A DNA stretch of 64,000 nucleotides from Isoetes taiwanensis (lineage: Eukaryota > Streptophyta > Lycopodiopsida > Isoetales > Isoetaceae). The notes below the pieces were generated by a model, which was not told where the DNA came from, did no database searches, and saw nothing but the letters and a program-made list of their open reading frames with translations. The stretch lies in assembly GCA_021234155.1 (NCBI GenBank), contig JAJEKV010000002.1, forward strand, positions 43,823,203-43,887,202. Reading direction: 5' to 3'. Below are positions 1-64,000 of this stretch, one piece after another. Made by a program: the position numbers and the translations under genes. The number at the start of each line of letters is the position of its first letter. The stretch's first letter is position 1.

Positions 1-2568
1 TTCAGCTTTCCATTTCACATGGTAACGTGAATGCTGACTGTTAAGCAAGGCTAACAAATACCGAGCAAGCCTTTCTTCCCCAATAATTTCGTCATTTATT
101 GCTCCTTTTAAAAACATAAGCAGCAAAATTTAACCAGGCTCGTGTGGCACACTAAGATATAATATACTCCTAATGTATACCTGTTACAGCAAGTTTGAGA
201 CCACTTTCAAGGTCAGGAATGCTCGTATGTAGCAATCCTGGAGTATCCAACATATAGATTGGTGGTGTATGACCTACCTGAAAATACTTTTTAATTTTTT
301 GTTAAATAACATTATTTACTCCTAGTTTTCTAGTGTCAGGTCTTTGCTTACCTTGGCACTCATGATAGTCCTGGTGACACCAGGTAAGGGACCAACTTCT
401 GATAAGGTCAACTTCTCTTGCCCTGGAATACAGGACGATAAAATGAAGACTCTACAACGGAAATAACATCAAAGCAAATTCATCCATATATATCTAACGT
501 CTTACAAAAGAGACTCTTATTAGAGGACATTCAATTCTTTGAATATGCCGTTTTCCATGTTGATTTGTTGCTGACTTTCACAGAAACAGTGTATTTAGAA
601 GATAGCAGACTAACTTGATATTTGATGACGACCAATTCGATGTGCTGTATTCATAAGAGCTGACTTTCCCACATTTGGAATACCCACAACCATTGTCAAT
701 ATAGGCTTATTATAGCTTATGTGCTTTGTCAACCTCGACCGCATAATCCTCATCAACTATTAGGTAAAAAAAGACCTTAGCAGCAAATCCTGTTATCTGG
801 AGAAAATTCAACTGAACTATTCTTGAGGCTTGAGCTTACAGATTTGACAGAGTCTTGATTGTGGCCATTAACATAAATGCATTCTGTGCCCTGTGCTTGA
901 AAATAGCGTTCCCAATCCTATGAAATAGAAAAGAAGTGGTATTGAGCATCTGCAAGTGATTAATAAACTTTAGTTGTATGGACGGCCACACCAATCCCCG
1001 TGGAATCAAATGGAAAGAGGAAATATCATGCATATCATCAAAACCTAAACCAAAAACTGCCATTTCATGAGGTAGTGCCAAATTGAAAGTATATGAATAT
1101 GGTGCTTCAAAAGCCACGCATCTATCAACCCAGCCACTTACTTTATGGGATCAAAAACCCTGAATTTTGTTCTTAAAATAAGCACCCTACTTTAACTAGT
1201 GTAATGTGATGTTGATAGCTAATCGTGCCATTGTATATAAGCGATGGCCTACTTGTTGAACCGCCAATTTTGAGGGGTGAAATATGAAGAAAAGATTGGA
1301 TCTTATGCAAATTCAAGGAAGATCTGTTAAATCAACTTTCCATCTGGTTCATACTCTTGTAGGCATTCAAATGGCTATCCTGACAATACGAAATAACCAC
1401 GAGAAAGAATATATAGTGCTCTACCCATTTACCTTCTCCTGTCCATGTTCGTACTCTTTTGCATTTCTTTTAAGCAGGAACGACATTGCATGCAACCACA
1501 ATGTCAATTATGCAACTTAGAAATGTTCCTAAGAAAGACTTTCATTTGCTAAATTAGGAGGTGTTGACCTTGTCTGATTCGGCAACATCAGACAGGAGTA
1601 ATCCACAAGCAATATTTCCAAAAGGAAGAATAAGATTCTAATGAATAAACAGGCCATCAGGTTACTCCAAAGGTAGAACAACACCCTATAGTAAACCAAA
1701 AGGCATGATGCGCTTGTGTGTTAACAACCAGTAATGCCTAATATTCAGGCTTGTGAATGGAATCATCTTGTACCACAGTCATTTAGCATTAAAAGAAAAA
1801 AGATGACATTGATGGTTAACCAGGCCCATTAAATAAAACACTACATCAGCAATTCTCTTAACGTCGCATATTAACCAGGCCCATCATCATCATCTTCATT
1901 GATGACCCACAGCCATAAATCAATCCTTATGCAATAGGCCCAACAACTTGTTACAAGAGGGTATCAAGTTCAGGCTTTACCAAATGATCAATATAAGCAT
2001 GTGATTACACTTTTTATATTTAATGGATGAAAATTTTATATAGCAGAAAGTAGGCTTTAAAAGTTATATGACATAAATTGGGCCTTCGGATGATTGACTT
2101 GTACGAAGCTATATCAAAATGCAGATTATGGACATTGCTATTACCTGTTTTGGGTTGGCAAGGTCCATTTTGTTCAAAACAAGAAGGTGCCGTTTTTGCC
2201 TTAGTATCTCCTGTAGCTCTTCATTAGCAGAGCTCAACGGTAGCTGCACCAGATTAATGAGTCAAACAGCAATGCAATAGCATAAAATATTTTGCGGAAC
2301 ACATGAACATTTTTTCAGGTTATGCAATTCCTGAATGCTATTGCCTATGTTTAGGATAGTGGAGTGCAAGTTTATTCCATACCCGAGCGTCTCTGACCTC
2401 CAATATAAAATCCGCAGCTCTAGCCCTCTCTCTAATCTCTCGGAAAACAGTAGAGCATGGAGGAGGACAACCCCAATCCAACGGCGCTGATTTTGTGGCA
2501 ATGAATTTAAGTGCACTGGACGCTGTTTGCACCAGCCCAGCCATGTATGAAACCTCGCCAATGCGCAC
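1..2568 (-). CDS. SIN2: DAR GTPase 1-like (SIN2/DGP1/MTG1 family), mitochondrial ribosome-assembly GTPase, 3' end outside window
   Basis: Circularly permuted YlqF/MTG1-type GTPase; in plants this family acts in mitochondria on large-ribosomal-subunit assembly (family knowledge). I read seven exons on the minus strand with GT-AG borders in phase: 2568-2383, 2243-2145, 917-840, about 759-625, 422-352, about 280-188 and 104-1 (continues off the left edge). In order they encode the DAR motif (EVRDAR then LPLSSAN across the first junction), G4 (LNKMDLANP), a linker (WERYF..QG..CI.VN), G1 P-loop (VVGIPNVGKSALMN), G2 (GPLPGVTRTI) and G3 (MLDTPGLL), then EEIIGEERLARYLL-like C-terminal sequence. The order G4-G1-G2-G3 is the permuted hallmark. 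The first ATG of exon 1 (2568) gives a short N-terminus; the usual PGHM before the DAR domain reads PPPC here, so the 5' end may be imperfect. No stop or frameshift was seen in the exons. Confidence 0.9.
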
Positions 2569-4748
2569 AAGTCTTGGTCTCTGGGTTTTGCTTAGAATAT
2601 GCTGCGGAATATGTTATGCTTGGGATTTTGCGATTTCAATTTATTGACACGGCAGTTGTATACCACAAGTATTTGCGTTAGAGAAGCTCCGGTCTCTATA
2701 TGAATTTCTGTCCATGCAAAAGCCGCGAAAATAATTTCCTCTCATCACGATAAGGTTTGCAAATTATCTGTGGAGTATGATTTTGGCAGTGGTTGACCGA
2801 GAAATGGGGGTTAGGGTTATAAAAAAAATAATGGAGATTGCGTTTCATGGTCGTCTGTTGCAAAATCGTGGCGTGCGTCCTCCGAGCATGTCGGGGGGCT
2901 GATGCTTGCTCCCATGTGCTTGGGGAGATGGCGGGCATGCCGGACACCCAGATGCTGCTCCTCCTGATTTGGAGCATGGCTGATGCTTGCTGCCGTTCGA
3001 GGATGGCGGCCGGCTGATACCATGGATTTGAGAGAGGATTTGAGAAACCAAGGAAGAAGAAGAGGCAAAGAAGCGGGAGAAGCAGAGGAGCAGAGGAGCC
3101 GGATGCAGAGGGAATGAGAAGGGCACCTGCCAAGCTTCTGCCTTTGTGGCAGCTCCCGCCTTACAGAGCAGGGCAGATGCAGACAAAGGGTTTTAGTTTT
3201 GAGCTGTTGGGTGCAATAAATTCTTTTTGCCTTGTCGTGCCCCTCTAGATTCGTGCGAATCGGCCCATGCCGCCATAGCCATTTTCATTCGAGCTTTTTC
3301 CAGGAGCTCTGTTTCTTTGCAATAATCAGATGGGCGATCACTTTTGCTTTTGGGTTCAATGATTCTGACTATTTTTTGCAAATGTGCTTCAAAACTTCCT
3401 CTTCTTCTCCGTATCAAGCTCAATTTCTTTTCCGCAGAGGTTCAGAACTTCTGGTGAGGATGCAGTTCTGTTTGTGTTATGTCACGTTCTCAGGAAATGC
3501 TACGTCTTCAGTCTCTTTCCTTCTTATATGTTCTTCACTCTTATTTGTTCTTATCTCATTTCTTCTTTATATGTTCTTCACTCTTATTTGTTTTTATCTG
3601 TGTTGTGTTCTGTGAATGCACAATGGTGATATATTCATTTCTCATGTGTATGGATTCAAGTATACCATGTATGTATATACGTATTTAGACATATGGGGTG
3701 CGCAAACTTATACGTGAGGCTGATGCGTAAATTTCACGACCCTTCATTTGGCATATTCATAGAACTATGCTTGGATCCAATGATCCAAAAACAAAATAAG
3801 GATAGTGCAATAAACATCTAAATAGACAAGCCCGCCCAAAAAAGGGGACTGTGGCAGATCGTCTTATGTCAAACAACGTTTGATTCAATTCCATCAAGGC
3901 CTAATCAACAGCAAGATTAAATTACGTCAAAATTATAGGGCGTAGACGTGGCAGGTTTTAGGGGAGCGGCACCGCTCGCAGCCAACGCCTCTCGCAGCCA
4001 GGTAGGTTCCCCCCGGAAACCCCTCAAACCAAGCTGTAATGCGCTCGTGGGTGGAAATTCCGTCCTTTTCTTTTTTCTGGCGACGGCGGAGCTCCAGTTG
4101 GCGATGGCGCCGTCTCTCTTCCTGGAGGCGCTTGAGATGTTTTTGTGATTTTGGAAGGTCCGGTTGCTTTGCGCGACCTTCCTTTTCATTTTTTCTTGAA
4201 AATGTGGTGGATCTGGTGCTTTGTTGGCGATTTCTTTGTTCTTGAGAAGCTTGAGGCCATTTTGTGATTTTTGAGGTTCTGTTGCATGCCAGCAGCTCTT
4301 TGTTGAGAACTTTTTACTAATATTTCTTCTATTTTGTAGGTTTTTTAAAGGATTCTTGTTATGGGTGAAAGATCCAGCCATAGGAACATCTGCTCGGAAA
4401 TGTTGGATTAGCAGCTTTTCTTCGGCATCAGGAGCGCCAATTCACTTGCATCATGTTTTTTTGCAGAAGATTGGAAGCTCGAAGGTCCTCATCAGCTTCA
4501 TTCCTTCTTTCTCTTATCAGTTAATCGATGGGTACATGGGTTTGTCTTTTTCCCCTTCTATGCATAGCTTCCACCATAATCCGCTTCTAAAGATATTTTC
4601 ATTACCAAGTTGCTTAAGATCTTTTCACTGCCAACTTGCTTAAGTTCCTTTATTCCTGTTCCTTTATTCCTGGCTAAGCTTTTCTTTTCTTTTCTTTTCT
4701 TTTCGAAGCTTTGTTACGGCGATGGCATTTTTTCTGTTTTTAAAAGAG

Positions 4749-4940
4749 TCTGTTCTTAAATCTGTTAAGTCTGTTTTTGTTAAGAAATATGTTGCTGGTG
4801 CTTTGGACCGGGCTTCAATTCCCTGGGCAGTAAAGAAATCTGTTCTTAAATTTGTTAAATGTGTTCTTCAGTCTGTTTTTGTTAAGAAATCTGTTGCTGG
4901 TGCTTTTTGGACTGGGGTTCAATTCCTTGGGGCAGTAAAT
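4749..4940. repeat. two-copy tandem repeat, ~90-100 bp unit
   Basis: Two adjacent copies (4749-4838 and 4839-4940) share TCTGTTCTTAAA, CTGTTTTTGTTAAGAAA, GTTGCTGGTGCTTT and the GGGGCAGTAAA end with scattered differences. It is followed by four short AATGCAGGTAA-like repeats to about 5060. No coding function seen. Confidence 0.75.
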
Positions 4941-5504
4941 GTTCAATGTTTTGTAAAACTAAAACAAGAAAGCAGAATGCGAGTCAAAATGCAGGTAAAA
5001 AGCTTAGAATGCAGGTAAGTATCCGGGAATGCAAGTAAACTTCAGAATACAGGTAAGAAATTTTAGTATAACGATTAAAAACTTAGAATGCAAGCTAAGA
5101 GGACATTCCGGGAAAGAAAAGATGACAAGGGTTTTGTTACGGGGGATTTTAAGGAGGATGTAGGCATTGTTTTTGATGTGATAAGACCCATCTCAAGAAT
5201 GCCACGGTTCTATCTCGCAATAGAACCGACATTCCTTGGATGGGGACGTCTTTTTTCATGTCTCCTATTTATTCTACCTCTTGTCTCATTTCTAGTCATC
5301 GACGTTCTCTTGAGCTCCTTTCCATTTTGCTCCTTCTTGGCTCCACAAATTTTCCACCTGCCTCTCCCTCCCGTGGAGCTTATTTGTCGTTTCTGAAGTT
5401 TTCGAGGGGGTCTAGTGCATGGTTATAGCTCTTTTCTATCATGTGGCTTTTAATTTCTTTTGCATAGTCTCATTTTCAGAAAACGGGGTATTTGGCCACA
5501 TTCC

Positions 5505-5920
5505 CCCCTTTGTGATTTTGTAGATTAGTATTCTCTTATTTGAAGTTTTTTTTACATCCCCCATTGCCATATGCAATGTTCATACCCCATTTCTTACAAT
5601 TAATGTTCATATCCTTTTCTAGCAACAATCCCCCTTTGTGATTTTGTAGTTTAATATCCCCTTACTCGAAAATTTCTTCATTTTTATCCCATTTCGACAT
5701 ATGCAATATTCATACCCCATTTGTTGCAACCAATATTCATACCCCTTTCCTCAACATTTTATGATTTTGTAGTTTCATATCCTCTTACTCAAAACTTTCT
5801 TCATTTGTACCCCATTTCTACATATGCAATATTCGTACCCCATTTCTTGCAACCACTATTCATACCCCTTTCCTTCACAATCCCCTACAATCCCCCTTTT
5901 GTGATTTTGTAGTTTGATAT
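5505..5920. repeat. ~125-bp tandem repeat, CCCC/TTT-rich (three copies plus partial)
   Basis: GTGATTTTGTAG recurs at about 5511, 5636, 5759 (as ATGATTTTGTAG) and 5900. Each is followed by CCCCTTACTC, a TTCTTCATTT run, CATATGCAATATTCATACCCC and ACCC-rich text. Related single units occur near 29,400-29,515 and 31,255-31,350, so this is a dispersed genomic repeat, placed here just upstream of the RING/FCP1-like gene. Confidence 0.8.
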
Positions 5921-6067
5921 CCGGGTGTAAAATCGCTAGTGGGGTACAACTTTTGGCGAAGCGTTTAAGCACTTTAAGTGCTGAAACTCGCTGACGTCGA
6001 AGCCCGTCACACCCTTCTCCCTCCTTTTCCCCTGGGCGCGAAAACTCAGATCAGTGTTTCACTATTG

Positions 6068-8345
6068 ATGATGGAGGCATGGAGCGCGGATGATTTTCAC
6101 AGCATCAGAGGTCTGTGCAATTCGGGGGTGAAGCCCCACGAGGAAGAAACTTGGTTGGAAAATAATGTCACGGATCGAGATTGGGAATCTGTTTGGACAA
6201 AGAAGTTGAACAAGGGAAAGATAAAATGGCACTGTGCAAAGGAGCATCTTCAAGAGAAGTTGGAAACACTCTGCCGAAAAATCTACATGAATTGTCACAA
6301 CAAAGAAGTAAGAAAGCAACTGGCTCTTGCTTTTGCGTTTGAAAATTGCACTAGATCAATAGTTGCACCTGAGGAACACAAAATAAACTGGGCTGCATTT
6401 GCTGTGCAATGCCAAAGATACCACAACAATAGACAAGTAAAAACAGAGGCAGATGTTGTAGCACATGTTAGGAAAACTGAAATGAAGGCAAAGCCAAAGG
6501 TGGCAGCTGGACCAAATGAGATCAGTGCATGTGATGAAAACATAAAAACCTTAGAGAATGCAGTACAGAAGATTGGAAAATCAGTTTTACTTATCACAAA
6601 GAATCTGGAAGCAGTAGGAAGTGAGCTGAAAGGCAATGAGAAGGCCTCTGAAGTACAGAAAATGATGTTGGAAGAGGTTGAAAACAGTTTAAGAAAGGCC
6701 ACAAATGATTTGGCTACAAAACAGGAGGAGTTCAAGCTTAATCCAAACTGTGAGTTGGAGGCAGAAATTAAAGATTTGGATATTGTCCAGATGGAAACTT
6801 GGCACAGGAACAAGGTACAAAAAGCAATGAACCCTACATCTGTTAATGAGCAGGTCAAATGTAAAATCAAACTTGAGGAGGAGTTAAAAGTTCTTGAAGA
6901 AGAACAGAGACTTCTGCATTTCTACATAAACAACTTGTGGAAGCTGAAAATGGATACTCCTGCAACATTTAGCATCTCTACTATTATACGAGATAAGTTG
7001 TTAGTGCAAGATCCATTTTATACATGTTCAGCATGTGGTCTGGAATTCACTAAAGCTTACATGTTAAGTTTAGCACTGAATTGCCAACATGAGTATCATA
7101 TAGCTTGTTGTTCATTGTTGAGAGGAGGACAATGTATTCATGGTTGCCCTGGAAAGGTGCCAGAGGGTGTATTTGACGAGCTAGGTTTTGGCCATCTTGC
7201 AGGTGCTTCAAATAGTACACCAGAGAAGGATGAGTTAATCTGTCCTGCAATTGAGGTCTCACCCTACAGGGTTCAAAGAAGGACAATGGCTTCATTTGAA
7301 GATGCACAACACCTGCAAAGTCCTATAGGAGTACAGTCAATTGTGACTGATTTGAATGTAACAGCAGAACCACCACCACCAGTCCAAGAAGCTGTCCAAG
7401 AAGCTATAGAAGAAGCTGTAAACACGGCACCAGTTGTAAACACATTGTAGAAAAAATAACAGACCCGAGTGTACACACTGAAGCACTTAAGGAAGTTGAG
7501 GGAGTCATTCCATTGGATGAGGGCAACTTGGGTGAATTTTTGCCAAAAGGAAAGGCCAGAAGAACAAAGAGGGGTAAGCACCAGGATAGCAACGAAGTTG
7601 TTCAGGCTACAAGAAAGAGAACAAGAAGTAGCACTGTGAAAGATGCAGGAAGCAGTCTCAATCATGACACCACACCTATCAAAGTGTGTTCTGAAGAAAA
7701 TGCAGAATCAGGCCCTCAAGTTTCAGGTGAGCCTGATCTTCAACAAGTGATTGATGCCCTTAATAACCCTGGAAAGTCAGTGTGGGAAGTGCTGGCCAAG
7801 AGGATTACCAGTTGATTCTGTTATGTCAGAGAATCCTGCTGTTGATACAGAAAGGTTTCCACATTCAACCCATTTTTCATTTTCATCTTCATCTATTTAT
7901 TCATGTAGTAATTCCTGTTGTGTAGGTATTCAGGATGTTCGAACGTACTAAATATTGATTTGGCAGCAAAAGATAAACTCATTGTCTTGGATTTAAATGG
8001 TGTGTTGGTAAAAACTTTTGGTGCAAATGAACACATACGCTTGGAATCAGGATTGACAATGACATACACTAGCAGAAAGAAAGTGATATTCAGACCAGAA
8101 GCAGTGTTCTTCCAGAAAACTTTGTTATAGAAGTGTTGTGTTGGTATATGGTCATCAATGCAACTCTCTAATGTAGAAGATGTGCTGCAAGTACTATGTC
8201 CAGATTTGAGGGACGGATTTCTATTTGTATGGGGACAGGAAAAATGTGTGAAGACCAGTTTTCACCACCCTAACAAACCTGGCTGTCCAGTCATGATGAA
8301 GCCACTTGGGAAAATATATGAGTCATACCCAAGATTCAAAGGTAA
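6068..8345 (+). pseudogene. RING-H2 plus FCP1/HAD-like (DLNG-type) protein, 5' part, decayed and split by a 13-kb insertion
   Basis: The first frame (ATG 6068 or 6071 to about 7448) encodes an N-terminal domain I do not recognise, a long coiled-coil-rich middle (residues ~170-330) and a RING-H2-like finger at about 7024-7150 (CSAC, then CQHEYHIAC, then CIHGC). The reading continues after a frameshift near 7440 with a basic Lys/Arg stretch, shifts again near 7800, and after a probable intron acceptor (about 7924) reaches an FCP1/NIF-type HAD domain: VLDLNGVLV (the plant variant in which the second catalytic Asp is Asn, so phosphatase activity is doubtful), VGIWSS, DLRDGFLFVW and PLGKIYESYPRFKG. 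An in-frame TAG at 8128-8130 breaks the HAD domain. The frame is cut at 8345 by the insertion and resumes at 21,514. What survives reads as one RING-coiled coil-FCP1-like protein; the fusion itself is inference. Confidence 0.75.
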
Positions 8346-8375
8346 AACAAGGTTTAAAATGAAACGCACTTATTT
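8346..8375 (+). repeat. left terminal inverted repeat of the 13-kb element
   Basis: About 30 bp matching the right TIR (21480-21509, reverse complement) with two mismatches. It is followed at once by AAGTGCGTTT, which pairs with the AAACGCACTT inside the TIR and can form a hairpin. TSD GTAA precedes it. Confidence 0.85.
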
Positions 8376-8585
8376 AAGAAGTGCGTTTGAAAGATTCCTT
8401 CTGAAAATTTATAAAATTCTGAAATCCCTCTAAAAAGGGCCTTTTTATTACCTTTAGTCCAAAGATTTATAAAACTGCCCGTGAAAACAGACATTTTAAG
8501 AAGACTTAGTATTAAGGAAAAACACACACACACAAAAAATCCCATTGTAGAGAGGGAAAGAACTACAATGAAATTCAAAGATTTA

Positions 8586-9183
8586 CTATGGGGCAAATTC
8601 GTATGAAGAAATTAGATGCTTTTGTACCTTGTCCTGAAAATTTTTTATATTAGTTGTTTTAGAAGCGGGGAAATTTGTTATTTCACAACCATTTTTTTTG
8701 AACATCCTAATGGACCTTAAAACACATTGGGAGGCAGTTGAACAAACTTCTTGAATGACAAACCATTGTTTTTGCATCACATAGTATTACAATTACCAAT
8801 ACATCCACGATATTTTGTCATTAAGCTGAAGTTTTGGTTGATGATGCAGTATAAATTTATACCGAGGATACAAAAGTTGAAGTAATGAAGCCATGTGATT
8901 ACATGCCCTCCTTTTTATTCTCGGAGATGTATTTTGAGCGCACATACCAATCTACAACATGGTGATGCTCGGGGAGATAGTCAATCTCCTTAGCAATGTT
9001 GAGCATATTCATCACAATTACGCTATCATCGAAAGCGGTGGGCACCATGCACATTTCTCTGGCGGTGAAGTATTGATGCATTTTACCCTTTCCTAAATAT
9101 TTTGTAAATAAATAGGTAAACTTAGAGGGGTTGCTACTCTTCGCTCCCCTCTGGGATAAACCACGTGGTTTCCTTCTAGTCAA
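8586..9183 (-). CDS. unidentified minus-strand coding remnants in the left arm of the 13-kb element
   Basis: Two open stretches, 9183-8899 (94 aa, basic start TRRKPRGLSQRG, then FTYLFTKYLGKGKMHQYF) and 8780-8586 (64 aa), read like protein rather than random sequence. A possible 3' splice site (GACACAG) lies just upstream of the first, near 9194, so they may be last exons of a gene transcribed leftward across the element, for example from the left direct repeat. No family recognised. They could equally be the decayed C-terminus of a transposase from the outer DNA element. Confidence 0.35.
8849..8864. repeat. isolated copy of the TATAAATTTATA palindrome in the left arm
   Basis: GTATAAATTTATACCG here matches the core of the palindrome array at 20,516-20,938 in the right arm. 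The placement, about 500 bp inside the left TIR, suggests a shared subterminal site. Confidence 0.6.
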
Positions 9184-10098
9184 ACACCTGTGTCACCATA
9201 ATATTTTGGAGTTCTTTGCCTTTAGTAGCAATTTTTTAGTACTCAAGTGAAGTTCGCATGTATGTAGAGAAAAAAAAAGTAGAAATAACAACATGATTCG
9301 ACTACTTTATGCTCTAACATTGCATTACAAGCTCAGAAATTTTAGAACAGTTTTAGAACTTTTTAGACTAAAAAACTAAGAAAAGTGTGTAAAATTATCC
9401 CTTATGTGTGTTACTTTAGTAGTTTTCAGTTGCCAAACCCTTTCGCGAGTAAGAAAGACCCCAAAAGATTTTACACGATATATACTTTACCTCTGGACTG
9501 CATATATATATATACACAAGCCTGGGCCTGATCCAAAGACCATTACCAGACATCTGACCAAGACCAGGATATCCTAGTCCGGCCAGACTTATCAGTTCCA
9601 TTTTTTATAGTGAGGATAACCTTATAAAGGTGCCATGCAGTCCGATTTCAACAGTCATTTAAATGAGAACAGATATTTGAGTTGTAACACCACTAAACCT
9701 TGCCTTTTCATAAGAAATGTATCTATACATACCAAATATAGCTGTTACAATTAAATCCCATAACAAAGGCCAAGGATTTTACTAAATGAGCAGTATAAAC
9801 TGTTAAAAGGATCTTAGCCAAGCAAGTTTGTTTACAGCAAGCCATACAATAGTGTTTTCAAAGACATATGTCTCCAAAGGTAAGAGAATTAAAAGCAACT
9901 CATAAAGAGCAAAAATCATATGTATTGATCAAGTACTTTTCGCCAAGATTGAAACAACTTAAAATGTTTTTCATAAATATCATCTGATTCACAAAAACTT
10001 GCTTATCAAAATCTCGTCATAGAGTAAATACCAGAAATATTATCAGGCATTAGACAGACCGAAATGCCTAGTTATGTAATAAAACTGTAAGTTAATCT

Positions 10099-10365
10099 TT
10101 ACTCAGCCAAAGAAGATAAAAATTCGGTCTCAATGAGTTCAGCATTTTGCTTGTTAAAGCATTTGCTGCAGCGAAAATTGGGGAAAAGATAGAACCTGAA
10201 TATCTTAAAAACGACCAAATGCTCAAGAAATTTCATGTCTTTTTTAATTGCTAACACATTACTGAACCAAAAGTCTTTGCAGGCGACACACTGCTCCGAG
10301 TGCTTCATGCAGTTAATAACATGAGAGTAAGTAGATGAGATCCCGGTTACCTGCAATCCAACCAT
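10099..10365 (-). CDS. 88-aa Cys-pair protein, left repeat copy
   Basis: Encodes two Cys pairs, CVAC (about residues 27-30) and CSKC (about 64-67), spaced like a zinc ribbon, then a short acidic tail. Its twin at 17820-18086 differs by one short change (HLVVFKIF against QMVVFKIF), so it is conserved between repeat copies. A typical acceptor precedes it, so it may be an exon rather than a whole gene. No family recognised. Confidence 0.4.
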   Translation of the reverse strand: MVGLQVTGISSTYSHVINCMKHSEQCVACKDFWFSNVLAIKKDMKFLEHLVVFKIFRFYLFPNFRCSKCFNKQNAELIETEFLSSLAE

Positions 10366-10715
10366 TCATATATTAGCCAAAAAGGGTAATCATGAAAGGG
10401 ATTAGCAGGTAAGCAATGGAATCACATGGCATATAGCCCTTCAACTTTAAAACTTAAAAGACATTAACACTTAGCTGTAGTAGCCACTGTATTCTGCTGT
10501 AATAACAGTACTATTTAAATCAGATGTACCAAATCAGATCTATTAACTAATTTTAAAGCAATCATATAAACCTGGAAGTAAATAAATAGATAAGGGATAG
10601 TAAAACCTCCTGTGTGACAGCCAGCACTTAGGAATCACTGCATTTTACCTTAATGCAGTATAAACTGGATAGCATGGGTGCAAGATGCATCATATCGAAT
10701 TTATTCAACCTAAAC

Positions 10716-11135
10716 CTAAGCAATCATTCCTGTTTTTGTATTACCCTCCCGATTTTTTACTTGATCTTTTGTTACCATGTGAGAAAGCATCAGAATAATC
10801 AAATGGACCTGATTTAGTGGTACGCAATCATCCTCCAGAAGTTCGTCCTCAGCAGCAGCCAGGTTAATGCTGCTCCCAACATTTGGATTTGCAGGCAGAT
10901 TGCTTTTTCCAGCGATTACTAAACGGCATGCTTCAATACTTGAACCAGGGCGTTTCCCCAACACTGGCTTCTTGATAAAATTGAGGTTAATACCAGCATG
11001 CCTAGCCATATCCTCCAGAACAGATTTCTTGATGGCCACTCCATCATTCTTACAGTCAATCCCCTTTTCCCTTAACAAACTGATGATATCAGCTTTAGTG
11101 GGCTTAGAATTGCCTGATCCCTCAGTTCTTGTCAT
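10716..11135 (-). CDS. 139-aa SAP-like small protein, left repeat copy
   Basis: The N-terminal half (KADIISLLREKGIDCKNDG, then AIKKSVLEDMARHAGI) looks like a short helix-extended-helix of the SAP/LEM kind used for DNA binding; this is a pattern judgement, not a family match. The rest is low in known motifs, with an acidic AAAEDELLEDD segment. The twin in the right repeat (18437-18850) lacks two residues in the SLLREKG region but is otherwise the same. Confidence 0.4.
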   Translation of the reverse strand: MTRTEGSGNSKPTKADIISLLREKGIDCKNDGVAIKKSVLEDMARHAGINLNFIKKPVLGKRPGSSIEACRLVIAGKSNLPANPNVGSSINLAAAEDELLEDDCVPLNQVHLIILMLSHMVTKDQVKNREGNTKTGMIA

Positions 11136-12913
11136 TGCAGCAAGGTGAAGGAGATAGCGGAATGATCTTCTCCCTTTAGTATTTCGTAATGCAATCTATC
11201 AGCACAAGGGGTTTCCTTTAATTCTTTATTACCTTACTCATATGACGGTTTGATGATAAATAAAGAGGATCAAAGACTTAGGTTATGCTCGGGTACATCA
11301 TTAAATGCCGGCGGCAGCATATTTTCATGGCTGAGTAATGCATATCCACCAAGTATACCAAGATTCAGAAGTTACCGTGAGACGAATCCAAATCTGCTTT
11401 ATCAGAGTAGAGCCAGCAGTCGTACCTTATATGCAGCCTACCGTGAACCCTATGAAACCAAAACCCTTCATGTTTTGTCCCATCACCCATCCAAATCGCC
11501 ATATTCGGCATAAACTTATGCGTGTTCAAGAGGCCAGCAAGATCTTCTTTGCAATAAGTTAAAGTGGAAAAAAGCTTGACTCCCAAATACGTACCGTAAT
11601 ATTCCGTTTAAACATGCCATGACAGTAAGCTATCCGTGTAAACTGTGCTGGAATGAAGTCTCACCAAACCTTGGCCGCCATTCTTCCTTTTCTGCCATTC
11701 AAACCCTAATGTAGACTTACCCAAACCATCCCGTTCACTAGGAGTACCCTGCCACTAGATACACTAATACCCTTGTACGTATACTTTAATTTCCAATAAA
11801 TACATCCGTGTGTTTTAACCAACTTATTTAGATTTACCCCAAGGTTAGCTACAGTCATTATATTCCCATTTTTGTTCGATTATAGAGAGTATTCCCAGTC
11901 AGGATGTACCCTAAATAGGAAATTAACAGTGAGAAATCTTACCAATCCTAGGTGTAAGTTCATCGTAAAACACCTTATTCCAATAAATAGGGAATTTACA
12001 CATAGTTCCATATTTGCCACTAAGGCTCTAAAGCTGACTTGGGTTTGTCTTGCTTAAAATATCCTGGTCCCATTCACGAATTGCTTATAAAAGCCAAATA
12101 TCCATAATATCATTATGTCATATCGTTAAAAATTGTCTAGCAGAACTAGCACAAGAGTCCTAGTGTCATAAACATATGGTGTATCCCATAATAAAGAGGT
12201 CAAATCATATCTAGAGCTCCATAATTGTTGAGATGTTCTTTATGACAATAATCACACCGGGCCATAAGATTAGGTCACAGATTGTGCCAAAGGCATCAGT
12301 ATGGCTGATCATACTATGCGCCCAGAGCAGCAATTTAAAGGTTAGAATAGTGAATTACAACAGTATGAGTATACTGCCCTAAGCCAACAGTTCAAAAGTT
12401 TATAGAAAATCAGTTTACTAGAGATGTTCCATTAGACCTTGTGCAGATCCTAGCCATAGCAAAATGTAGCCAATTAGCCCCTTCCACATAGGGGTAAATC
12501 ATTGTTCTCTTAGGTTTTGAATCCTTTCAAAGCAGACCTTAATATTATAGTTATTAACCCCCGCAGAGCATATTATTTTCTTTCTATAGTTATCAGAGAG
12601 ACAAGTATAAGGGACCTATGATAAATATCAGTCTACCAAAAATAGTTAGTCATAAAGTTTCTAGAGAACCATAATGCTATAGGCATTCCCCTTGTCTACC
12701 ATCACACGAGGCCGTATAACTAGGTCTTCGAGTGCGCCTAAGGCAGCCATTTGGATATATATGTATATAGATATATATATATATAATTGTGCCTACCTCC
12801 TGCCGGGAAGTGAGGCAAGGTCCCTATTTTTATGTATAGAGGGAGGCGGAGGGGTCCCTAAATACATAGGGACCCACCCCACAACCTACTTTCTAAAGTA
12901 AAGATAACTGTAT

Positions 12914-15034
12914 TTAGCTAAATAATAGAACACCACTGCTTAAAGAAATAAAGTCCACATACCTGTATTTTCTAAGTTCACTTGTCATAGTGCTGGCATC
13001 ATATTGCAGCCCAGGGAAATTCATGTCGTTGCATGCCTTATATAGTGACCTCCAAACGTCCTTTTCCTTGAATCCCTTACTTATGAAAATAGTCACCAGT
13101 TTGAATAAATCATTAGCAGCTAGCAGCGGGTTGCTATGCACGTATAAATAGGGCATGACTTGTGACATGATCACATTGCAGGCCATTAGATACGGCCTGC
13201 ATCCACTAGAATGTACAAATCTGGATGCTTCAAAGGGTAGGTTGTCCCTCTTGTCATATCTATAAGTGCAATATCTCCCTTTAAACCTGTCAATGACCTC
13301 AATGGTCATATTTAAGAAATTAGCCTTTCTCCCAACCTTATGATCCTGCTCAAGTGACCAATATTCTGTTTCATCTTTAATTTTAAGGATATTAAGATCA
13401 TATATGGATTCGTGTATGCTCCCATCATTGATCAGTCCAAGATACATTCTCATATAGTAACTGTTAAGACCAATCAGATCATCCATGTATCTATATGTAT
13501 TGCAAAAGGTAGAGGCCTCCATCATTTTACCACTTCTGGCCAAACCCAATATAAACTTTAGCTCAAACATGGCTAAATAAAGGTTACACCATGCAGGGCT
13601 GCATGGGAAACCCATAGGTATTCCTTTTACTTGCTTCCAAGTACCCTGACCCATACCCAAAAAACAGTTATTTAGTAGCCATATGTTAATGTTACAGAAC
13701 AGTTCCTGGTCTAAGGGTAACCACTTCTTGCCCTTAGGTGCAACCTGTTTCCATTTAACCTCAATGCTTGCATTGCCATTGATGCAGTACCATAGAGAGT
13801 ACTTATTGTTAACAGCCCTTTGGCTTTTCCAAGTCAAATTGCAGACTTCCCGTATAATTGTACTGATTCCTTGTTCTCCATTTAACGGAATGTTTTCGAA
13901 ACACTTAGTTATGTCACAAACAAAGATATCATCAACCTGGTGAGGTAGGTTGCAGGCCAAATCATAAATAGAATTTATAACCCATGAAGCCTTGATTTTG
14001 TATTGACTGAAGAGATTGAACCCTGCACACTTTTCATGGCAGATTCTTGGCCAAATTTCAAGCACCGTGTTTAACCCTGCAGCTACAAGTGAAGCAATGC
14101 TAGAAAAGATAGTGTTATGCGCATTTGTGATCCATCGATATTCACCCTTATGGGCCTTAAATATCCCCAATAAATATGGCAGTTCAGTCCCAGCCATGCA
14201 GATGTCCCCAACAAGTGCCTTGATTTCCATTTCAATCTTCAGGGTAATTTCCTTATTATTGGCTGATATCTTTTCAAAATCAGGCCCATTAAGCCTTTTA
14301 TAAGCCTCATTCCTTATGTGTTGTGGACAAATAAAGGATGCATTATTAGCAGCCTTGTCAACTCCAGATATGTAAGTATTTTCCATAAGCCAACTAATAT
14401 TTCTCAAGACATCAGGGTCAGTCATCAGAAATTTAGTTTTACTGTTCTTATTACTGCGAATAAGCTCTGTTGCAGCATGCTTGGCTTTACAGAAAATATC
14501 CTCCTTACATTTTTCAAGGATAGGCAACTCATTATTATGAAAGGAGAATCTATGTAGAGAGAAGAACTGCTCAATAGTTATCCTTATTTCCCTTTTAAAT
14601 TGCTGCAGAGTGAAGGGTTGATCCGGGATGTGATTTAAACCCAACTCAAAGCACTTTCTCAAGGAATCATGGTGTATGATACCTAAATCTGTTGTACGAA
14701 CATGGCCGATGCCTTGATCAATGTATTTTGATAAAGTAGGATTTTTACAAGGGCATTTCAGAGTCTTATTTTCAGCAAAGATCCTTTTGGGCCTGTAGAA
14801 CATACTTTTGAGGTTTCTGGTATACCTCCATCCAAATGTGGAGTTTTCAAAGATCAATGTTCCCTTTTCCCCAAATGTTTCTTCGAGTTGTTCCTTAAAA
14901 AAACTGCCAATTTTCAATCTACTAACTGCCTTTGAGAAGAAACAGAAGTGTATAAACTTCTTTTTGGCCTTATCCTTTGAGAGGGTAAGCATCCATTTTC
15001 CATCACTGTTTAGAACCAGGGTTCTCTTCAACAT
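12914..15034 (-). CDS. 706-aa reverse transcriptase, Penelope-like by motif, no endonuclease domain seen
   Basis: Uninterrupted frame. RT signatures in order: finger region with RWITNAHNTIFSSIASL (about residues 310-326), motif A VCDITKCFENIPL (~385), motif B GIPMGFPCSPAWCNLYLAMFE (~485), motif C YRYMDDLIGL (~527), and the thumb pattern NFLNMTIEV ... GRYCTYRYDKRDNLPF ... SSGCRPYLMA ... ISKGF (~590-690). The NIPL after motif A and the FLxxTI/YR thumb resemble Penelope-like elements rather than LTR or LINE RTs. The N-terminal CPCKNP and GHVRTTDLGIIHHDSLRKC segments are outside the RT. No GIY-YIG, integrase, RNase H or apurinic endonuclease is visible in the window next to it, so it would be an endonuclease-less type. 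An intact 2.1-kb frame beside a ruined host gene suggests fairly recent activity. Confidence 0.75.
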   Translation of the reverse strand: MLKRTLVLNSDGKWMLTLSKDKAKKKFIHFCFFSKAVSRLKIGSFFKEQLEETFGEKGTLIFENSTFGWRYTRNLKSMFYRPKRIFAENKTLKCPCKNPTLSKYIDQGIGHVRTTDLGIIHHDSLRKCFELGLNHIPDQPFTLQQFKREIRITIEQFFSLHRFSFHNNELPILEKCKEDIFCKAKHAATELIRSNKNSKTKFLMTDPDVLRNISWLMENTYISGVDKAANNASFICPQHIRNEAYKRLNGPDFEKISANNKEITLKIEMEIKALVGDICMAGTELPYLLGIFKAHKGEYRWITNAHNTIFSSIASLVAAGLNTVLEIWPRICHEKCAGFNLFSQYKIKASWVINSIYDLACNLPHQVDDIFVCDITKCFENIPLNGEQGISTIIREVCNLTWKSQRAVNNKYSLWYCINGNASIEVKWKQVAPKGKKWLPLDQELFCNINIWLLNNCFLGMGQGTWKQVKGIPMGFPCSPAWCNLYLAMFELKFILGLARSGKMMEASTFCNTYRYMDDLIGLNSYYMRMYLGLINDGSIHESIYDLNILKIKDETEYWSLEQDHKVGRKANFLNMTIEVIDRFKGRYCTYRYDKRDNLPFEASRFVHSSGCRPYLMACNVIMSQVMPYLYVHSNPLLAANDLFKLVTIFISKGFKEKDVWRSLYKACNDMNFPGLQYDASTMTSELRKYRYVDFISLSSGVLLFS

Positions 15035-15371
15035 CTGAAATTTAGTAAAGTCTGATCAACAGATCCATTTAAGACGTAATGCCTCAGTGGGCATTGAAAC
15101 AATTTAGTTCATTGCTTTGTGGAAATTACCCCCCTTATTTTCCTTTTCTTTAATACACCAAGGATAAGTAGTGTTTATACTAAAACATGTCATCAACAGT
15201 TAGCATGGATTACCAAGCAAAAATCAAAGCTAAATGCAGAATTCTACAGTGCATAATCTGGATAAGCATAATTATGTAACAGTAAAGTAATAAGATATTA
15301 ATAGTCATAGATATAGACATTCGATTCATGTAAAACAATACTAGGGTATTGCAGGCTAACCTGAGAAATCT

Positions 15372-16994
15372 TCACATGTCAAATTCACGATTTGAGATGT
15401 CATATGACCTGCTGCATGAGGCGCTGGTCTTTGTAACAGAACGATCAGCAATTTCGGAATCCTCCACTTCTATGACCTCATTGTTATAGTTGATGGAAGC
15501 CTTGGAAGCCTGAGAGTAGCTTGTTTCCGGCCTAGTGTACAGCTTAGGCGGCATAATAATAGTACTGCTGGGACTGTCAGGCTCACTGAATCTTTTTCTG
15601 TTATCAACTGTAAATCCAGCATTGCTAAGATCCTGCTGCTTGCCAATAAGGAATTTGAGAGGTTTGATGGTCTTTTCAAGGATATCAGTGAGTTTTGTTG
15701 ATCCAAATTCCATGTTTAAATCAGAGTTAGGGTCCTCTGCATACATGACCACCATCCTATACATGATGTCTCTTGCTCTAATATATCCCACAAGTGCAAT
15801 AACAGCAGTTTGCATAGGCTTTGTAGATAAAAATGAACAGAATAAACCAAACCTCACAACTGTAGGCAGCGTGGGCCATGCCATATCCAGGTTGTTCATT
15901 AAGAACCAGACAGCGTGATCCAACCATATGATAGTGTCAGGACATTCCCCACTTTCTTTGGCAGTTTTACTGCAAGTGCATTTTACGAATGGGCAGAAGG
16001 ATCGCCACATCTTCTTGATGTAGAAGTCATGTCTTCTTTCATCCATCCGGGCCTGATGGCTTTTTTGCCCGATGCAGATTTTCTTACTGTTACTGCAGGT
16101 CAGTCCAAGGCACTTGGCTGGAAAAGGTAATACTACTTCCATTCTTTCGACCCTTCTGATACAGTTGTCAGAATCCTCATATGCCTCCTTGAGGTTAGTA
16201 TCATTCAGACTAGCCAGCTTTTTCCATGATTCAAAACTGATTGGTGCCAAAACTCCCAGATTCTTACTTCTCCATAGTGCTTGCTTGTACTGCTCACCAT
16301 GGGATTCAACCTCCCTTTGGGACATAATGGGGAATCTGCCACAGTTGAATAGATTCAGCATGGCAATAGGTGGTCTCTCCTCTTCCTCAGTCTGCTTGTT
16401 AGCATTTTCGTTGTTAAAACCTTCATTGCTAGCTGAAAAAGCATTTTTGTATTCATCTGGTAGCATGCTGACGCTAAAAAGGCAATTGCTGACCATGGTG
16501 TTAGGTGTCATTATGACAGGCTCAGCAGTGGTCTTTGCACGGATTCTCCTGTTATTATTAGGAGGAAAGGTAAATTTAACTCCATTAGCCCGCTCCAGGG
16601 CAGTGAGCCCTTTGACAAAGGTTTTTAGATTTGAAGCTTCCCTCTCGGTGGCCTTAAATTGTGCAAGCGGTAGCCTTGAATAACTGCTGTTAATCAGGTT
16701 TTTGCAGGCTTCAATGTCATACTCAGCCTTAGTAAACCCAGCAACAAGAGTTAGGAAATTGCTCATTCCCATGTGTATGATAGCAGAATGATCACTGTTA
16801 GGTACATTTGCCTCCATCTTGATGATATATTGGTGTAAGTCTGAGTGCAGGATACAAGATAGCACTGTTTGTACAGCATAATTTGGAGCAGGACGTCCTA
16901 GTAGGTTGTAGCCATGTGTTACAAGCTCCGGGAACCAAGTATTAGCAGCAGGAGGTCCATTCCCAGCATTCTCGTTAACTGTAGAAGTTTGCAT
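15372..16994 (-). CDS. 540-aa Cys-rich protein upstream of the RT, function unknown
   Basis: Uninterrupted frame ending 337 bp before the RT start on the same strand, so it would be the first large ORF of the element (gag position). The N-terminal half is mostly helical with basic patches (PPNNNRRIRAKT). The middle holds a Cys/His cluster (CLGLTCSNSKKIC, then SFCPFVKCTC, then GECPD) that could bind zinc. The C-terminal third has a hydrophobic segment, then a Ser/Pro-rich tail with the nuclear-import-like KRF. No nucleocapsid CCHC box, no GIY-YIG and no protease signature. I do not recognise the family. Confidence 0.6.
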   Translation of the reverse strand: MQTSTVNENAGNGPPAANTWFPELVTHGYNLLGRPAPNYAVQTVLSCILHSDLHQYIIKMEANVPNSDHSAIIHMGMSNFLTLVAGFTKAEYDIEACKNLINSSYSRLPLAQFKATEREASNLKTFVKGLTALERANGVKFTFPPNNNRRIRAKTTAEPVIMTPNTMVSNCLFSVSMLPDEYKNAFSASNEGFNNENANKQTEEEERPPIAMLNLFNCGRFPIMSQREVESHGEQYKQALWRSKNLGVLAPISFESWKKLASLNDTNLKEAYEDSDNCIRRVERMEVVLPFPAKCLGLTCSNSKKICIGQKSHQARMDERRHDFYIKKMWRSFCPFVKCTCSKTAKESGECPDTIIWLDHAVWFLMNNLDMAWPTLPTVVRFGLFCSFLSTKPMQTAVIALVGYIRARDIMYRMVVMYAEDPNSDLNMEFGSTKLTDILEKTIKPLKFLIGKQQDLSNAGFTVDNRKRFSEPDSPSSTIIMPPKLYTRPETSYSQASKASINYNNEVIEVEDSEIADRSVTKTSASCSRSYDISNREFDM

Positions 16995-17819
16995 AGTGGA
17001 GTAAACAGCACCTTCCTATAAGATGTATGTTAGTATAACTGCAATGACCTTTACATCTTGAGAATTTTTATACATGTATCTGTGGAACTGCATAAACGCA
17101 AGCAGCCTTAATTAACAAAGTTCAACCTAAACACCCCATTCAAGCCAGAATCATGAAGTGCATGTAAGACAAAAGAATCATATGCATGGAACCACTTATA
17201 AGATCAAAACCGGTTAAACCAGTTAACTGAAGGCGCAGAATATATACAAGCCTGGGCCTGATCCAAAGACCATTACCAGACATCTGACCAAGACCAGGAT
17301 ATCCTAGTCCGGCCAGACTTATCAGTTCCATTTTTTATAGTGAGGATAACCTTATAAGGGTGCCATGCAGTCCGATTTCAACAGTCATTTAAATGAGAAC
17401 AGATATTTGAGTTGTAACACCACTAAACCTTGCCTTTTCATAAGAAATGTATCTATACATACCAAATATAGCTGTTACAATTAAATCCCATAACAAAGGC
17501 CAAGGATTTTACTAAATGAGCAGTATAAAATGTTAAAAGGATCTTAGCCAAGCAAGTTTGTTTACAGCAAGCCATACAATAGTGTTTTCAAAGACATATG
17601 TCTCCAAAGGTAAGAGACTTAAAAGCAACTCATAAAGAGCAAAAATCATATGTATTGATCAAGTACTTTTCGCAAAGATTGAAACAACTTAAAATGTTTT
17701 TCATAAATATCATCCGATTCACAAAAACTTGCTTATCAAAATCAGTAAATACCAGAAATATTATCAGGCATTAGACAGACCGAAATGCCTAGTTATGTAA
17801 TAAAACTGTAAGTTAATCT

Positions 17820-18086
17820 TTACTCAGCCAAAGAAGACAAAAATTCGGTCTCAATGAGTTCAGCATTTTGCTTGTTAAAGCATTTGCTGCAGCGAAAATT
17901 GGGGAAAAGATAGAACCTGAATATCTTAAAGACGACCATTTGCTCAAGAAATTTCATGTCTTTTTTAATTGCTAACACATTACTGAACCAAAAGTCTTTG
18001 CAGGCGACACACTGCTCCGAGTGCTTCATGCAGTTAATAACATGAGAGTAAGTAGATGAGATCCCGGTTACCTGCAATCCAACCAT
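17820..18086 (-). CDS. 88-aa Cys-pair protein, right (upstream) repeat copy
   Basis: Near-identical twin of 10099-10365 with the same two CxxC pairs. Being upstream of the 540-aa ORF and RT on the same strand, it could be a 5' exon or first cistron of the element's transcript. Confidence 0.4.
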   Translation of the reverse strand: MVGLQVTGISSTYSHVINCMKHSEQCVACKDFWFSNVLAIKKDMKFLEQMVVFKIFRFYLFPNFRCSKCFNKQNAELIETEFLSSLAE

Positions 18087-18436
18087 TCATATATTAGCCA
18101 AAAAGGGTAATCATGAAAGGGATTAGCAGGTAAGCAATGGAATCACATGGCATATAGCCCTTCAACTTTAAAACTTAAAAGACATTAAAACTTAGCTGTA
18201 GTAGCCACTGTATTCTGCTGTAATAACAGTACTATTTAAATCAGATGTTCCAAATCAGATCTATTAACTAATTTTAAAGCAATCATATAAACCTGGAAGT
18301 AAATAAATAGATAAGGGATAGTAAAACCTCCTGTGTGACAGCCAGCACTTAGGAATCACTGCATTTTACCTTAATGCAGTATAAACTGGATAGCATGGGT
18401 GCAAGATGCATCATATCGAATTTATTCAACCTAAAC

Positions 18437-18850
18437 CTAAGCAATCATTCCTGTTTTTGTATTACCCTCCCGATTTTTTACTTGATCTTTTGTTACCATG
18501 TGAGAAAGCATCAGAATAATCAAATGGACCTGATTTAGTGGTACGCAATCATCCTCCAGAAGTTCGTCCTCAGCAGCAGCCAGGTTAATGCTGCTCCCAA
18601 CATTTGGATTTGCAGGCAGATTGCTTTTTCCAGCGATTACTAAACGGCATGCTTCAATACTTGAACCAGGGCGTTTCCCCAACACTGGCTTCTTGATAAA
18701 ATTGAGGTTAATACCAGCATGCCTAGCCATATCCTCCAGAACAGATTTCTTGATGGCCACTCCATCATTCTTACAGTCAATCCCCTTTAACAAACGGATG
18801 ATATCAGCTTTAGTGGGCTTAGAATTGCCTGATCCCTCAGTTCTTGTCAT
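18437..18850 (-). CDS. 137-aa SAP-like small protein, right (upstream) repeat copy
   Basis: Twin of 10716-11135 with a 6-bp deletion that keeps the frame (RLLKGID against SLLREKGID). Maintenance of the frame across an indel hints at selection for coding, or at a recent shared origin. Confidence 0.4.
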   Translation of the reverse strand: MTRTEGSGNSKPTKADIIRLLKGIDCKNDGVAIKKSVLEDMARHAGINLNFIKKPVLGKRPGSSIEACRLVIAGKSNLPANPNVGSSINLAAAEDELLEDDCVPLNQVHLIILMLSHMVTKDQVKNREGNTKTGMIA

Positions 18851-20515
18851 TGCAGCAAGGTGAAGGAGATAGCGGAATGATCTTCTCCCTTTAGTATTTC
18901 GTAATGCAGGGGTTTCCTTTAATTCTTTATTACCTTACTCATATGACGGTTTGATGATAAATAAAGAGGATCTAAGACTTAGGTTATGCTCGGGTACATC
19001 ATTAAATGCCAGCGGCAGCATATTTTCATGGCTGAGTAATGCATATCCACCAAGTATACCAAGATTCAGAAGTTACCGTGAGACGAATCCAAATCTGCTT
19101 TATCAGAGTAGAGCCAGCAGTCGTACCTTATATGCAGCCTACCGTGAACCCTATGAAACCAAAACCCTTCATGTTTTGTCCCATCACCCATCCAAATCGC
19201 CATATTCGGCATAAACTTATGCGTGTTCAAGAGGCCAGCAAGATCTTCTTTGCAATAAGTTAAAGTGGAAAAAGCTTGACTCCCAAATCGTCTAAGTAAT
19301 ATTCCGTTTAAACATGCCATGATGATAAGCTATCGTGTAAAGCTTGTCTTTGGAATGAAGTCTCACCAAACCTTGGCGCCATTCTTCCTTTTACGCCATT
19401 CAAACCCTAATGTAGACTTACCCAAACCATCCGTTCACTAGGAGTACCACCGCCACTAGATACACTAATACCCTTATGCATTATACTTTAATTTCCAATA
19501 AATACATCCGGTGTGTTTTAACCAACTTATTTAGATTTACCCCAAAGGTTAGCTCTGATCATTATATTCCCATTTTTGTTCGATTATAGAGAGTATTCCC
19601 AGTCAGGATGTACCCTAAATAGGAAATTAACAGTGAGAAATCTTACCAATCCTAGGTGTAAGTTCATCGTAAAACACCTTATTCCAATAAATAGGGAATT
19701 TACACATAGTTCCATATTTGCCACTAAGGCTCTAAAGCTGACTTGGGTTTGTCTTGCTTAAAATATCCTGGTCCCATTCACGAATTGCTTATAAAAGCCA
19801 AATATCCAGTAATATCGTATGTCATATGCGTTAAAAAATTGTCTAGCAGAACTAGCACAAGAGTCCTAGTGTCATAAACATATGGTGTATCCCATAATAA
19901 AGAGGTCAAATCATATCTAGAGCTCCATAATTGTTGAGATGTTCTTTATGACAATAATCACACCGGGCCATAAGATTAGGTCACAGATTGTGCCAAAGGC
20001 ATCAGTATGGCTGATCATACTATGCGCCCAGAGCAGCAATTTAAAGGTTAGAATAGTGAATTACAACAGTATGAGTATACTGCCCTAAGCCAACAGTTCA
20101 AAAGTTTATAGAAAATCAGTTTACTAGAGATGTTCCATTAGACCTTGTGCAGATCCTAGCCATAGCAAAATGTAGCCAATTAGCCCCTTCCACATAGGGG
20201 TAAATCATTGTTCTCTTAGGTTTTGAATCCTTTCAAAACAGACCTTAATATTATAGTTATTAACCCCCGCAGAGCATATTATTTTCTTTCTATAGTTATC
20301 AGAGAGACAAGTATAAGGGACCTATGATAAATATCAGTCTACCAAAAATAGTTAGTCATAAAGTTTCTAGAGAACCATAATGCTATAGGCATTCCCCTTG
20401 TCTACCATCACACGAGGCCGTATAACTAGGTCTTCAAGTGCGCCTAAGGCAGCCATTTGGATATATATGTATATAGATATATATATATATAAACGTTTTA
20501 TATATATATGCAATT

Positions 20516-20938
20516 CGGTATAAATTTATACCGTTTCTCCGTATAGATTTATACCGCAAGAGTTCTCTTTTCTTCGGATATATATATGTAAGTATGTATA
20601 TATATTATTATATATATATACACATATATGTGTATAAATTGATTGTCTGAAGGTTGTCTGCGGTATAAATTTATACCGAGAGAGCTGTCGCGGTATAAAT
20701 TTATACCGAGAGAGCTCTCGCGGTATAATGAGGGAGCTCTCACGGTATAAATTTATACCGTGGGAGCTCTTGTAGTGAATCGAGAGAGCTCTCGCGGTAT
20801 AAATTTATACCGCTCGAGTCCTCTTGCGGTATAAATTTATACCGCTCGAGTCCATTTGCGGTATAAATTTATACCATGCGAAATCTCTGGCATGTTATAT
20901 CCGCACAGCACTACCTATTGTCGTATAAATTTATACCA
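20516..20938. repeat. array of a perfect palindrome (core TATAAATTTATA) in the right arm
   Basis: About nine copies of [G]CGGTATAAATTTATACCG[C] occur at roughly 20516, 20661, 20691, 20743, 20793, 20827, 20859 and 20922, with partial copies near 20541 and 20721. They are separated by ~14-30 bp spacers, several of which are themselves palindromic (GAGAGAGCTCTC). The spacing is irregular but the 18-20-bp palindrome is kept exactly. Flanked on the left by (TA)n DNA. This may be a subterminal binding array, a replication or priming signal, or a cruciform-driven expansion. Confidence 0.85.
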
Positions 20939-21030
20939 CCCAGAAATTTATTTTGAAGACATTATGTCCACGCATTGTCATCGCGGTATACATAAGTCTA
21001 TAGCAAGACGGATGAGCAAATAAGAGCAAG

Positions 21031-21038
21031 TATATAAG
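21031..21038 (+). promoter_or_regulatory. TATA-box-like site in the right arm
   Basis: TATATAAG lies downstream of the palindrome array, followed by a GC-richer leader (GAAGAGCGAGCGTCTTCGAC). It points out of the element, toward the 3' half of the FCP1-like gene. Only a sequence resemblance. Confidence 0.3.
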
Positions 21039-21479
21039 ACGAAGAGCGAGCGTCTTCGACTCCAACTTGCGCTTCAAAGTGTAAGTTTGTTCAATGAGGT
21101 ATACTTTCATGTGAAAATGTTTGCTTCAATGAGGCAATGTCAAAATGTGTTGCATTTTTTACAGTTTTGTTCATAGTTTTGTACTAATTTTGGAAACTTT
21201 GAATAAAATACCTTTTTGGCACTTTAGTGTGCTTGCTGTTTTTTTCAATGTCTATTTTGTTTAGTTTTTGAAAATATTACTATTTCTCAAACCAAACTAG
21301 GGGGGCCAAAAAGGGATGTCAAACAATTTTGAATGGAAGCTAAGTTCACATCCCCCCCAAAAATGATGCCTAAAATTTTCAAATTGTCACACTTGTCACA
21401 AATATACCATGAAAAGGGACCTTTTTAGGGGGGGGTTTAGGGAATCTTTCAAAGATTCCTTTTGAAGTGCGTTTTGAGC

Positions 21480-21509
21480 AAATTAGTGCGTTTCATTTTA
21501 AACTTTGTT
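21480..21509 (-). repeat. right terminal inverted repeat of the 13-kb element
   Basis: Mirror of 8346-8375. Just inside it, AAACGCACT is repeated in direct orientation and a near-palindrome GGAATCTTTCAAAGATTCC sits at about 21441-21459; the left end has only half of the latter. TSD GTAA follows at 21510-21513. Confidence 0.85.
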
Positions 21510-21513
21510 GTAA

Positions 21514-21847
21514 GACTTTGCTTCTTGATGATTCATTATACAAGTCTTACCTTAGCAGCCCCTGGAAACTTCTGCTAGTACCTGCATTCAAGATGGATAT
21601 CTGTGATGAAGTGCTAACAGTACTCACCCCAAAGATAGAAGAAATACTGCAGGCCAAGACTGAGGAAAAAATGAAGTTACTGGTGAAGAACACACACAGA
21701 TGCATGCCCTGGCCTATGACAGATAGAAAGATTATGAAGCTATGCTTGGAAAGACTTTCTGGAAAACAATTGCAGTTGTGCACCCTTGTGAATGAGGAAT
21801 TGGAGAAGGTTTATGGTGATGAACTTTGTCATCCTCCATTACTGTGA
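21514..21847 (+). pseudogene. RING/FCP1-like gene, 3' part after the 13-kb insertion
   Basis: Begins in frame with KTLLLDDSLYKSYLSSPW, the third HAD motif region of FCP1/NIF domains (usual form LLIDDSPYK), and continues about 95 residues to a stop at 21,847. Joined to 8345 through a single GTAA the frame is continuous, so this is the displaced 3' end of the gene at 6068-8345. No promoter of its own is required by the sequence, though the insertion's right arm has a TATA-like site. Confidence 0.8.
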
Positions 21848-24732
21848 TTAAGCCTGAGACATTTACGATTATTGGCCTGATTGTCATTTATTTAGGCCAA
21901 GGAATCCTACACTTTTCATGTACCATCTTTATCTTATATTAATTTAAAAATGTTTTTGCTATATTGTTTATATAGTTCAATGCAGACTTGTCTATAAGTT
22001 TTTGCTATATTGTTTATATCTAGTTCAATGCTGACTGCAATTGCTTGCAAGTGCTAGTTTGGTATGAGTCTTAATGGCAGATACTGCTTACTGTCATGCA
22101 GTGACAGTTACTAAGTATGTAGTTGCTTAACGCTAGCAGAAGTGTTAATGTCATCAAGTGCTTACTGTCATGCAGTTAAGGTGCAATGCTTCTTGTTATG
22201 CTATATAAGCTGTTTAAAGCTAATTTGTTTATTGCATAAGTGCTTTCGTGTGTTTCGGTGCTTACTCACAAAAAGCTTCTTTGAAACTAATTAAAGTGCT
22301 TAGTGTTTGAGCTAGTGCCTTTGTTACATTCAAGCGAGAATCACGAATGAATTTTGTACAAGAATTCAATGTTTTGCCACCGCATGGAATATGTAGCATA
22401 ATAGCGGGGGTTTTCTTTTGTGTTTTATGCGGTTTTCACAAAAGGTTTTTCTAAGATTTCATGGCGTATTTGAATGGATGTACTAATGCATTACATCTAG
22501 AGTGCATCATTTCTTAGTCGTTGATTTAGTTTTTTTTTTTTTTTCAAAGGTCCAACATCGAAGGGCTCACAACAAAAGCCCTCTTTTTATTTTAGTTGTT
22601 ATTTTTGAGTTTGGCATGCAAGCATCGTGCCATCGTGTTTTAGGGTTAGGAAGAGAGAAATCATGTTTTATCATGTTTTGCATCTTTGAGCCCTTCTTGT
22701 TTTGAGAAATTTGGCGCTAAATGTAGGGTGAGCAAACTTTTGAGCGAGTAGATCCATAAAGAGTAAGATCTGTTTTCCCGGGCTAATCAATTTTTCTTTT
22801 GGGCGGGAAGTTATAAGCCTCTGCTTTTCTTAGACGGAACATCGGCATACTTTCCTTGGCGCCAATGGTTCGGGGAAGAGTCGAAGAACCCGGATCGGAG
22901 GTGCGATCGCATTTGAAGAAGCGGGATCGGAGGTGCAAAATCTGAAGAAGCCGGATCGGAGGATCGAGAGGTTTCTTTGTGGTGCATAATTTGAAGATTC
23001 AGGTTTTCTTTGTTGTGCGGTCGGCGATAACAAAGAGACTCCTTCGGGGTTCTTTGTGGTGCATGTTTGATCCGGAGTTGCGGGGTGTTCTTGCCATTTG
23101 CTTCTTTTATGGATCTTTGCTTGCAAAGATGATATCTACAAACCACGGATCGAAAAAGCAAACTGAAACTCCTTCCTTTCACGAATACGCCAAATCTGTA
23201 GCTGCTCCTCTGCTTGCCGTTTTCATATTTATAGCTTCATTACGCTTGCATTGCTTAGTAGGGATCTTGCCTTCATCATTGTTCTTAAGAGAAAACTCTG
23301 GCTTCATCTTGCATCTGTATATCTGCTTGGGGTTTTTTCCTTATGGTTCGTAAGGAGCTGAAGTATCTCAACTATCTGCGCTTTATAAGTTTACTCAGTC
23401 TAAATCGGGGCATTTATTACATTTTTTTGTGCATTCTCCATAGCACATACAAAGGGGTATTTATCTGTTAAAAGTGCATTCTCCATAAGCATGCAAGGTT
23501 AAAGTGGTTGTAATTGCTTATCCGTTGAAATTGCTTAAAGAAGAAGAACAAAGGTATCTTTATTTTCGGTTTTACACAGAAGGCAGAGGAGAGGATTTCG
23601 TGGTTGTAATTGCTTATCTATTCTATTCTAGAAGAAGGGTGTTTCCGTTTTTGGTCAACCGAAGAAGGAGAGAAGATGATCTTGTGGGTGTGCTTATCCG
23701 AGGGACCGACTATTCAATTGGAGGCGGAACTATTGAGGAAATTAGAGGAATTGATTGGCAATTGGTAATTGGTGTTTGTGCGGAACTTTTGTGTACGCTT
23801 TTTAATGCAGTGGAATATGATATTAGCCTATTTTGGATCTGTCAGAATGATGCCAGCATAGCATCTCATAGTGTCTTGTAGTAAATATTTTGAACCTTCA
23901 CTAGTGTCTATGGAGTAGTTATAGAAAACCTCAAGCCTAATGAAGTTCCTTGGCTTTCCATCAAAGAAAGCTATTTTACAAGAGAAAATTCTATATAGTA
24001 ATGGCTTAACAGGGAATTGATGCTACCCATGCAAGACATGTTGATTTGGCATTTATGCTATCTTATTACTGGTTTTGGGCAGTTAAGGACTCTGTGTATC
24101 TCTGTATTGAATAAGGCAACCATGAAGAGGACTCCGAGGTTGCAGAAAAGGACTAGTCTCGAGCTAAAGTATAAAAGTAAGCAAAGCAGATGGCCATGGA
24201 TAGCCCTTCCCAATGTTTGACGTTGAGTTCGGTCCTATAGTTGGTTTAAAGCGTGGAAGAATCCAAGCACTTCCTACTCGGCTTGAATTGAAGAAACAAC
24301 AGCGCAGCGGTTTTGCTTTTAAGGTAGGCTTTTTTTTATCTTGTTCATTCTTCTACTCCTTTACACGAAACATCACTCTCGCAATTTGATGTCTAGAAAG
24401 AAGTCTTTCCCCGTGATTTCAATCATTTTTTATTTTATTATATCTATCTGTATCAACAAGAAATTTTGATGTCTTGAAAGCGGGCATTGGCTTTAAATTT
24501 CTAAATAAAATGCTTTTATAGCATATATAATTATATTACATTATACTCATGTTTCATTTTACTATATACCCTTTTTTTTTCTTAATCTTTGCATATTACA
24601 TAACACATATTGCTACATGTTTTAAATGTCTTTTATATTCTCACGCATTTTTTTTTTTTTTTATGGCGAAGAACCAAAATTTTTTTAGTATAATAACCAA
24701 CACATAACTACCATTGACATTAATAAATATAA
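21848..24732. other. intergenic, AT-rich
   Basis: Contains a two-copy ~60-bp repeat (TTTTTGCTATATTGTTTATAT, 21,951-22,030), short GATCGGAGGTGC-type repeats at 22,890-22,960 and long T runs. Open stretches at 22,979-23,353 and 23,504-23,881 (+) show no recognisable domain and may be UTR or TE debris. Confidence 0.45.
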
Positions 24733-25103
24733 CCATTGGATCCAACACATTTAAATTAAAATCCCCTTAAACCCCCTTTGGTTTGGGTGCATATTCACCG
24801 CGAGGGGGGTGGCGTAGGGCGGCGAGAGCCCTCATAATTGTATTTTGCGTCTGAAATCAACACCATATAGTATTCCGGTTGAAATCATATAGTATTTTGC
24901 GAATCTTATTATACAGTATAGCAAATCTTGTACTTGCATACCCCACAAACGAGGAACTTTACGTACGGTGTAGATTAAAGAATAAGGGGCGAATATGCCA
25001 ATCCGACAGCTCTCGATGCCCGGAGTCACCCCCCGTGTGAATATGCACCCAAACCAAAGGGGGTTTAAGGGGGATTTTAATTTAAATGTGTTGGATCCAA
25101 TGG
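24733..25103. mobile_element. 371-bp MITE-like inverted-repeat element
   Basis: The first ~67 bp, starting CCATTGGATCCAACACATTT and ending GGTGCATATTCAC, are repeated as an essentially perfect inverted copy at 25,037-25,103. The inner ~235 bp carry no convincing gene. The flanks (ATAA / AACA) show no clear target duplication, so the superfamily is open. Near-perfect TIR pairing suggests a young element or strong hairpin selection. Confidence 0.85.
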
Positions 25104-25463
25104 AACATCAAATGAATTCATTCTTTACATAATGGAAAAAACAAAATGTGAGACACAACAAAGAACAAAGTAGATGACAACAAAGCAAGTGAGATAATCA
25201 AAGAACAAAGTAGATGAGACAAAAAGCTTCATATATTTGATAGACAAAAAGAACATTTGATAGAGAAAAAAAATGAATACCAAAGAACAAAGTGCTAGAG
25301 ACAAAAAACTTTTTATATAAACAAAATATTTTACAAAAAAAAGGCCTTTAGGCCAGTGTTTTCGGGGGCTTTCAGGGGGGCTTTCGGGTGTCTTCGGGGG
25401 CTTTCAGGGGGCTTTCGGGTGCTTTCAGGGGGCTTTCAGGGGCTTTCTGGTTCAGACTCGGGC
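25104..25463. repeat. AAAGAACAAAGTAGATGA-type repeats and a GGGGGCTTTC array
   Basis: 25,130-25,300 holds diverged repeats of CAAAGAACAAAGTAGATGA and of GACAAAAAG. 25,360-25,450 is a run of about nine GGGGGCTTTC/GGGTGCTTTC units, G-rich on the plus strand and lying just downstream of the acidic-protein stop codon. Confidence 0.7.
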
Positions 25464-25869
25464 TCACTCCACACATTCTCCTCCAATTCCCGCCTCCTCT
25501 TCTTCGTAGCAGCTCTCGAAAATGAGTTGTTTTTCCTCTTCTTCATCTGCCTCTTCATCCTCCTCTTCCTCTTCATCCTCCTCTTCCTCAGAATTCTCCT
25601 CCTCTTCCTCTTCAGAATTCTCCACTTCCTGCTCCACTTCTGTAAACAAAAAAGCATTTAGTTAGAACAAAAGAAAAACAAAACAAAAAAAAATTGTAAA
25701 ACAAAAGAATACCTTCTTCTTCCTCACGGTCCTCAGTGTCCGCTGCTTCTTCTGGACGAACCGGCTCAAAAAAATAGGCGTTTCTGTATTGCGGAGCGAT
25801 GTCCGCATCCTCAGGCACCTGCTTAAGCACATACTCTGGTGCTTTATTTCCGCTGCATGCAGAGGCCAT
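25464..25869 (-). CDS. small two-exon acidic protein (110 aa), unknown
   Basis: Exon 1 25,869-25,713 (52 codons plus one base), a 73-bp intron with GT and a pyrimidine-rich TTTACAG acceptor, exon 2 25,639-25,464. The join restores a single frame. The protein starts MASACSGNKAPEYVLK, has an EPVRPEEAADTEDREEEE stretch, and exon 2 is almost entirely Glu/Asp (about 35 acidic residues in 58) before a short EEAGIGGECVE end. It resembles acidic chaperone-like tails, but no family is recognisable. Read in another frame exon 2 is extremely basic; the splice phase selects the acidic frame. Confidence 0.5.
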
Positions 25870-26399
25870 TGCAAAGGAAATAGACGGAATGGGGGTAAGA
25901 AGAGGATTTGGGCAAGCGGCTTAAAGGCGAGGCGTGAGGCGTAAGAAGAGCTTAAATCCTATGATTAGGCGCCTAGTGCTTAAATCCTATGCTTAGGCGC
26001 GTCAGTGTACGAAAAACCTCACACGCGCCAGAACAATTAATTCGTAACCAGGCTTAAATATTTCGTATGACCATTGGAATTGACACATGTCACATCGAGG
26101 AAACGCCTTGACAATATAATTTTGCCAAGAATGTTGGGATAGTGATGGTACCAAAATAAATAATTGAATGTTATTCCAATGTCACAAATGTACATTCTTA
26201 AACAACAATTCAATCTTCATTTCGAAGTACGTGTCCATGCACACCACCCTTGTGCATCCTCACTATTATTAATATATATACAAATGTGTGCTTACGTGCT
26301 TAGGTGCTGGAACAACAAATCACTTGCAAAGAATTACATCAATTTTGGTTAAGTGTCAAAGAATTACAATGTTATTGGGAGACTGGCCATAATTTTTTC

Positions 26400-29280
26400 A
26401 TGGGTCTCCTGTGAAATTTTGTACATGTTTATGCCTTCTATTTTGTCCATATCAACTTTAGGATATCTTACCACATGGCTGTGCACGGAGGCTTCGGGTT
26501 GTTTAGTGAGCAACATGTACTTGAAATTACCCAAGAATTGATATCTGATCCACTTGAGATAACCTCATGCACTCCAAATTTTGCCCCCACCATCTTTGTA
26601 TGAATCTTCAAGTGTGCATTTGGGTTACGTGCACTTGAGGATGTAGAAGTCCACACCCTCTGAATTGTCTACCTCGGCATTCAACTTTGCAAAATTGTCA
26701 CCTACCTCTACCAAATTCTTGATCCATTCATTGGCTTGTTCAAGAGTCTCCTTTTTCTTCTCAACTCCACGGTTTTAAGTTAGTTACCTCCCACTTTCCA
26801 AATCTACGTATTGATCAGAAGTCCCAATTCTCGATCCATACAAAACAAATGAGAAACATGACAGGGCATCTATGAGCAAGCTTTGTTTGGTCTACTCTTC
26901 TTGTGGCCAGTGTCGATACAATGAATCTTCTTTGTGCCTTTAAGTGTTTCAATTTCATATTCTTGCATGTTTGCCACAACAGCAGGTTCAATTTTCCAAA
27001 AATATCTTTTGATCTCATTTGTTTCATCAACTGGTAGACTGCTGAATATCTTTAGCATGCCTCAGTTGCACACCATTGGGTTTGAGTTGTTCCTTACTTA
27101 GCAGCCTTTTGATAACAGCACCTGCACCATCATGTTCACCTTTACCATGAGCAGTGGCAAAGTAGTTCCACACTATTTCCTTGTCATTCATTGTGAAGTA
27201 TCTCCCTAAGAAAAAAAAAAAGGTTTTTTGACTTGAATTGTGATGGCGATCATCACTCCAAACCAATGCTTCTTATACTCTATTTTCTGTTCCTTAAGCC
27301 ATGCAACATGCTTTTGTAGGCAGTGTTCCACAAATAATGAGTCATGCACTTTATCATCAGAAATGTAAAAGTGAGTCTCTTTTATGATCTTCCTACCATT
27401 GTTGAGTCTATTCATGATCTGCTCCAATCTTCAGTTCTTTTTTTTTTTCTTCTTTGGGCAGGTCTTCTTACATGCGCACACAAACGAGGAATATCGGCAC
27501 TTTTGTCATGTCTATATGTTATGTGAACAAGTATAAAAACTTGGTGCGTATGCGGTGCATTGGTGGGGCTCATTCGGATCTTGATCTTTGTAATTTTACT
27601 GCAAAGTCAATAATGGATACAATTGTATCTTCTGAAAATGATGACACACACTGTTTAAACTGATTGGCCTGCCAATGTGCTATGTGATTGTGTGGAAGAA
27701 AATCTGATATTACCTTCTTCACATCCTCTTGAAACTCTTTGGGACTTCTCTCATTCTATACTAATCTTAAGACAGGTTTGTACCTCAAAGCCTTTCTTGG
27801 ATCCCTGAATTCTCTGTCCTGGTCCACAGGTTGCTTTTCAAATGTCTTCCAAGTAACTAGTAATGAACCCGTGCCATCCATTTCCTGTGGACATTTTCTA
27901 ATTCTATCCAACCCACATTTTTTACACGCCAACATCAAGCAATTATGATCAAACCACTCCTCATCATCACCTTTCTTTGCGGACCACTTGTCTCCATAAA
28001 TCAGCGATGCACTTGATTGTATGCTTCTTGGCTGCACATTACGGGGCAGGGGCCACAAATCTCCGCGATTGGCGGTTGCAATTGTCATGAACTCCACTCG
28101 ATTTTCTCAAAAGCTGTTCAATCCACGCATGATGTATTCAAATTTCAAGTGGTAGATGCAGCGACATGTATGCCTCTCCGCATCCTCCTTACAAAACTTC
28201 GGTTTCAACCTCTCAAAAGTACGCAATGCAATTTTGATATGAGGATTCTCCTCTCTAAACCTGAGGTAGAATTGCAACTGCTGGGGAAATCGTGTGAATG
28301 CCAAATAAATGCTACATATAATGAACTCTACAATATAGGATGAATACTTACTTGGCTGACTTCAAGAAGGTGAATTGGATGTTCCATCTTTATTCTGTCT
28401 TTGATACATACCTCCTCCTCCGTCTTTCTTGTATGGAGAAACTCTTGTATTTTCTGTCGGAACTTGAGAGCGACTTCTCTATTGTAATCTAACATGCTAT
28501 CCATCCGCTTCCTCTTCACGAACATTGACCAAGGTCCTTCCCTTTGTTAGCTTGCACCCTTCTTTGAAAAGCATTAGAAATTGTTTTTCGGGGATCTTTG
28601 AACAATCGGCCGCCACATTTTGATTCAATGGCTTGACACCATTTGTACCTGTTGCTGCCATTATTAGGGTGGACTTCCTTGCACGAAGCATGTCATGATT
28701 CCTCTTATACGTATGTTCTTGCATTGTTTCCTTCAAATTCTTCACCATTTGCTCGGCCATAGTAATCTGCTTAGATTTCTTTATAGAAGCAATTGGTAAA
28801 TCCCTTGCCCTCCAAAGAAGATTGTCAAGGATACGGCCTTTGTCATTGTCATCAACATTTGTACTAATTTGGTTGAATACTTCAAAAATTTCTCCTGAAA
28901 TTTCTCTTATTCTGCGGTCACTCAGTCTCAATTTCTTATTCTTCTTTGAAGGCGAATCTTTAGAAGGGGAATTCTTCTTCATTGCTACCTTCTTTGCATA
29001 CAATCTCTGCCTCTGATGTCTCTTCCTTGCTGCATCAATGGCTTTGTAAAGTGAACGGGGAGAGGAATTGGGTTTCATCTATCCCAGATTTCTGTGTATT
29101 GCAAAATTGGTGAGGGCAAATTGTTGAATTTCGGTTCAGGCAATTCTTGGAAACAATTAGTCCCTCCATTTTGCTTGAATTCAAGATGGGTAAGCCCGCC
29201 ATCCACGAATATGGCGGACTCTGAGTGCATTCATGTTTCCGGCACCATTCAAGCTCATGATTCTCTCTCACCGCCATTTG
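26400..29280 (-). pseudogene. decayed transposase-like gene (DFA ... SDD ... AHGKGEHDGAGAVIKR family)
   Basis: Fragments in order on the minus strand: a basic N-terminal part with RKRHQRQRLYAKK (29,078-28,497), an EEVCIKDRIKMEHP segment, a Cys-containing FCKEDAERHTCRCIYHLKF (about 28,190-28,110), a CKKCGLDRIRKCP pair (about 27,930), SIIDFAVKLQ (about 27,600), HFYISDDKVHDSLFVEHCL (about 27,350), WNYFATAHGKGEHDGAGA (about 27,150) and a C-terminal GYLKWIRYQFLGN ... HSHVVR segment near 26,500. This order is that of a large repetitive eukaryotic family. The DFAENY/SDG/HGKGxxDG acidic motifs suggest an RNase-H-fold transposase (inference). At least four frame changes and several stops make it non-functional. 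Confidence 0.6.
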
Positions 29281-31842
29281 GCCAGCGCACCCTACATGTC
29301 AATTGATCAATCACGCACGTCGTGTTTAAAACACGCCGATTTTAAGCACTTGTAAGCGGCGTCCGGACGGTGATTTCTGCTACCCAGTACCGATTTTGCA
29401 CCCATCCCCTTACTCAAAAAATTCTTCATTTGTACTCCATTCCATATGTGCGTACCCTTTTTAAAACAACCAATGTTCATACCCCATGACAACAATCCCC
29501 CCTTTCCTCCTCTCATTTTTTTTTTTTTTTTTTTGAAGGTAAGAGTCTGTATTTTCTATTGATGAAAAAATTTACATACAGTCGAGTCCGTAACAGGAAA
29601 GCACTTCTCAGATCTATGCTTAACTGCTCAGACTTTAATGATATTTACGAGAAGTAAATTCGATGCAATAGTCTTCTCAACATCTTCCCTTCATGAAGGG
29701 TACTATAAGAGTTAGCTGCCCTCTTCACTACAAGGTAGATACTAGCAACGGCTTCCTCAGTATCTTCTCCTGCATAATGGTACTATAGAAGGCAGATTAC
29801 TACTTCTCATAGCACTCATGTAATTGCCTTCAAAAAATATTGGCCTAAGATAGAAAGTGTCAAGCACATGCCTTGAATGTCATTCAAACCACAATGCAAC
29901 CATAGAGAAGCAATAATCCACTGCTAGATAGTGGTGCAAAAGTCCGATGACGCTCCTCTTCTGAAAGCAGCAATCCTGGCAGTCCACTGTTCAATTTATT
30001 AGACCATAGATTTCGTCATTTCAAGACCTTGTTTCCAACCGCGCGAGGTTGGAGGTCCGTATTTTAAAAAACCTTGGGGTTATCAGACCTTGCAATGCAT
30101 AACATGACTACCTCTAGATCCAAACACCAACATCAAGCCCTTGTGCATCCGACTGCTGCAAGTCTTGCCTCTTGCATGTTGTCAAGTGTAGAGCTTATCC
30201 AAACTCTCCCGCCTTTGGGGCCCGTGGCTTCAACGTGATTGAACTCTGGATCCTACAACAAATCAAGGCCCCCCCCAGCTGGATGGAGAATCACGGCCAA
30301 ACTGAAATCCTTCAAGCTAACATTCCTACTAAAGTTAAGAGCAGCACCAATTTTAAGTGACCAATGTATAAGGAAGTCAACTTTCCATGAAACATTACTA
30401 CAAGGGAAGTACCCAGTTCCACTGTAGACAGAACCATAAAGCTCCCCACCTGAAGATATATCTGAAGGATAAATCCACACCATCTTCTTGCTCCATAGAG
30501 TACTATAAATAGTAATCACTATTCTTTCCTGAAGATCCTTTCCTTCAGCCACAAAAGCCCATCTTTATTATAAACATAGGACAATGTAGCTATAGAAGTT
30601 AATCGCCTCCATGGAACAAAAATAGGTGACAAACTAGATACCTTAGAATGAGCATTGACGGACTAGCTAATGAGGGCTACAAATAGTTTAGAGCCAGCAA
30701 CACAGAAGCCCCTTAGTTATGTGGCCATAAGAGAGTGAATGGAAACAAAAAGAAAGGGAAAATGGAAGGGCAAAGCAGAGAGTCGAGAAGAAGAAGCAAG
30801 CAGGACCGAGCAACAACATACATATACAAAGAAATAAGAAGCATGGAAAAGATAAGAAGAACAGGGGAAAAAAGGATGGGTTTGCAAGATATGAAACATT
30901 AAATCGAAAGGGGTAAACCAGAGGAGCATGATAGAAAACAAAAGCCGGGAATGTAATGAGAGGCAAGATACAGGATGGAATAGAAAAAATACTTACTGGT
31001 CTAACCAGAAGTAGAAAGCCACAGAACAAATTCTTGTGAAGGCTGAAAATTTTGGCCAGACTAATGGTAGCCCTCCGTGTGCAATCAGAGTAGAAGATAT
31101 TCCTTGAAGCCCAACTCCGTAGCACACTAATCCTCCAGCCCCTAATCCGAGATCGCTCTTGGCAAAGCTTTGACTGGTCAACTATGGCAGCCACCGTGCC
31201 GCCTTTCTAGCCGGACTCGAGTTCTCTTCTAGTCCTGGTTGGTAGTGTTTAGGGTGTCAAAAATTCTTTCAGTTGTACTCTATTTCTATATGCAATGTGT
31301 TCCCCCTTTCCATATGCAACAATCCCCCATTTCCATATGCAATGTTTTAGCCTGTTCCTTGTTTCTGCAACTTTCCCTTTGTATATTATAGACTAGTATA
31401 CTATCCTCTTATCATCGCATCCTCTTATCATGGCATGACATGTTGTTAATGTCTATAACTTGTAATACAATTAATGTAATTTCCTGACTGATACCTATTG
31501 TTGCCAAACCAAGATTACTTCTCATTTGCTATAGCACCACATCATAACTCAACTACCTAACAATTTCTCACTTTACCAAAGATTTCATCTTCCTTATTAA
31601 TTGCTAGACATAACAAGTATGTGCTAAAACTGGCCTAGGGACCTGTTACGCTGGATGTGGAAACAACATGAATGCCTATTATTTGGCAACCGCTGTAACA
31701 AAAATGTGCAGATTGTCGCTCCAAATGGAGTTGCAAATCCAATGTTGTGTATCCCACTGTTGTGTGACCATTTGGACGGATATTTAAAAGCAAATTGCAG
31801 CATCTGAAACTAGCATCAGATATTGACCTGTAAATTAGAGGA

Positions 31843-32104
31843 TCCCCATGTTCTAAATTGCAATGCCCCATTACTCCCTCATTACCCCTACTAACCATGA
31901 CTACCCCATTTCTCCTCATCCCCTATTCTTCATTTTTTTTAGTAGAAATCCCCATGTTCTAAATTGCAATCCCCTTATTACTCCCTCATTACTCTAGTAC
32001 CCCTGACCACCCCATTTCTCCTCATCCCCCATTCTTCATTTTTTTACAGAAAATTCCCGTGTTTGAAATCGCAATCCCCCCGTTACTCCCTCAGTACCCC
32101 TAAC
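31843..32104. repeat. ~105-bp tandem repeat, 2.5 copies
   Basis: CCCCATGTTCTAAATTGCAAT starts units at 31,843 and 31,950, and a diverged CCCGTGTTTGAAATCGCAAT starts a third at about 32,055. Each contains ATTACTCCCTCATTAC and CCATTTCTCCTCATCCCC. Confidence 0.8.
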
Positions 32105-33961
32105 ATAGAACTATAATCCCCTTCTCCATAGGAAATTATCATTTGCTCGTCAATTCCCCATAAAGGAGTTATTTTAAGGAGGACGTGGGCATCGTTTTTT
32201 ATGTATATGACACAACAACTTGGCCGATAGAAGAGGAACCTACCTCACAAAGACTGAGGCAAACGAAGACAACAAGAGGAATACTTGGATGACTTGTTAA
32301 CATAGGCAACTGGAACCAATAAGAATAGCAGGTTAAGCAGGCGGATGAAGTAACTAAGGTCATCGAGCAAGAGGTATGATAAATGGACACCAGTAGGGCA
32401 GAAGGAACTGGCAAGTGAAGAGGTGGGGCAAACAAATGAAGAGGATAAGAACATAGAAGATCTAAGACATTTAAAGAGGTAGGATGAAAGAAAAAAGAGG
32501 AAATGCAAATGTGGAAAAGAACTAAAAACAAAAGAAAAGAAATACAACGCTGGTAGATATCCATATTCCAAGTTTAATATGTACCAATCCACAAAGACAA
32601 AAGATGAACAACTGTGGGCATCCAGATCAAACACACTCAACAAGAAAAAATGCAAGAACATGTCAACCGATCATCAAGACTGCCAGAGTGAAAAAAGAGC
32701 ATGACTAGTTTAAAAACTAAAAAAAAGAGAGACAATTGCAACACTAAAACGAGGGCAAACCTACAACCAAACGAGAAGGAAGATAATGGATAAAAAGCTA
32801 GAAATGAATAGAGTATACCAGCGAAAACACATATCTAAGAGTTGATAGAGCTGAAGATGCAACAAAAGGAGATTAATGGGATGCTATGATCAAAGGCATT
32901 ACGAAAGTGCAGAAAGAGCAATGCGGCCAAAGGAATCATGGAAGTGCCAAAGGAGCAAATGGAACTAACCTAAAGAGAGTGGCTAATGGAACGTTGCATA
33001 GCGAAAGTTCAAAAGGGATAACAAAACAAATCGAGCAACTGGAGCAAAATAAAATATAATGGAAAAATTGAGGCCAATGGAACTCATGCGACTAAAAGGG
33101 GAAAGGTAATAGCAAGACTCAATGGATAAACTCAAACTAGATGGAGCAGAGATATGACTGAAGCGACCCCCGGTACAATAAAGTAATGGAATAATGGGAT
33201 TACTCACACTCGAACAGTGAGTATGGAACAACATGGAGCAATGGAGCAAATGGAAAGAAAGGAACAAAAACAGTAGAAGAAATAAAGCAAGTAGCTCAGA
33301 TGAGAAGACGAAGTAAAGAAATCAACTAAGTCATAGAGCAAAGGAGAAACCAACCATTAGTAAGCTAAAAAATGAGCAAAATTGCAACCTACCAAAAAAT
33401 GAGAAGCTTGGTGTAATGCACCATTCCCATACGACGATACTGCTAGAATAGAATGAGTTGCCATATAAAAGAGCGTGGTCCTGATTGCAAAATTTGGAAA
33501 AGCCACCAGACCAATACAAATTGTTTGGGGATGCCCGCCTTGTCAAAATAGCACGGGTGAGGCATTGCAATGAAAAACTTTACATATTGTTCTGTGTTCT
33601 GGAGAAAAATAGAGTTAAGGACAGAGGTACCTTGTATGAAGCAACTCAAAGTGATGCTTTGTTCTCCAAAACATCAAAAAAGGAAAATGCCAATATAACG
33701 GATTGTTAAATAAATTCATCTAAAACAGTTAGGGGATCCAATTCGAAGAAGACTATCCTTTCTCAACAAATCATGCTCGTGCAAAATCTGCATTTGTTGC
33801 AATGTTGCGGTACCCTAAACCTCTTGGAAAAACATGATTTCCCTGGACTTGCCAATCCTTCACATTCCCAGATCAATGGTTGAACCTATTGTAAACGAAA
33901 TGAAAAAAGCACCTCCAAGGGGATGAATGGAAATGGATCGATTTATTACATGGGCATGGGA

Positions 33962-34135
33962 GGCAACTAAGTTTGGGTGACGTGGGTGTCCATGTGGACA
34001 GCTTAGAATTGCACGAAATCGTGGACCTCCAATTAGGCAGGCAGGCCTGCTAAGTTTGGGTGACGTGGATGTCCACGTGGACAACTTAGAATTGCACGAA
34101 ATCATGCACCTCCAGTTAGGCAAGCCTGCTAAGAA
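33962..34135. repeat. two-copy ~84-bp tandem repeat
   Basis: AAGTTTGGGTGACGTGG.TGTCCA.GTGGAC ... TTAGAATTGCACGAAATC occurs at about 33,968 and 34,054 with a few substitutions. A set of four ~33-bp repeats (TTATCATAGGTT / TTATCAGAGGTT) follows at 34,421-34,525. Confidence 0.8.
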
Positions 34136-35983
34136 CTCCGAAAACAAAAGATGACTTTTTAAAGTAATTAAGCTGCTCAAGCATGGCAAAATATATGGTT
34201 TTACATACAATACGTGCCAGGAATTATAGCCCCAACCATGCGAGGAAAGCCCTCTCACAATAAGAAATGAAATATTGCAAGTTTATGGGAACCTTATGAA
34301 GGGGATAAACACTCCTGAGAGCCCATTACCTCAGACGAGCCTGTTTATCTGAGGTAATAGGCGAGCAGGGGTGTTTATCCCCTTTAACTGTGCAGACAAG
34401 TTTCCTCATCCATAGCTGGGTTATCATAGGTTCGGCAGGCTGCAGCTCGATTATCAGAGGTTGGGCAGGCTATAGATCGGTTATCAGAGGTTCATAGATG
34501 TTATAGATCGGTTATCATAGGTTCTAGATGCAAAGAAGTCCATCCGAGGCTGAGTTGCACGCCGTTGCCCCTTCACAGAGTTTGCTTGCCTGTTATGCCC
34601 TATCACAGAGCATGGATCAATGGCCAGAAATGGCTTGATCCAAAAGCGTGCCAGTTAAGGTTAGAGAAAATACAAAAGGTAAGGAGATGCTTGCCTTCAC
34701 TAACCAACAAAATCCCGAAGCTCGTGGAATGTGGAATATAAGTACAATGGTGTCCATGTTGAGCGTAACGAAGGGTTGCATGTCGCCGCTTCGCCAAGGT
34801 CATAATCTGGTTGACAACGAGGGAGCAAAGACTCTGTCAACAGAGGAAAAAGGAAAGATTCTTGGATCTTGGCAATTCATTTAAGCCCACACCTTGGATA
34901 TTGCGAGGGCCACCACTTGGCATCTCAATATTCAGACACTCAAACTTCTCATGTGACCTAATCAAGTCATGACAATTGGACGTTTAAAATTGTCCCATAT
35001 TTTCTGAGCCGTCCATCGCTTGTAGCTCTCTCTGCCCTTTCTTCACCCTATATTTGGGCCCATCTTCTAGTAGAAATTTCTGTGATCGATCCATCGAATC
35101 TATCGTGGATTCTTGCTCTAAATTAACTCGGCATGATCATCTGATGTAATCTTCACGTAGAGCACGATCTGCCAAATTTTCGATTTTTGCGCCCCGTCTT
35201 CGGTCATGAGTTGCATTCGATTTCAAGTTCTAGTGCCGGTTGAAAGGATCCGGCATAGCTGCCAATTGCTTGGGGCATGTGTTTGTTCACGAATTTGGGG
35301 TTTCTAACAGAGGCCATTTGGATCAAAAGCTTTGGAAGCGTATAGTTCAGTCTGATATAAAAGTTGCTATTCCAATTCGTATTACTCTCTGAAGAATTGG
35401 CTCTATCAAACACTAAAAGACGTAATACAGTAGTGTAGGCTTTATAAAAGAAGTTGTTGTGCCGAAGAAGAAATAATGGGATTATAGCTGCAGGAAATCT
35501 TCATTTTGGATCGGTGAGTCCTTTGCCTTTTTTCCTTTGATGATATGCTAATTCCTTTACAGTAACCGCACAGTGAAGTCTTCTTGTGTTCTCTAAGCTT
35601 AGCCGGATGATATATGTTTTGTCAAAGTCATTAAAATCTTAGATCATAAAGACAAAGGGAAACATTACGATTTTGCATGATTGATTATAGAAGGCTGCAT
35701 TTGCATATGTTCTTAGTTTTGTCCTAGGATATACATTCACGTGCAAAGAAGGTTATCGACAGACTGATATCGTAGCCAAATGCTATAAGTTACTTTTTTA
35801 TGCCGAGAAAAGTGCTTTTACATCTTGTTGACTAAAGCTATTTGTGAAAGATGATTTCGGACATTGGCTATGAAGTTGTCCTACGGCATTGTTTCATGGT
35901 GGAAGGAATGATTTTAGTTGTAACAATTAGTTGTTGTAGATAGTGTAGTAACTCTGGCTTCTGTGTTCTTCAGCTGTGACATA

Positions 35984-38900
35984 ATGGCGGACAGATCAAA
36001 GCCTCTATATGTGGTTTTGATGGATGATGAAGCCAGTTCTATTGATGAAAGTGCTACACAGGAGGCTTTTTGTTCGCGTTACACCCGTGCTGCACTTCAG
36101 AGTACTTTGCAACTCATGGGATGCAAATCAAGACATGCTTTCAAGGTGTGTTTTATTTGTTTACGTAGTGTTCTATCATTGTTTGTATTATTGACATTTG
36201 CAGTCTTTTATGGCGGAACTAATTCCAGTAAAATAGTTATAACAAGGAGATGCATGCACAAGCCTGGTTGAAATGCATTTGCTGTGTTTGCACATGACAT
36301 GGCTCTCAATGCTACTAATTTTTTTGAGGTGCAAAATCCCTTTGATTGTAAAGTCCATTTGACTGTTACAACCTGATAATGAGGCATATGGATAATACCT
36401 CACACATGGGGTACGATGTCTGCAATGTGATTAAGACAATGCATATTTGTTGTGGGAATTTTTTTTTTTGGTGAACTGGCTAGTAGGACTATTCATTCGG
36501 CATATTGCTTGATCTTTGTTTATTTTAAGATCTTTTACAATTGTTTTATGCTCTGCCAGTGCTTAGTTCTGCTTTTTTGGTTAGAACAGATAAGTAACAG
36601 AGTGTTTGATGTGCTGTCGGGGCCACCATACAAGACAATATCCTATCATGGTAAGAATGGACATAGGAAGTTGGCTGAGCTGGAGTCCTACAAGGATCTC
36701 TCAAGTAAGCCACTGGCTCATTCTTGTTTGGACTCTGGTGTTAAAAAGCCTTTGAAGACGAATAGAAAAAGGTCCATGGTGGTAATAGGACGTGAGAAGT
36801 TCCTGAATGTTGTTTGTGATGCCCTTGCTCAATATCAATACGTGGGCCCTAATCAAAGAGCCGACCTCATGTTAGCCTGCAGGTAAGCTCAGTTAAAGAA
36901 TTAAGGAAGTTGTGTAAGTATTATATTACTAGTCTGGTCTAAGAACTGCAATTGCTCCTTTTTTTTAATAATTAAGATATTACTAGTCTGGTCTAAGAAC
37001 TGCAATTGCTCCTTTTTTTTAATAATTAAGATGTTCTCCTTTTGTTATAATAACTAAGGAAGTTGTTTAGGTATTATTATCACTAGTTTTCTCTAAGAGC
37101 TGCGATTGCTCTCTTGTTTCTTTGGGCACATGATTGATAATGGATGTTATCTTGTTCATTATAGATAAAGAATTAACGAATTCAACGTTAAAGAATTAAT
37201 GAAGCCCCAAAAAACATGTGTCCAACATGTGTTCAACTAAGGAATTAATGAAGTCGGTCATTCTTGTAGTAATTATGATTTGGAGTCAAGGTTTTACGTT
37301 CTGAAAGACTATTATTTGACTTCCTTTTTCTTAGGGTAAGAGAGCGGAAGACTTCTGTTACAATTTTGTTATGTGGTACGAGTGGCTGTGGTAAATCTAC
37401 GCTGTCTTCATTGCTGGTAATTGTGCATCGGGCTGGTAGTTGTTTGCTTGTATACATTTCCAACGGGGATGATTGAAGTTGTATGTTTGTTTGTGAGCTG
37501 TAGGCTAGCAGGCTTGGCATTACGACTGTTGTTTCAACGGATTCAATTCGGCACATGATGAGAAGTTTTGTTGATGAAGAAACCAGTCCTTTGCTCTGGG
37601 CTTCAACTTACCATGCTGGGGAATATTTGGATCCAGTTGCTGTGAAGGAGGCAGCAATGAGGAGGAAAGCTATGAAGTCTGCTAATAGTACAGTCTATAA
37701 TGTCTCCTATGAAGATTTGGGTGGTGGAGTGCAGTCCTCAACAGCAAGTACTGGCTACCCAGAGCATCAGGCTGTCAGAGAGTTGCATGCAAAAAGTGAG
37801 CAGAAAGAGGATGCTGATGTTAGTTCAAGTACAATGGTGATAGAGGGCTTCAAAGCACAATGTGAGATGGTCATTGACAGTTTAGATCGGCTGATAACAT
37901 CATGGGAGGAGAAAAACGAGTCGGTGGTTGTAGAAGGTGTACATCTGAGCTTAAATTTTGTGGTAAGTGGCCTATGTTAGTATATTTAAATGGTTGGTAT
38001 TTGACCAAACATTCTGATTTGACGCATGGTGCATGGGGTAGGGATAACTCTAATATGGTAGAACTTACTGCACTCATTGTGAAGGCAAGCCTTATAATCT
38101 TGGTCATCCTTGTTAATGAGTGCTTGTGTCATGGAGGTGGCAGCAGTCAAGAGAGGGCGATATGGTAGGCAAGTAATGCTGTTACTACTGACTGACTAAG
38201 AAACTGTGAACCTCGTCTTCTTGCTGCTTAGCATGGTTTTTGGCATTTAACAAATTTCTACAAAGCTGTTGGCACGGCAACAGGCTTTGACCTGTGATAA
38301 CTGATTGTTCTGCCTTGGTGGTCTCTGAGTGCATCACAAGGTATTTACCAGGGACAATGCAATATTAATACGGAGCTTAGGCAGCAATCTGCAGTATCAA
38401 TGATTTGTTCATTTGCCGTTCCAATTTGCTCCTTGATTTGCACGCAGCATTGATTATCAGATACTTGTTTTGATTTTTCGCTTTAGGTCGGCTTTTTATT
38501 AGCTTTATTGCATGTGTGATTGGCAAAAGATCTAATAAACTGGCTACTGATTTATTTTTCCAAAAGGGTAATGTAGACATGGATAAGGCATTCTCTTGCT
38601 TCTTGGTTTGTAGAATGTAAGATAAAATAAAGTTTGTGAATGTAAAATGAAATATAATACCTACGCATGTTTGAGGGATGGATTTAGCTGTTGCTAGTCT
38701 TGCATTGAAATGTAAACTTTTGTTTAAACGTGACAACTGAGTAGATTGGTATTGTCATGTTTCAACTTTTCAGATGGGACTTATGAGGAAGCATCCATCC
38801 ATAATACCATTCATGGTACACATAACAAATGAGGATAAGCATTTGGAACGATTTGCAGTTAGAGCGAAGTATATGACATTAGATCCATCAAAGAACAAGT

Positions 38901-40164
38901 ATGCGAAGTACATTGGGAACATCCGGACTATTCAGCAATACCTTTATAAATGTGCTGACAAGCATTTGGTACCAAAATTAAATAATACTAACGTTGATAA
39001 GAGTGTTGCTGCAATTCATGCAACTATTTTTAGTCGCCTACGTAGAAGAGAAGCTGGTGAACCACTCTATGATCAGCCAACAAATACTGTAAAGGTTGTT
39101 GATCAGGAGTATCGGAGTCAGTATGCAGCATCTTCGTTGGGATCAAAATGCATGTTCCAGTTAATACAAAGAAAAGGTTCTTCCCATCATTTAATGACAT
39201 TGATGAATATTGATGGATCTGTGGCCAAGGCATGGCCTATTGAGTCTATAGATACAAGTGGAAACTACATTTCAGGTAATGGCAGTGAAACCCTCGGAAG
39301 TCCTGTTTATGGACCTTTGCAAATAGCAAAGGCTGAGCCGGTGAATTTGCAGTTTGGAAACTTTGGTTTAAGTGCTTTCCCTGCGGAAGCAAGCAGCAGT
39401 GTTGATACTCCTGGCAGAGATGTTACAGAGGCCGGAAACTGCATGAATGCAGATTCACCTCGCTACGGAGAAGGTGCAGAAAAGGAGGTACGGCTGTCAA
39501 GTCATTTGATTTTTTTTCTTGCATTGATGTGCATCTGGCATCATTTAAATGTTCATGATTTTATTAATTCCATAAATTTAGGTTTTACTAATCCGAGTTG
39601 TAAATACAGTTGCTTGATGAGGCAACGGAGTTTGTACATGAAGAAGAAGCTGAAGAAGTAACTGCTTGCCTTGATAGTGATGAAGATCTTGATGAAAATG
39701 CACAGAAGCTAGAGGATGAAGAGGTTGTGCCAAGGTTTTGCTATTCAAATTTCATCCTTATTTTCTCTATGTTTGCTTAAAGTGGTTGATCCTATAACTG
39801 GCAGTTGGAGGGCTCTGTGAATGAGAGTATGAGGTCTGATGAAGAGGAAACTGAAGACAATGTTATTGATCACATTGAAGACAATGACACTGCGCATGTG
39901 GAGTCCAATTCGTCTGATGAACATGATGAAGATTATGCCACTGGGAGTACGTCACTCCCACGCATTGAAGATCTTTCTTTTTATATGCCTAACCACATCA
40001 GGAATGGCTTTGGTAGTTGTGGAAATGACTATTGTAGTTCTGTAAATGCAGATAAGGTGGTTGATTTTGATAAGCTAAAACAACCACAAACAGCGGAGAG
40101 CTCTGTCTCTCTATATGGGAAAGAGATGCAGAGTTTAGGAAAAAAGACATTTCCATGCTTCTAG
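35984..40164 (+). CDS. 2-phosphoglycerate-kinase-like P-loop protein, complete, seven exons, 727 aa
   Basis: Exons with GT-AG borders and matching phases: 35,984-36,145; 36,590-36,882; 37,335-37,416; 37,504-37,962; 38,774-39,487; 39,610-39,723; 39,805-40,164. The start is the ATG in [15 protein letters not shown]; an acceptor-like CTTCAG just upstream suggests a 5'-UTR intron. Exons 1-2 carry the ATP-cone-like N-terminal domain, exon 3 the Walker [11 protein letters not shown], and exon 4 continues [18 protein letters not shown] with an EGVHL strand. Exon 5 starts [16 protein letters not shown], then [14 protein letters not shown]. The last two exons are acidic ([27 protein letters not shown]). 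Length and architecture match plant homologues of archaeal 2-phosphoglycerate kinase of about 720-740 aa. The biochemical role in plants is not established from sequence. No defects seen. Confidence 0.92.
36920..37100. repeat. tandem duplication inside intron 2 of the 2-PGK-like gene
   Basis: A ~65-bp unit, ATTACTAGTCTGGTCTAAGAACTGC ... TTTTTTTTAATAATTAAG, occurs twice back to back (36,927-37,030), with a third diverged copy (TATCACTAGTTTTCTCTAAGAGCTGC) near 37,077. The exact match of the first two points to a recent duplication. Confidence 0.8.
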
Positions 40165-41445
40165 TAGTCCCAGGCTTAGCATGGCTTTTGTTATGTTCTG
40201 TTAGAAGATGACAAGGCTAAGCACTATGCAGCTATGAGGGAGCAAGCCGAGCAGTATGCATTTGTGTTTGGTGCAATTTTGTGTGATGCACTAGGATTGG
40301 AATTTGATTACAGGGTGCAGGAGTGAGATTGGCGTGAGACAATAGGTATGAGGTGAGAGGAGATATTGGCATGAGGTACAGGGATCTCTCTGAGAAAATT
40401 ATAATGTGAGATACAGGTATGTGAGAAATTATTTGGTGAATCCGGTTTGTGCAAATCATGTGTCGTAAGCTTGTTGGGATCTTAACAAGCTCAATGTGTT
40501 GTAAGCTCAATGTGATCTTGTCGGGATGTACAACAAGTTGATGCTTAATGTCATGTTCACGGAATTTTGCATGTAAAACTGAAATCCATGGACCATCTAT
40601 CTGGTAGCCATGGCTTTTTAACGTGGTTGCTGGCTTGCATTATAGTCCGTTTGAGAATATTTGCGATGGCTTCTCTGTTGCCTGTCCGAGGTGGTTTATT
40701 CTTTACCCAAGGTTGTTTATTTCTTTATATAGGCTTTTTGAAGGTGATGCTAACAATTGTTAAGCAAGGCTTTTAGAGTGGCAGTGTATTCCAGACTAGA
40801 AGACCCATCGCGAGCATTTTGCTAGTGCATTTGCATTTGAGCTTTAACTTGAAGCTTTACGTGGATGGGGAACGTTAAAACACCTTTAATTACTTTGCTC
40901 TTTGCTCATGATTAAGTTTTCAAAAATGTATCCAAATAAAATTCATATACAGAGTTATTAACGCTGATTGTCTCGAATTTTGAATTTAAGGCTCAATACG
41001 TGGATAGGGAACGTTAAAACACCTTTAATTACTTTGCATGATTAAGTTTTCAAAAAAGTATTTTATGTTGAAATACGTGGATAGGGAACGTTAAAACACC
41101 TTTAATTACTTTGCTCTTTGCTCATGATTCCAAATAAAATTCATATACAGAGTTATTAATGCTCATTCGTCTCATCTTTAATCTATATGAAATTGCGGTA
41201 TATCATTAATTTTATTTGATATATATGATGTATATATCTACACATGGATATACAAGTTATACACTGTTGGGGTGGTTTTAAGTTGGGGGTGGTGTAAAGG
41301 GGGCAGGTGTGTAACAAAGTTTTTAACAGTGGGGTGGTGTAAAAATGACAGGTGTGTAGAAGGTTTTTAATGTTAAAATTTTGTTAGATTCTATGAAGAT
41401 CCCTTTAGATTTTTTAAGATTGTATGAAGGTTCTTTTAGATTTTT
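40165..41445. other. 3' flank of the 2-PGK-like gene with a three-copy repeat
   Basis: 40,165-40,850 is probable 3' UTR/downstream DNA. ACGTGGATRGGGAACGTTAA starts repeat units at about 40,859, 40,998 and 41,076, each continuing AACACCTTTAATTACTTTGC. The units differ by internal deletions. 41,265-41,380 is GGGGTGGTGTAAA-rich. Confidence 0.65.
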
Positions 41446-41458
41446 CTAGAATTTTTTT

Positions 41459-42273
41459 TTTTGTGGGCAAGATGTTTATACTGTATTATATCCGAAAGAT
41501 GAAAATATACATACAGTTGAGCCAGACCTGCTACCACTTCTCCAATCCATGATAGCAGGCTGTGCTCGGGCCGGTACTTAGAGCCCCTCCCTCACCTTCT
41601 TCTCCGAGGGATACTATAGGGAAGGAGGCACTAATTTCCCGGACCACAATTTTCTAAAATGGCATGAACCTTATTAGAGTGGCTCCACAATAGGCGGATG
41701 TAAGATCTAGTACAATGGTTTGCCCCTCAGATCCAAAATCGAGGGTCTCAAGACTGATATGAAACGCCCAATGTTGAACAAAGAAACAACGTCGAAGATC
41801 CGGAATCGGCCACTCGCTGACCATCCAAGCTCAACACCGTAGGATGCCCGAAGAGATGAGGTGCGTTGGGGAGCAGATCTCATCCCGTTAACTTTCGACC
41901 AAGGATCCATTCCCGCAAGCTTGTACTATAGGAGATCGGACTGCTGTTCGGTGATGTACTATGGGACTCGACACTGTCTTCCATTAATGCAGAAGCTCAT
42001 ACTGGCCTACCCATTAAGGGTGGTTCAAATGCTCCCAAATTTCCTCTCATTCTCCTAGCATAGGCTGCAATATCGGATGCTCAGCTTCCCTATTAGTCTA
42101 GAAGCCAAGTTCCCTCACTTGGCCCCAGCCCAATAAAGAGGCAGCCATAAAGAACCTTAGTCTCCCGAACCAAGAATCCTTCGTACAACCTTGATTCACT
42201 GTCCAAAACCGTTCAAAATCACACCCATCCATTGAACCAGATTTCCCCTTGCTGGGAAAGGGGGTGGATGAAA
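41459..42273 (-). mobile_element. ~815-bp non-LTR (LINE/SINE-type) insertion with 13-bp target duplication
   Basis: Flanked by CTAGAATTTTTTT at 41,446-41,458 and 42,274-42,286. The left end continues the T run, as expected for a poly(A) tail on the minus strand, then AAGATGTTTATACTGTATTATATCC. It sits within a simple TTTAGATTTTT-rich stretch that resumes after it. No clear RT or endonuclease frame, so it is a truncated LINE or a SINE. The first bases after the T run resemble those at 29,535, suggesting one family. Confidence 0.7.
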
Positions 42274-42911
42274 CTAGAATTTTTTTAGATTCCTTTAGAT
42301 TTTTTAAATCCTCTTATATTTGTAGGAGGTTATGTTATGGAGATTCTTTTAGATTTTATAAGATTCGCTCAAATTTTATCAAGATTCTCATGGATTTTAT
42401 TGAAGTCCTCTTGGATTTTAAAAAATACAATTATTATTGTTAGCAACTTCTATTTTAAATTGAGGTGCCTATACATGCTAATTGATCAGTCAATGTTCAA
42501 TTTACCTCTACAAGAAATTTATCGTCGCGGCCAAGCCCGCCGCGAACATTTCTTTTGTCCAACTTTTCTTAAATTAAGTCGAAATGATCACAGTTGTGAA
42601 CCTGCAAAATTGATTAAACTAAATAAGCTTGAAAAACTCAAGTTTCCATATTTTCCAGAATAATGATAAATATATGATACAAAAAACAAATACTATTGCC
42701 AAATACATCTTTTACATCTGAAGAGTTTGTTTTTATTTATTTCCAATGTCTTATATATGGCATTGTGTGGAAACATTTCATCTGACATGGGCAAAACATT
42801 TTGTCTTGCATTTTCTAAGTGATGATCCAATTCCCTTATTCTCTCCAAGGAGTTTTCATTACTTGAGATTGCAGAAGTCCATCAAATATATACCGAACTA
42901 AAGTTGTTTAC

Positions 42912-43238
42912 TGTGAACGTGGATCTACAACTTTCTCGCCCCCAGCCTCATCTAAGCAGATTGACTGCATTGACTCAATGGCAAATCTAGAAAAGCAAGA
43001 ACAACGACAATTTTAGAGGCACAAATCACACAAAGGACCAAGTTCACAAATTTGCCCACACTCTCATACCTCATGAACTCATGTGCATCTTCTTGCCTTC
43101 CAGACCCAAGGTGGTTTTCAATGTCACGCAGACGTGACAAAATAAGAATGGGGAAAAATGGATTCAGATGTGGGTTCTGAAAAGCTTCTAATATATGATT
43201 TCCAAGTTCGCACATAAAGCACCACATTTCGTTTGCCT
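42912..43238 (-). pseudogene. fragment of a UBP15/16-type ubiquitin-specific protease
   Basis: Two exons join in phase: about 43,238-43,070 with WCFMCELGNHIL ... ILSRLRDIENHLGSGRQEDAHEFMR, and 42,986-42,912 with [34 protein letters not shown] is the conserved box downstream of the catalytic Cys in plant USP enzymes. The upstream Cys box and the downstream His box are absent, and the 3' end of another gene lies only 140 bp upstream, so this is a displaced gene piece. Confidence 0.75.
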
Positions 43239-43378
43239 TTATACCAAGAAAGAAACCAGTATTAACATCTATATGATAAGGACTTCGAATAGTTGAGACT
43301 TAGTAAAAACACCACCATTTGTATAAGATAGTCAGTGCAAAAGTTTCGGTTTAGTGCAAAGAAGACAATTATAGCACA

Positions 43379-44236
43379 TCAAATTCCCTTTTCAGCAGGT
43401 ACAGGTACATGTTTAGTATATTGTTTTGCTTTCTCCCCTGATTTATACTCATAGTATCCACAACTGCAGCTCCAGAAAGTGCTAATAAAGTTAAGGCCTG
43501 TGCATGTATCCTGAAAGATGCAAGTTGCATGTATCAGTTACATAAAATAAAAAAATTTATGGGCTTCTAACATGTAACTCTCATAAAATGATTAACAGAC
43601 TTCTTCTGCTTCTTTGTTCTTAGCTAACTTACCAAAGTAAACAAATTAAGGCAGAAGAAAGAACAAAAATAGCTTACACACTCCTTTCTATTATCATCTC
43701 TGTAAATAATAGTACTATACGTAGGTATTCACATGTTAAACTATCCGCATGTTAAACTCCTTGAAGAGAAATATTTTAGATCTTAATCTTCAATATATTC
43801 ATGCTATTCAATGCAATAAATACACTGTTTATTGCACACTAGGGCCACAGTAGAGCCATAAGTGAAAAAATAAAACCGATCGATTTAACATAATCTCACC
43901 ATATCACAGCTCAACAGACCAGGTTATCATCAGCAAAATAAAAAAGGCAAGCAAAAATTTCCCATACCTGGCATGTATGATCTTTACACTCAACTTCCTG
44001 GGCTGGGAAAAATTCCATGCGAATGATCCTGCCAAAGCCATGGCCCAAAACGTCCCTAACCATATTGAAAAACTCACATTATAGCCATGTGATAAGGAAT
44101 TCAACAGATAAGCGATAGGAAAAAAAAGAAAAAGCCCCAAAAAAGGCTTACCGACAGTGCGAAGCTTATGATCGACGACCCAAGTGCAAAGCGATTCCAT
44201 AGTAGTCTTTTCTGTCTTTTGGTCGGAAGAAGCCAT
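43379..44236 (-). CDS. HIG1-domain (hypoxia-responsive family) mitochondrial membrane protein, apparent frameshift in last exon
   Basis: Exon 1 44,236-44,152 (MASSDQKTEKTTMESLCTWV, then VDHKLRTVG), exon 2 44,055-43,968 (TFWAMALAGSFAWNFSQPRK, then SVKIIHAR), exon 3 from 43,510 (IHAQALTLLALSGAAVVD). HIG1/RCF1 proteins are two-helix inner-membrane proteins linked to cytochrome c oxidase. HAR-x-HAQALTL is the family hallmark, split here by intron 2. In exon 3 the frame as written runs on to a non-homologous tail, while a one-base shift at about 43,457 gives the expected YYEYKSGEKAKQY and a stop at 43,379. This is either a sequence error or a real defect in an otherwise clean gene. Confidence 0.85.
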
Positions 44237-46799
44237 GGAAGCGATTGAAAGGAAGATTAGATCGAAGATTTAAAGGAAAGATGGTAAAGCAGAAGGTCTG
44301 GCGAGCTAGAGGGGGTGGCTTGCTTGCGTATATGGATTTAGAACGAAGGATCCTCTGCGCTAGGTCAGTTTCAGCAATTCAATCGATTCAGAGCCACAAA
44401 TGCAGAATCGAAAAATAAAAGGGCCTGAAAGATACAAAGGCAGGGGTCATGTCTAAAAACCCAAATCTAGCTTGGCTATGGTAGCCGAGCAAAAAGGGGC
44501 CATTTGAAAGAGATTTTTTCTTAAGATCATAGCGAGGTTGCAAAGAATGCCAATTTGAATATGGTTTATCTAGCTATTAGAAATTTTCTTGACAAAAGGC
44601 ATGAGATCTTGTAGCACTATCCAAGCTTCGAGCTCGCAGCTTGGAAGCAAACTAATTCGTTGCTTACCAAATTTCAGCGATTCGAAGAGCTTGGACCAGG
44701 GTAAATCGGGTCTGTACCAGGCCTAAATTGTAAATTTTGTGAGGATTTATCCATGCCAAGGTTGATTTGAAGCAGATTGCTGCCGAATTTTCCTGCCACC
44801 AATTCCTCTACAATCGGTTCCGCCATAAATGCTCATAAATGCGTCTGAACACGCATTAATGCCCTGCAATCAATGAGTGCACGTGTCATGTTTTCGTAAT
44901 TTTTAAGGAAGAAAATAAAGGAGAACAAAAATGGGACACTGCATTACATAAGAAGGATGACGTTTTGCAAAATCTAGTAGAAATTACTATAAACTTACTA
45001 TTCTTAGATACTTTTTATTTTAGGTTGAAGTCCTTATCCATTCTATCAAAGAACATTCTAGAGCTATCTAGAAGTTTCTGGAATATTCTAGAGCTTTAGA
45101 AATCACTCTAGAACTATCTAGAACATTTTAGAACTTTTCTAGACAAAGTATTGGATTAACGAAGTTAAAAAAATAATATCCCTAATATATAATTGTAATA
45201 CGACTGATAAAGGGGCAGCTTAAATAATTATTGTTTATAGAAACTTCTATGCTTACAATTAAACACGTGCAAGCCTCAAGAATTTTAAGAAGCAAGCGGT
45301 GGCTTCGAGAAGCTTTTGTTGGTTCTGGAACCTTCTAGGTCATGGCTCTTCTAGAACACGAAGCTCTCTCCATTCTAAAAGTATCTAGAAGCTTCTCTTG
45401 CAAGCTTTGTGTGATGTTCCAGGGAAATATACGCCATAAATACGTATATTTTTAGGTCTATCATTATACAAGTCTATCTCCATAGCCTTGTATACCATAG
45501 ATTAGTGTATACCATAGGTTAGTGGCATAGGGTGCATGTCTAAGTTATTCATACAAGAAATTTATCCTGCATAGTTCGACTTGCTATTTATATCAAACAT
45601 CTAGTAATATATTGCTATTCAATTCTCGATTTTTGTCTGTCTAATCCTACCCTGGACTTGATTTTTGAGCTATTTTATGAACATGAGGCATGACAAACGA
45701 ATAATGTTTTAGTTGCATATTTGTTATAGGCATTGTGCGGATTAACACCATTGCAGGTTAAGAAAAAAGAAGTAAAACAAATTTGGGGCAACAATCAACA
45801 TATGCTTAGTTAGCATTTGCTTAAGAGTACCAAAAGCATTTGCATTTCCTCGTTGAAAGGAGTTAAGCACTAAGGAAGTATGTGTTAGTATCATTCTCAT
45901 TATTGCAAAATCCATTGAATGTACTATACTCATATTTGCATTATACTCGTACTGATTTTTGTGTCCTTCCTTTTTTAGTGACCATCACTAAGCAGTCACT
46001 GTATTTAAATAACCCTCGTGATGGTATTAGATTTTTGACCCTCAGGGATTTAAGTCCCTGAGCTTCTCATCGAAGCTATGAACAGATGGTTTCGAACCCT
46101 ATCTAACATTTGCCCTTTTCTGGAAAGCACGATTTTGGAGAGAAAAGCTCTCTCTGTGTTCTCTGTTTACAATCGATTCAACATTTCAGAAGCATCACGG
46201 TCTCTCGTTACTGGCCAGAGAAATGCCCAGACATAATTGCTGACAAACCGCACAGAGATGGCAAGAGCCGATGAACACTGCCATCATTCCAAGTTCTTTA
46301 TTTTCTGAATGTTGGTCACTGTGCCTTCTACGCTCAAGTTGTGGAATGTATGTGGCTCCATTTAATGCCACGAGGATCGTTGCCTATCCAACTACTTTCC
46401 CAGTGCTACGTCCTTTTGGAAGTTCTGAGCAAATAGAGGAAATTATCCAGTAGTGAAGGCTGCGTCAAACAACTCAAAATTGCAGTAAACAGGGACAGAT
46501 TTTGCAGAAGCCGCTCAGAAAGAACCTTTCAAGGCCTGATTTTTCGATGTGCTGACCTGTCCAAGCTAAACCCACAGTTCAGAAAACTCCAGTTTCGCTG
46601 CTAAAATACCTGCGCTCCCTGTTCGCTATTCACTGCTGACCATCGATACCCTAGATAGGCTGGCGACCCAAGAAGAACAAATCCGAATCCACTAATCTCT
46701 ATAGATCACCCCATTAGAATGTAGATGCTTTCCAGGCAGACATTTTCCAGTGCTGGTAATGAAGTATAATTTCATTCAAATACAACAGAAGAAAGAACT
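44237..46799. other. intergenic region between the HIG1 gene and a hypothetical frame
   Basis: 44,237-44,900 is probable promoter DNA of the HIG1 gene. 45,030-45,400 holds the heat-shock-element-like cluster. A short open stretch at 46,271-46,453 (+) has no recognisable product. Confidence 0.4.
45056..45400. promoter_or_regulatory. cluster of heat-shock-element-like GAA/TTC sites
   Basis: At 45,071-45,092 the units alternate perfectly: GAAgtTTCtgGAAtaTTCtaGA, five contiguous nGAAn units. Further sites lie at 45,110-45,140 (CTAGAACTATCTAGAAC) and 45,310-45,390 (TTCtgGAAccTTC, TTCtaGAAcacGAA, GAAgcTTC). Heat-shock factors bind three or more such units (established). Whether a gene or TE here uses them is unknown; CTAGAA repetition alone could produce some of them. 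Confidence 0.55.
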
Positions 46800-46817
46800 G
46801 GAGCATGATCTCTGCAA

Positions 46818-47297
46818 TTAGATGAAGCAAATGAAAAATGCTGAAGACCAATTTAAAGCGAATAATAACAGACGAGAAAAAGGAAAAGCGGGGGGAGCAG
46901 AATTGCGAGGAATTTTAAGGCGAGAAGGAGGAGGAGGAGGGGGCTGCAGAGGATCTGAGGGCGAAGGAGAAGGAGCATTTTGGGCAGGAAGATCGACAGA
47001 CAGAATTCCATTAGAAGATAAAATCAACTGCAGCTCAGCCATGTGGGTAGCCTGATAATCCGTCAGAACAGCAAACTGAAGCCTGTCAAGCTTGGTCTGC
47101 AGATAAACGTAACCACTAACAAGAACCTCGCCTGGAAAGAATTCCCACTAATTGTTCTTCTTGTTCGAATTCGGATGGATTCGGATGAATCTTCTTGTTA
47201 GAGATTTGGATTCAGAGCAGATTCTTCCACCGAATCCGGCGATGCAGGAATAGGGCGATGCATCTTTGATTTTAGGGCAAAGGCACAGCTCTGCCAT
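46818..47297 (-). pseudogene. hypothetical protein, single in-frame TAG
   Basis: From ATG 47,297 (MAELCLCPKIKDASPYSCIA, basic and Ser-rich like an organelle transit peptide) the frame runs to TAG at 47,148-47,150. It continues in the same frame with FFPGEVLVSGYVYLQTKLD, then FAVLTDYQATHMAEL, an acidic/Pro-rich part with six prolines in a row and a hydrophobic end (46,818). The uniform coding character on both sides of one stop suggests a nonsense mutation, an editing or sequencing error, or an unrecognised small intron (a TTCTTTCCAG acceptor lies just after it). Product not recognised. Confidence 0.45.
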
Positions 47298-47439
47298 CGT
47301 GCCCGCCCGTCGATCCAGCTTGCTTGACCGTACCATACCAAGATGCTTTTAACGGACGAGATTCATCCACAAAAACGTGGCAATTAAACGCAAGCCTGGA
47401 TTGCGGCGCAGAACAAGAAAAAAGGAAAAAGAATAATTA

Positions 47440-48000
47440 CAAAATGATTTATATATGTTTTGATAACTTAGACACCCTTAGGGTAAGGCCATTTTCCACG
47501 TGCCTTTATCCTATTGAGCAACCGCCACACGGCATTACCTTATTGGAGCCACGTGGCATAACATGTGAACCCTAACCTATAAAGGCCTAAACCCTAACCC
47601 TAGGCCTCTTTTCTGGCTCCAATAGCCTGGGAACCTTCTTCGCGCTCGAAACTCCATTTCGAGAACCGTTTGCTGTGGCATAGCCTAGCACAGCAACCCC
47701 CGGAGCGTGTGCGCGTCAGTAGGAGTGAGAGCTACTTCAACGACCTTGAAGACCATGGAGACGCCAAAAGCAGGAGGGGGTTCCTTAGGAGCAGGTATTT
47801 GGGTTAGAGTTCTTTGTAGATCATCTGGAAGTTAAGACTCTAGATGAGTTAGCATTTCGTGTCTCTAGTAAAGCCTTCTTAGAACCCTCAGTCTAGATCT
47901 TGAACCCTAATCAATGAACCCTAACTGTAAGTTAGATGTGTATGATTAGGTTTAGATGTTATTCTCATTATTATCATGTATGTGGATATGTGATGTTGGT
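47440..48000 (+). mobile_element. 5' part of an older LTR, split by the chromovirus
   Basis: Contains a TATA-like CCTATAAAGG (about 47,577) followed by a leader. Its text breaks at 48,000 (TGATGTTGGT) and picks up at 61,188 (TTGGTTGATCATG) after one TTGGT duplicate. The resumed part (61,225-61,655) matches the chromovirus LTR in order (GGGGGTAGAGACC, ATGCTCCTAG, GCGGCCTGTG, GGGCTAGG). The 5' border of the old LTR is not defined. Confidence 0.6.
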
Positions 48001-49683
48001 TGTGACGTTCCAAGTATTTATACGGTATACGTATAAATATATTAACACGTCACCCAGTATAGATACGCCACCATGGGGTATGGTAACCTAGGGGGTTGAC
48101 CTAAAAGGGATTAAATTAGCTATGCTAATTTAATTATTAAGGATAATAACCTATAATTAAGGAATTAATATTTAAGAAGGATAATTAAGCTAATTATGGT
48201 TTGGGAAGGCGCCACCTGGCCAAACCCAATTGGCCAGCATGGTGAATACTAATTGGAACCATCAAGGTGGATCACCACCCCCATATCAACCATAATCGAC
48301 CAAGAGAAGCTGAGCGCCTACCTTTGCCAAGCTGAGCGCCACCTTTGCCAAGCACTTATACTTGTGTAACCAGGGCTGAGCACCAAGTCCCAGGAAGATG
48401 GAAGCACCAAATGACAACGGATCCAGTAGGAACTCAGGTGGGTGGTTAGTATAGCTTGAGAATTCTAGGGTAGCGCCCCTGTTGGGCACTTGTTGTGTTG
48501 TTCTGTCTGTTCTCTCTGTGCTTTACTTGTAGGAACTAACCCTTGATTGTCAAGGTAAGTTCTCTTTATATTCTGATTCTGGTTCTGCTCTTAAAGGATG
48601 GATTGATAATTCTTTGCATAGTATTACTCTGGAAATGGGGGAATTAAGGGGGGTAGAGACCTCTGAGCCATGATAGTAGGATGCTCCTAGGTTGATCCCT
48701 GTATTTCCCAGTAGATTGCGGCCTGTGTACAAGAGACCACCGAGTCGTGGATGCTATGGAGTGACTTAGCACCAAACAAGGGACACAGTGGTGAAGTGGG
48801 GGTGGGGTCTTGCACGAACATAAAAGGCTCCTGAGACTCCTACAGTGGGCTAGGCCTGATAGCCGGTCACGTAGAGGGCCGGGTATGGGTCTGACACTCT
48901 CTGGGTGTAGATAGCCGGTCACGTAGAGGGCCGGGTATGGGTCTGACACTCCCTGGGTGTAGAGGTGTGATCCGTATGGAGCATCTTGCACTTTGAGTAG
49001 ATTTAGGGTGAGTAAGTCGGGTACGGATGCGGGGGTCGCTGATGCGGCACGTATTCTCTAGCTCACCCATGAAACCACTGTGATCCTGGAAGGGGACGCT
49101 TCCCCGACCTGCCTCATCGGACGGGGCTTCATGAACCCTGTAGTAGGCTCGAAGGGTGATACCTTGAGTCTGTGTGTCCGGAAGGCTATAGTGACGCCAT
49201 AGCATGATTGGACTCATCTGCAAAGTGTGCACAGGAGGGGCGGATGGAGTGGACAACCCTAGCCAATGTTCTATGCCAGCCAACGCCATGCCAAGATTCG
49301 GTCTGCTGAGCTCTTGAGACCTAGCCGTCAGTCGATCCTCACTGGAGTCTGAGCCGGGGTAGAACCATGGGTTTGGGTGTTTTCCTTAGTATTAAATGCA
49401 TATTCGTTGTTGTTGTCACTTGGATGGATGTGCCACCCCTCGTGGTGGTAAATTATGATATGATTATGTTGTGTGCTGACCTTGTATTCACGCTTCCGCG
49501 ACGTAGGAGCCCCATTGAAGGCGTGGGCCGAATGACCCCTCTGTGTCCTTCACTTGAGCATCTTTTTTTATAGATGCCCCGAGTTAGACGAAGGGCCCTG
49601 CTCATGGTGGGTTGGTCACCATGGGAGGGGAAAGTCCCAGTATGTATACGTCCGAGTGTCGTATATGTTCAGGGAGCGTCACA
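48001..49683 (+). repeat. 5' LTR of the chromovirus
   Basis: 1683 bp, TGTGACG...CGTCACA. Contains inverted GGTATACGTATAAATATATT-like AT-rich DNA near the start and an internal duplication of a ~51-bp unit (AGCCGGTCACGTAGAGGGCC) at 48,858-48,962 that the 3' LTR lacks. Confidence 0.95.
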
Positions 49684-49684
49684 G

Positions 49685-49697
49685 TGGTATCAGAGCC
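49685..49697 (+). other. primer-binding site, initiator tRNA-Met
   Basis: TGGTATCAGAGCC starts one base after the 5' LTR, the standard plant tRNA-iMet complement used by most plant Ty3/gypsy and Ty1/copia elements. Confidence 0.95.
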
Positions 49698-50390
49698 GTG
49701 ATTTTGGTTACTCGAAATCATAGCACTGATCAAACCCTAACTCGTTAGTTCGGTAGTTAGGTGGGAGTTAAGCTAGTGCGATTGTTTAGCTCTTTGATGT
49801 TTGGTTTTGTGCTATTGTTGTAGTAGAATTGTAAGTTTTTAAGAGGTTTAGGGCGACTGGAAGACCCAAGTTTGGAAGGGCTATAACTTTTTGTAGGTAG
49901 CTCGGATGAAGGCGAAAACGGCTCCAATGGATCGGGCACCTCCCAAATACCCTAAGGGGCACGTCTCCCGAGGGCGAACAGACAACAGCTGGCCGAAAAA
50001 TCAAAAGGGGCGCTGCTGTCTTCGGAGGTGTTTTTCTCGACGAGTTGAGGCCGTATAAGGATCGCAGCGCTCCATACGGTCGCGCGTATTTTTATACGCG
50101 CATGTTTAATTTTTTTTTTTTTTTTAAAAAAAATATATTTTGAAGAAAATTTTTATAAAAAGTTAAAAGTTAAATTTTAAATTTTGAACCACTTTTTGAA
50201 GAGTGTGCTTTCTCGTGCAACTTCCTACCGCCATAGCCGACGGACCTGAGCTCCCATCTCGCCATAGCTGACCTCCACGGCTACTCTGCATCTGCTCTAA
50301 GCCCTAGCGCCCTCGCCTACCCTCCAGCGCCGCCTATCCCAGCTTGAGCGCCCTACCTCTTCTCCCTTGTTGTTCATTGCCAGTGCTACC
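49698..50390 (+). other. untranslated start of the leader module
   Basis: No gene seen. Contains the T/A-run 50,107-50,190 and then a GC-rich stretch (CTCCCATCTCGCCATAGC, GCCCTAGCGCCCTCGCC) leading to ATG 50,391. Confidence 0.5.
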
Positions 50391-51760
50391 ATGCCGCGTT
50401 TTAAACTTACCGTGGACCTCAAGAAGATGAACGTATTTCAGCTGTTTAGCGTGCTAGTAGATCATCTTTCGGATGATAGCCCCACCATTGATACGGTTTT
50501 AGACCTTTTTGTGAAGCACTTCATTGAGGGCCGCAGAATCCCCTACCCCAAATGAGCGCTTCCTTATGAAACTAAACGCTGCAGATCAGCCTTACACTCT
50601 TGTAGAGCAGCCGGACCACGCTTGGGCCGTAGTTAGGTTCTATCCCTCAGCCAGGACCAGATGAGGACCCCGTGAGAGCTTATCGAAATGAGGCCCAAAG
50701 GAACATGCACCTTGCTAGGGTAGAAGACCTTGACAAATAGCTAGTGCCCCACCGGGCCATGCAGGCTAACGCTTTTTTACTACCTTGGTAAGGGCCGTGT
50801 ACTTATGTATCAAGACTATTATAATCTTCCTACCTTCTTTTGGAATGAAGACCTTAATAGCTTCATTTTTGAAAATGTTCCACCTAATTTTGACCAAGCC
50901 CGCATGGACCTCGTGCAAAGTGACATCCGGAAGCCTTCGGATAGGTACCATCTGAGGAGATTGCCAGTTAATATAAATGCGCTTTGGACAAAGAGGCCGG
51001 GATGCGAAGAGAGAGAGCCCAGAAGGAAGAGGAGGATGCCCAAAATCAGCAGAGCGGGAACCAACAGGTGGATCAGCAAGACGACCAGCAGGTTGATCAG
51101 CAGCAGGAACAAGATGTTGATCAGCAGCAGAATTCAGATGTTGATCAGCAGTAGGATCAAGGTGTTGGTCAGAATGTTGACCATCAGGGAGACCAGAATA
51201 CGGGTCAAAATGTGAACCAACCGGTAGATCAGAGCGGGCCCCAGAATAGGAAGCATACGGAGTGGGGTAACAGGAAGTTGAAGAGAAAGAACACCAAACC
51301 CGTTAAGGGAGGTGTGGATTACAAGACCCGATTACAAAAGAATGCCGCCATTGCCAAGAAGACATCAGCTCAGAGGCGGGAGCAAATCGTGCAGCGGGTC
51401 AAGCATCCAACTACCGGTGGGAAATCCCTCCCATCGCTAAAAGCGACCCTCAAGCCGCGAAAGCCCCATAGATACCGACCGGGCACGGTAGCACTTCGGG
51501 AGATACGTAAGTATCAGAAGTCTACTGAGCCAATGATTCGTCGGCTTCCTTTCCAGCGGCTTGTACGGGAAATTGCCCAGGAGTTTAAAACTGATCTGAG
51601 GTTCCAAGCCTTTGCAATCCTCGCACTCCAGGAGGCTGCTGAGGCTTACCTCATAGAGATTTTGAGTGACGCCAACCTCTGCGCGATACATGCGAAGAGG
51701 GTTACCATCATGCCCAAGGACCTCCAGCTAGCTCGAAGGATCCGAGGGGAGTTTCGGTGA
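50391..51760 (+). pseudogene. leader ORF-A: long N-terminal region fused to a histone H3 fold
   Basis: Starts MPRFKLTVDLKKMNVFQLFS. Frame shifts near 50,548 and 50,650 and stops (about 50,750; TAG at 51,151) interrupt the N-terminal ~250 residues, which include NLPTFFWNEDLNSF and a Gln/Asp repeat (VDQQ.. units, 51,060-51,230). The last ~110 codons are open and clearly histone H3: [80 protein letters not shown], ending at 51,760. Loop 1 has no CenH3-type insertion, so it is closer to canonical H3. The H3 tail is rewritten: the TGGK(14) context is kept, but the residue aligned to K9 is not Lys and the A-R-K-S(28) segment is missing. It precedes another ORF with its own TATA-like site. Fusion with gag is not indicated. 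Confidence 0.85.
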
Positions 51761-51941
51761 CTAGGCGACTCTCTTTCTTCTATTGTAAAAATTTTTGTGG
51801 ACTTAATTATGTGAAATATTCCCAATTTTCGGGTTGTGAATATAAAAAAATGTTTTTTTTCGCCACTTGGTGTGAATTTAAAAATAAATTATTAATTAAA
51901 TAATAATTTCTAATAATAATTTCGGGAAACGTGCTGAAAAG

Positions 51942-51948
51942 TATAAAG
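51942..51948 (+). promoter_or_regulatory. TATA-like box before leader ORF-B
   Basis: TATAAAG about 80 bp before ATG 52,028, followed by TTAGGGTTTCATTTTCCC. A comparable TATAAATAG with CTTAGGGTTCTTCATTCTC stands before the H3-like ORF of the older element (62,189), so the leader ORFs may have their own promoters. Confidence 0.45.
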
Positions 51949-52027
51949 CCCCTTTTTGGCCATTAGGGTTTCATTTTCCCTTCTTGCTTTTCGCGTTTTC
52001 CTTCTCCTCTCTTGCGCCTTCAACCTT

Positions 52028-53024
52028 ATGGATCGCCCAACCTTATAGCAGTGGTATCTAGATGGAGAGCATTGGGACCCCGCGGTCCCCTTTGACCTTC
52101 TTCACCCTTATCTCCTCCAGCAGGTAGACCTCGTCTCCAACATGCGGCACCCGGACTATCTTTGCCTTCCTTCCGGTTTTCCATGAGGAGATTGTACGCC
52201 TTGCGTCTTCAATGAAGACGACACACAACTCTATCTCGACTTCCACACTTTGCTCGAGATGCTAGGAGATGATGAGCACGCCCGGAATGTCATCAAGGGC
52301 ATAAGGAGGCGGGGGACTGACCTCCCTATTGTTACAATAGATCGGGAAACTTGTTTTGAGGCCCGATTTGCATTGGCCATCATCATGGACCAGTATATTG
52401 AGGACGAGGAGATAGGCTGGCGAGCATTCCTCTACGCTGTACCTCGACCCGGGAGGAAGGCGAAGTCGTCGTCGGCGAAAGCGAGATTTTGTAAGGTGGA
52501 GGGAACTTGCCACTGAAGCCCCTGCAAGTCGAGAGAAAGCCCTCAAGCTCGAAGGGCTAAACCTTCTCCCTACAGTACTCTTGAATAACCAAGAGTACCT
52601 AATTCTTGAGGACATTATGTGGGCCTACCGCGTCATTGCTGGGATGCGGGGCCGCAAAAAGATAGAGGTCCTCTATGATCTTGCTGAGTATTGCCAGGAC
52701 GACTTCCTCGACTTTACCACACCGGTTGTGCATCCCTCACCAGTTGAGAACTTGTTGGCATACCGGCCAGAAGAACTAGAGCCCGTTGAGACCCTTTTGT
52801 CACTTCGGTCGTTCTTGTTGACTGGCACACCCCAGCCTCCGGAGGAGCACTTTGCAGCTCAGATGCGCCCCCCACTCGCAGATCCGCCTTTGCAAATCAC
52901 CATGGGAGAGCTGGATCAGGAAGAGGAAGACCTTTGGGACACCAAGGTCAGCCTTAGAGATGACAAGGAAGAAGTAGAGGAGGAGAAGCTCCCCGTGAAC
53001 TTGGAAAAGGGATCCTCAGATTAG
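52028..53024 (+). pseudogene. leader ORF-B, ~330 aa, unknown
   Basis: ATG 52,028; TAG at 52,046, TGA near 52,183 and a frameshift around 52,460 break it. Readable parts: QWYLDGEHWDP, LHPYLLQQVDLVSNMRHPDY, DDTQLYLDFHTLLEMLGDDE, then LLNNQEYLILEDIMWAYRVI, KKIEVLYDLAEYCQDDFLDF and an acidic end. It has no known domain. By position (long upstream part followed by the histone-fold-like ORF-C) it may be a paralogue of the non-histone part of ORF-A. Confidence 0.5.
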
Positions 53025-53028
53025 GGCA

Positions 53029-53403
53029 ATGGGTAACCATGTGCCCCGATTCTTTCTTTCAGCTTTCCGGCAAGGAGAGGTACTGTTCTTCTCCAAGAAC
53101 TTGGGGCCTTCTTCTGAAGCTTCTTGGTGGGCGCTCCGAGCCATATCCACTTCAGCGGGCCATAAGAAGATTGACTATCACGCCACTACCATTACCTTGG
53201 TCCGTAGGGATTTGGCTATAGCAGCATTGGGGGACGTGGCAGGCTGCGCTAATATGCGGCTCCTTGTGGCGGCACCTTTGGCCACTTGCTTACCACCAGA
53301 GGCAGCAGCTCGAGCCGCCCTCTCTGCTAGCCCCAGTGCTACCTTGATGTGCTACCGTCCACCTCGTCAGCCTATGGACGAAGAGGAGGGACCTAGTTCT
53401 TAG
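53029..53403 (+). CDS. leader ORF-C, possible second histone-fold protein
   Basis: 125 codons, open. Residues ~30-75 contain PSSEASWWALRAISTSA and YHATTITLVRRDLAIAAL. The second segment aligns without gaps to the loop2-alpha3 signature shared by H3 ([11 protein letters not shown]) and H4 (HARRKTVTAMD): H-A-x-x-x-T-x-x-x-x-D-[IVL]-x-x-A. The first resembles QSSAVAALQEA of H3 alpha2. The helix between them is shorter than in H3. The C-terminal Ala/Pro-rich part has no match. This is a pattern-level call. Confidence 0.35.
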   Translation: MGNHVPRFFLSAFRQGEVLFFSKNLGPSSEASWWALRAISTSAGHKKIDYHATTITLVRRDLAIAALGDVAGCANMRLLVAAPLATCLPPEAAARAALSASPSATLMCYRPPRQPMDEEEGPSS

Positions 53404-53565
53404 AGATTTGTGTTACGCATTTTGTACTGCATATAGTTGTAAATTTTGGTTTGGCATGAATACAATTAAATTGTTCTCTTCCATGATACGTCCTTGTAAC
53501 TGTAAGAGCTTAGAATATAAGGAAATTGTGCAATGTTCTATATTCATTCCTACCGTCTTGCAGAC

Positions 53566-54108
53566 GAGGGACTCGAAGAATATGAAGAAAGAATTACCAA
53601 CCAGATACGAAGGGGTGATCCAGGACCACCTGACCAGGATTATGGCCAGCGGAATGGGGAGGTAGGCTACGAGGTAGGGGAACCCGCACAGCCAGGAGAG
53701 CCCTATGATCCAGCCAAGGGGATGGAGGTAGTTAACATTCTCAGGGAACGGGCCTTTGACGACCTGAAGCAGACTCTTCGTCGCACATGGGACTATTGGG
53801 ACATGTCAAGGCACGAAGCTTTTGAGGATGCCAACGATCACCTGTGGCAGATTTTCTATGCATTAAGGAGGCTCTTCAATCTCCTTATCATTAGCCCAAC
53901 ACTGGATTATCAACCTGTTATCGTCCAGGCTTGGGCTCGCTACAAGTTTAATAGTGAGAGCTGTACGCGAGAGCGTTCGCTACTCTATCTTGTACCCTTT
54001 CGCGAACCCCTAGGCCTGGTTCACTCAGTTTTGTTTTTTTTCTATGTTATGTGTGAGTTAGAGAAATGTCCAATGTATAATACTTGTCTTTGTATTGTAT
54101 CTCTTTAA
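53566..54108 (+). CDS. leader ORF-D, unknown, possibly a spliced exon
   Basis: A TACCGTCTTGCAG acceptor-like site precedes DEGLEEYEERITNQIRRGD. The following ~130 residues are charged and helical (RAFDDLKQTLRRTWDYWDMS, then HEAFEDANDHLWQIFYALRRLF). No family recognised. The open frame runs on to 54,108, but text after about 53,960 looks non-coding. Confidence 0.35.
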   Translation, partial: EGLEEYEERITNQIRRGDPGPPDQDYGQRNGEVGYEVGEPAQPGEPYDPAKGMEVVNILRERAFDDLKQTLRRTWDYWDMSRHEAFEDANDHLWQIFYALRRLFNLLIISPTLDYQPVIVQAWARYKFNSESCTRERSLLYLVPFREPLGLVHSVLFFFYVMCELEKCPMYNTCLCIVSL

Positions 54109-54266
54109 GTTTTGTCACTACCAGTGTACTAAACTCTGATGTAACACTATTCCCACCTGTAATAAAGATCTTTGCTTATACTCTTTTATGTATTTTCTCT
54201 CAATACTATCCGAAATGATATTCTTCATGAGACTTCATATCACTAAAATTCTGCTTATATCTTTTC

Positions 54267-55901
54267 ATGCTCGATAAAGACGGTGCACGTAACGTCGTCT
54301 GGCAGCCGCCCTCAAATGCCAGTAGACTAACACCTGAGCAAGAACTAATGTTGATGAAGCGACAATTAGTTGAGCTGCAAACCTATGTCTTGAATGCCAA
54401 CCCACCGCAGCAGGTACAGGAGGATGGACCGGAGTTACCTCCGTTGCCGCCAAGTCCACTACCCCAATAGCCACTTGCACCTGAACCAAGCCCTGTACCC
54501 GCACAAAGGAAGCACCGTTCCAAACGCCATCGAAGTTCCTCTGGGGATAGTGCCACACCCTCACAATCAGCCACTTCTGAGTCCTCTGAGTCATCCGTAT
54601 CCTCGCGTGATCACCCAAAGCGCCGGGACAAGGAATACCGTAAGACGGTTGATACGGCCATAACCAGTATATGGAAAAACAGGAAATTAGCCCAGTTCGA
54701 TGGGAAATCTAGAGGCGGGCTGAATGCAGAGTCCTGGTTGGACGAGATGAAGGAGTTTGGGAAATCCTATGGCATGACAGAAAAGGATACAGGAAAGGTT
54801 GCCACCACAAACCTTACAGAAGCTGCTCGTATTTGGTGGAAGGGCTATGCCAGAGCCAAGCATCTGGACAGAAGCAGATGCAAATTCAGGAAGTTTGCCA
54901 AAGCTTTTAAGTCGCATTATGTGCCTCGTGCGCACAAATGTCAGCAGATTCAAACTTTCTACCGGTTAGAGCAGAAGGGTATGTCAGTTCAGGCCTACAC
55001 TGATGAATTCATGCGCTTGAGGCTGTATGTGCCAGGAATGAATGAAAAAAGGGCGGTGGAGGGCTACATTGAAGGGTTGGCCCCATCAATTAAACGAATG
55101 GTTAAGGCCATAGACCAGAAATCAGTTGCAGAGGCTGAGGCTAAGGCATTGAGCCTCGAGGAGGACATGCCAAGAAACCAGTACCCGCATCCTGCTCCTT
55201 ACTCGCAACCACGCCCGTCTACACCTTATAAACCCCGCTCACCGAGTCCGGGGCCCTCTCAGCAGAACTCCAACGGCCGCCCGGAAAAGAAAGTCACCTT
55301 CAACATGCCCGACAAACCGAACAACGTTGGTAAGGAAGTTCGGAATCTCTTACAGTCTATTTCCAAAGAGGCTCGAGAATAGCTCCGCCGAGATAAGGCA
55401 TGTTATAGGTGTATGCGGCCCGGGCACTTCATGCAGAATTGTCCCTATGTCACGCAGACTGCCCAGCTGGCCATGGCTGACCTCGATTGGGATGACCTCG
55501 AGTCCACTCTACCTGTCGAGGAGGAGCCTCCCGAGTACATTCAGGGTGAGTCCCATATCCTTGCAGCCATTGAAACTGGCAATGCTGAAAGTCAGCCTGC
55601 CGTTATTTCCACCATAGGTCAAGTAGACAGCAAACCTTTTATAATACTGATGGATACGAGTAGTACACATAATTTTGCTTCTCCTAGAATGGCCCAGGTA
55701 TTGCGACTTGAAACTTTGAGATCCCGACCGAAGCCTGTCACTTTAGCCAGTGGTAAGATCAGACACACTCATGGCCGTCGCATTAACCTTAAGATGCAGT
55801 TGCCAGGTGCACCAGTTGCCTTGGGTGCCGAGATAATGGATATTGGCAAATATGATCTTATTGTTGGATGGAATTCTTGGCATCTGCAAAAGCCAATATA
55901 G
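54267..55901 (+). pseudogene. chromovirus gag and protease
   Basis: One frame with two TAG stops (54,468 and 55,380). An S/R-rich part precedes the Retrotrans_gag core: AQFDGKSRGGLNAESWLDEM, EAARIWWKGYA, FKSHYVPRAHKCQQIQTFYRL, YTDEFMRLRLYVPG. The CCHC knuckle is CYRCMRPGHFMQNC (just after the second stop). The aspartic protease region reads ILMDTSSTHNFASP, where the usual DSGATHNF has become DTSSTHNF. A frameshift near 55,870 separates it from RT. Both stops sit where Gln codons would fit. Confidence 0.85.
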
Positions 55902-57383
55902 ACTGCGAGAAATGGGAACTTACCTTCAACGCCGCTAACGGAGCCCGCGTGACTATAAAAGGTGACTCCTTAAATTCCATTATGCAGTCTATCACCATCG
56001 GGCAGTTAGATAAGGCTATACGTAAAGACAAGTTGCTTTGCATTATTAGACTTGCCTCCATTGAATCAGATGCCAAGCAGAAGCAAGTAGTTGACACCTT
56101 GCCAGAAGGGATTGCCAATATTCTTCGAGAATTCACCGATCTTTTTCCAGAGGAGATCCAGAAGCTTCCTTCTTTTAGAGGGGTAGAATGTGAGATAGCT
56201 TTGGAACCAGGTACCAAGCCTACCAGTAAGGCCCCGTACCGTATGAGTCCCCCTGAGTTGGCAGAGCTTAAGAAGCAGCTTCAGGAGTTACTAAACCTAG
56301 GGTTCATCCAGCCTAGCGTTTCGCCCTTTGGCGCTCCTATCTTTTTTGTTAAGAAGAAGGATGGCTCTTTAAGGATGTGTATTGATTATCGGCAACTCAA
56401 TAAGCATACCATCAAGAATCGCTATGCTTTGCCTAGGGCAGATGATCTAATGGACCAGTTGCAAGGGGCCAAGTATTTCTCAAAGATTGATTTACGCTCC
56501 GGATATCATCAAATAAGGATTAAGGAGGAGGACATCCATAAATCTGCTTTTCGCACTAGATATGGGCATTATGAGTTTACCGTTATGCCTTTTGGATTAA
56601 CTAATGCCCCCCGCAACATTTATGCGGTTAATGAATGATGTCTTCCGACAATACTTGGATGATTTTGTTGTTATTTTCTTTGACGACATTCTCATCTATA
56701 GTAAGACCCTGGAGGAGCATGAGAAACATCTTCGGTTGGCCCTAGAGAAGCTAAGACGCCATCAGCTCTTTGCCAAGTTCTCTAAATGCAAGTTTGCCAC
56801 TCCCAAGGTGGATTATTTGGGACATATCATTTCAGCAGAGGGCATTGCTACAGATCCAGCAAAGATAGAGGCAGTAAGAGACTGGCCTATTCCGGGTAAT
56901 GTTTCAGAAGTCCGGAGTTTCTTAGGACTAGCAGGATATTATCGGAAATTTGTTAAGGATTTTGCAAAGATTGCCGCACCTCTTACTGATCTCACAAAGC
57001 ACGAGAAGGTGAAGGATTGGATTGAACACTGGAAAGCAAAAGTCCAGGTAGGTTTTCAGCAGCTTAAGGATGCTTTAACGTCAGCACCAGTCCTCACATT
57101 GCCCGATCCTGAGAAGGATAAATTAGTAGCAACGGATGCCAGTAAAATTGCTACCGGTGGAGTCCTAATGCAGGAAGGAAGGGTTATTGCCCATGATTCA
57201 AAGAAAATGAGCGAGACGGAGCAGCGATACCCTACCCATGATCAGGAATTGTTAGCCGTTGTCCGTGCTCTACGGATATGGAGACACTACCTTCTTGGTA
57301 GAAGATTCTAGCTGGATACGGATCATCAGAGTCTCCGTTACTTATCCACCCAGCCAAATCTCAATCTCCGTCAGAGAAGATGG
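55868..57383 (+). pseudogene. chromovirus reverse transcriptase and RNase H (start)
   Basis: [61 protein letters not shown] and, after a one-base insertion in a C run (56,605-56,610), [20 protein letters not shown] with the intact DD, and [15 protein letters not shown]. RNase H starts [17 protein letters not shown] at 57,309-57,311 falls before LDTDHQSLRYL. Confidence 0.9.
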
Positions 57384-58680
57384 ATGGAATTTCTGGAGGA
57401 ATATGACTTCGAGATTATGTATAAGCCTGGGAAACACAATGTGGTTGCGGATGCCTTGTCACGTCATCCCTTGGTAACCCGAACCCATTGTAATGCAATT
57501 TCTACACTCACCAGTGAGTTTGGGAAACAGATAGAACAGACCTTGGCCACGGATCCCGGGTTCCGTGATGTGTGGGATAGTTTGACTAAGGAAGCTCGCA
57601 CAGATAAAGATCATGAAGCTGTCCGTTCGTATAAGAAAGAAGGCAACTTGTTATATTACAAGGATAAGTTGTGTGTACCTGAGACTTCAGGAGTACGTAA
57701 ACTCATTCTCCATGACACGCACAACAGCCCTATAGCTGGACATGCCGGTTTTATGAAGACCTACTTTAAGATCTGCTCCAGTTATTTCTTGGCCTTCGAT
57801 GAAGAAGGACATCGCCAGGTATATTAAACAATGTCAAATCTGTCAACAGACCAAGGCTGAGCAACTAAGGATTCCAGGAGAGTTGCAACCGTTGGATGTG
57901 CCCAATGCTAAGTGGGAGGTGATAACCATGGCTTTCATTGTGGGCCTTCCACGTACTCTCCGTGGATACGATGCATTGATTTTGCAAAGGAGATCTTCAG
58001 ACTGCACGGAATGCCACAAGTTATTGTGTCCGACAGGACCCCAAATTCGTAAGTGCCTTCTGGAAAGATTTCTTTGCTACCATCCAGACCAAGCTTGCTA
58101 TGAGTACGGCATATCATCCCCAAACGGATGGTCAGACTGAGCGTACCAATCGTATTATAGAAGATATGCTACGGAGTTATGTGTGGAGTAAGCAATCCCA
58201 ATGGGCTGACTATATTTATCTGGTCGAATTTGCCTATAACAGTATGAAACAGGAATCTTCCAGAATGTCTCCCTTCATGATAAATTATGGTTATCAATGC
58301 CTTACTCCAGACACATGGCATAACCCCGTTTCTAAAGTGGAGGTTTCTCAACAACTCCTCCTGGAAATGCAAGCTTTGGTTGAAGAAGTACGTGGGTACT
58401 TATTAGCGGCACGCAGTCGTCAGAAGAGTGTAGCCGATAAGCACAGAACCCCACGCGTCTTCCAGGTGGGCGAATCAATTTGGCTTAAGATTAAAGTAAA
58501 ACAAGCCAAGCTTAAAATTGGTAACTGCAAGAAGTTGGCACCCAGATGGGCTGGGCCGTTCAAAATCACTGAACGTGTTGGGGAACAGGCATATCGCCTG
58601 GAATTGCCACCCCACTTGAAGATCCACACGGTCTTCCATGTGAGTCTTCTAAAGCAAAGACACCCCCGGATCGGAGGAGA
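57384..58680 (+). pseudogene. chromovirus RNase H end and integrase, catalytically broken
   Basis: The RNase H/linker ends in KPGKHNVVADALSRHP. The integrase zinc finger (H-x-x-H..., then CQICQQTKAEQ) is split by a frameshift near 57,810. In the core, WEVITMAFIVGLPRT has Ala where the first catalytic Asp (MDFIVGLP) belongs, about 40 residues are missing after GYDAL, and a shift near 58,090 precedes HPQTDGQTERTNR, which keeps the Glu. The C-terminal GPF and LKIHTVFHVSLLK motifs are present. Confidence 0.88.
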
Positions 58681-58682
58681 TC

Positions 58683-58976
58683 TTGGATACACCCACCCTA
58701 CTTGAGATGACAGAAGAGCAATTAGATATAGTGCCTGAAGCTCTTCTTGATCGAGTATATAAGCAGACCAGGAGGACCCAACTGCTACAATACTTGGTCA
58801 AGTGGAAACACTTGCCAGTTGAGGATGCTACGTGGGTAATGGAAACAGATCTTGAGAAGCACTATCCGGACTTCATGCGCGAATCTCAAGGCCGCACCAT
58901 CAACGATGCTATCAACCCCGCACCCGGCGGTAAGCGTGGAAGCTTGATTGCCGACAATAGCGCTGTAGAGGGGTAG
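58683..58976 (+). CDS. chromovirus integrase C-terminal chromodomain
   Basis: EALLDRVYKQTRRTQLLQYL, VKWKHLPVEDATWV and ETDLEKHYPDF form a chromodomain; aromatic cage positions correspond to Y (QYLVKW), W and W. Chromodomains in this position target integration to heterochromatin histone marks (established for chromoviruses). Detached from integrase here by a frameshift. Confidence 0.88.
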   Translation: MDTPTLLEMTEEQLDIVPEALLDRVYKQTRRTQLLQYLVKWKHLPVEDATWVMETDLEKHYPDFMRESQGRTINDAINPAPGGKRGSLIADNSAVEG

Positions 58977-59568
58977 ATGCATCTTAAATAAAAAGGGTAC
59001 CGATGATGAGATCACCTTTGTCTTCTCTAGGACGTGGTGTACTGTCGATGTTGACATGACCACGAATTGCTTGGAGCATATAGTTGATAGGCCGCGTTCA
59101 TCTCGGCTACAATGGGAACTTCACCATTCCCTACGCTGCAATGAATTGCAAACCATATACATGATAGGTTTTCCCGTAGCTAGATTTTCTTTTATTTCTT
59201 ATAGGGGGTGGTCCCTTCAACCACAACTTAATCATCTTATATATATTATATATACTGATGTGCTCACATGTGCAGGCCAGTGAGCAGTACGTGACCTGCC
59301 CATGTATAGAGAGTTGCTGATGGCTCGACTTTTCCAGTTTTCATTGTGTCTACATGTGTTTCCTTCTTGTTACTCTGATATTTGATATTGGACTTCGGTC
59401 CTTGAACTTCTTGCTTATGATAATCATGTGAAATGCACCTCGGTGCTTAAACTGTTTTAAACTTTAAAGTTTTAATATATTACCTTCGGAAATAAGGAAT
59501 TACCTTCCTTCATAATGTCATTTCCTATATTTATACCTAGCCCCAATGCTGGGGACAGCATTAATTCT
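58977..59568 (+). other. 3' untranslated region of the chromovirus
   Basis: No coding function seen; ends in GCTGGGGACAGCATTAATTCT just before the PPT, usual for plant Ty3/gypsy elements. Confidence 0.6.
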
Positions 59569-59581
59569 AAGGAGGGGAGAA
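59569..59581 (+). other. polypurine tract
   Basis: AAGGAGGGGAGAA directly abuts the TGTGACG start of the 3' LTR. Confidence 0.9.
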
Positions 59582-61187
59582 TGTGACGTTCCAAGTATTT
59601 ATACGGTATACGTATAAATATATTGACACGTCACCCAGTATAGATACGCCACCATGGGGTATGGTAACCTAGGGGGTTGACCTAAAAGGGATTAAATTAG
59701 CTATGCTAATTTAATTATTAAGGATAATAACCTATAATTAAGGAATTAATATTTAAGAAGGATAATTAAGCTAATTATGGTTTGGGAAGGCGCCACCTGG
59801 CCAAACCCGATTGGCCAGCATGGTGAATACTAATTGGAACCATCAAGGTGGATCACCACCCCCATATCAACCATAATCGACCACGAGAAGCTGAGCGCCT
59901 ACCTTTGCCAAGCTGAGCGCCTACCTTTGCCAAGCTGAGCGCCACCTTTGCCAAGCACTTATACCTGTGTAACCAGAGCTGAGCACCAAGTCCCAGGAAG
60001 ATGGAAGCACCAAATGACAACGGATCCAGCAGGAACTCAGGTGGGTGGTTAGTATAGCTTGAGAATTCTAGGGTAGCGCCCCTGTTGGGCACTTGTTGTG
60101 TTGTTCTCTCTGTTCTCTCTGTGCTTTACTTGTAGGAACTAACCCTTGATTGTCAAGGTAAGTTCTCTTTATATTCTGATTCTGGTTCTGCTCTTAAAGG
60201 ATGGATTGATAATTCTTTGCATAGTATTACTCTGGAAATGGGGGATTAAGGGGGTAGAGACCTCTGAGCCATGATAGTAGGATGCTCCTAGGTTGATCCC
60301 TGTAGCCTGTGTACAAGAGACACCGAGTCGTGGATGCTATGGAGTGACTTAGCACCAAACAAGGGACACAGTGGTGAAGTGGGGGTGGGGTCTTGCACGA
60401 ACATAAAAGGCTCTGAGACTCCTACAGGTGGGCTAGGCGATGGCAGGTCCGCGTGAGGGCGGGTATGGGTCCGACACTCCCTGGGTGTAGAGTTGTGATC
60501 CGGTATGGAGCATCTTGCACTTTGAGTAGATTTAGGGTGAGTAAGTCTGCACGGATGCGGGGGGTCGCTGATGCGCACGTATTCTCTAGCTCACCTATGG
60601 AACCTTTGTGATCTGGAAGGGGCGCTTCCCAGGCCTGCCTCATCGGACGGGGCTTCATGAACCCTGTAGTAGGCTCGAAGGGTGATACCTTAGTGCGTGT
60701 GGGAAGGCTATAGTGACGCCATAGCATGATTGGACTCATCTGCAAAGTGTGCACAGGAGGGGCGGATGGAGTGGACAACCCTAGCCAATGTTCTATGCCA
60801 GCCAACGCCATGCCAAGATTCGCTCTCCTGAGCTCTTGAGACCTAGCCGTCAGTCGATCCTCACTGGAGTCTGAGCCGGGGTAGAACCATGGGTTTGGGT
60901 GTTTTCCTTAGTATTAAATGCATATTCGTTGTTGTTGTCACTTGGATGGATGTGCCACCCCTCGTGGTGGTAAATTATGATATGATTATGTTGTGTGCTG
61001 GCCTTGTATTCACGCTTCCGCGACGTAGGAGCCCCATTGAAGGCGTGGGCCGAATGACCCCTCTGTGTCCTTCACTTGAGCATCTTTTTTTATAGATGCC
61101 CCGAGTTAGACGGAGGGCCCTGCCATGGGAGGGGAGAGTCCCAGTATGTATACGTCCGAGTGTCGTATATGTTCAGGGAGCGTCACA
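59582..61187 (+). repeat. 3' LTR of the chromovirus
   Basis: 1606 bp, near-identical to 48,001-49,683 apart from substitutions and indels, including an extra GCTGAGCGCCTACCTTTGCC unit near 59,890 and losses around 60,300-60,560. Confidence 0.95.
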
Positions 61188-61192
61188 TTGGT

Positions 61193-61680
61193 TGATCATG
61201 CCTTGCTCCTCTTGTATTGGGAAGGGGGGTAGAGACCTAGTAGCCATTACTTAGTGATGCTCCTAGTTTAGACCCTTTAGTTCCTATTATTATGCGGCCT
61301 GTGCATAGGAACCCACCGGGCTATGGGGGCTATGATATAACTCAGCACTACATAACGGGGCTAGAAGCGAGACGGAGGAAGGGTCCCTACTGAGAGCGGC
61401 TACTGGGGACCCATAGCGGGCTAGGTTTATGGCCGGACACTTCAAGTTGGCCGGGCATGGGTCCAACACGTCCTGGGGCAATGGTGTTGCCCTGCCTCTC
61501 AAGAGTTGCAGGTGACGTCTGGCTCTTGTTTTGGGGGGTTAAGTCGGGGAAGAATCGTGTGTCACCATGATTCTCTAGCCGCCCGTGGAACCTCTAGACC
61601 CCGGGAAGGGGAGATGGAACCCTTCCTGCCTCGACGGACCGGGGAAATGCAACCCGGTAACGACCCAAGCATGAAACCTC
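61193..61680 (+). mobile_element. 3' part of the older LTR split by the chromovirus
   Basis: Continuation of 47,440-48,000 after the TTGGT duplicate. 61,225-61,655 is a diverged homologue of the chromovirus LTR (same block order). No clear PBS follows, so the exact LTR end is uncertain. Confidence 0.6.
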
Positions 61681-62300
61681 GAAAATTGGAAAAAAAAAAA
61701 AATTCATCTTTAGAACAATAAGTTAAGCTAATGTTAATTAGGAAAAGTAAAATTAAAAATATTATAGACCTGAAAATTTTGGCCATTAGGGAGTCACTCC
61801 TCACAGAGTGCGCCAAGACCCTTAGATAAATTTTAGCTTGAGGCTCTCGTGCACTGTGTGAATGTTTGACCGTTGTTGACCCAGAAAGATGCATAATTAG
61901 AGTAATCTAATAGCACAGAGCAGTTTAGAATTTGATTTTAAGCCAGGATAACATGTTATAACACCAAGAAACTGTTTAGAAAACCTAAAATAGAGTAAAA
62001 AAGGAGTCACCCCTCACATAGTGCGCCAGGGCCCCAAGCTAAAATTTAGAATGGGCCTCTCGCACACTTGTGAGTGGTAGCAGTATTTTTTGTCTAAAGG
62101 AACCTAATGTCTTAATCCAACAACGCAAATGTTTTAAGTAATCGTATAACATGAAAATTGCAGGTAGAAACTCTAAAACTCCCAGACCTATAAATAGACC
62201 CTTAGGGTTCTTCATTCTCACTATACTCCTCCAGCTTGCTGCTTTCTGACCAAGAAGACGATTTTTAGGCACTCGGAAGGTGATCGCAGTATTTCAAAAC
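61681..62300 (+). promoter_or_regulatory. leader of the older element with a two-copy repeat and a TATA box
   Basis: GGAGTCAC.CCTCACA.AGTGCGCCA recurs at about 61,790 and 61,989 (two ~100-bp units ~200 bp apart). TATAAATAG at 62,189-62,197 lies about 110 bp before the H3-like ATG (62,301), a normal promoter-to-start distance for a short 5' UTR. Confidence 0.5.
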
Positions 62301-64000
62301 ATGGCCTGTACCAAACAGACTGCTCTAGTGGTTATGGAGGACAGATCGACAAGCATCCAAGTGCTTGTTTGGGGTCTGGGTTCGGGAACTCCTGCAAGAC
62401 AGCCCTCTGTGAGGACCCTTGGATCTAACAAGAGAATCCGGGGGACTATGTCACGCGGGATTTGCAAGAAAAGAACAAGAAGAAGAAAACAGAACAAGAG
62501 AGAACAGTGAGAGGAAAATGATAAGCTTCCTTGATATCAATGATGAACATACATGAGCTCTCGCAATTGAGAGAAGACTGGAGAGAGACAAGACTCAAAA
62601 CTCATCTAAAAACTCATGTGCTAGCTCTACTCATATATATAGTACAATGGCCTTTGGCCCAATATAGACACTCTGACTGATCTCGGTGCCGACTCCTGGA
62701 AGGAGGCCTGATTTGAAGGAATGTTGGCGGTGCCTCTTGAAGTGCCTCGAATCACGCTGACGCTGACGCGGGCGGTGGCGGGCCGTCACTTGTCTGAGCG
62801 GCGCCTCTTGTTGACGGACGCAGGCATTGACTGCGTGGTCTGCTGCTTGGTCTTCTGCTGAGCTTTTGATGGCTGACCCGTGGCTGACTGTGGATCCTTG
62901 AGCTTGACCTGGTCCGTCGTATGCATGAATAGTTCTGAACCAGGAGGCACAGGACTAACAGTGCTTATCGCCGAACAGAAGGCGAGAGAGGCTCGAGAGC
63001 GAGCCAGAAATGAAGAGACCTCAAACCCAAGCCCGGACCCGTCAAACCTGGAGAACCAGGAGGAGAATGAGCAAGATCAGGATCAACAAGGACATCAAAA
63101 GAATCCGGATTAGCAAGAGAACCTGGAGAATAGGAGGATGGGGACGCGGAGGATGATGATGAGGAGGACCCTGCAATAATAGAGAAGTTGGCCCGTCGCA
63201 TCAGGAAAATCAGCAAGAAGAAGAGGGAAGCCAAAAGAAGGATACTTGCAGATAGGGCGGAACTCTTGAAGCAGAGGGAAGAGAAAGGGAAGAAACCAAC
63301 TCCCCCGAAGAAACCCCAGAGGAAAACCAAGAATACACCCAGCAAAGGGGTGAAACTCACGGAGAAGAAGCCAGACAGACCGCCATCGTCCTCCTCGAAC
63401 ACATACTCGGATGATGATGCCTGGAGGATCCTCCGCTCCGCCAGACAAAAGGAACGGGACCCTCCAATCCCAACAACCAGGAAGTTGCAGCCCCACCTCC
63501 CTACCCACCCGGCATGGCCAAAACCAGCGACAGATCTGAAGAAGCCCAAGCCAGCATAGGCGTCATACGTACTCAAGTATGAGTGAGAGTACAAGAAGAA
63601 GCTGAAGGAGTACAAGGAGTATATGAAGATGTATGAGGCGTACTCCAAATACTATGAAGAGCGCAAGTTTACGTATATGGGAGGAAGGCCAACCAAAGAA
63701 AACATTCTGAAAAAGACCCCAGAAAGACACGTACCACCAAAGAAGCCCATGAAGCGGAAGACAGACTCGTACTTTGCCAAAGCTGCTCGGGAGATTTGGC
63801 ACTTCCAGAGGAGCTACGGACTTCTTATCCCAAGAGAAGCATTCGCAAGACTGACCTAGAGATCCTAGAAGAATTCGACAAGGAAAAGTGAGTCACAGAT
63901 GACAATGCTACTTGCCTTGTAGAAAGCAGTGGAGCATGCGCTCTTCATGCGAAGAGAGTCACGTGCATCCCCAGAGATATGAAGCTGACAAGATTCAGGA
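62301..64000 (+). pseudogene. histone H3-derived ORF of the older element (MACTKQTA start, H3 core end), split by a solo LTR, incomplete at window end
   Basis: ATG 62,301 gives MACTKQTALVV; the first eight residues match the H3 N-terminus MARTKQTA except R2 to C. After removal of the solo LTR (62,366-62,960 plus one GTGCT) the frame continues VLIAEQKAREARERARNEET, an acidic/Gln part (NLENQEENEQDQDQQG), a Lys/Arg-rich part (RIRKISKKKREAKRRIL) and a basic linker with Tyr/Lys (63,590-63,760). The end is H3-like: SYFAKAAREIWHFQRSYGLL (63,773 on) aligns to [15 protein letters not shown], and near 63,940 CLVESSGACALHAKRV aligns gap-free to [16 protein letters not shown], then PRDMKLTRFR. The alpha2 region is shortened and frameshifts or stops (about 63,117, 63,557, 63,857, 63,890) break it. 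Confidence 0.75.
62366..62960 (-). mobile_element. 595-bp solo LTR with 5-bp TSD GTGCT
   Basis: Ends TGTTTGGGG ... GGACTAACA form TGTT/AACA inverted termini, flanked by GTGCT (62,361-62,365 and 62,961-62,965). On the minus strand a TATATATGAGTAG TATA-like site and a C/T-rich tail suggest leftward orientation; orientation is inferred. No internal region, so it is a solo LTR formed by recombination. Its insertion splits the H3-derived ORF after codon 22. Confidence 0.88.

Follow-up and report, generated by a model that had tools for sequence, protein, structure and literature searches.

A histone H3 fusion gene under purifying selection lies between the 5' LTR and gag of a chromodomain Ty3/gypsy retrotransposon lineage in Isoetes taiwanensis

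Introduction

Known chromoviruses read histone marks through their chromodomain, and to our knowledge no chromovirus has been reported to encode a histone. The Ty3/gypsy element of Isoetes taiwanensis described here resembles the chromoviruses CRM, Tekay, Galadriel and Tcn1, as presented in the accessible part of PMC3350952, in its LTRs, its gag-pol genes and its integrase chromodomain. The closest precedent that we found for an H3 gene borne by a transposable element is H3L of the fungus Pyrenophora tritici-repentis, where, according to the accessible text of the report, H3L is borne by a hAT DNA transposon and numbers 26 genes, 21 of them identical (PMC3538342). The authors suggest there that H3L genes may have drifted. 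H3L shares with the Isoetes gene a transposon-borne location, an altered N-terminal tail and multiplication in the genome, but its carrier, as described in that text, is a DNA transposon with terminal inverted repeats, whereas the Isoetes element has LTRs and gag-pol. Relative to the same account, the Isoetes element also differs in its thousands of first-look candidates, its deeply divergent clades, its large N-terminal fusion and its purifying selection. The first-pass annotation of this DNA knew of no described plant Ty3/gypsy family with an H3 accessory gene. That statement holds insofar as no histone-encoding LTR retrotransposon occurs among the literature matches listed (titles and abstract openings, with subscription journals thinly covered), but transposon-borne H3 as such has the fungal hAT element as a precedent (PMC3538342, accessible text).

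Extra ORFs of plant LTR retrotransposons (aORFs) lie more often between pol and the 3' LTR and have an env-like or undetermined role, in the portion of the review by Vicient and Casacuberta (2020, PMC7264820) drawn on here. The gene studied here, ORF1, resembles these aORFs as an additional ORF shared by many copies of one LTR family but differs from those described there in sitting between the 5' LTR and gag and in carrying H3; the main text of that review does not contain the word "histone". An orchid Gypsy element with an ALKBH5-like m6A demethylase ORF likewise represents a captured host regulatory gene kept as an accessory ORF, but the accessible text describes an RNA demethylase in 25-kb elements and no histone (PMC9289625). 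Viral singlet histones, which include the H4 of bracoviruses and the single H3s of DNA viruses, offer a further parallel: they are core histones taken from a host that keep the fold, have a changed or lengthened N-terminus and are believed to join the nucleosomes of the host (PMC9145170, in part). These histones belong to DNA viruses, with divergent or extended tails in the same account, whereas ORF1 fuses a domain of ~200 residues and a linker to H3 (PMC9145170). The accessible text of this review does not use the word "retrotransposon", nor do the two Isoetes genome papers (one of them PMC8566536) use "histone" in their main text.

Here, we show that a chromodomain Ty3/gypsy lineage carries ORF1 as a selected accessory gene between its 5' LTR and gag, and we weigh the roles that such a gene could have.

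Results

The stretch analyzed, referred to as the window, comprises 64,000 nt of I. taiwanensis and contains a Ty3/gypsy chromovirus element at positions 48001-61187. LTR and repeat comparison places a TTGGT target site duplication (TSD) on either side of it (47996..48000 and 61188..61192). The 5' LTR (48001..49683; this and all element features below are on the plus strand) and the 3' LTR (59582..61187) differ by a K2P distance of 0.030, with 46 substitutions over 1,582 aligned sites and 14 gap runs. The 5' LTR contains a 52-bp tandem duplication at 48858-48963, for which the 3' LTR has a single diverged equivalent. The primer binding site (PBS) TGGTATCAGAGC (49685..49696), which we take to be of the initiator-Met tRNA type, lies 1 base past the 5' LTR end, and the polypurine tract AGGAGGGGAGAA (59570..59581) directly precedes the 3' LTR. 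Pfam matches follow the order Retrotrans_gag, Ty3_capsid, a weak zinc knuckle, a weak aspartic protease, RVT_1, RNase H, parts of the integrase and a chromodomain. The first three make up gag (54267..55450), protease, RT, RNase H and integrase make up pol (55451..58702), and the chromodomain (58731..58880; Pfam Chromo, 1.8e-10) ends the integrase. LTRs with a TSD, a PBS with a polypurine tract, the gag-pol order and the terminal chromodomain identify the element as a chromovirus. Because its pol frames are broken, it is a decayed copy. Identity with a hAT transposon of the Pyrenophora H3L type is rejected, as the element has LTRs and gag-pol, and scans of viral contigs and prokaryote genomes returned no relative.

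The window holds other features outside this element. Two direct repeats of ~3.28 kb (97.5% identical) at 9510-20492 belong to another element and flank minus-strand frames of 713 aa (weak RVT_1 match, 1.3e-5) and 547 aa (no match). Plus-strand coding-like exons at 35924-40161, which presumably resemble a plant P-loop/LPA1-type protein, gave no Pfam match among three frames scanned, and a minus-strand frame at 43907-44269 has a weak DUF2427 match (9.4e-4) that falls below the cutoff.

The interval between the PBS and gag spans ~4.5 kb and includes ORF1 and ORF2, two coding regions in addition to gag-pol. The ORF1 region (50391..51760) is composed of an N-domain, a linker and H3. Its 182-aa frame at 51212-51757 matches Pfam Histone at 8.1e-43, and the best solved-structure match of this frame is H3.3 (1.6e-51, residues 72-180). 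The H3 core of 98 residues (51464..51757) aligns without gaps to H3 residues 38-135, a numbering that we assume for the element core throughout. These two matches bear out the initial reading of an H3 fold inside a chromovirus with a TTGGT TSD, in the interval between the 5' LTR and gag, and, together with the matches at 150 of 150 scored places described below, they lead us to reject chance similarity to H3. The core is not a CenH3 either: we would expect a CenH3 to show a loop 1 insertion and a strongly diverged fold, whereas the element core is gap-free against host H3 and identical to it at 79 to 87 of 98 positions in 44 copies. No element-encoded H4 was seen, as only ORF1 matched Pfam Histone among the 13 element frames scanned.

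The first-pass annotation had also read an ORF across 50391-51760 that ends in H3. The H3 end is real, but the window copy does not hold one open frame. An N-terminal piece that begins MPRFKLTVDL (50391..50552) is terminated by a stop, a second stretch in a different frame (50805..51212) covers the end of the N-domain and then runs out of frame in the linker, and an open frame (51155..51757) encodes the Q/D-rich linker end, a basic region and H3. A 24-bp tandem repeat at 51092-51172 encodes the Q/D-rich linker. Since the frame is broken upstream of H3, the full ORF1 protein could not be made from the window copy as read. In copy L002, which is 97% identical to the window over the H3 frame, ORF1 is instead a single open frame of 452 aa from the methionine of MPRFKLTVDL, and open ORF1 copies encode ~450 aa in the order new N-domain, linker and H3.

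The N-domain comprises ~200 residues, 34 of which are invariant in seven aligned members from clades A, B, C and E (see below), including RIPY, YLGxG and DM...P.RY..E..RR. Searches of Pfam and PDB found no relative of the N-domain and nothing credible for ORF2. As read from the sequence, a charged, coiled-coil-like stretch, Q-rich in clade A, follows the N-domain. In the basic segment of the linker, a pattern like YK..L ... RR ... P..G.K.[ILV]P can be made out in clades A, B, C and E but not clearly in D, and the H3 core is entered at [KR][PR]HR[YF][RK]PGT. The start of H3's own tail, ARTKQTARKS (K4, K9), and the K27 context are absent from ORF1. A TGGK-like motif and many lysines persist in the linker, so modification of an ORF1 tail is conceivable. 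Single-sequence structure prediction of the H3 frame was poor (pLDDT 49).

We searched a genome of 1,658,258,908 bases in 1,110 contigs with the H3 ORF and with H3.3, which gave 8,992 and 9,031 first-look candidates, respectively; both numbers are loose, and the two lists may overlap. The 150 places scored per query are those most like it. With the H3 ORF, all 150 (window included) match at 79-99% identity, and a hand count finds an in-frame stop inside the match in 39. With H3.3, the 150 scored places divide into 15 host-type genes (97-99%) and 135 diverged places (72-87%), between which the score drops from 272.8 to 193.1 bits; by hand count, 8 of the 135 have a stop. The chance insertion of a host H3 pseudogene in this copy alone, which the first-pass annotation had raised against its own reading, is rejected by the 150 matching places. 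The H3 ORF is conserved across the family, present in 150/150 scored places and in the same position downstream of the 5' LTR in 20/20 copies read.

All 15 host-type H3 genes are open over 136 codons, intronless, and have Y41, E77 and L90. Fourteen have A31 with S87 (11 genes) or T87 (3 genes), and the remaining gene, L029, has T31 and H87, which we take to be the plant H3.3 signature. One host-type gene, L043 (G000:C907:52034899-52035306), has R42K, while the other proteins of the set are near-identical. Contig C1025 bears 4 of the 15 genes.

Twenty copies, picked for long open frames and hence favoring intact ones, were read over 10 kb and compared by blastn with pieces of the window; one of them, L009, is the same place as L002. 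In all 20 copies, the 5' LTR and leader are followed by ORF1-H3, and 16 have a PBS with at most one mismatch (exact in 14). ORF2 (52028..54105 in the window, where it is decayed and without a family match) follows ORF1-H3 in 17 copies. The exceptions, L011, L012 and L013, have no ORF2 match, and their retention of ORF1-H3 suggests that ORF1 can be kept without ORF2. In these three copies, possibly a compact subfamily, gag begins ~260-285 bases after the H3 end. Gag lies within the 10-kb stretch in 15 of the 20 copies and not in L009, L015, L019, L020 and L021; a long insertion interrupts ORF2 in L009, and a second LTR is present in L021. A DNA match to the chromodomain is present in L011-L013 and in L020 (70%); none was obtained in the remaining 16 stretches, most of which end before its position. 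ORF2 occurs in all five clades. It was read at 2223-3257 of L002 and in L064-L067, and the window sequence is 35-47% identical to that of other clades. A further conserved stretch, EYEERIT...DPGPPxQDYGQR, lies between ORF2 and gag in the window and in L064-L066.

From the H3.3 query, 20 further copies were picked by hand because their frames were long or their H3 match was high or unusual. None of them falls into the window group, clade A: 15 belong to clade B, 2 to C, 1 to D and 2 to E. The duplicates L001 and L009 were dropped from the H3 NG86 pairs, the H3 tree, the residue table and the codon model. L007, which has a stop, was excluded from the last three and counted in the NG86 analyses, and L008 and L016, frame-shifted at one end of the core, were excluded from the residue table and codon model and kept in the NG86 analyses and tree. 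The H3 tree separates clade A from the rest (UFB 100) and supports B (98), C (100), E (99) and the host genes (100). Support for the deeper branching is low (43-83), and there the host genes group with clade C (UFB 83) instead of lying outside all elements, so that the tree does not favor a single capture. A single capture is argued for by the N-domain fusion, common to all five clades (in D from a partial N-domain, read by eye), and by T107A (43/44 copies; one B copy has V107) and I124L (41/44), both the majority state of every clade.

One copy each of clades B, C and E was read on both sides of H3. Their LTRs match the window LTR at 76-87% over longer pieces, the PBS is exact in the B and E copies with none found in the C copy, and all three contain ORF2 and gag, as does D, read downstream only. 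Clades B, C and E occupy the same LTR element type as the window element. The gag DNA of B and E is at best 90.5% and 93.4% identical to clade A gag, respectively, against a median of 88% within clade A (where L013 is an outlier at 67-68%), and the LTRs of both clades are also close to clade A. Median identity to clade A is 72% (B) and 71% (E) for H3 and only 48% (B) and 49% (E) for the N-domain. Because gag and LTR are close while ORF1 is divergent, the ORF1-ORF2 cassette and the LTR-gag backbone of B and E have different histories, and the simplest reading would be cassette exchange between lineages by template switching. The gags of C and D are more diverged, and the mosaic pattern does not hold there. 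In the mosaic copies L047+L064 and L060+L066, ORF1 and ORF2 are far more divergent from clade A than gag and LTR are.

Selection on H3 is strongly purifying, in line with the check proposed in the first-pass annotation. The codon model over 44 element copies gives an omega of 0.040, with lnL -3354.8 versus -3973.1 at omega 1 (a gain of ~618). Median NG86 values for H3 are pS 0.408 and pN 0.032 within clade A, pS 0.404 and pN 0.014 within clade B, pS 0.76-0.95 and pN 0.07-0.14 between element clades, and pS 0.91-0.95 and pN 0.10-0.13 between element and host. Selecting copies for similarity and an open frame depresses pN to some degree but cannot account for saturated pS. Recent gene conversion from host H3 is rejected by the pS against host genes and by the derived residues T107A and I124L, each the majority state of every clade. 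Within clade A, over the copies where each region was readable, the NG86 omega of medians is 0.056 for H3 (351 pairs), 0.058 and 0.042 for RT (105 and 117 pairs), 0.024 for gag (120), 0.092 for ORF2 (250), 0.104 for the N-domain (325) and 0.177 for the linker (351). By these medians, H3 is constrained about as tightly as RT. The per-clade codon model gives 0.094 for clade A (24 copies), a weaker constraint than the NG86 value of 0.056, and 0.023 for clade B (15 copies).

The H3 core equals host H3 at 52 of 98 positions in all 44 copies. Measured against the contact lists that we assumed for H3-H3, DNA and ASF1, its sequence appears to keep most of the residues checked. The listed contacts R40, R49, R83, K115, R116, H113, A114, D123, L126, A127, R129 and I130 are invariant, as are K56, K79 and K122, while R63, R69, R72, T118 and C110 are altered only in rare copies. 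Clade C and a single B copy carry R42K, and all clade A copies carry K64R. The other clade-shared changes cluster at 86-89, 101-107 and 134-135. At residues 86-87, every clade departs from the most frequent host form; H87 in C and E is shared with host L029, and V89 is kept in D. These positions reach into the chaperone-choice segment, which we number 87-90 in the element H3, so deposition could be altered or prevented. This segment reads SAVL or AAIG in the accessible text of the viral histone review (PMC9145170). Taken together, this is the pattern that we would expect if the protein had been retained for its histone contacts while its chaperone segment was altered and its tail replaced.

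Discussion

The long retention of the H3 fusion suggests that it may act on host chromatin, and the conserved residues are compatible with the functions proposed in the first-pass annotation, namely, nucleosome building or mimicry and the steering of integration. Judged from sequence, the most likely role would be an anti-silencing nucleosome, with integration targeting close behind, followed by a decoy and then by cDNA packaging. We give roughly a 40% probability to anti-silencing by a tail-swapped nucleosome, in which the ORF1 H3 core would enter nucleosomes and alter the chromatin of the element. The H3 core would pair with host H4 and be loaded by host chaperones, for which the ASF1-contact residues on our assumed list are unchanged. 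Once in the nucleosome, it would hold the N-domain on chromatin as a replacement tail. Deposition would occur on element DNA, be it newly made cDNA, recent insertions or copies under transcription. Silenced chromatin relies on H3 tail lysines for its marks, and nucleosomes containing ORF1 would be without the H3 tail K4, K9 and K27. Such nucleosomes may resist silencing based on H3K9 and H3K27 and may offer the element's own chromodomain integrase a distinct chromatin. More tentatively still, the element may build a nucleosome of its own from host H4 and a tail-swapped H3, unmarkable at K9/K27 and acting against, or as a parasite on, silencing, with the ORF1-ORF2 cassette swapped between gag-pol lineages like an accessory weapon.

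Several of the same observations bear on other roles. ORF1-H3 could sit in host nucleosomes, or bind H4 or chaperones at replication forks, while its N-domain docks the preintegration complex alongside the integrase chromodomain. The presence of that chromodomain, the 34 N-domain positions invariant in seven members of clades A, B, C and E, and the largely retained contact residues for H3-H3, DNA and ASF1 all speak for such targeting or tethering, which we nevertheless consider somewhat unlikely: the divergence of ORF1 is decoupled from that of gag in B and E, and a tight coevolution with Gag is therefore not seen. Nearly all of the ASF1 and H3-H3 contact residues are unchanged, and at positions 86, 87 and 107 the majority of copies in each clade depart from the host form seen most often, as might be expected if ORF1-H3 titrated H4 or a chaperone (ASF1, CAF-1 or HIRA) and weakened chromatin assembly and silencing without being deposited. 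A pure decoy of this kind would not need the DNA-contact arginines, however, most of which, among those checked, are conserved as well, and we regard it as improbable.

Packaging, in which ORF1-H3 and host H4 would coat the element cDNA as tetrasomes and protect or compact it before integration, seems less probable again. Most DNA-contact residues of H3 are conserved, and the linker is basic with a helix predicted at low confidence, but packaging would call for H4 inside the particle or on the cDNA, and the 13 frames scanned include no element H4. The least likely explanation by far is a host H3 pseudogene captured once and carried without function. The broken upstream frames of the window copy and the stops hand-counted in 39/150 scored copies would suit such a passenger, but we reject neutral carriage given the omega of 0.040, the saturated synonymous sites between clades, an NG86 constraint similar to that on RT, and the retention of the same fusion in five clades.

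Few proteins are as constrained as histones, which also carry the marks by which transposons are silenced. A retrotransposon lineage in which purifying selection has maintained an H3 with its markable tail replaced is a natural experiment on whether the nucleosome as such can be edited by a parasite.
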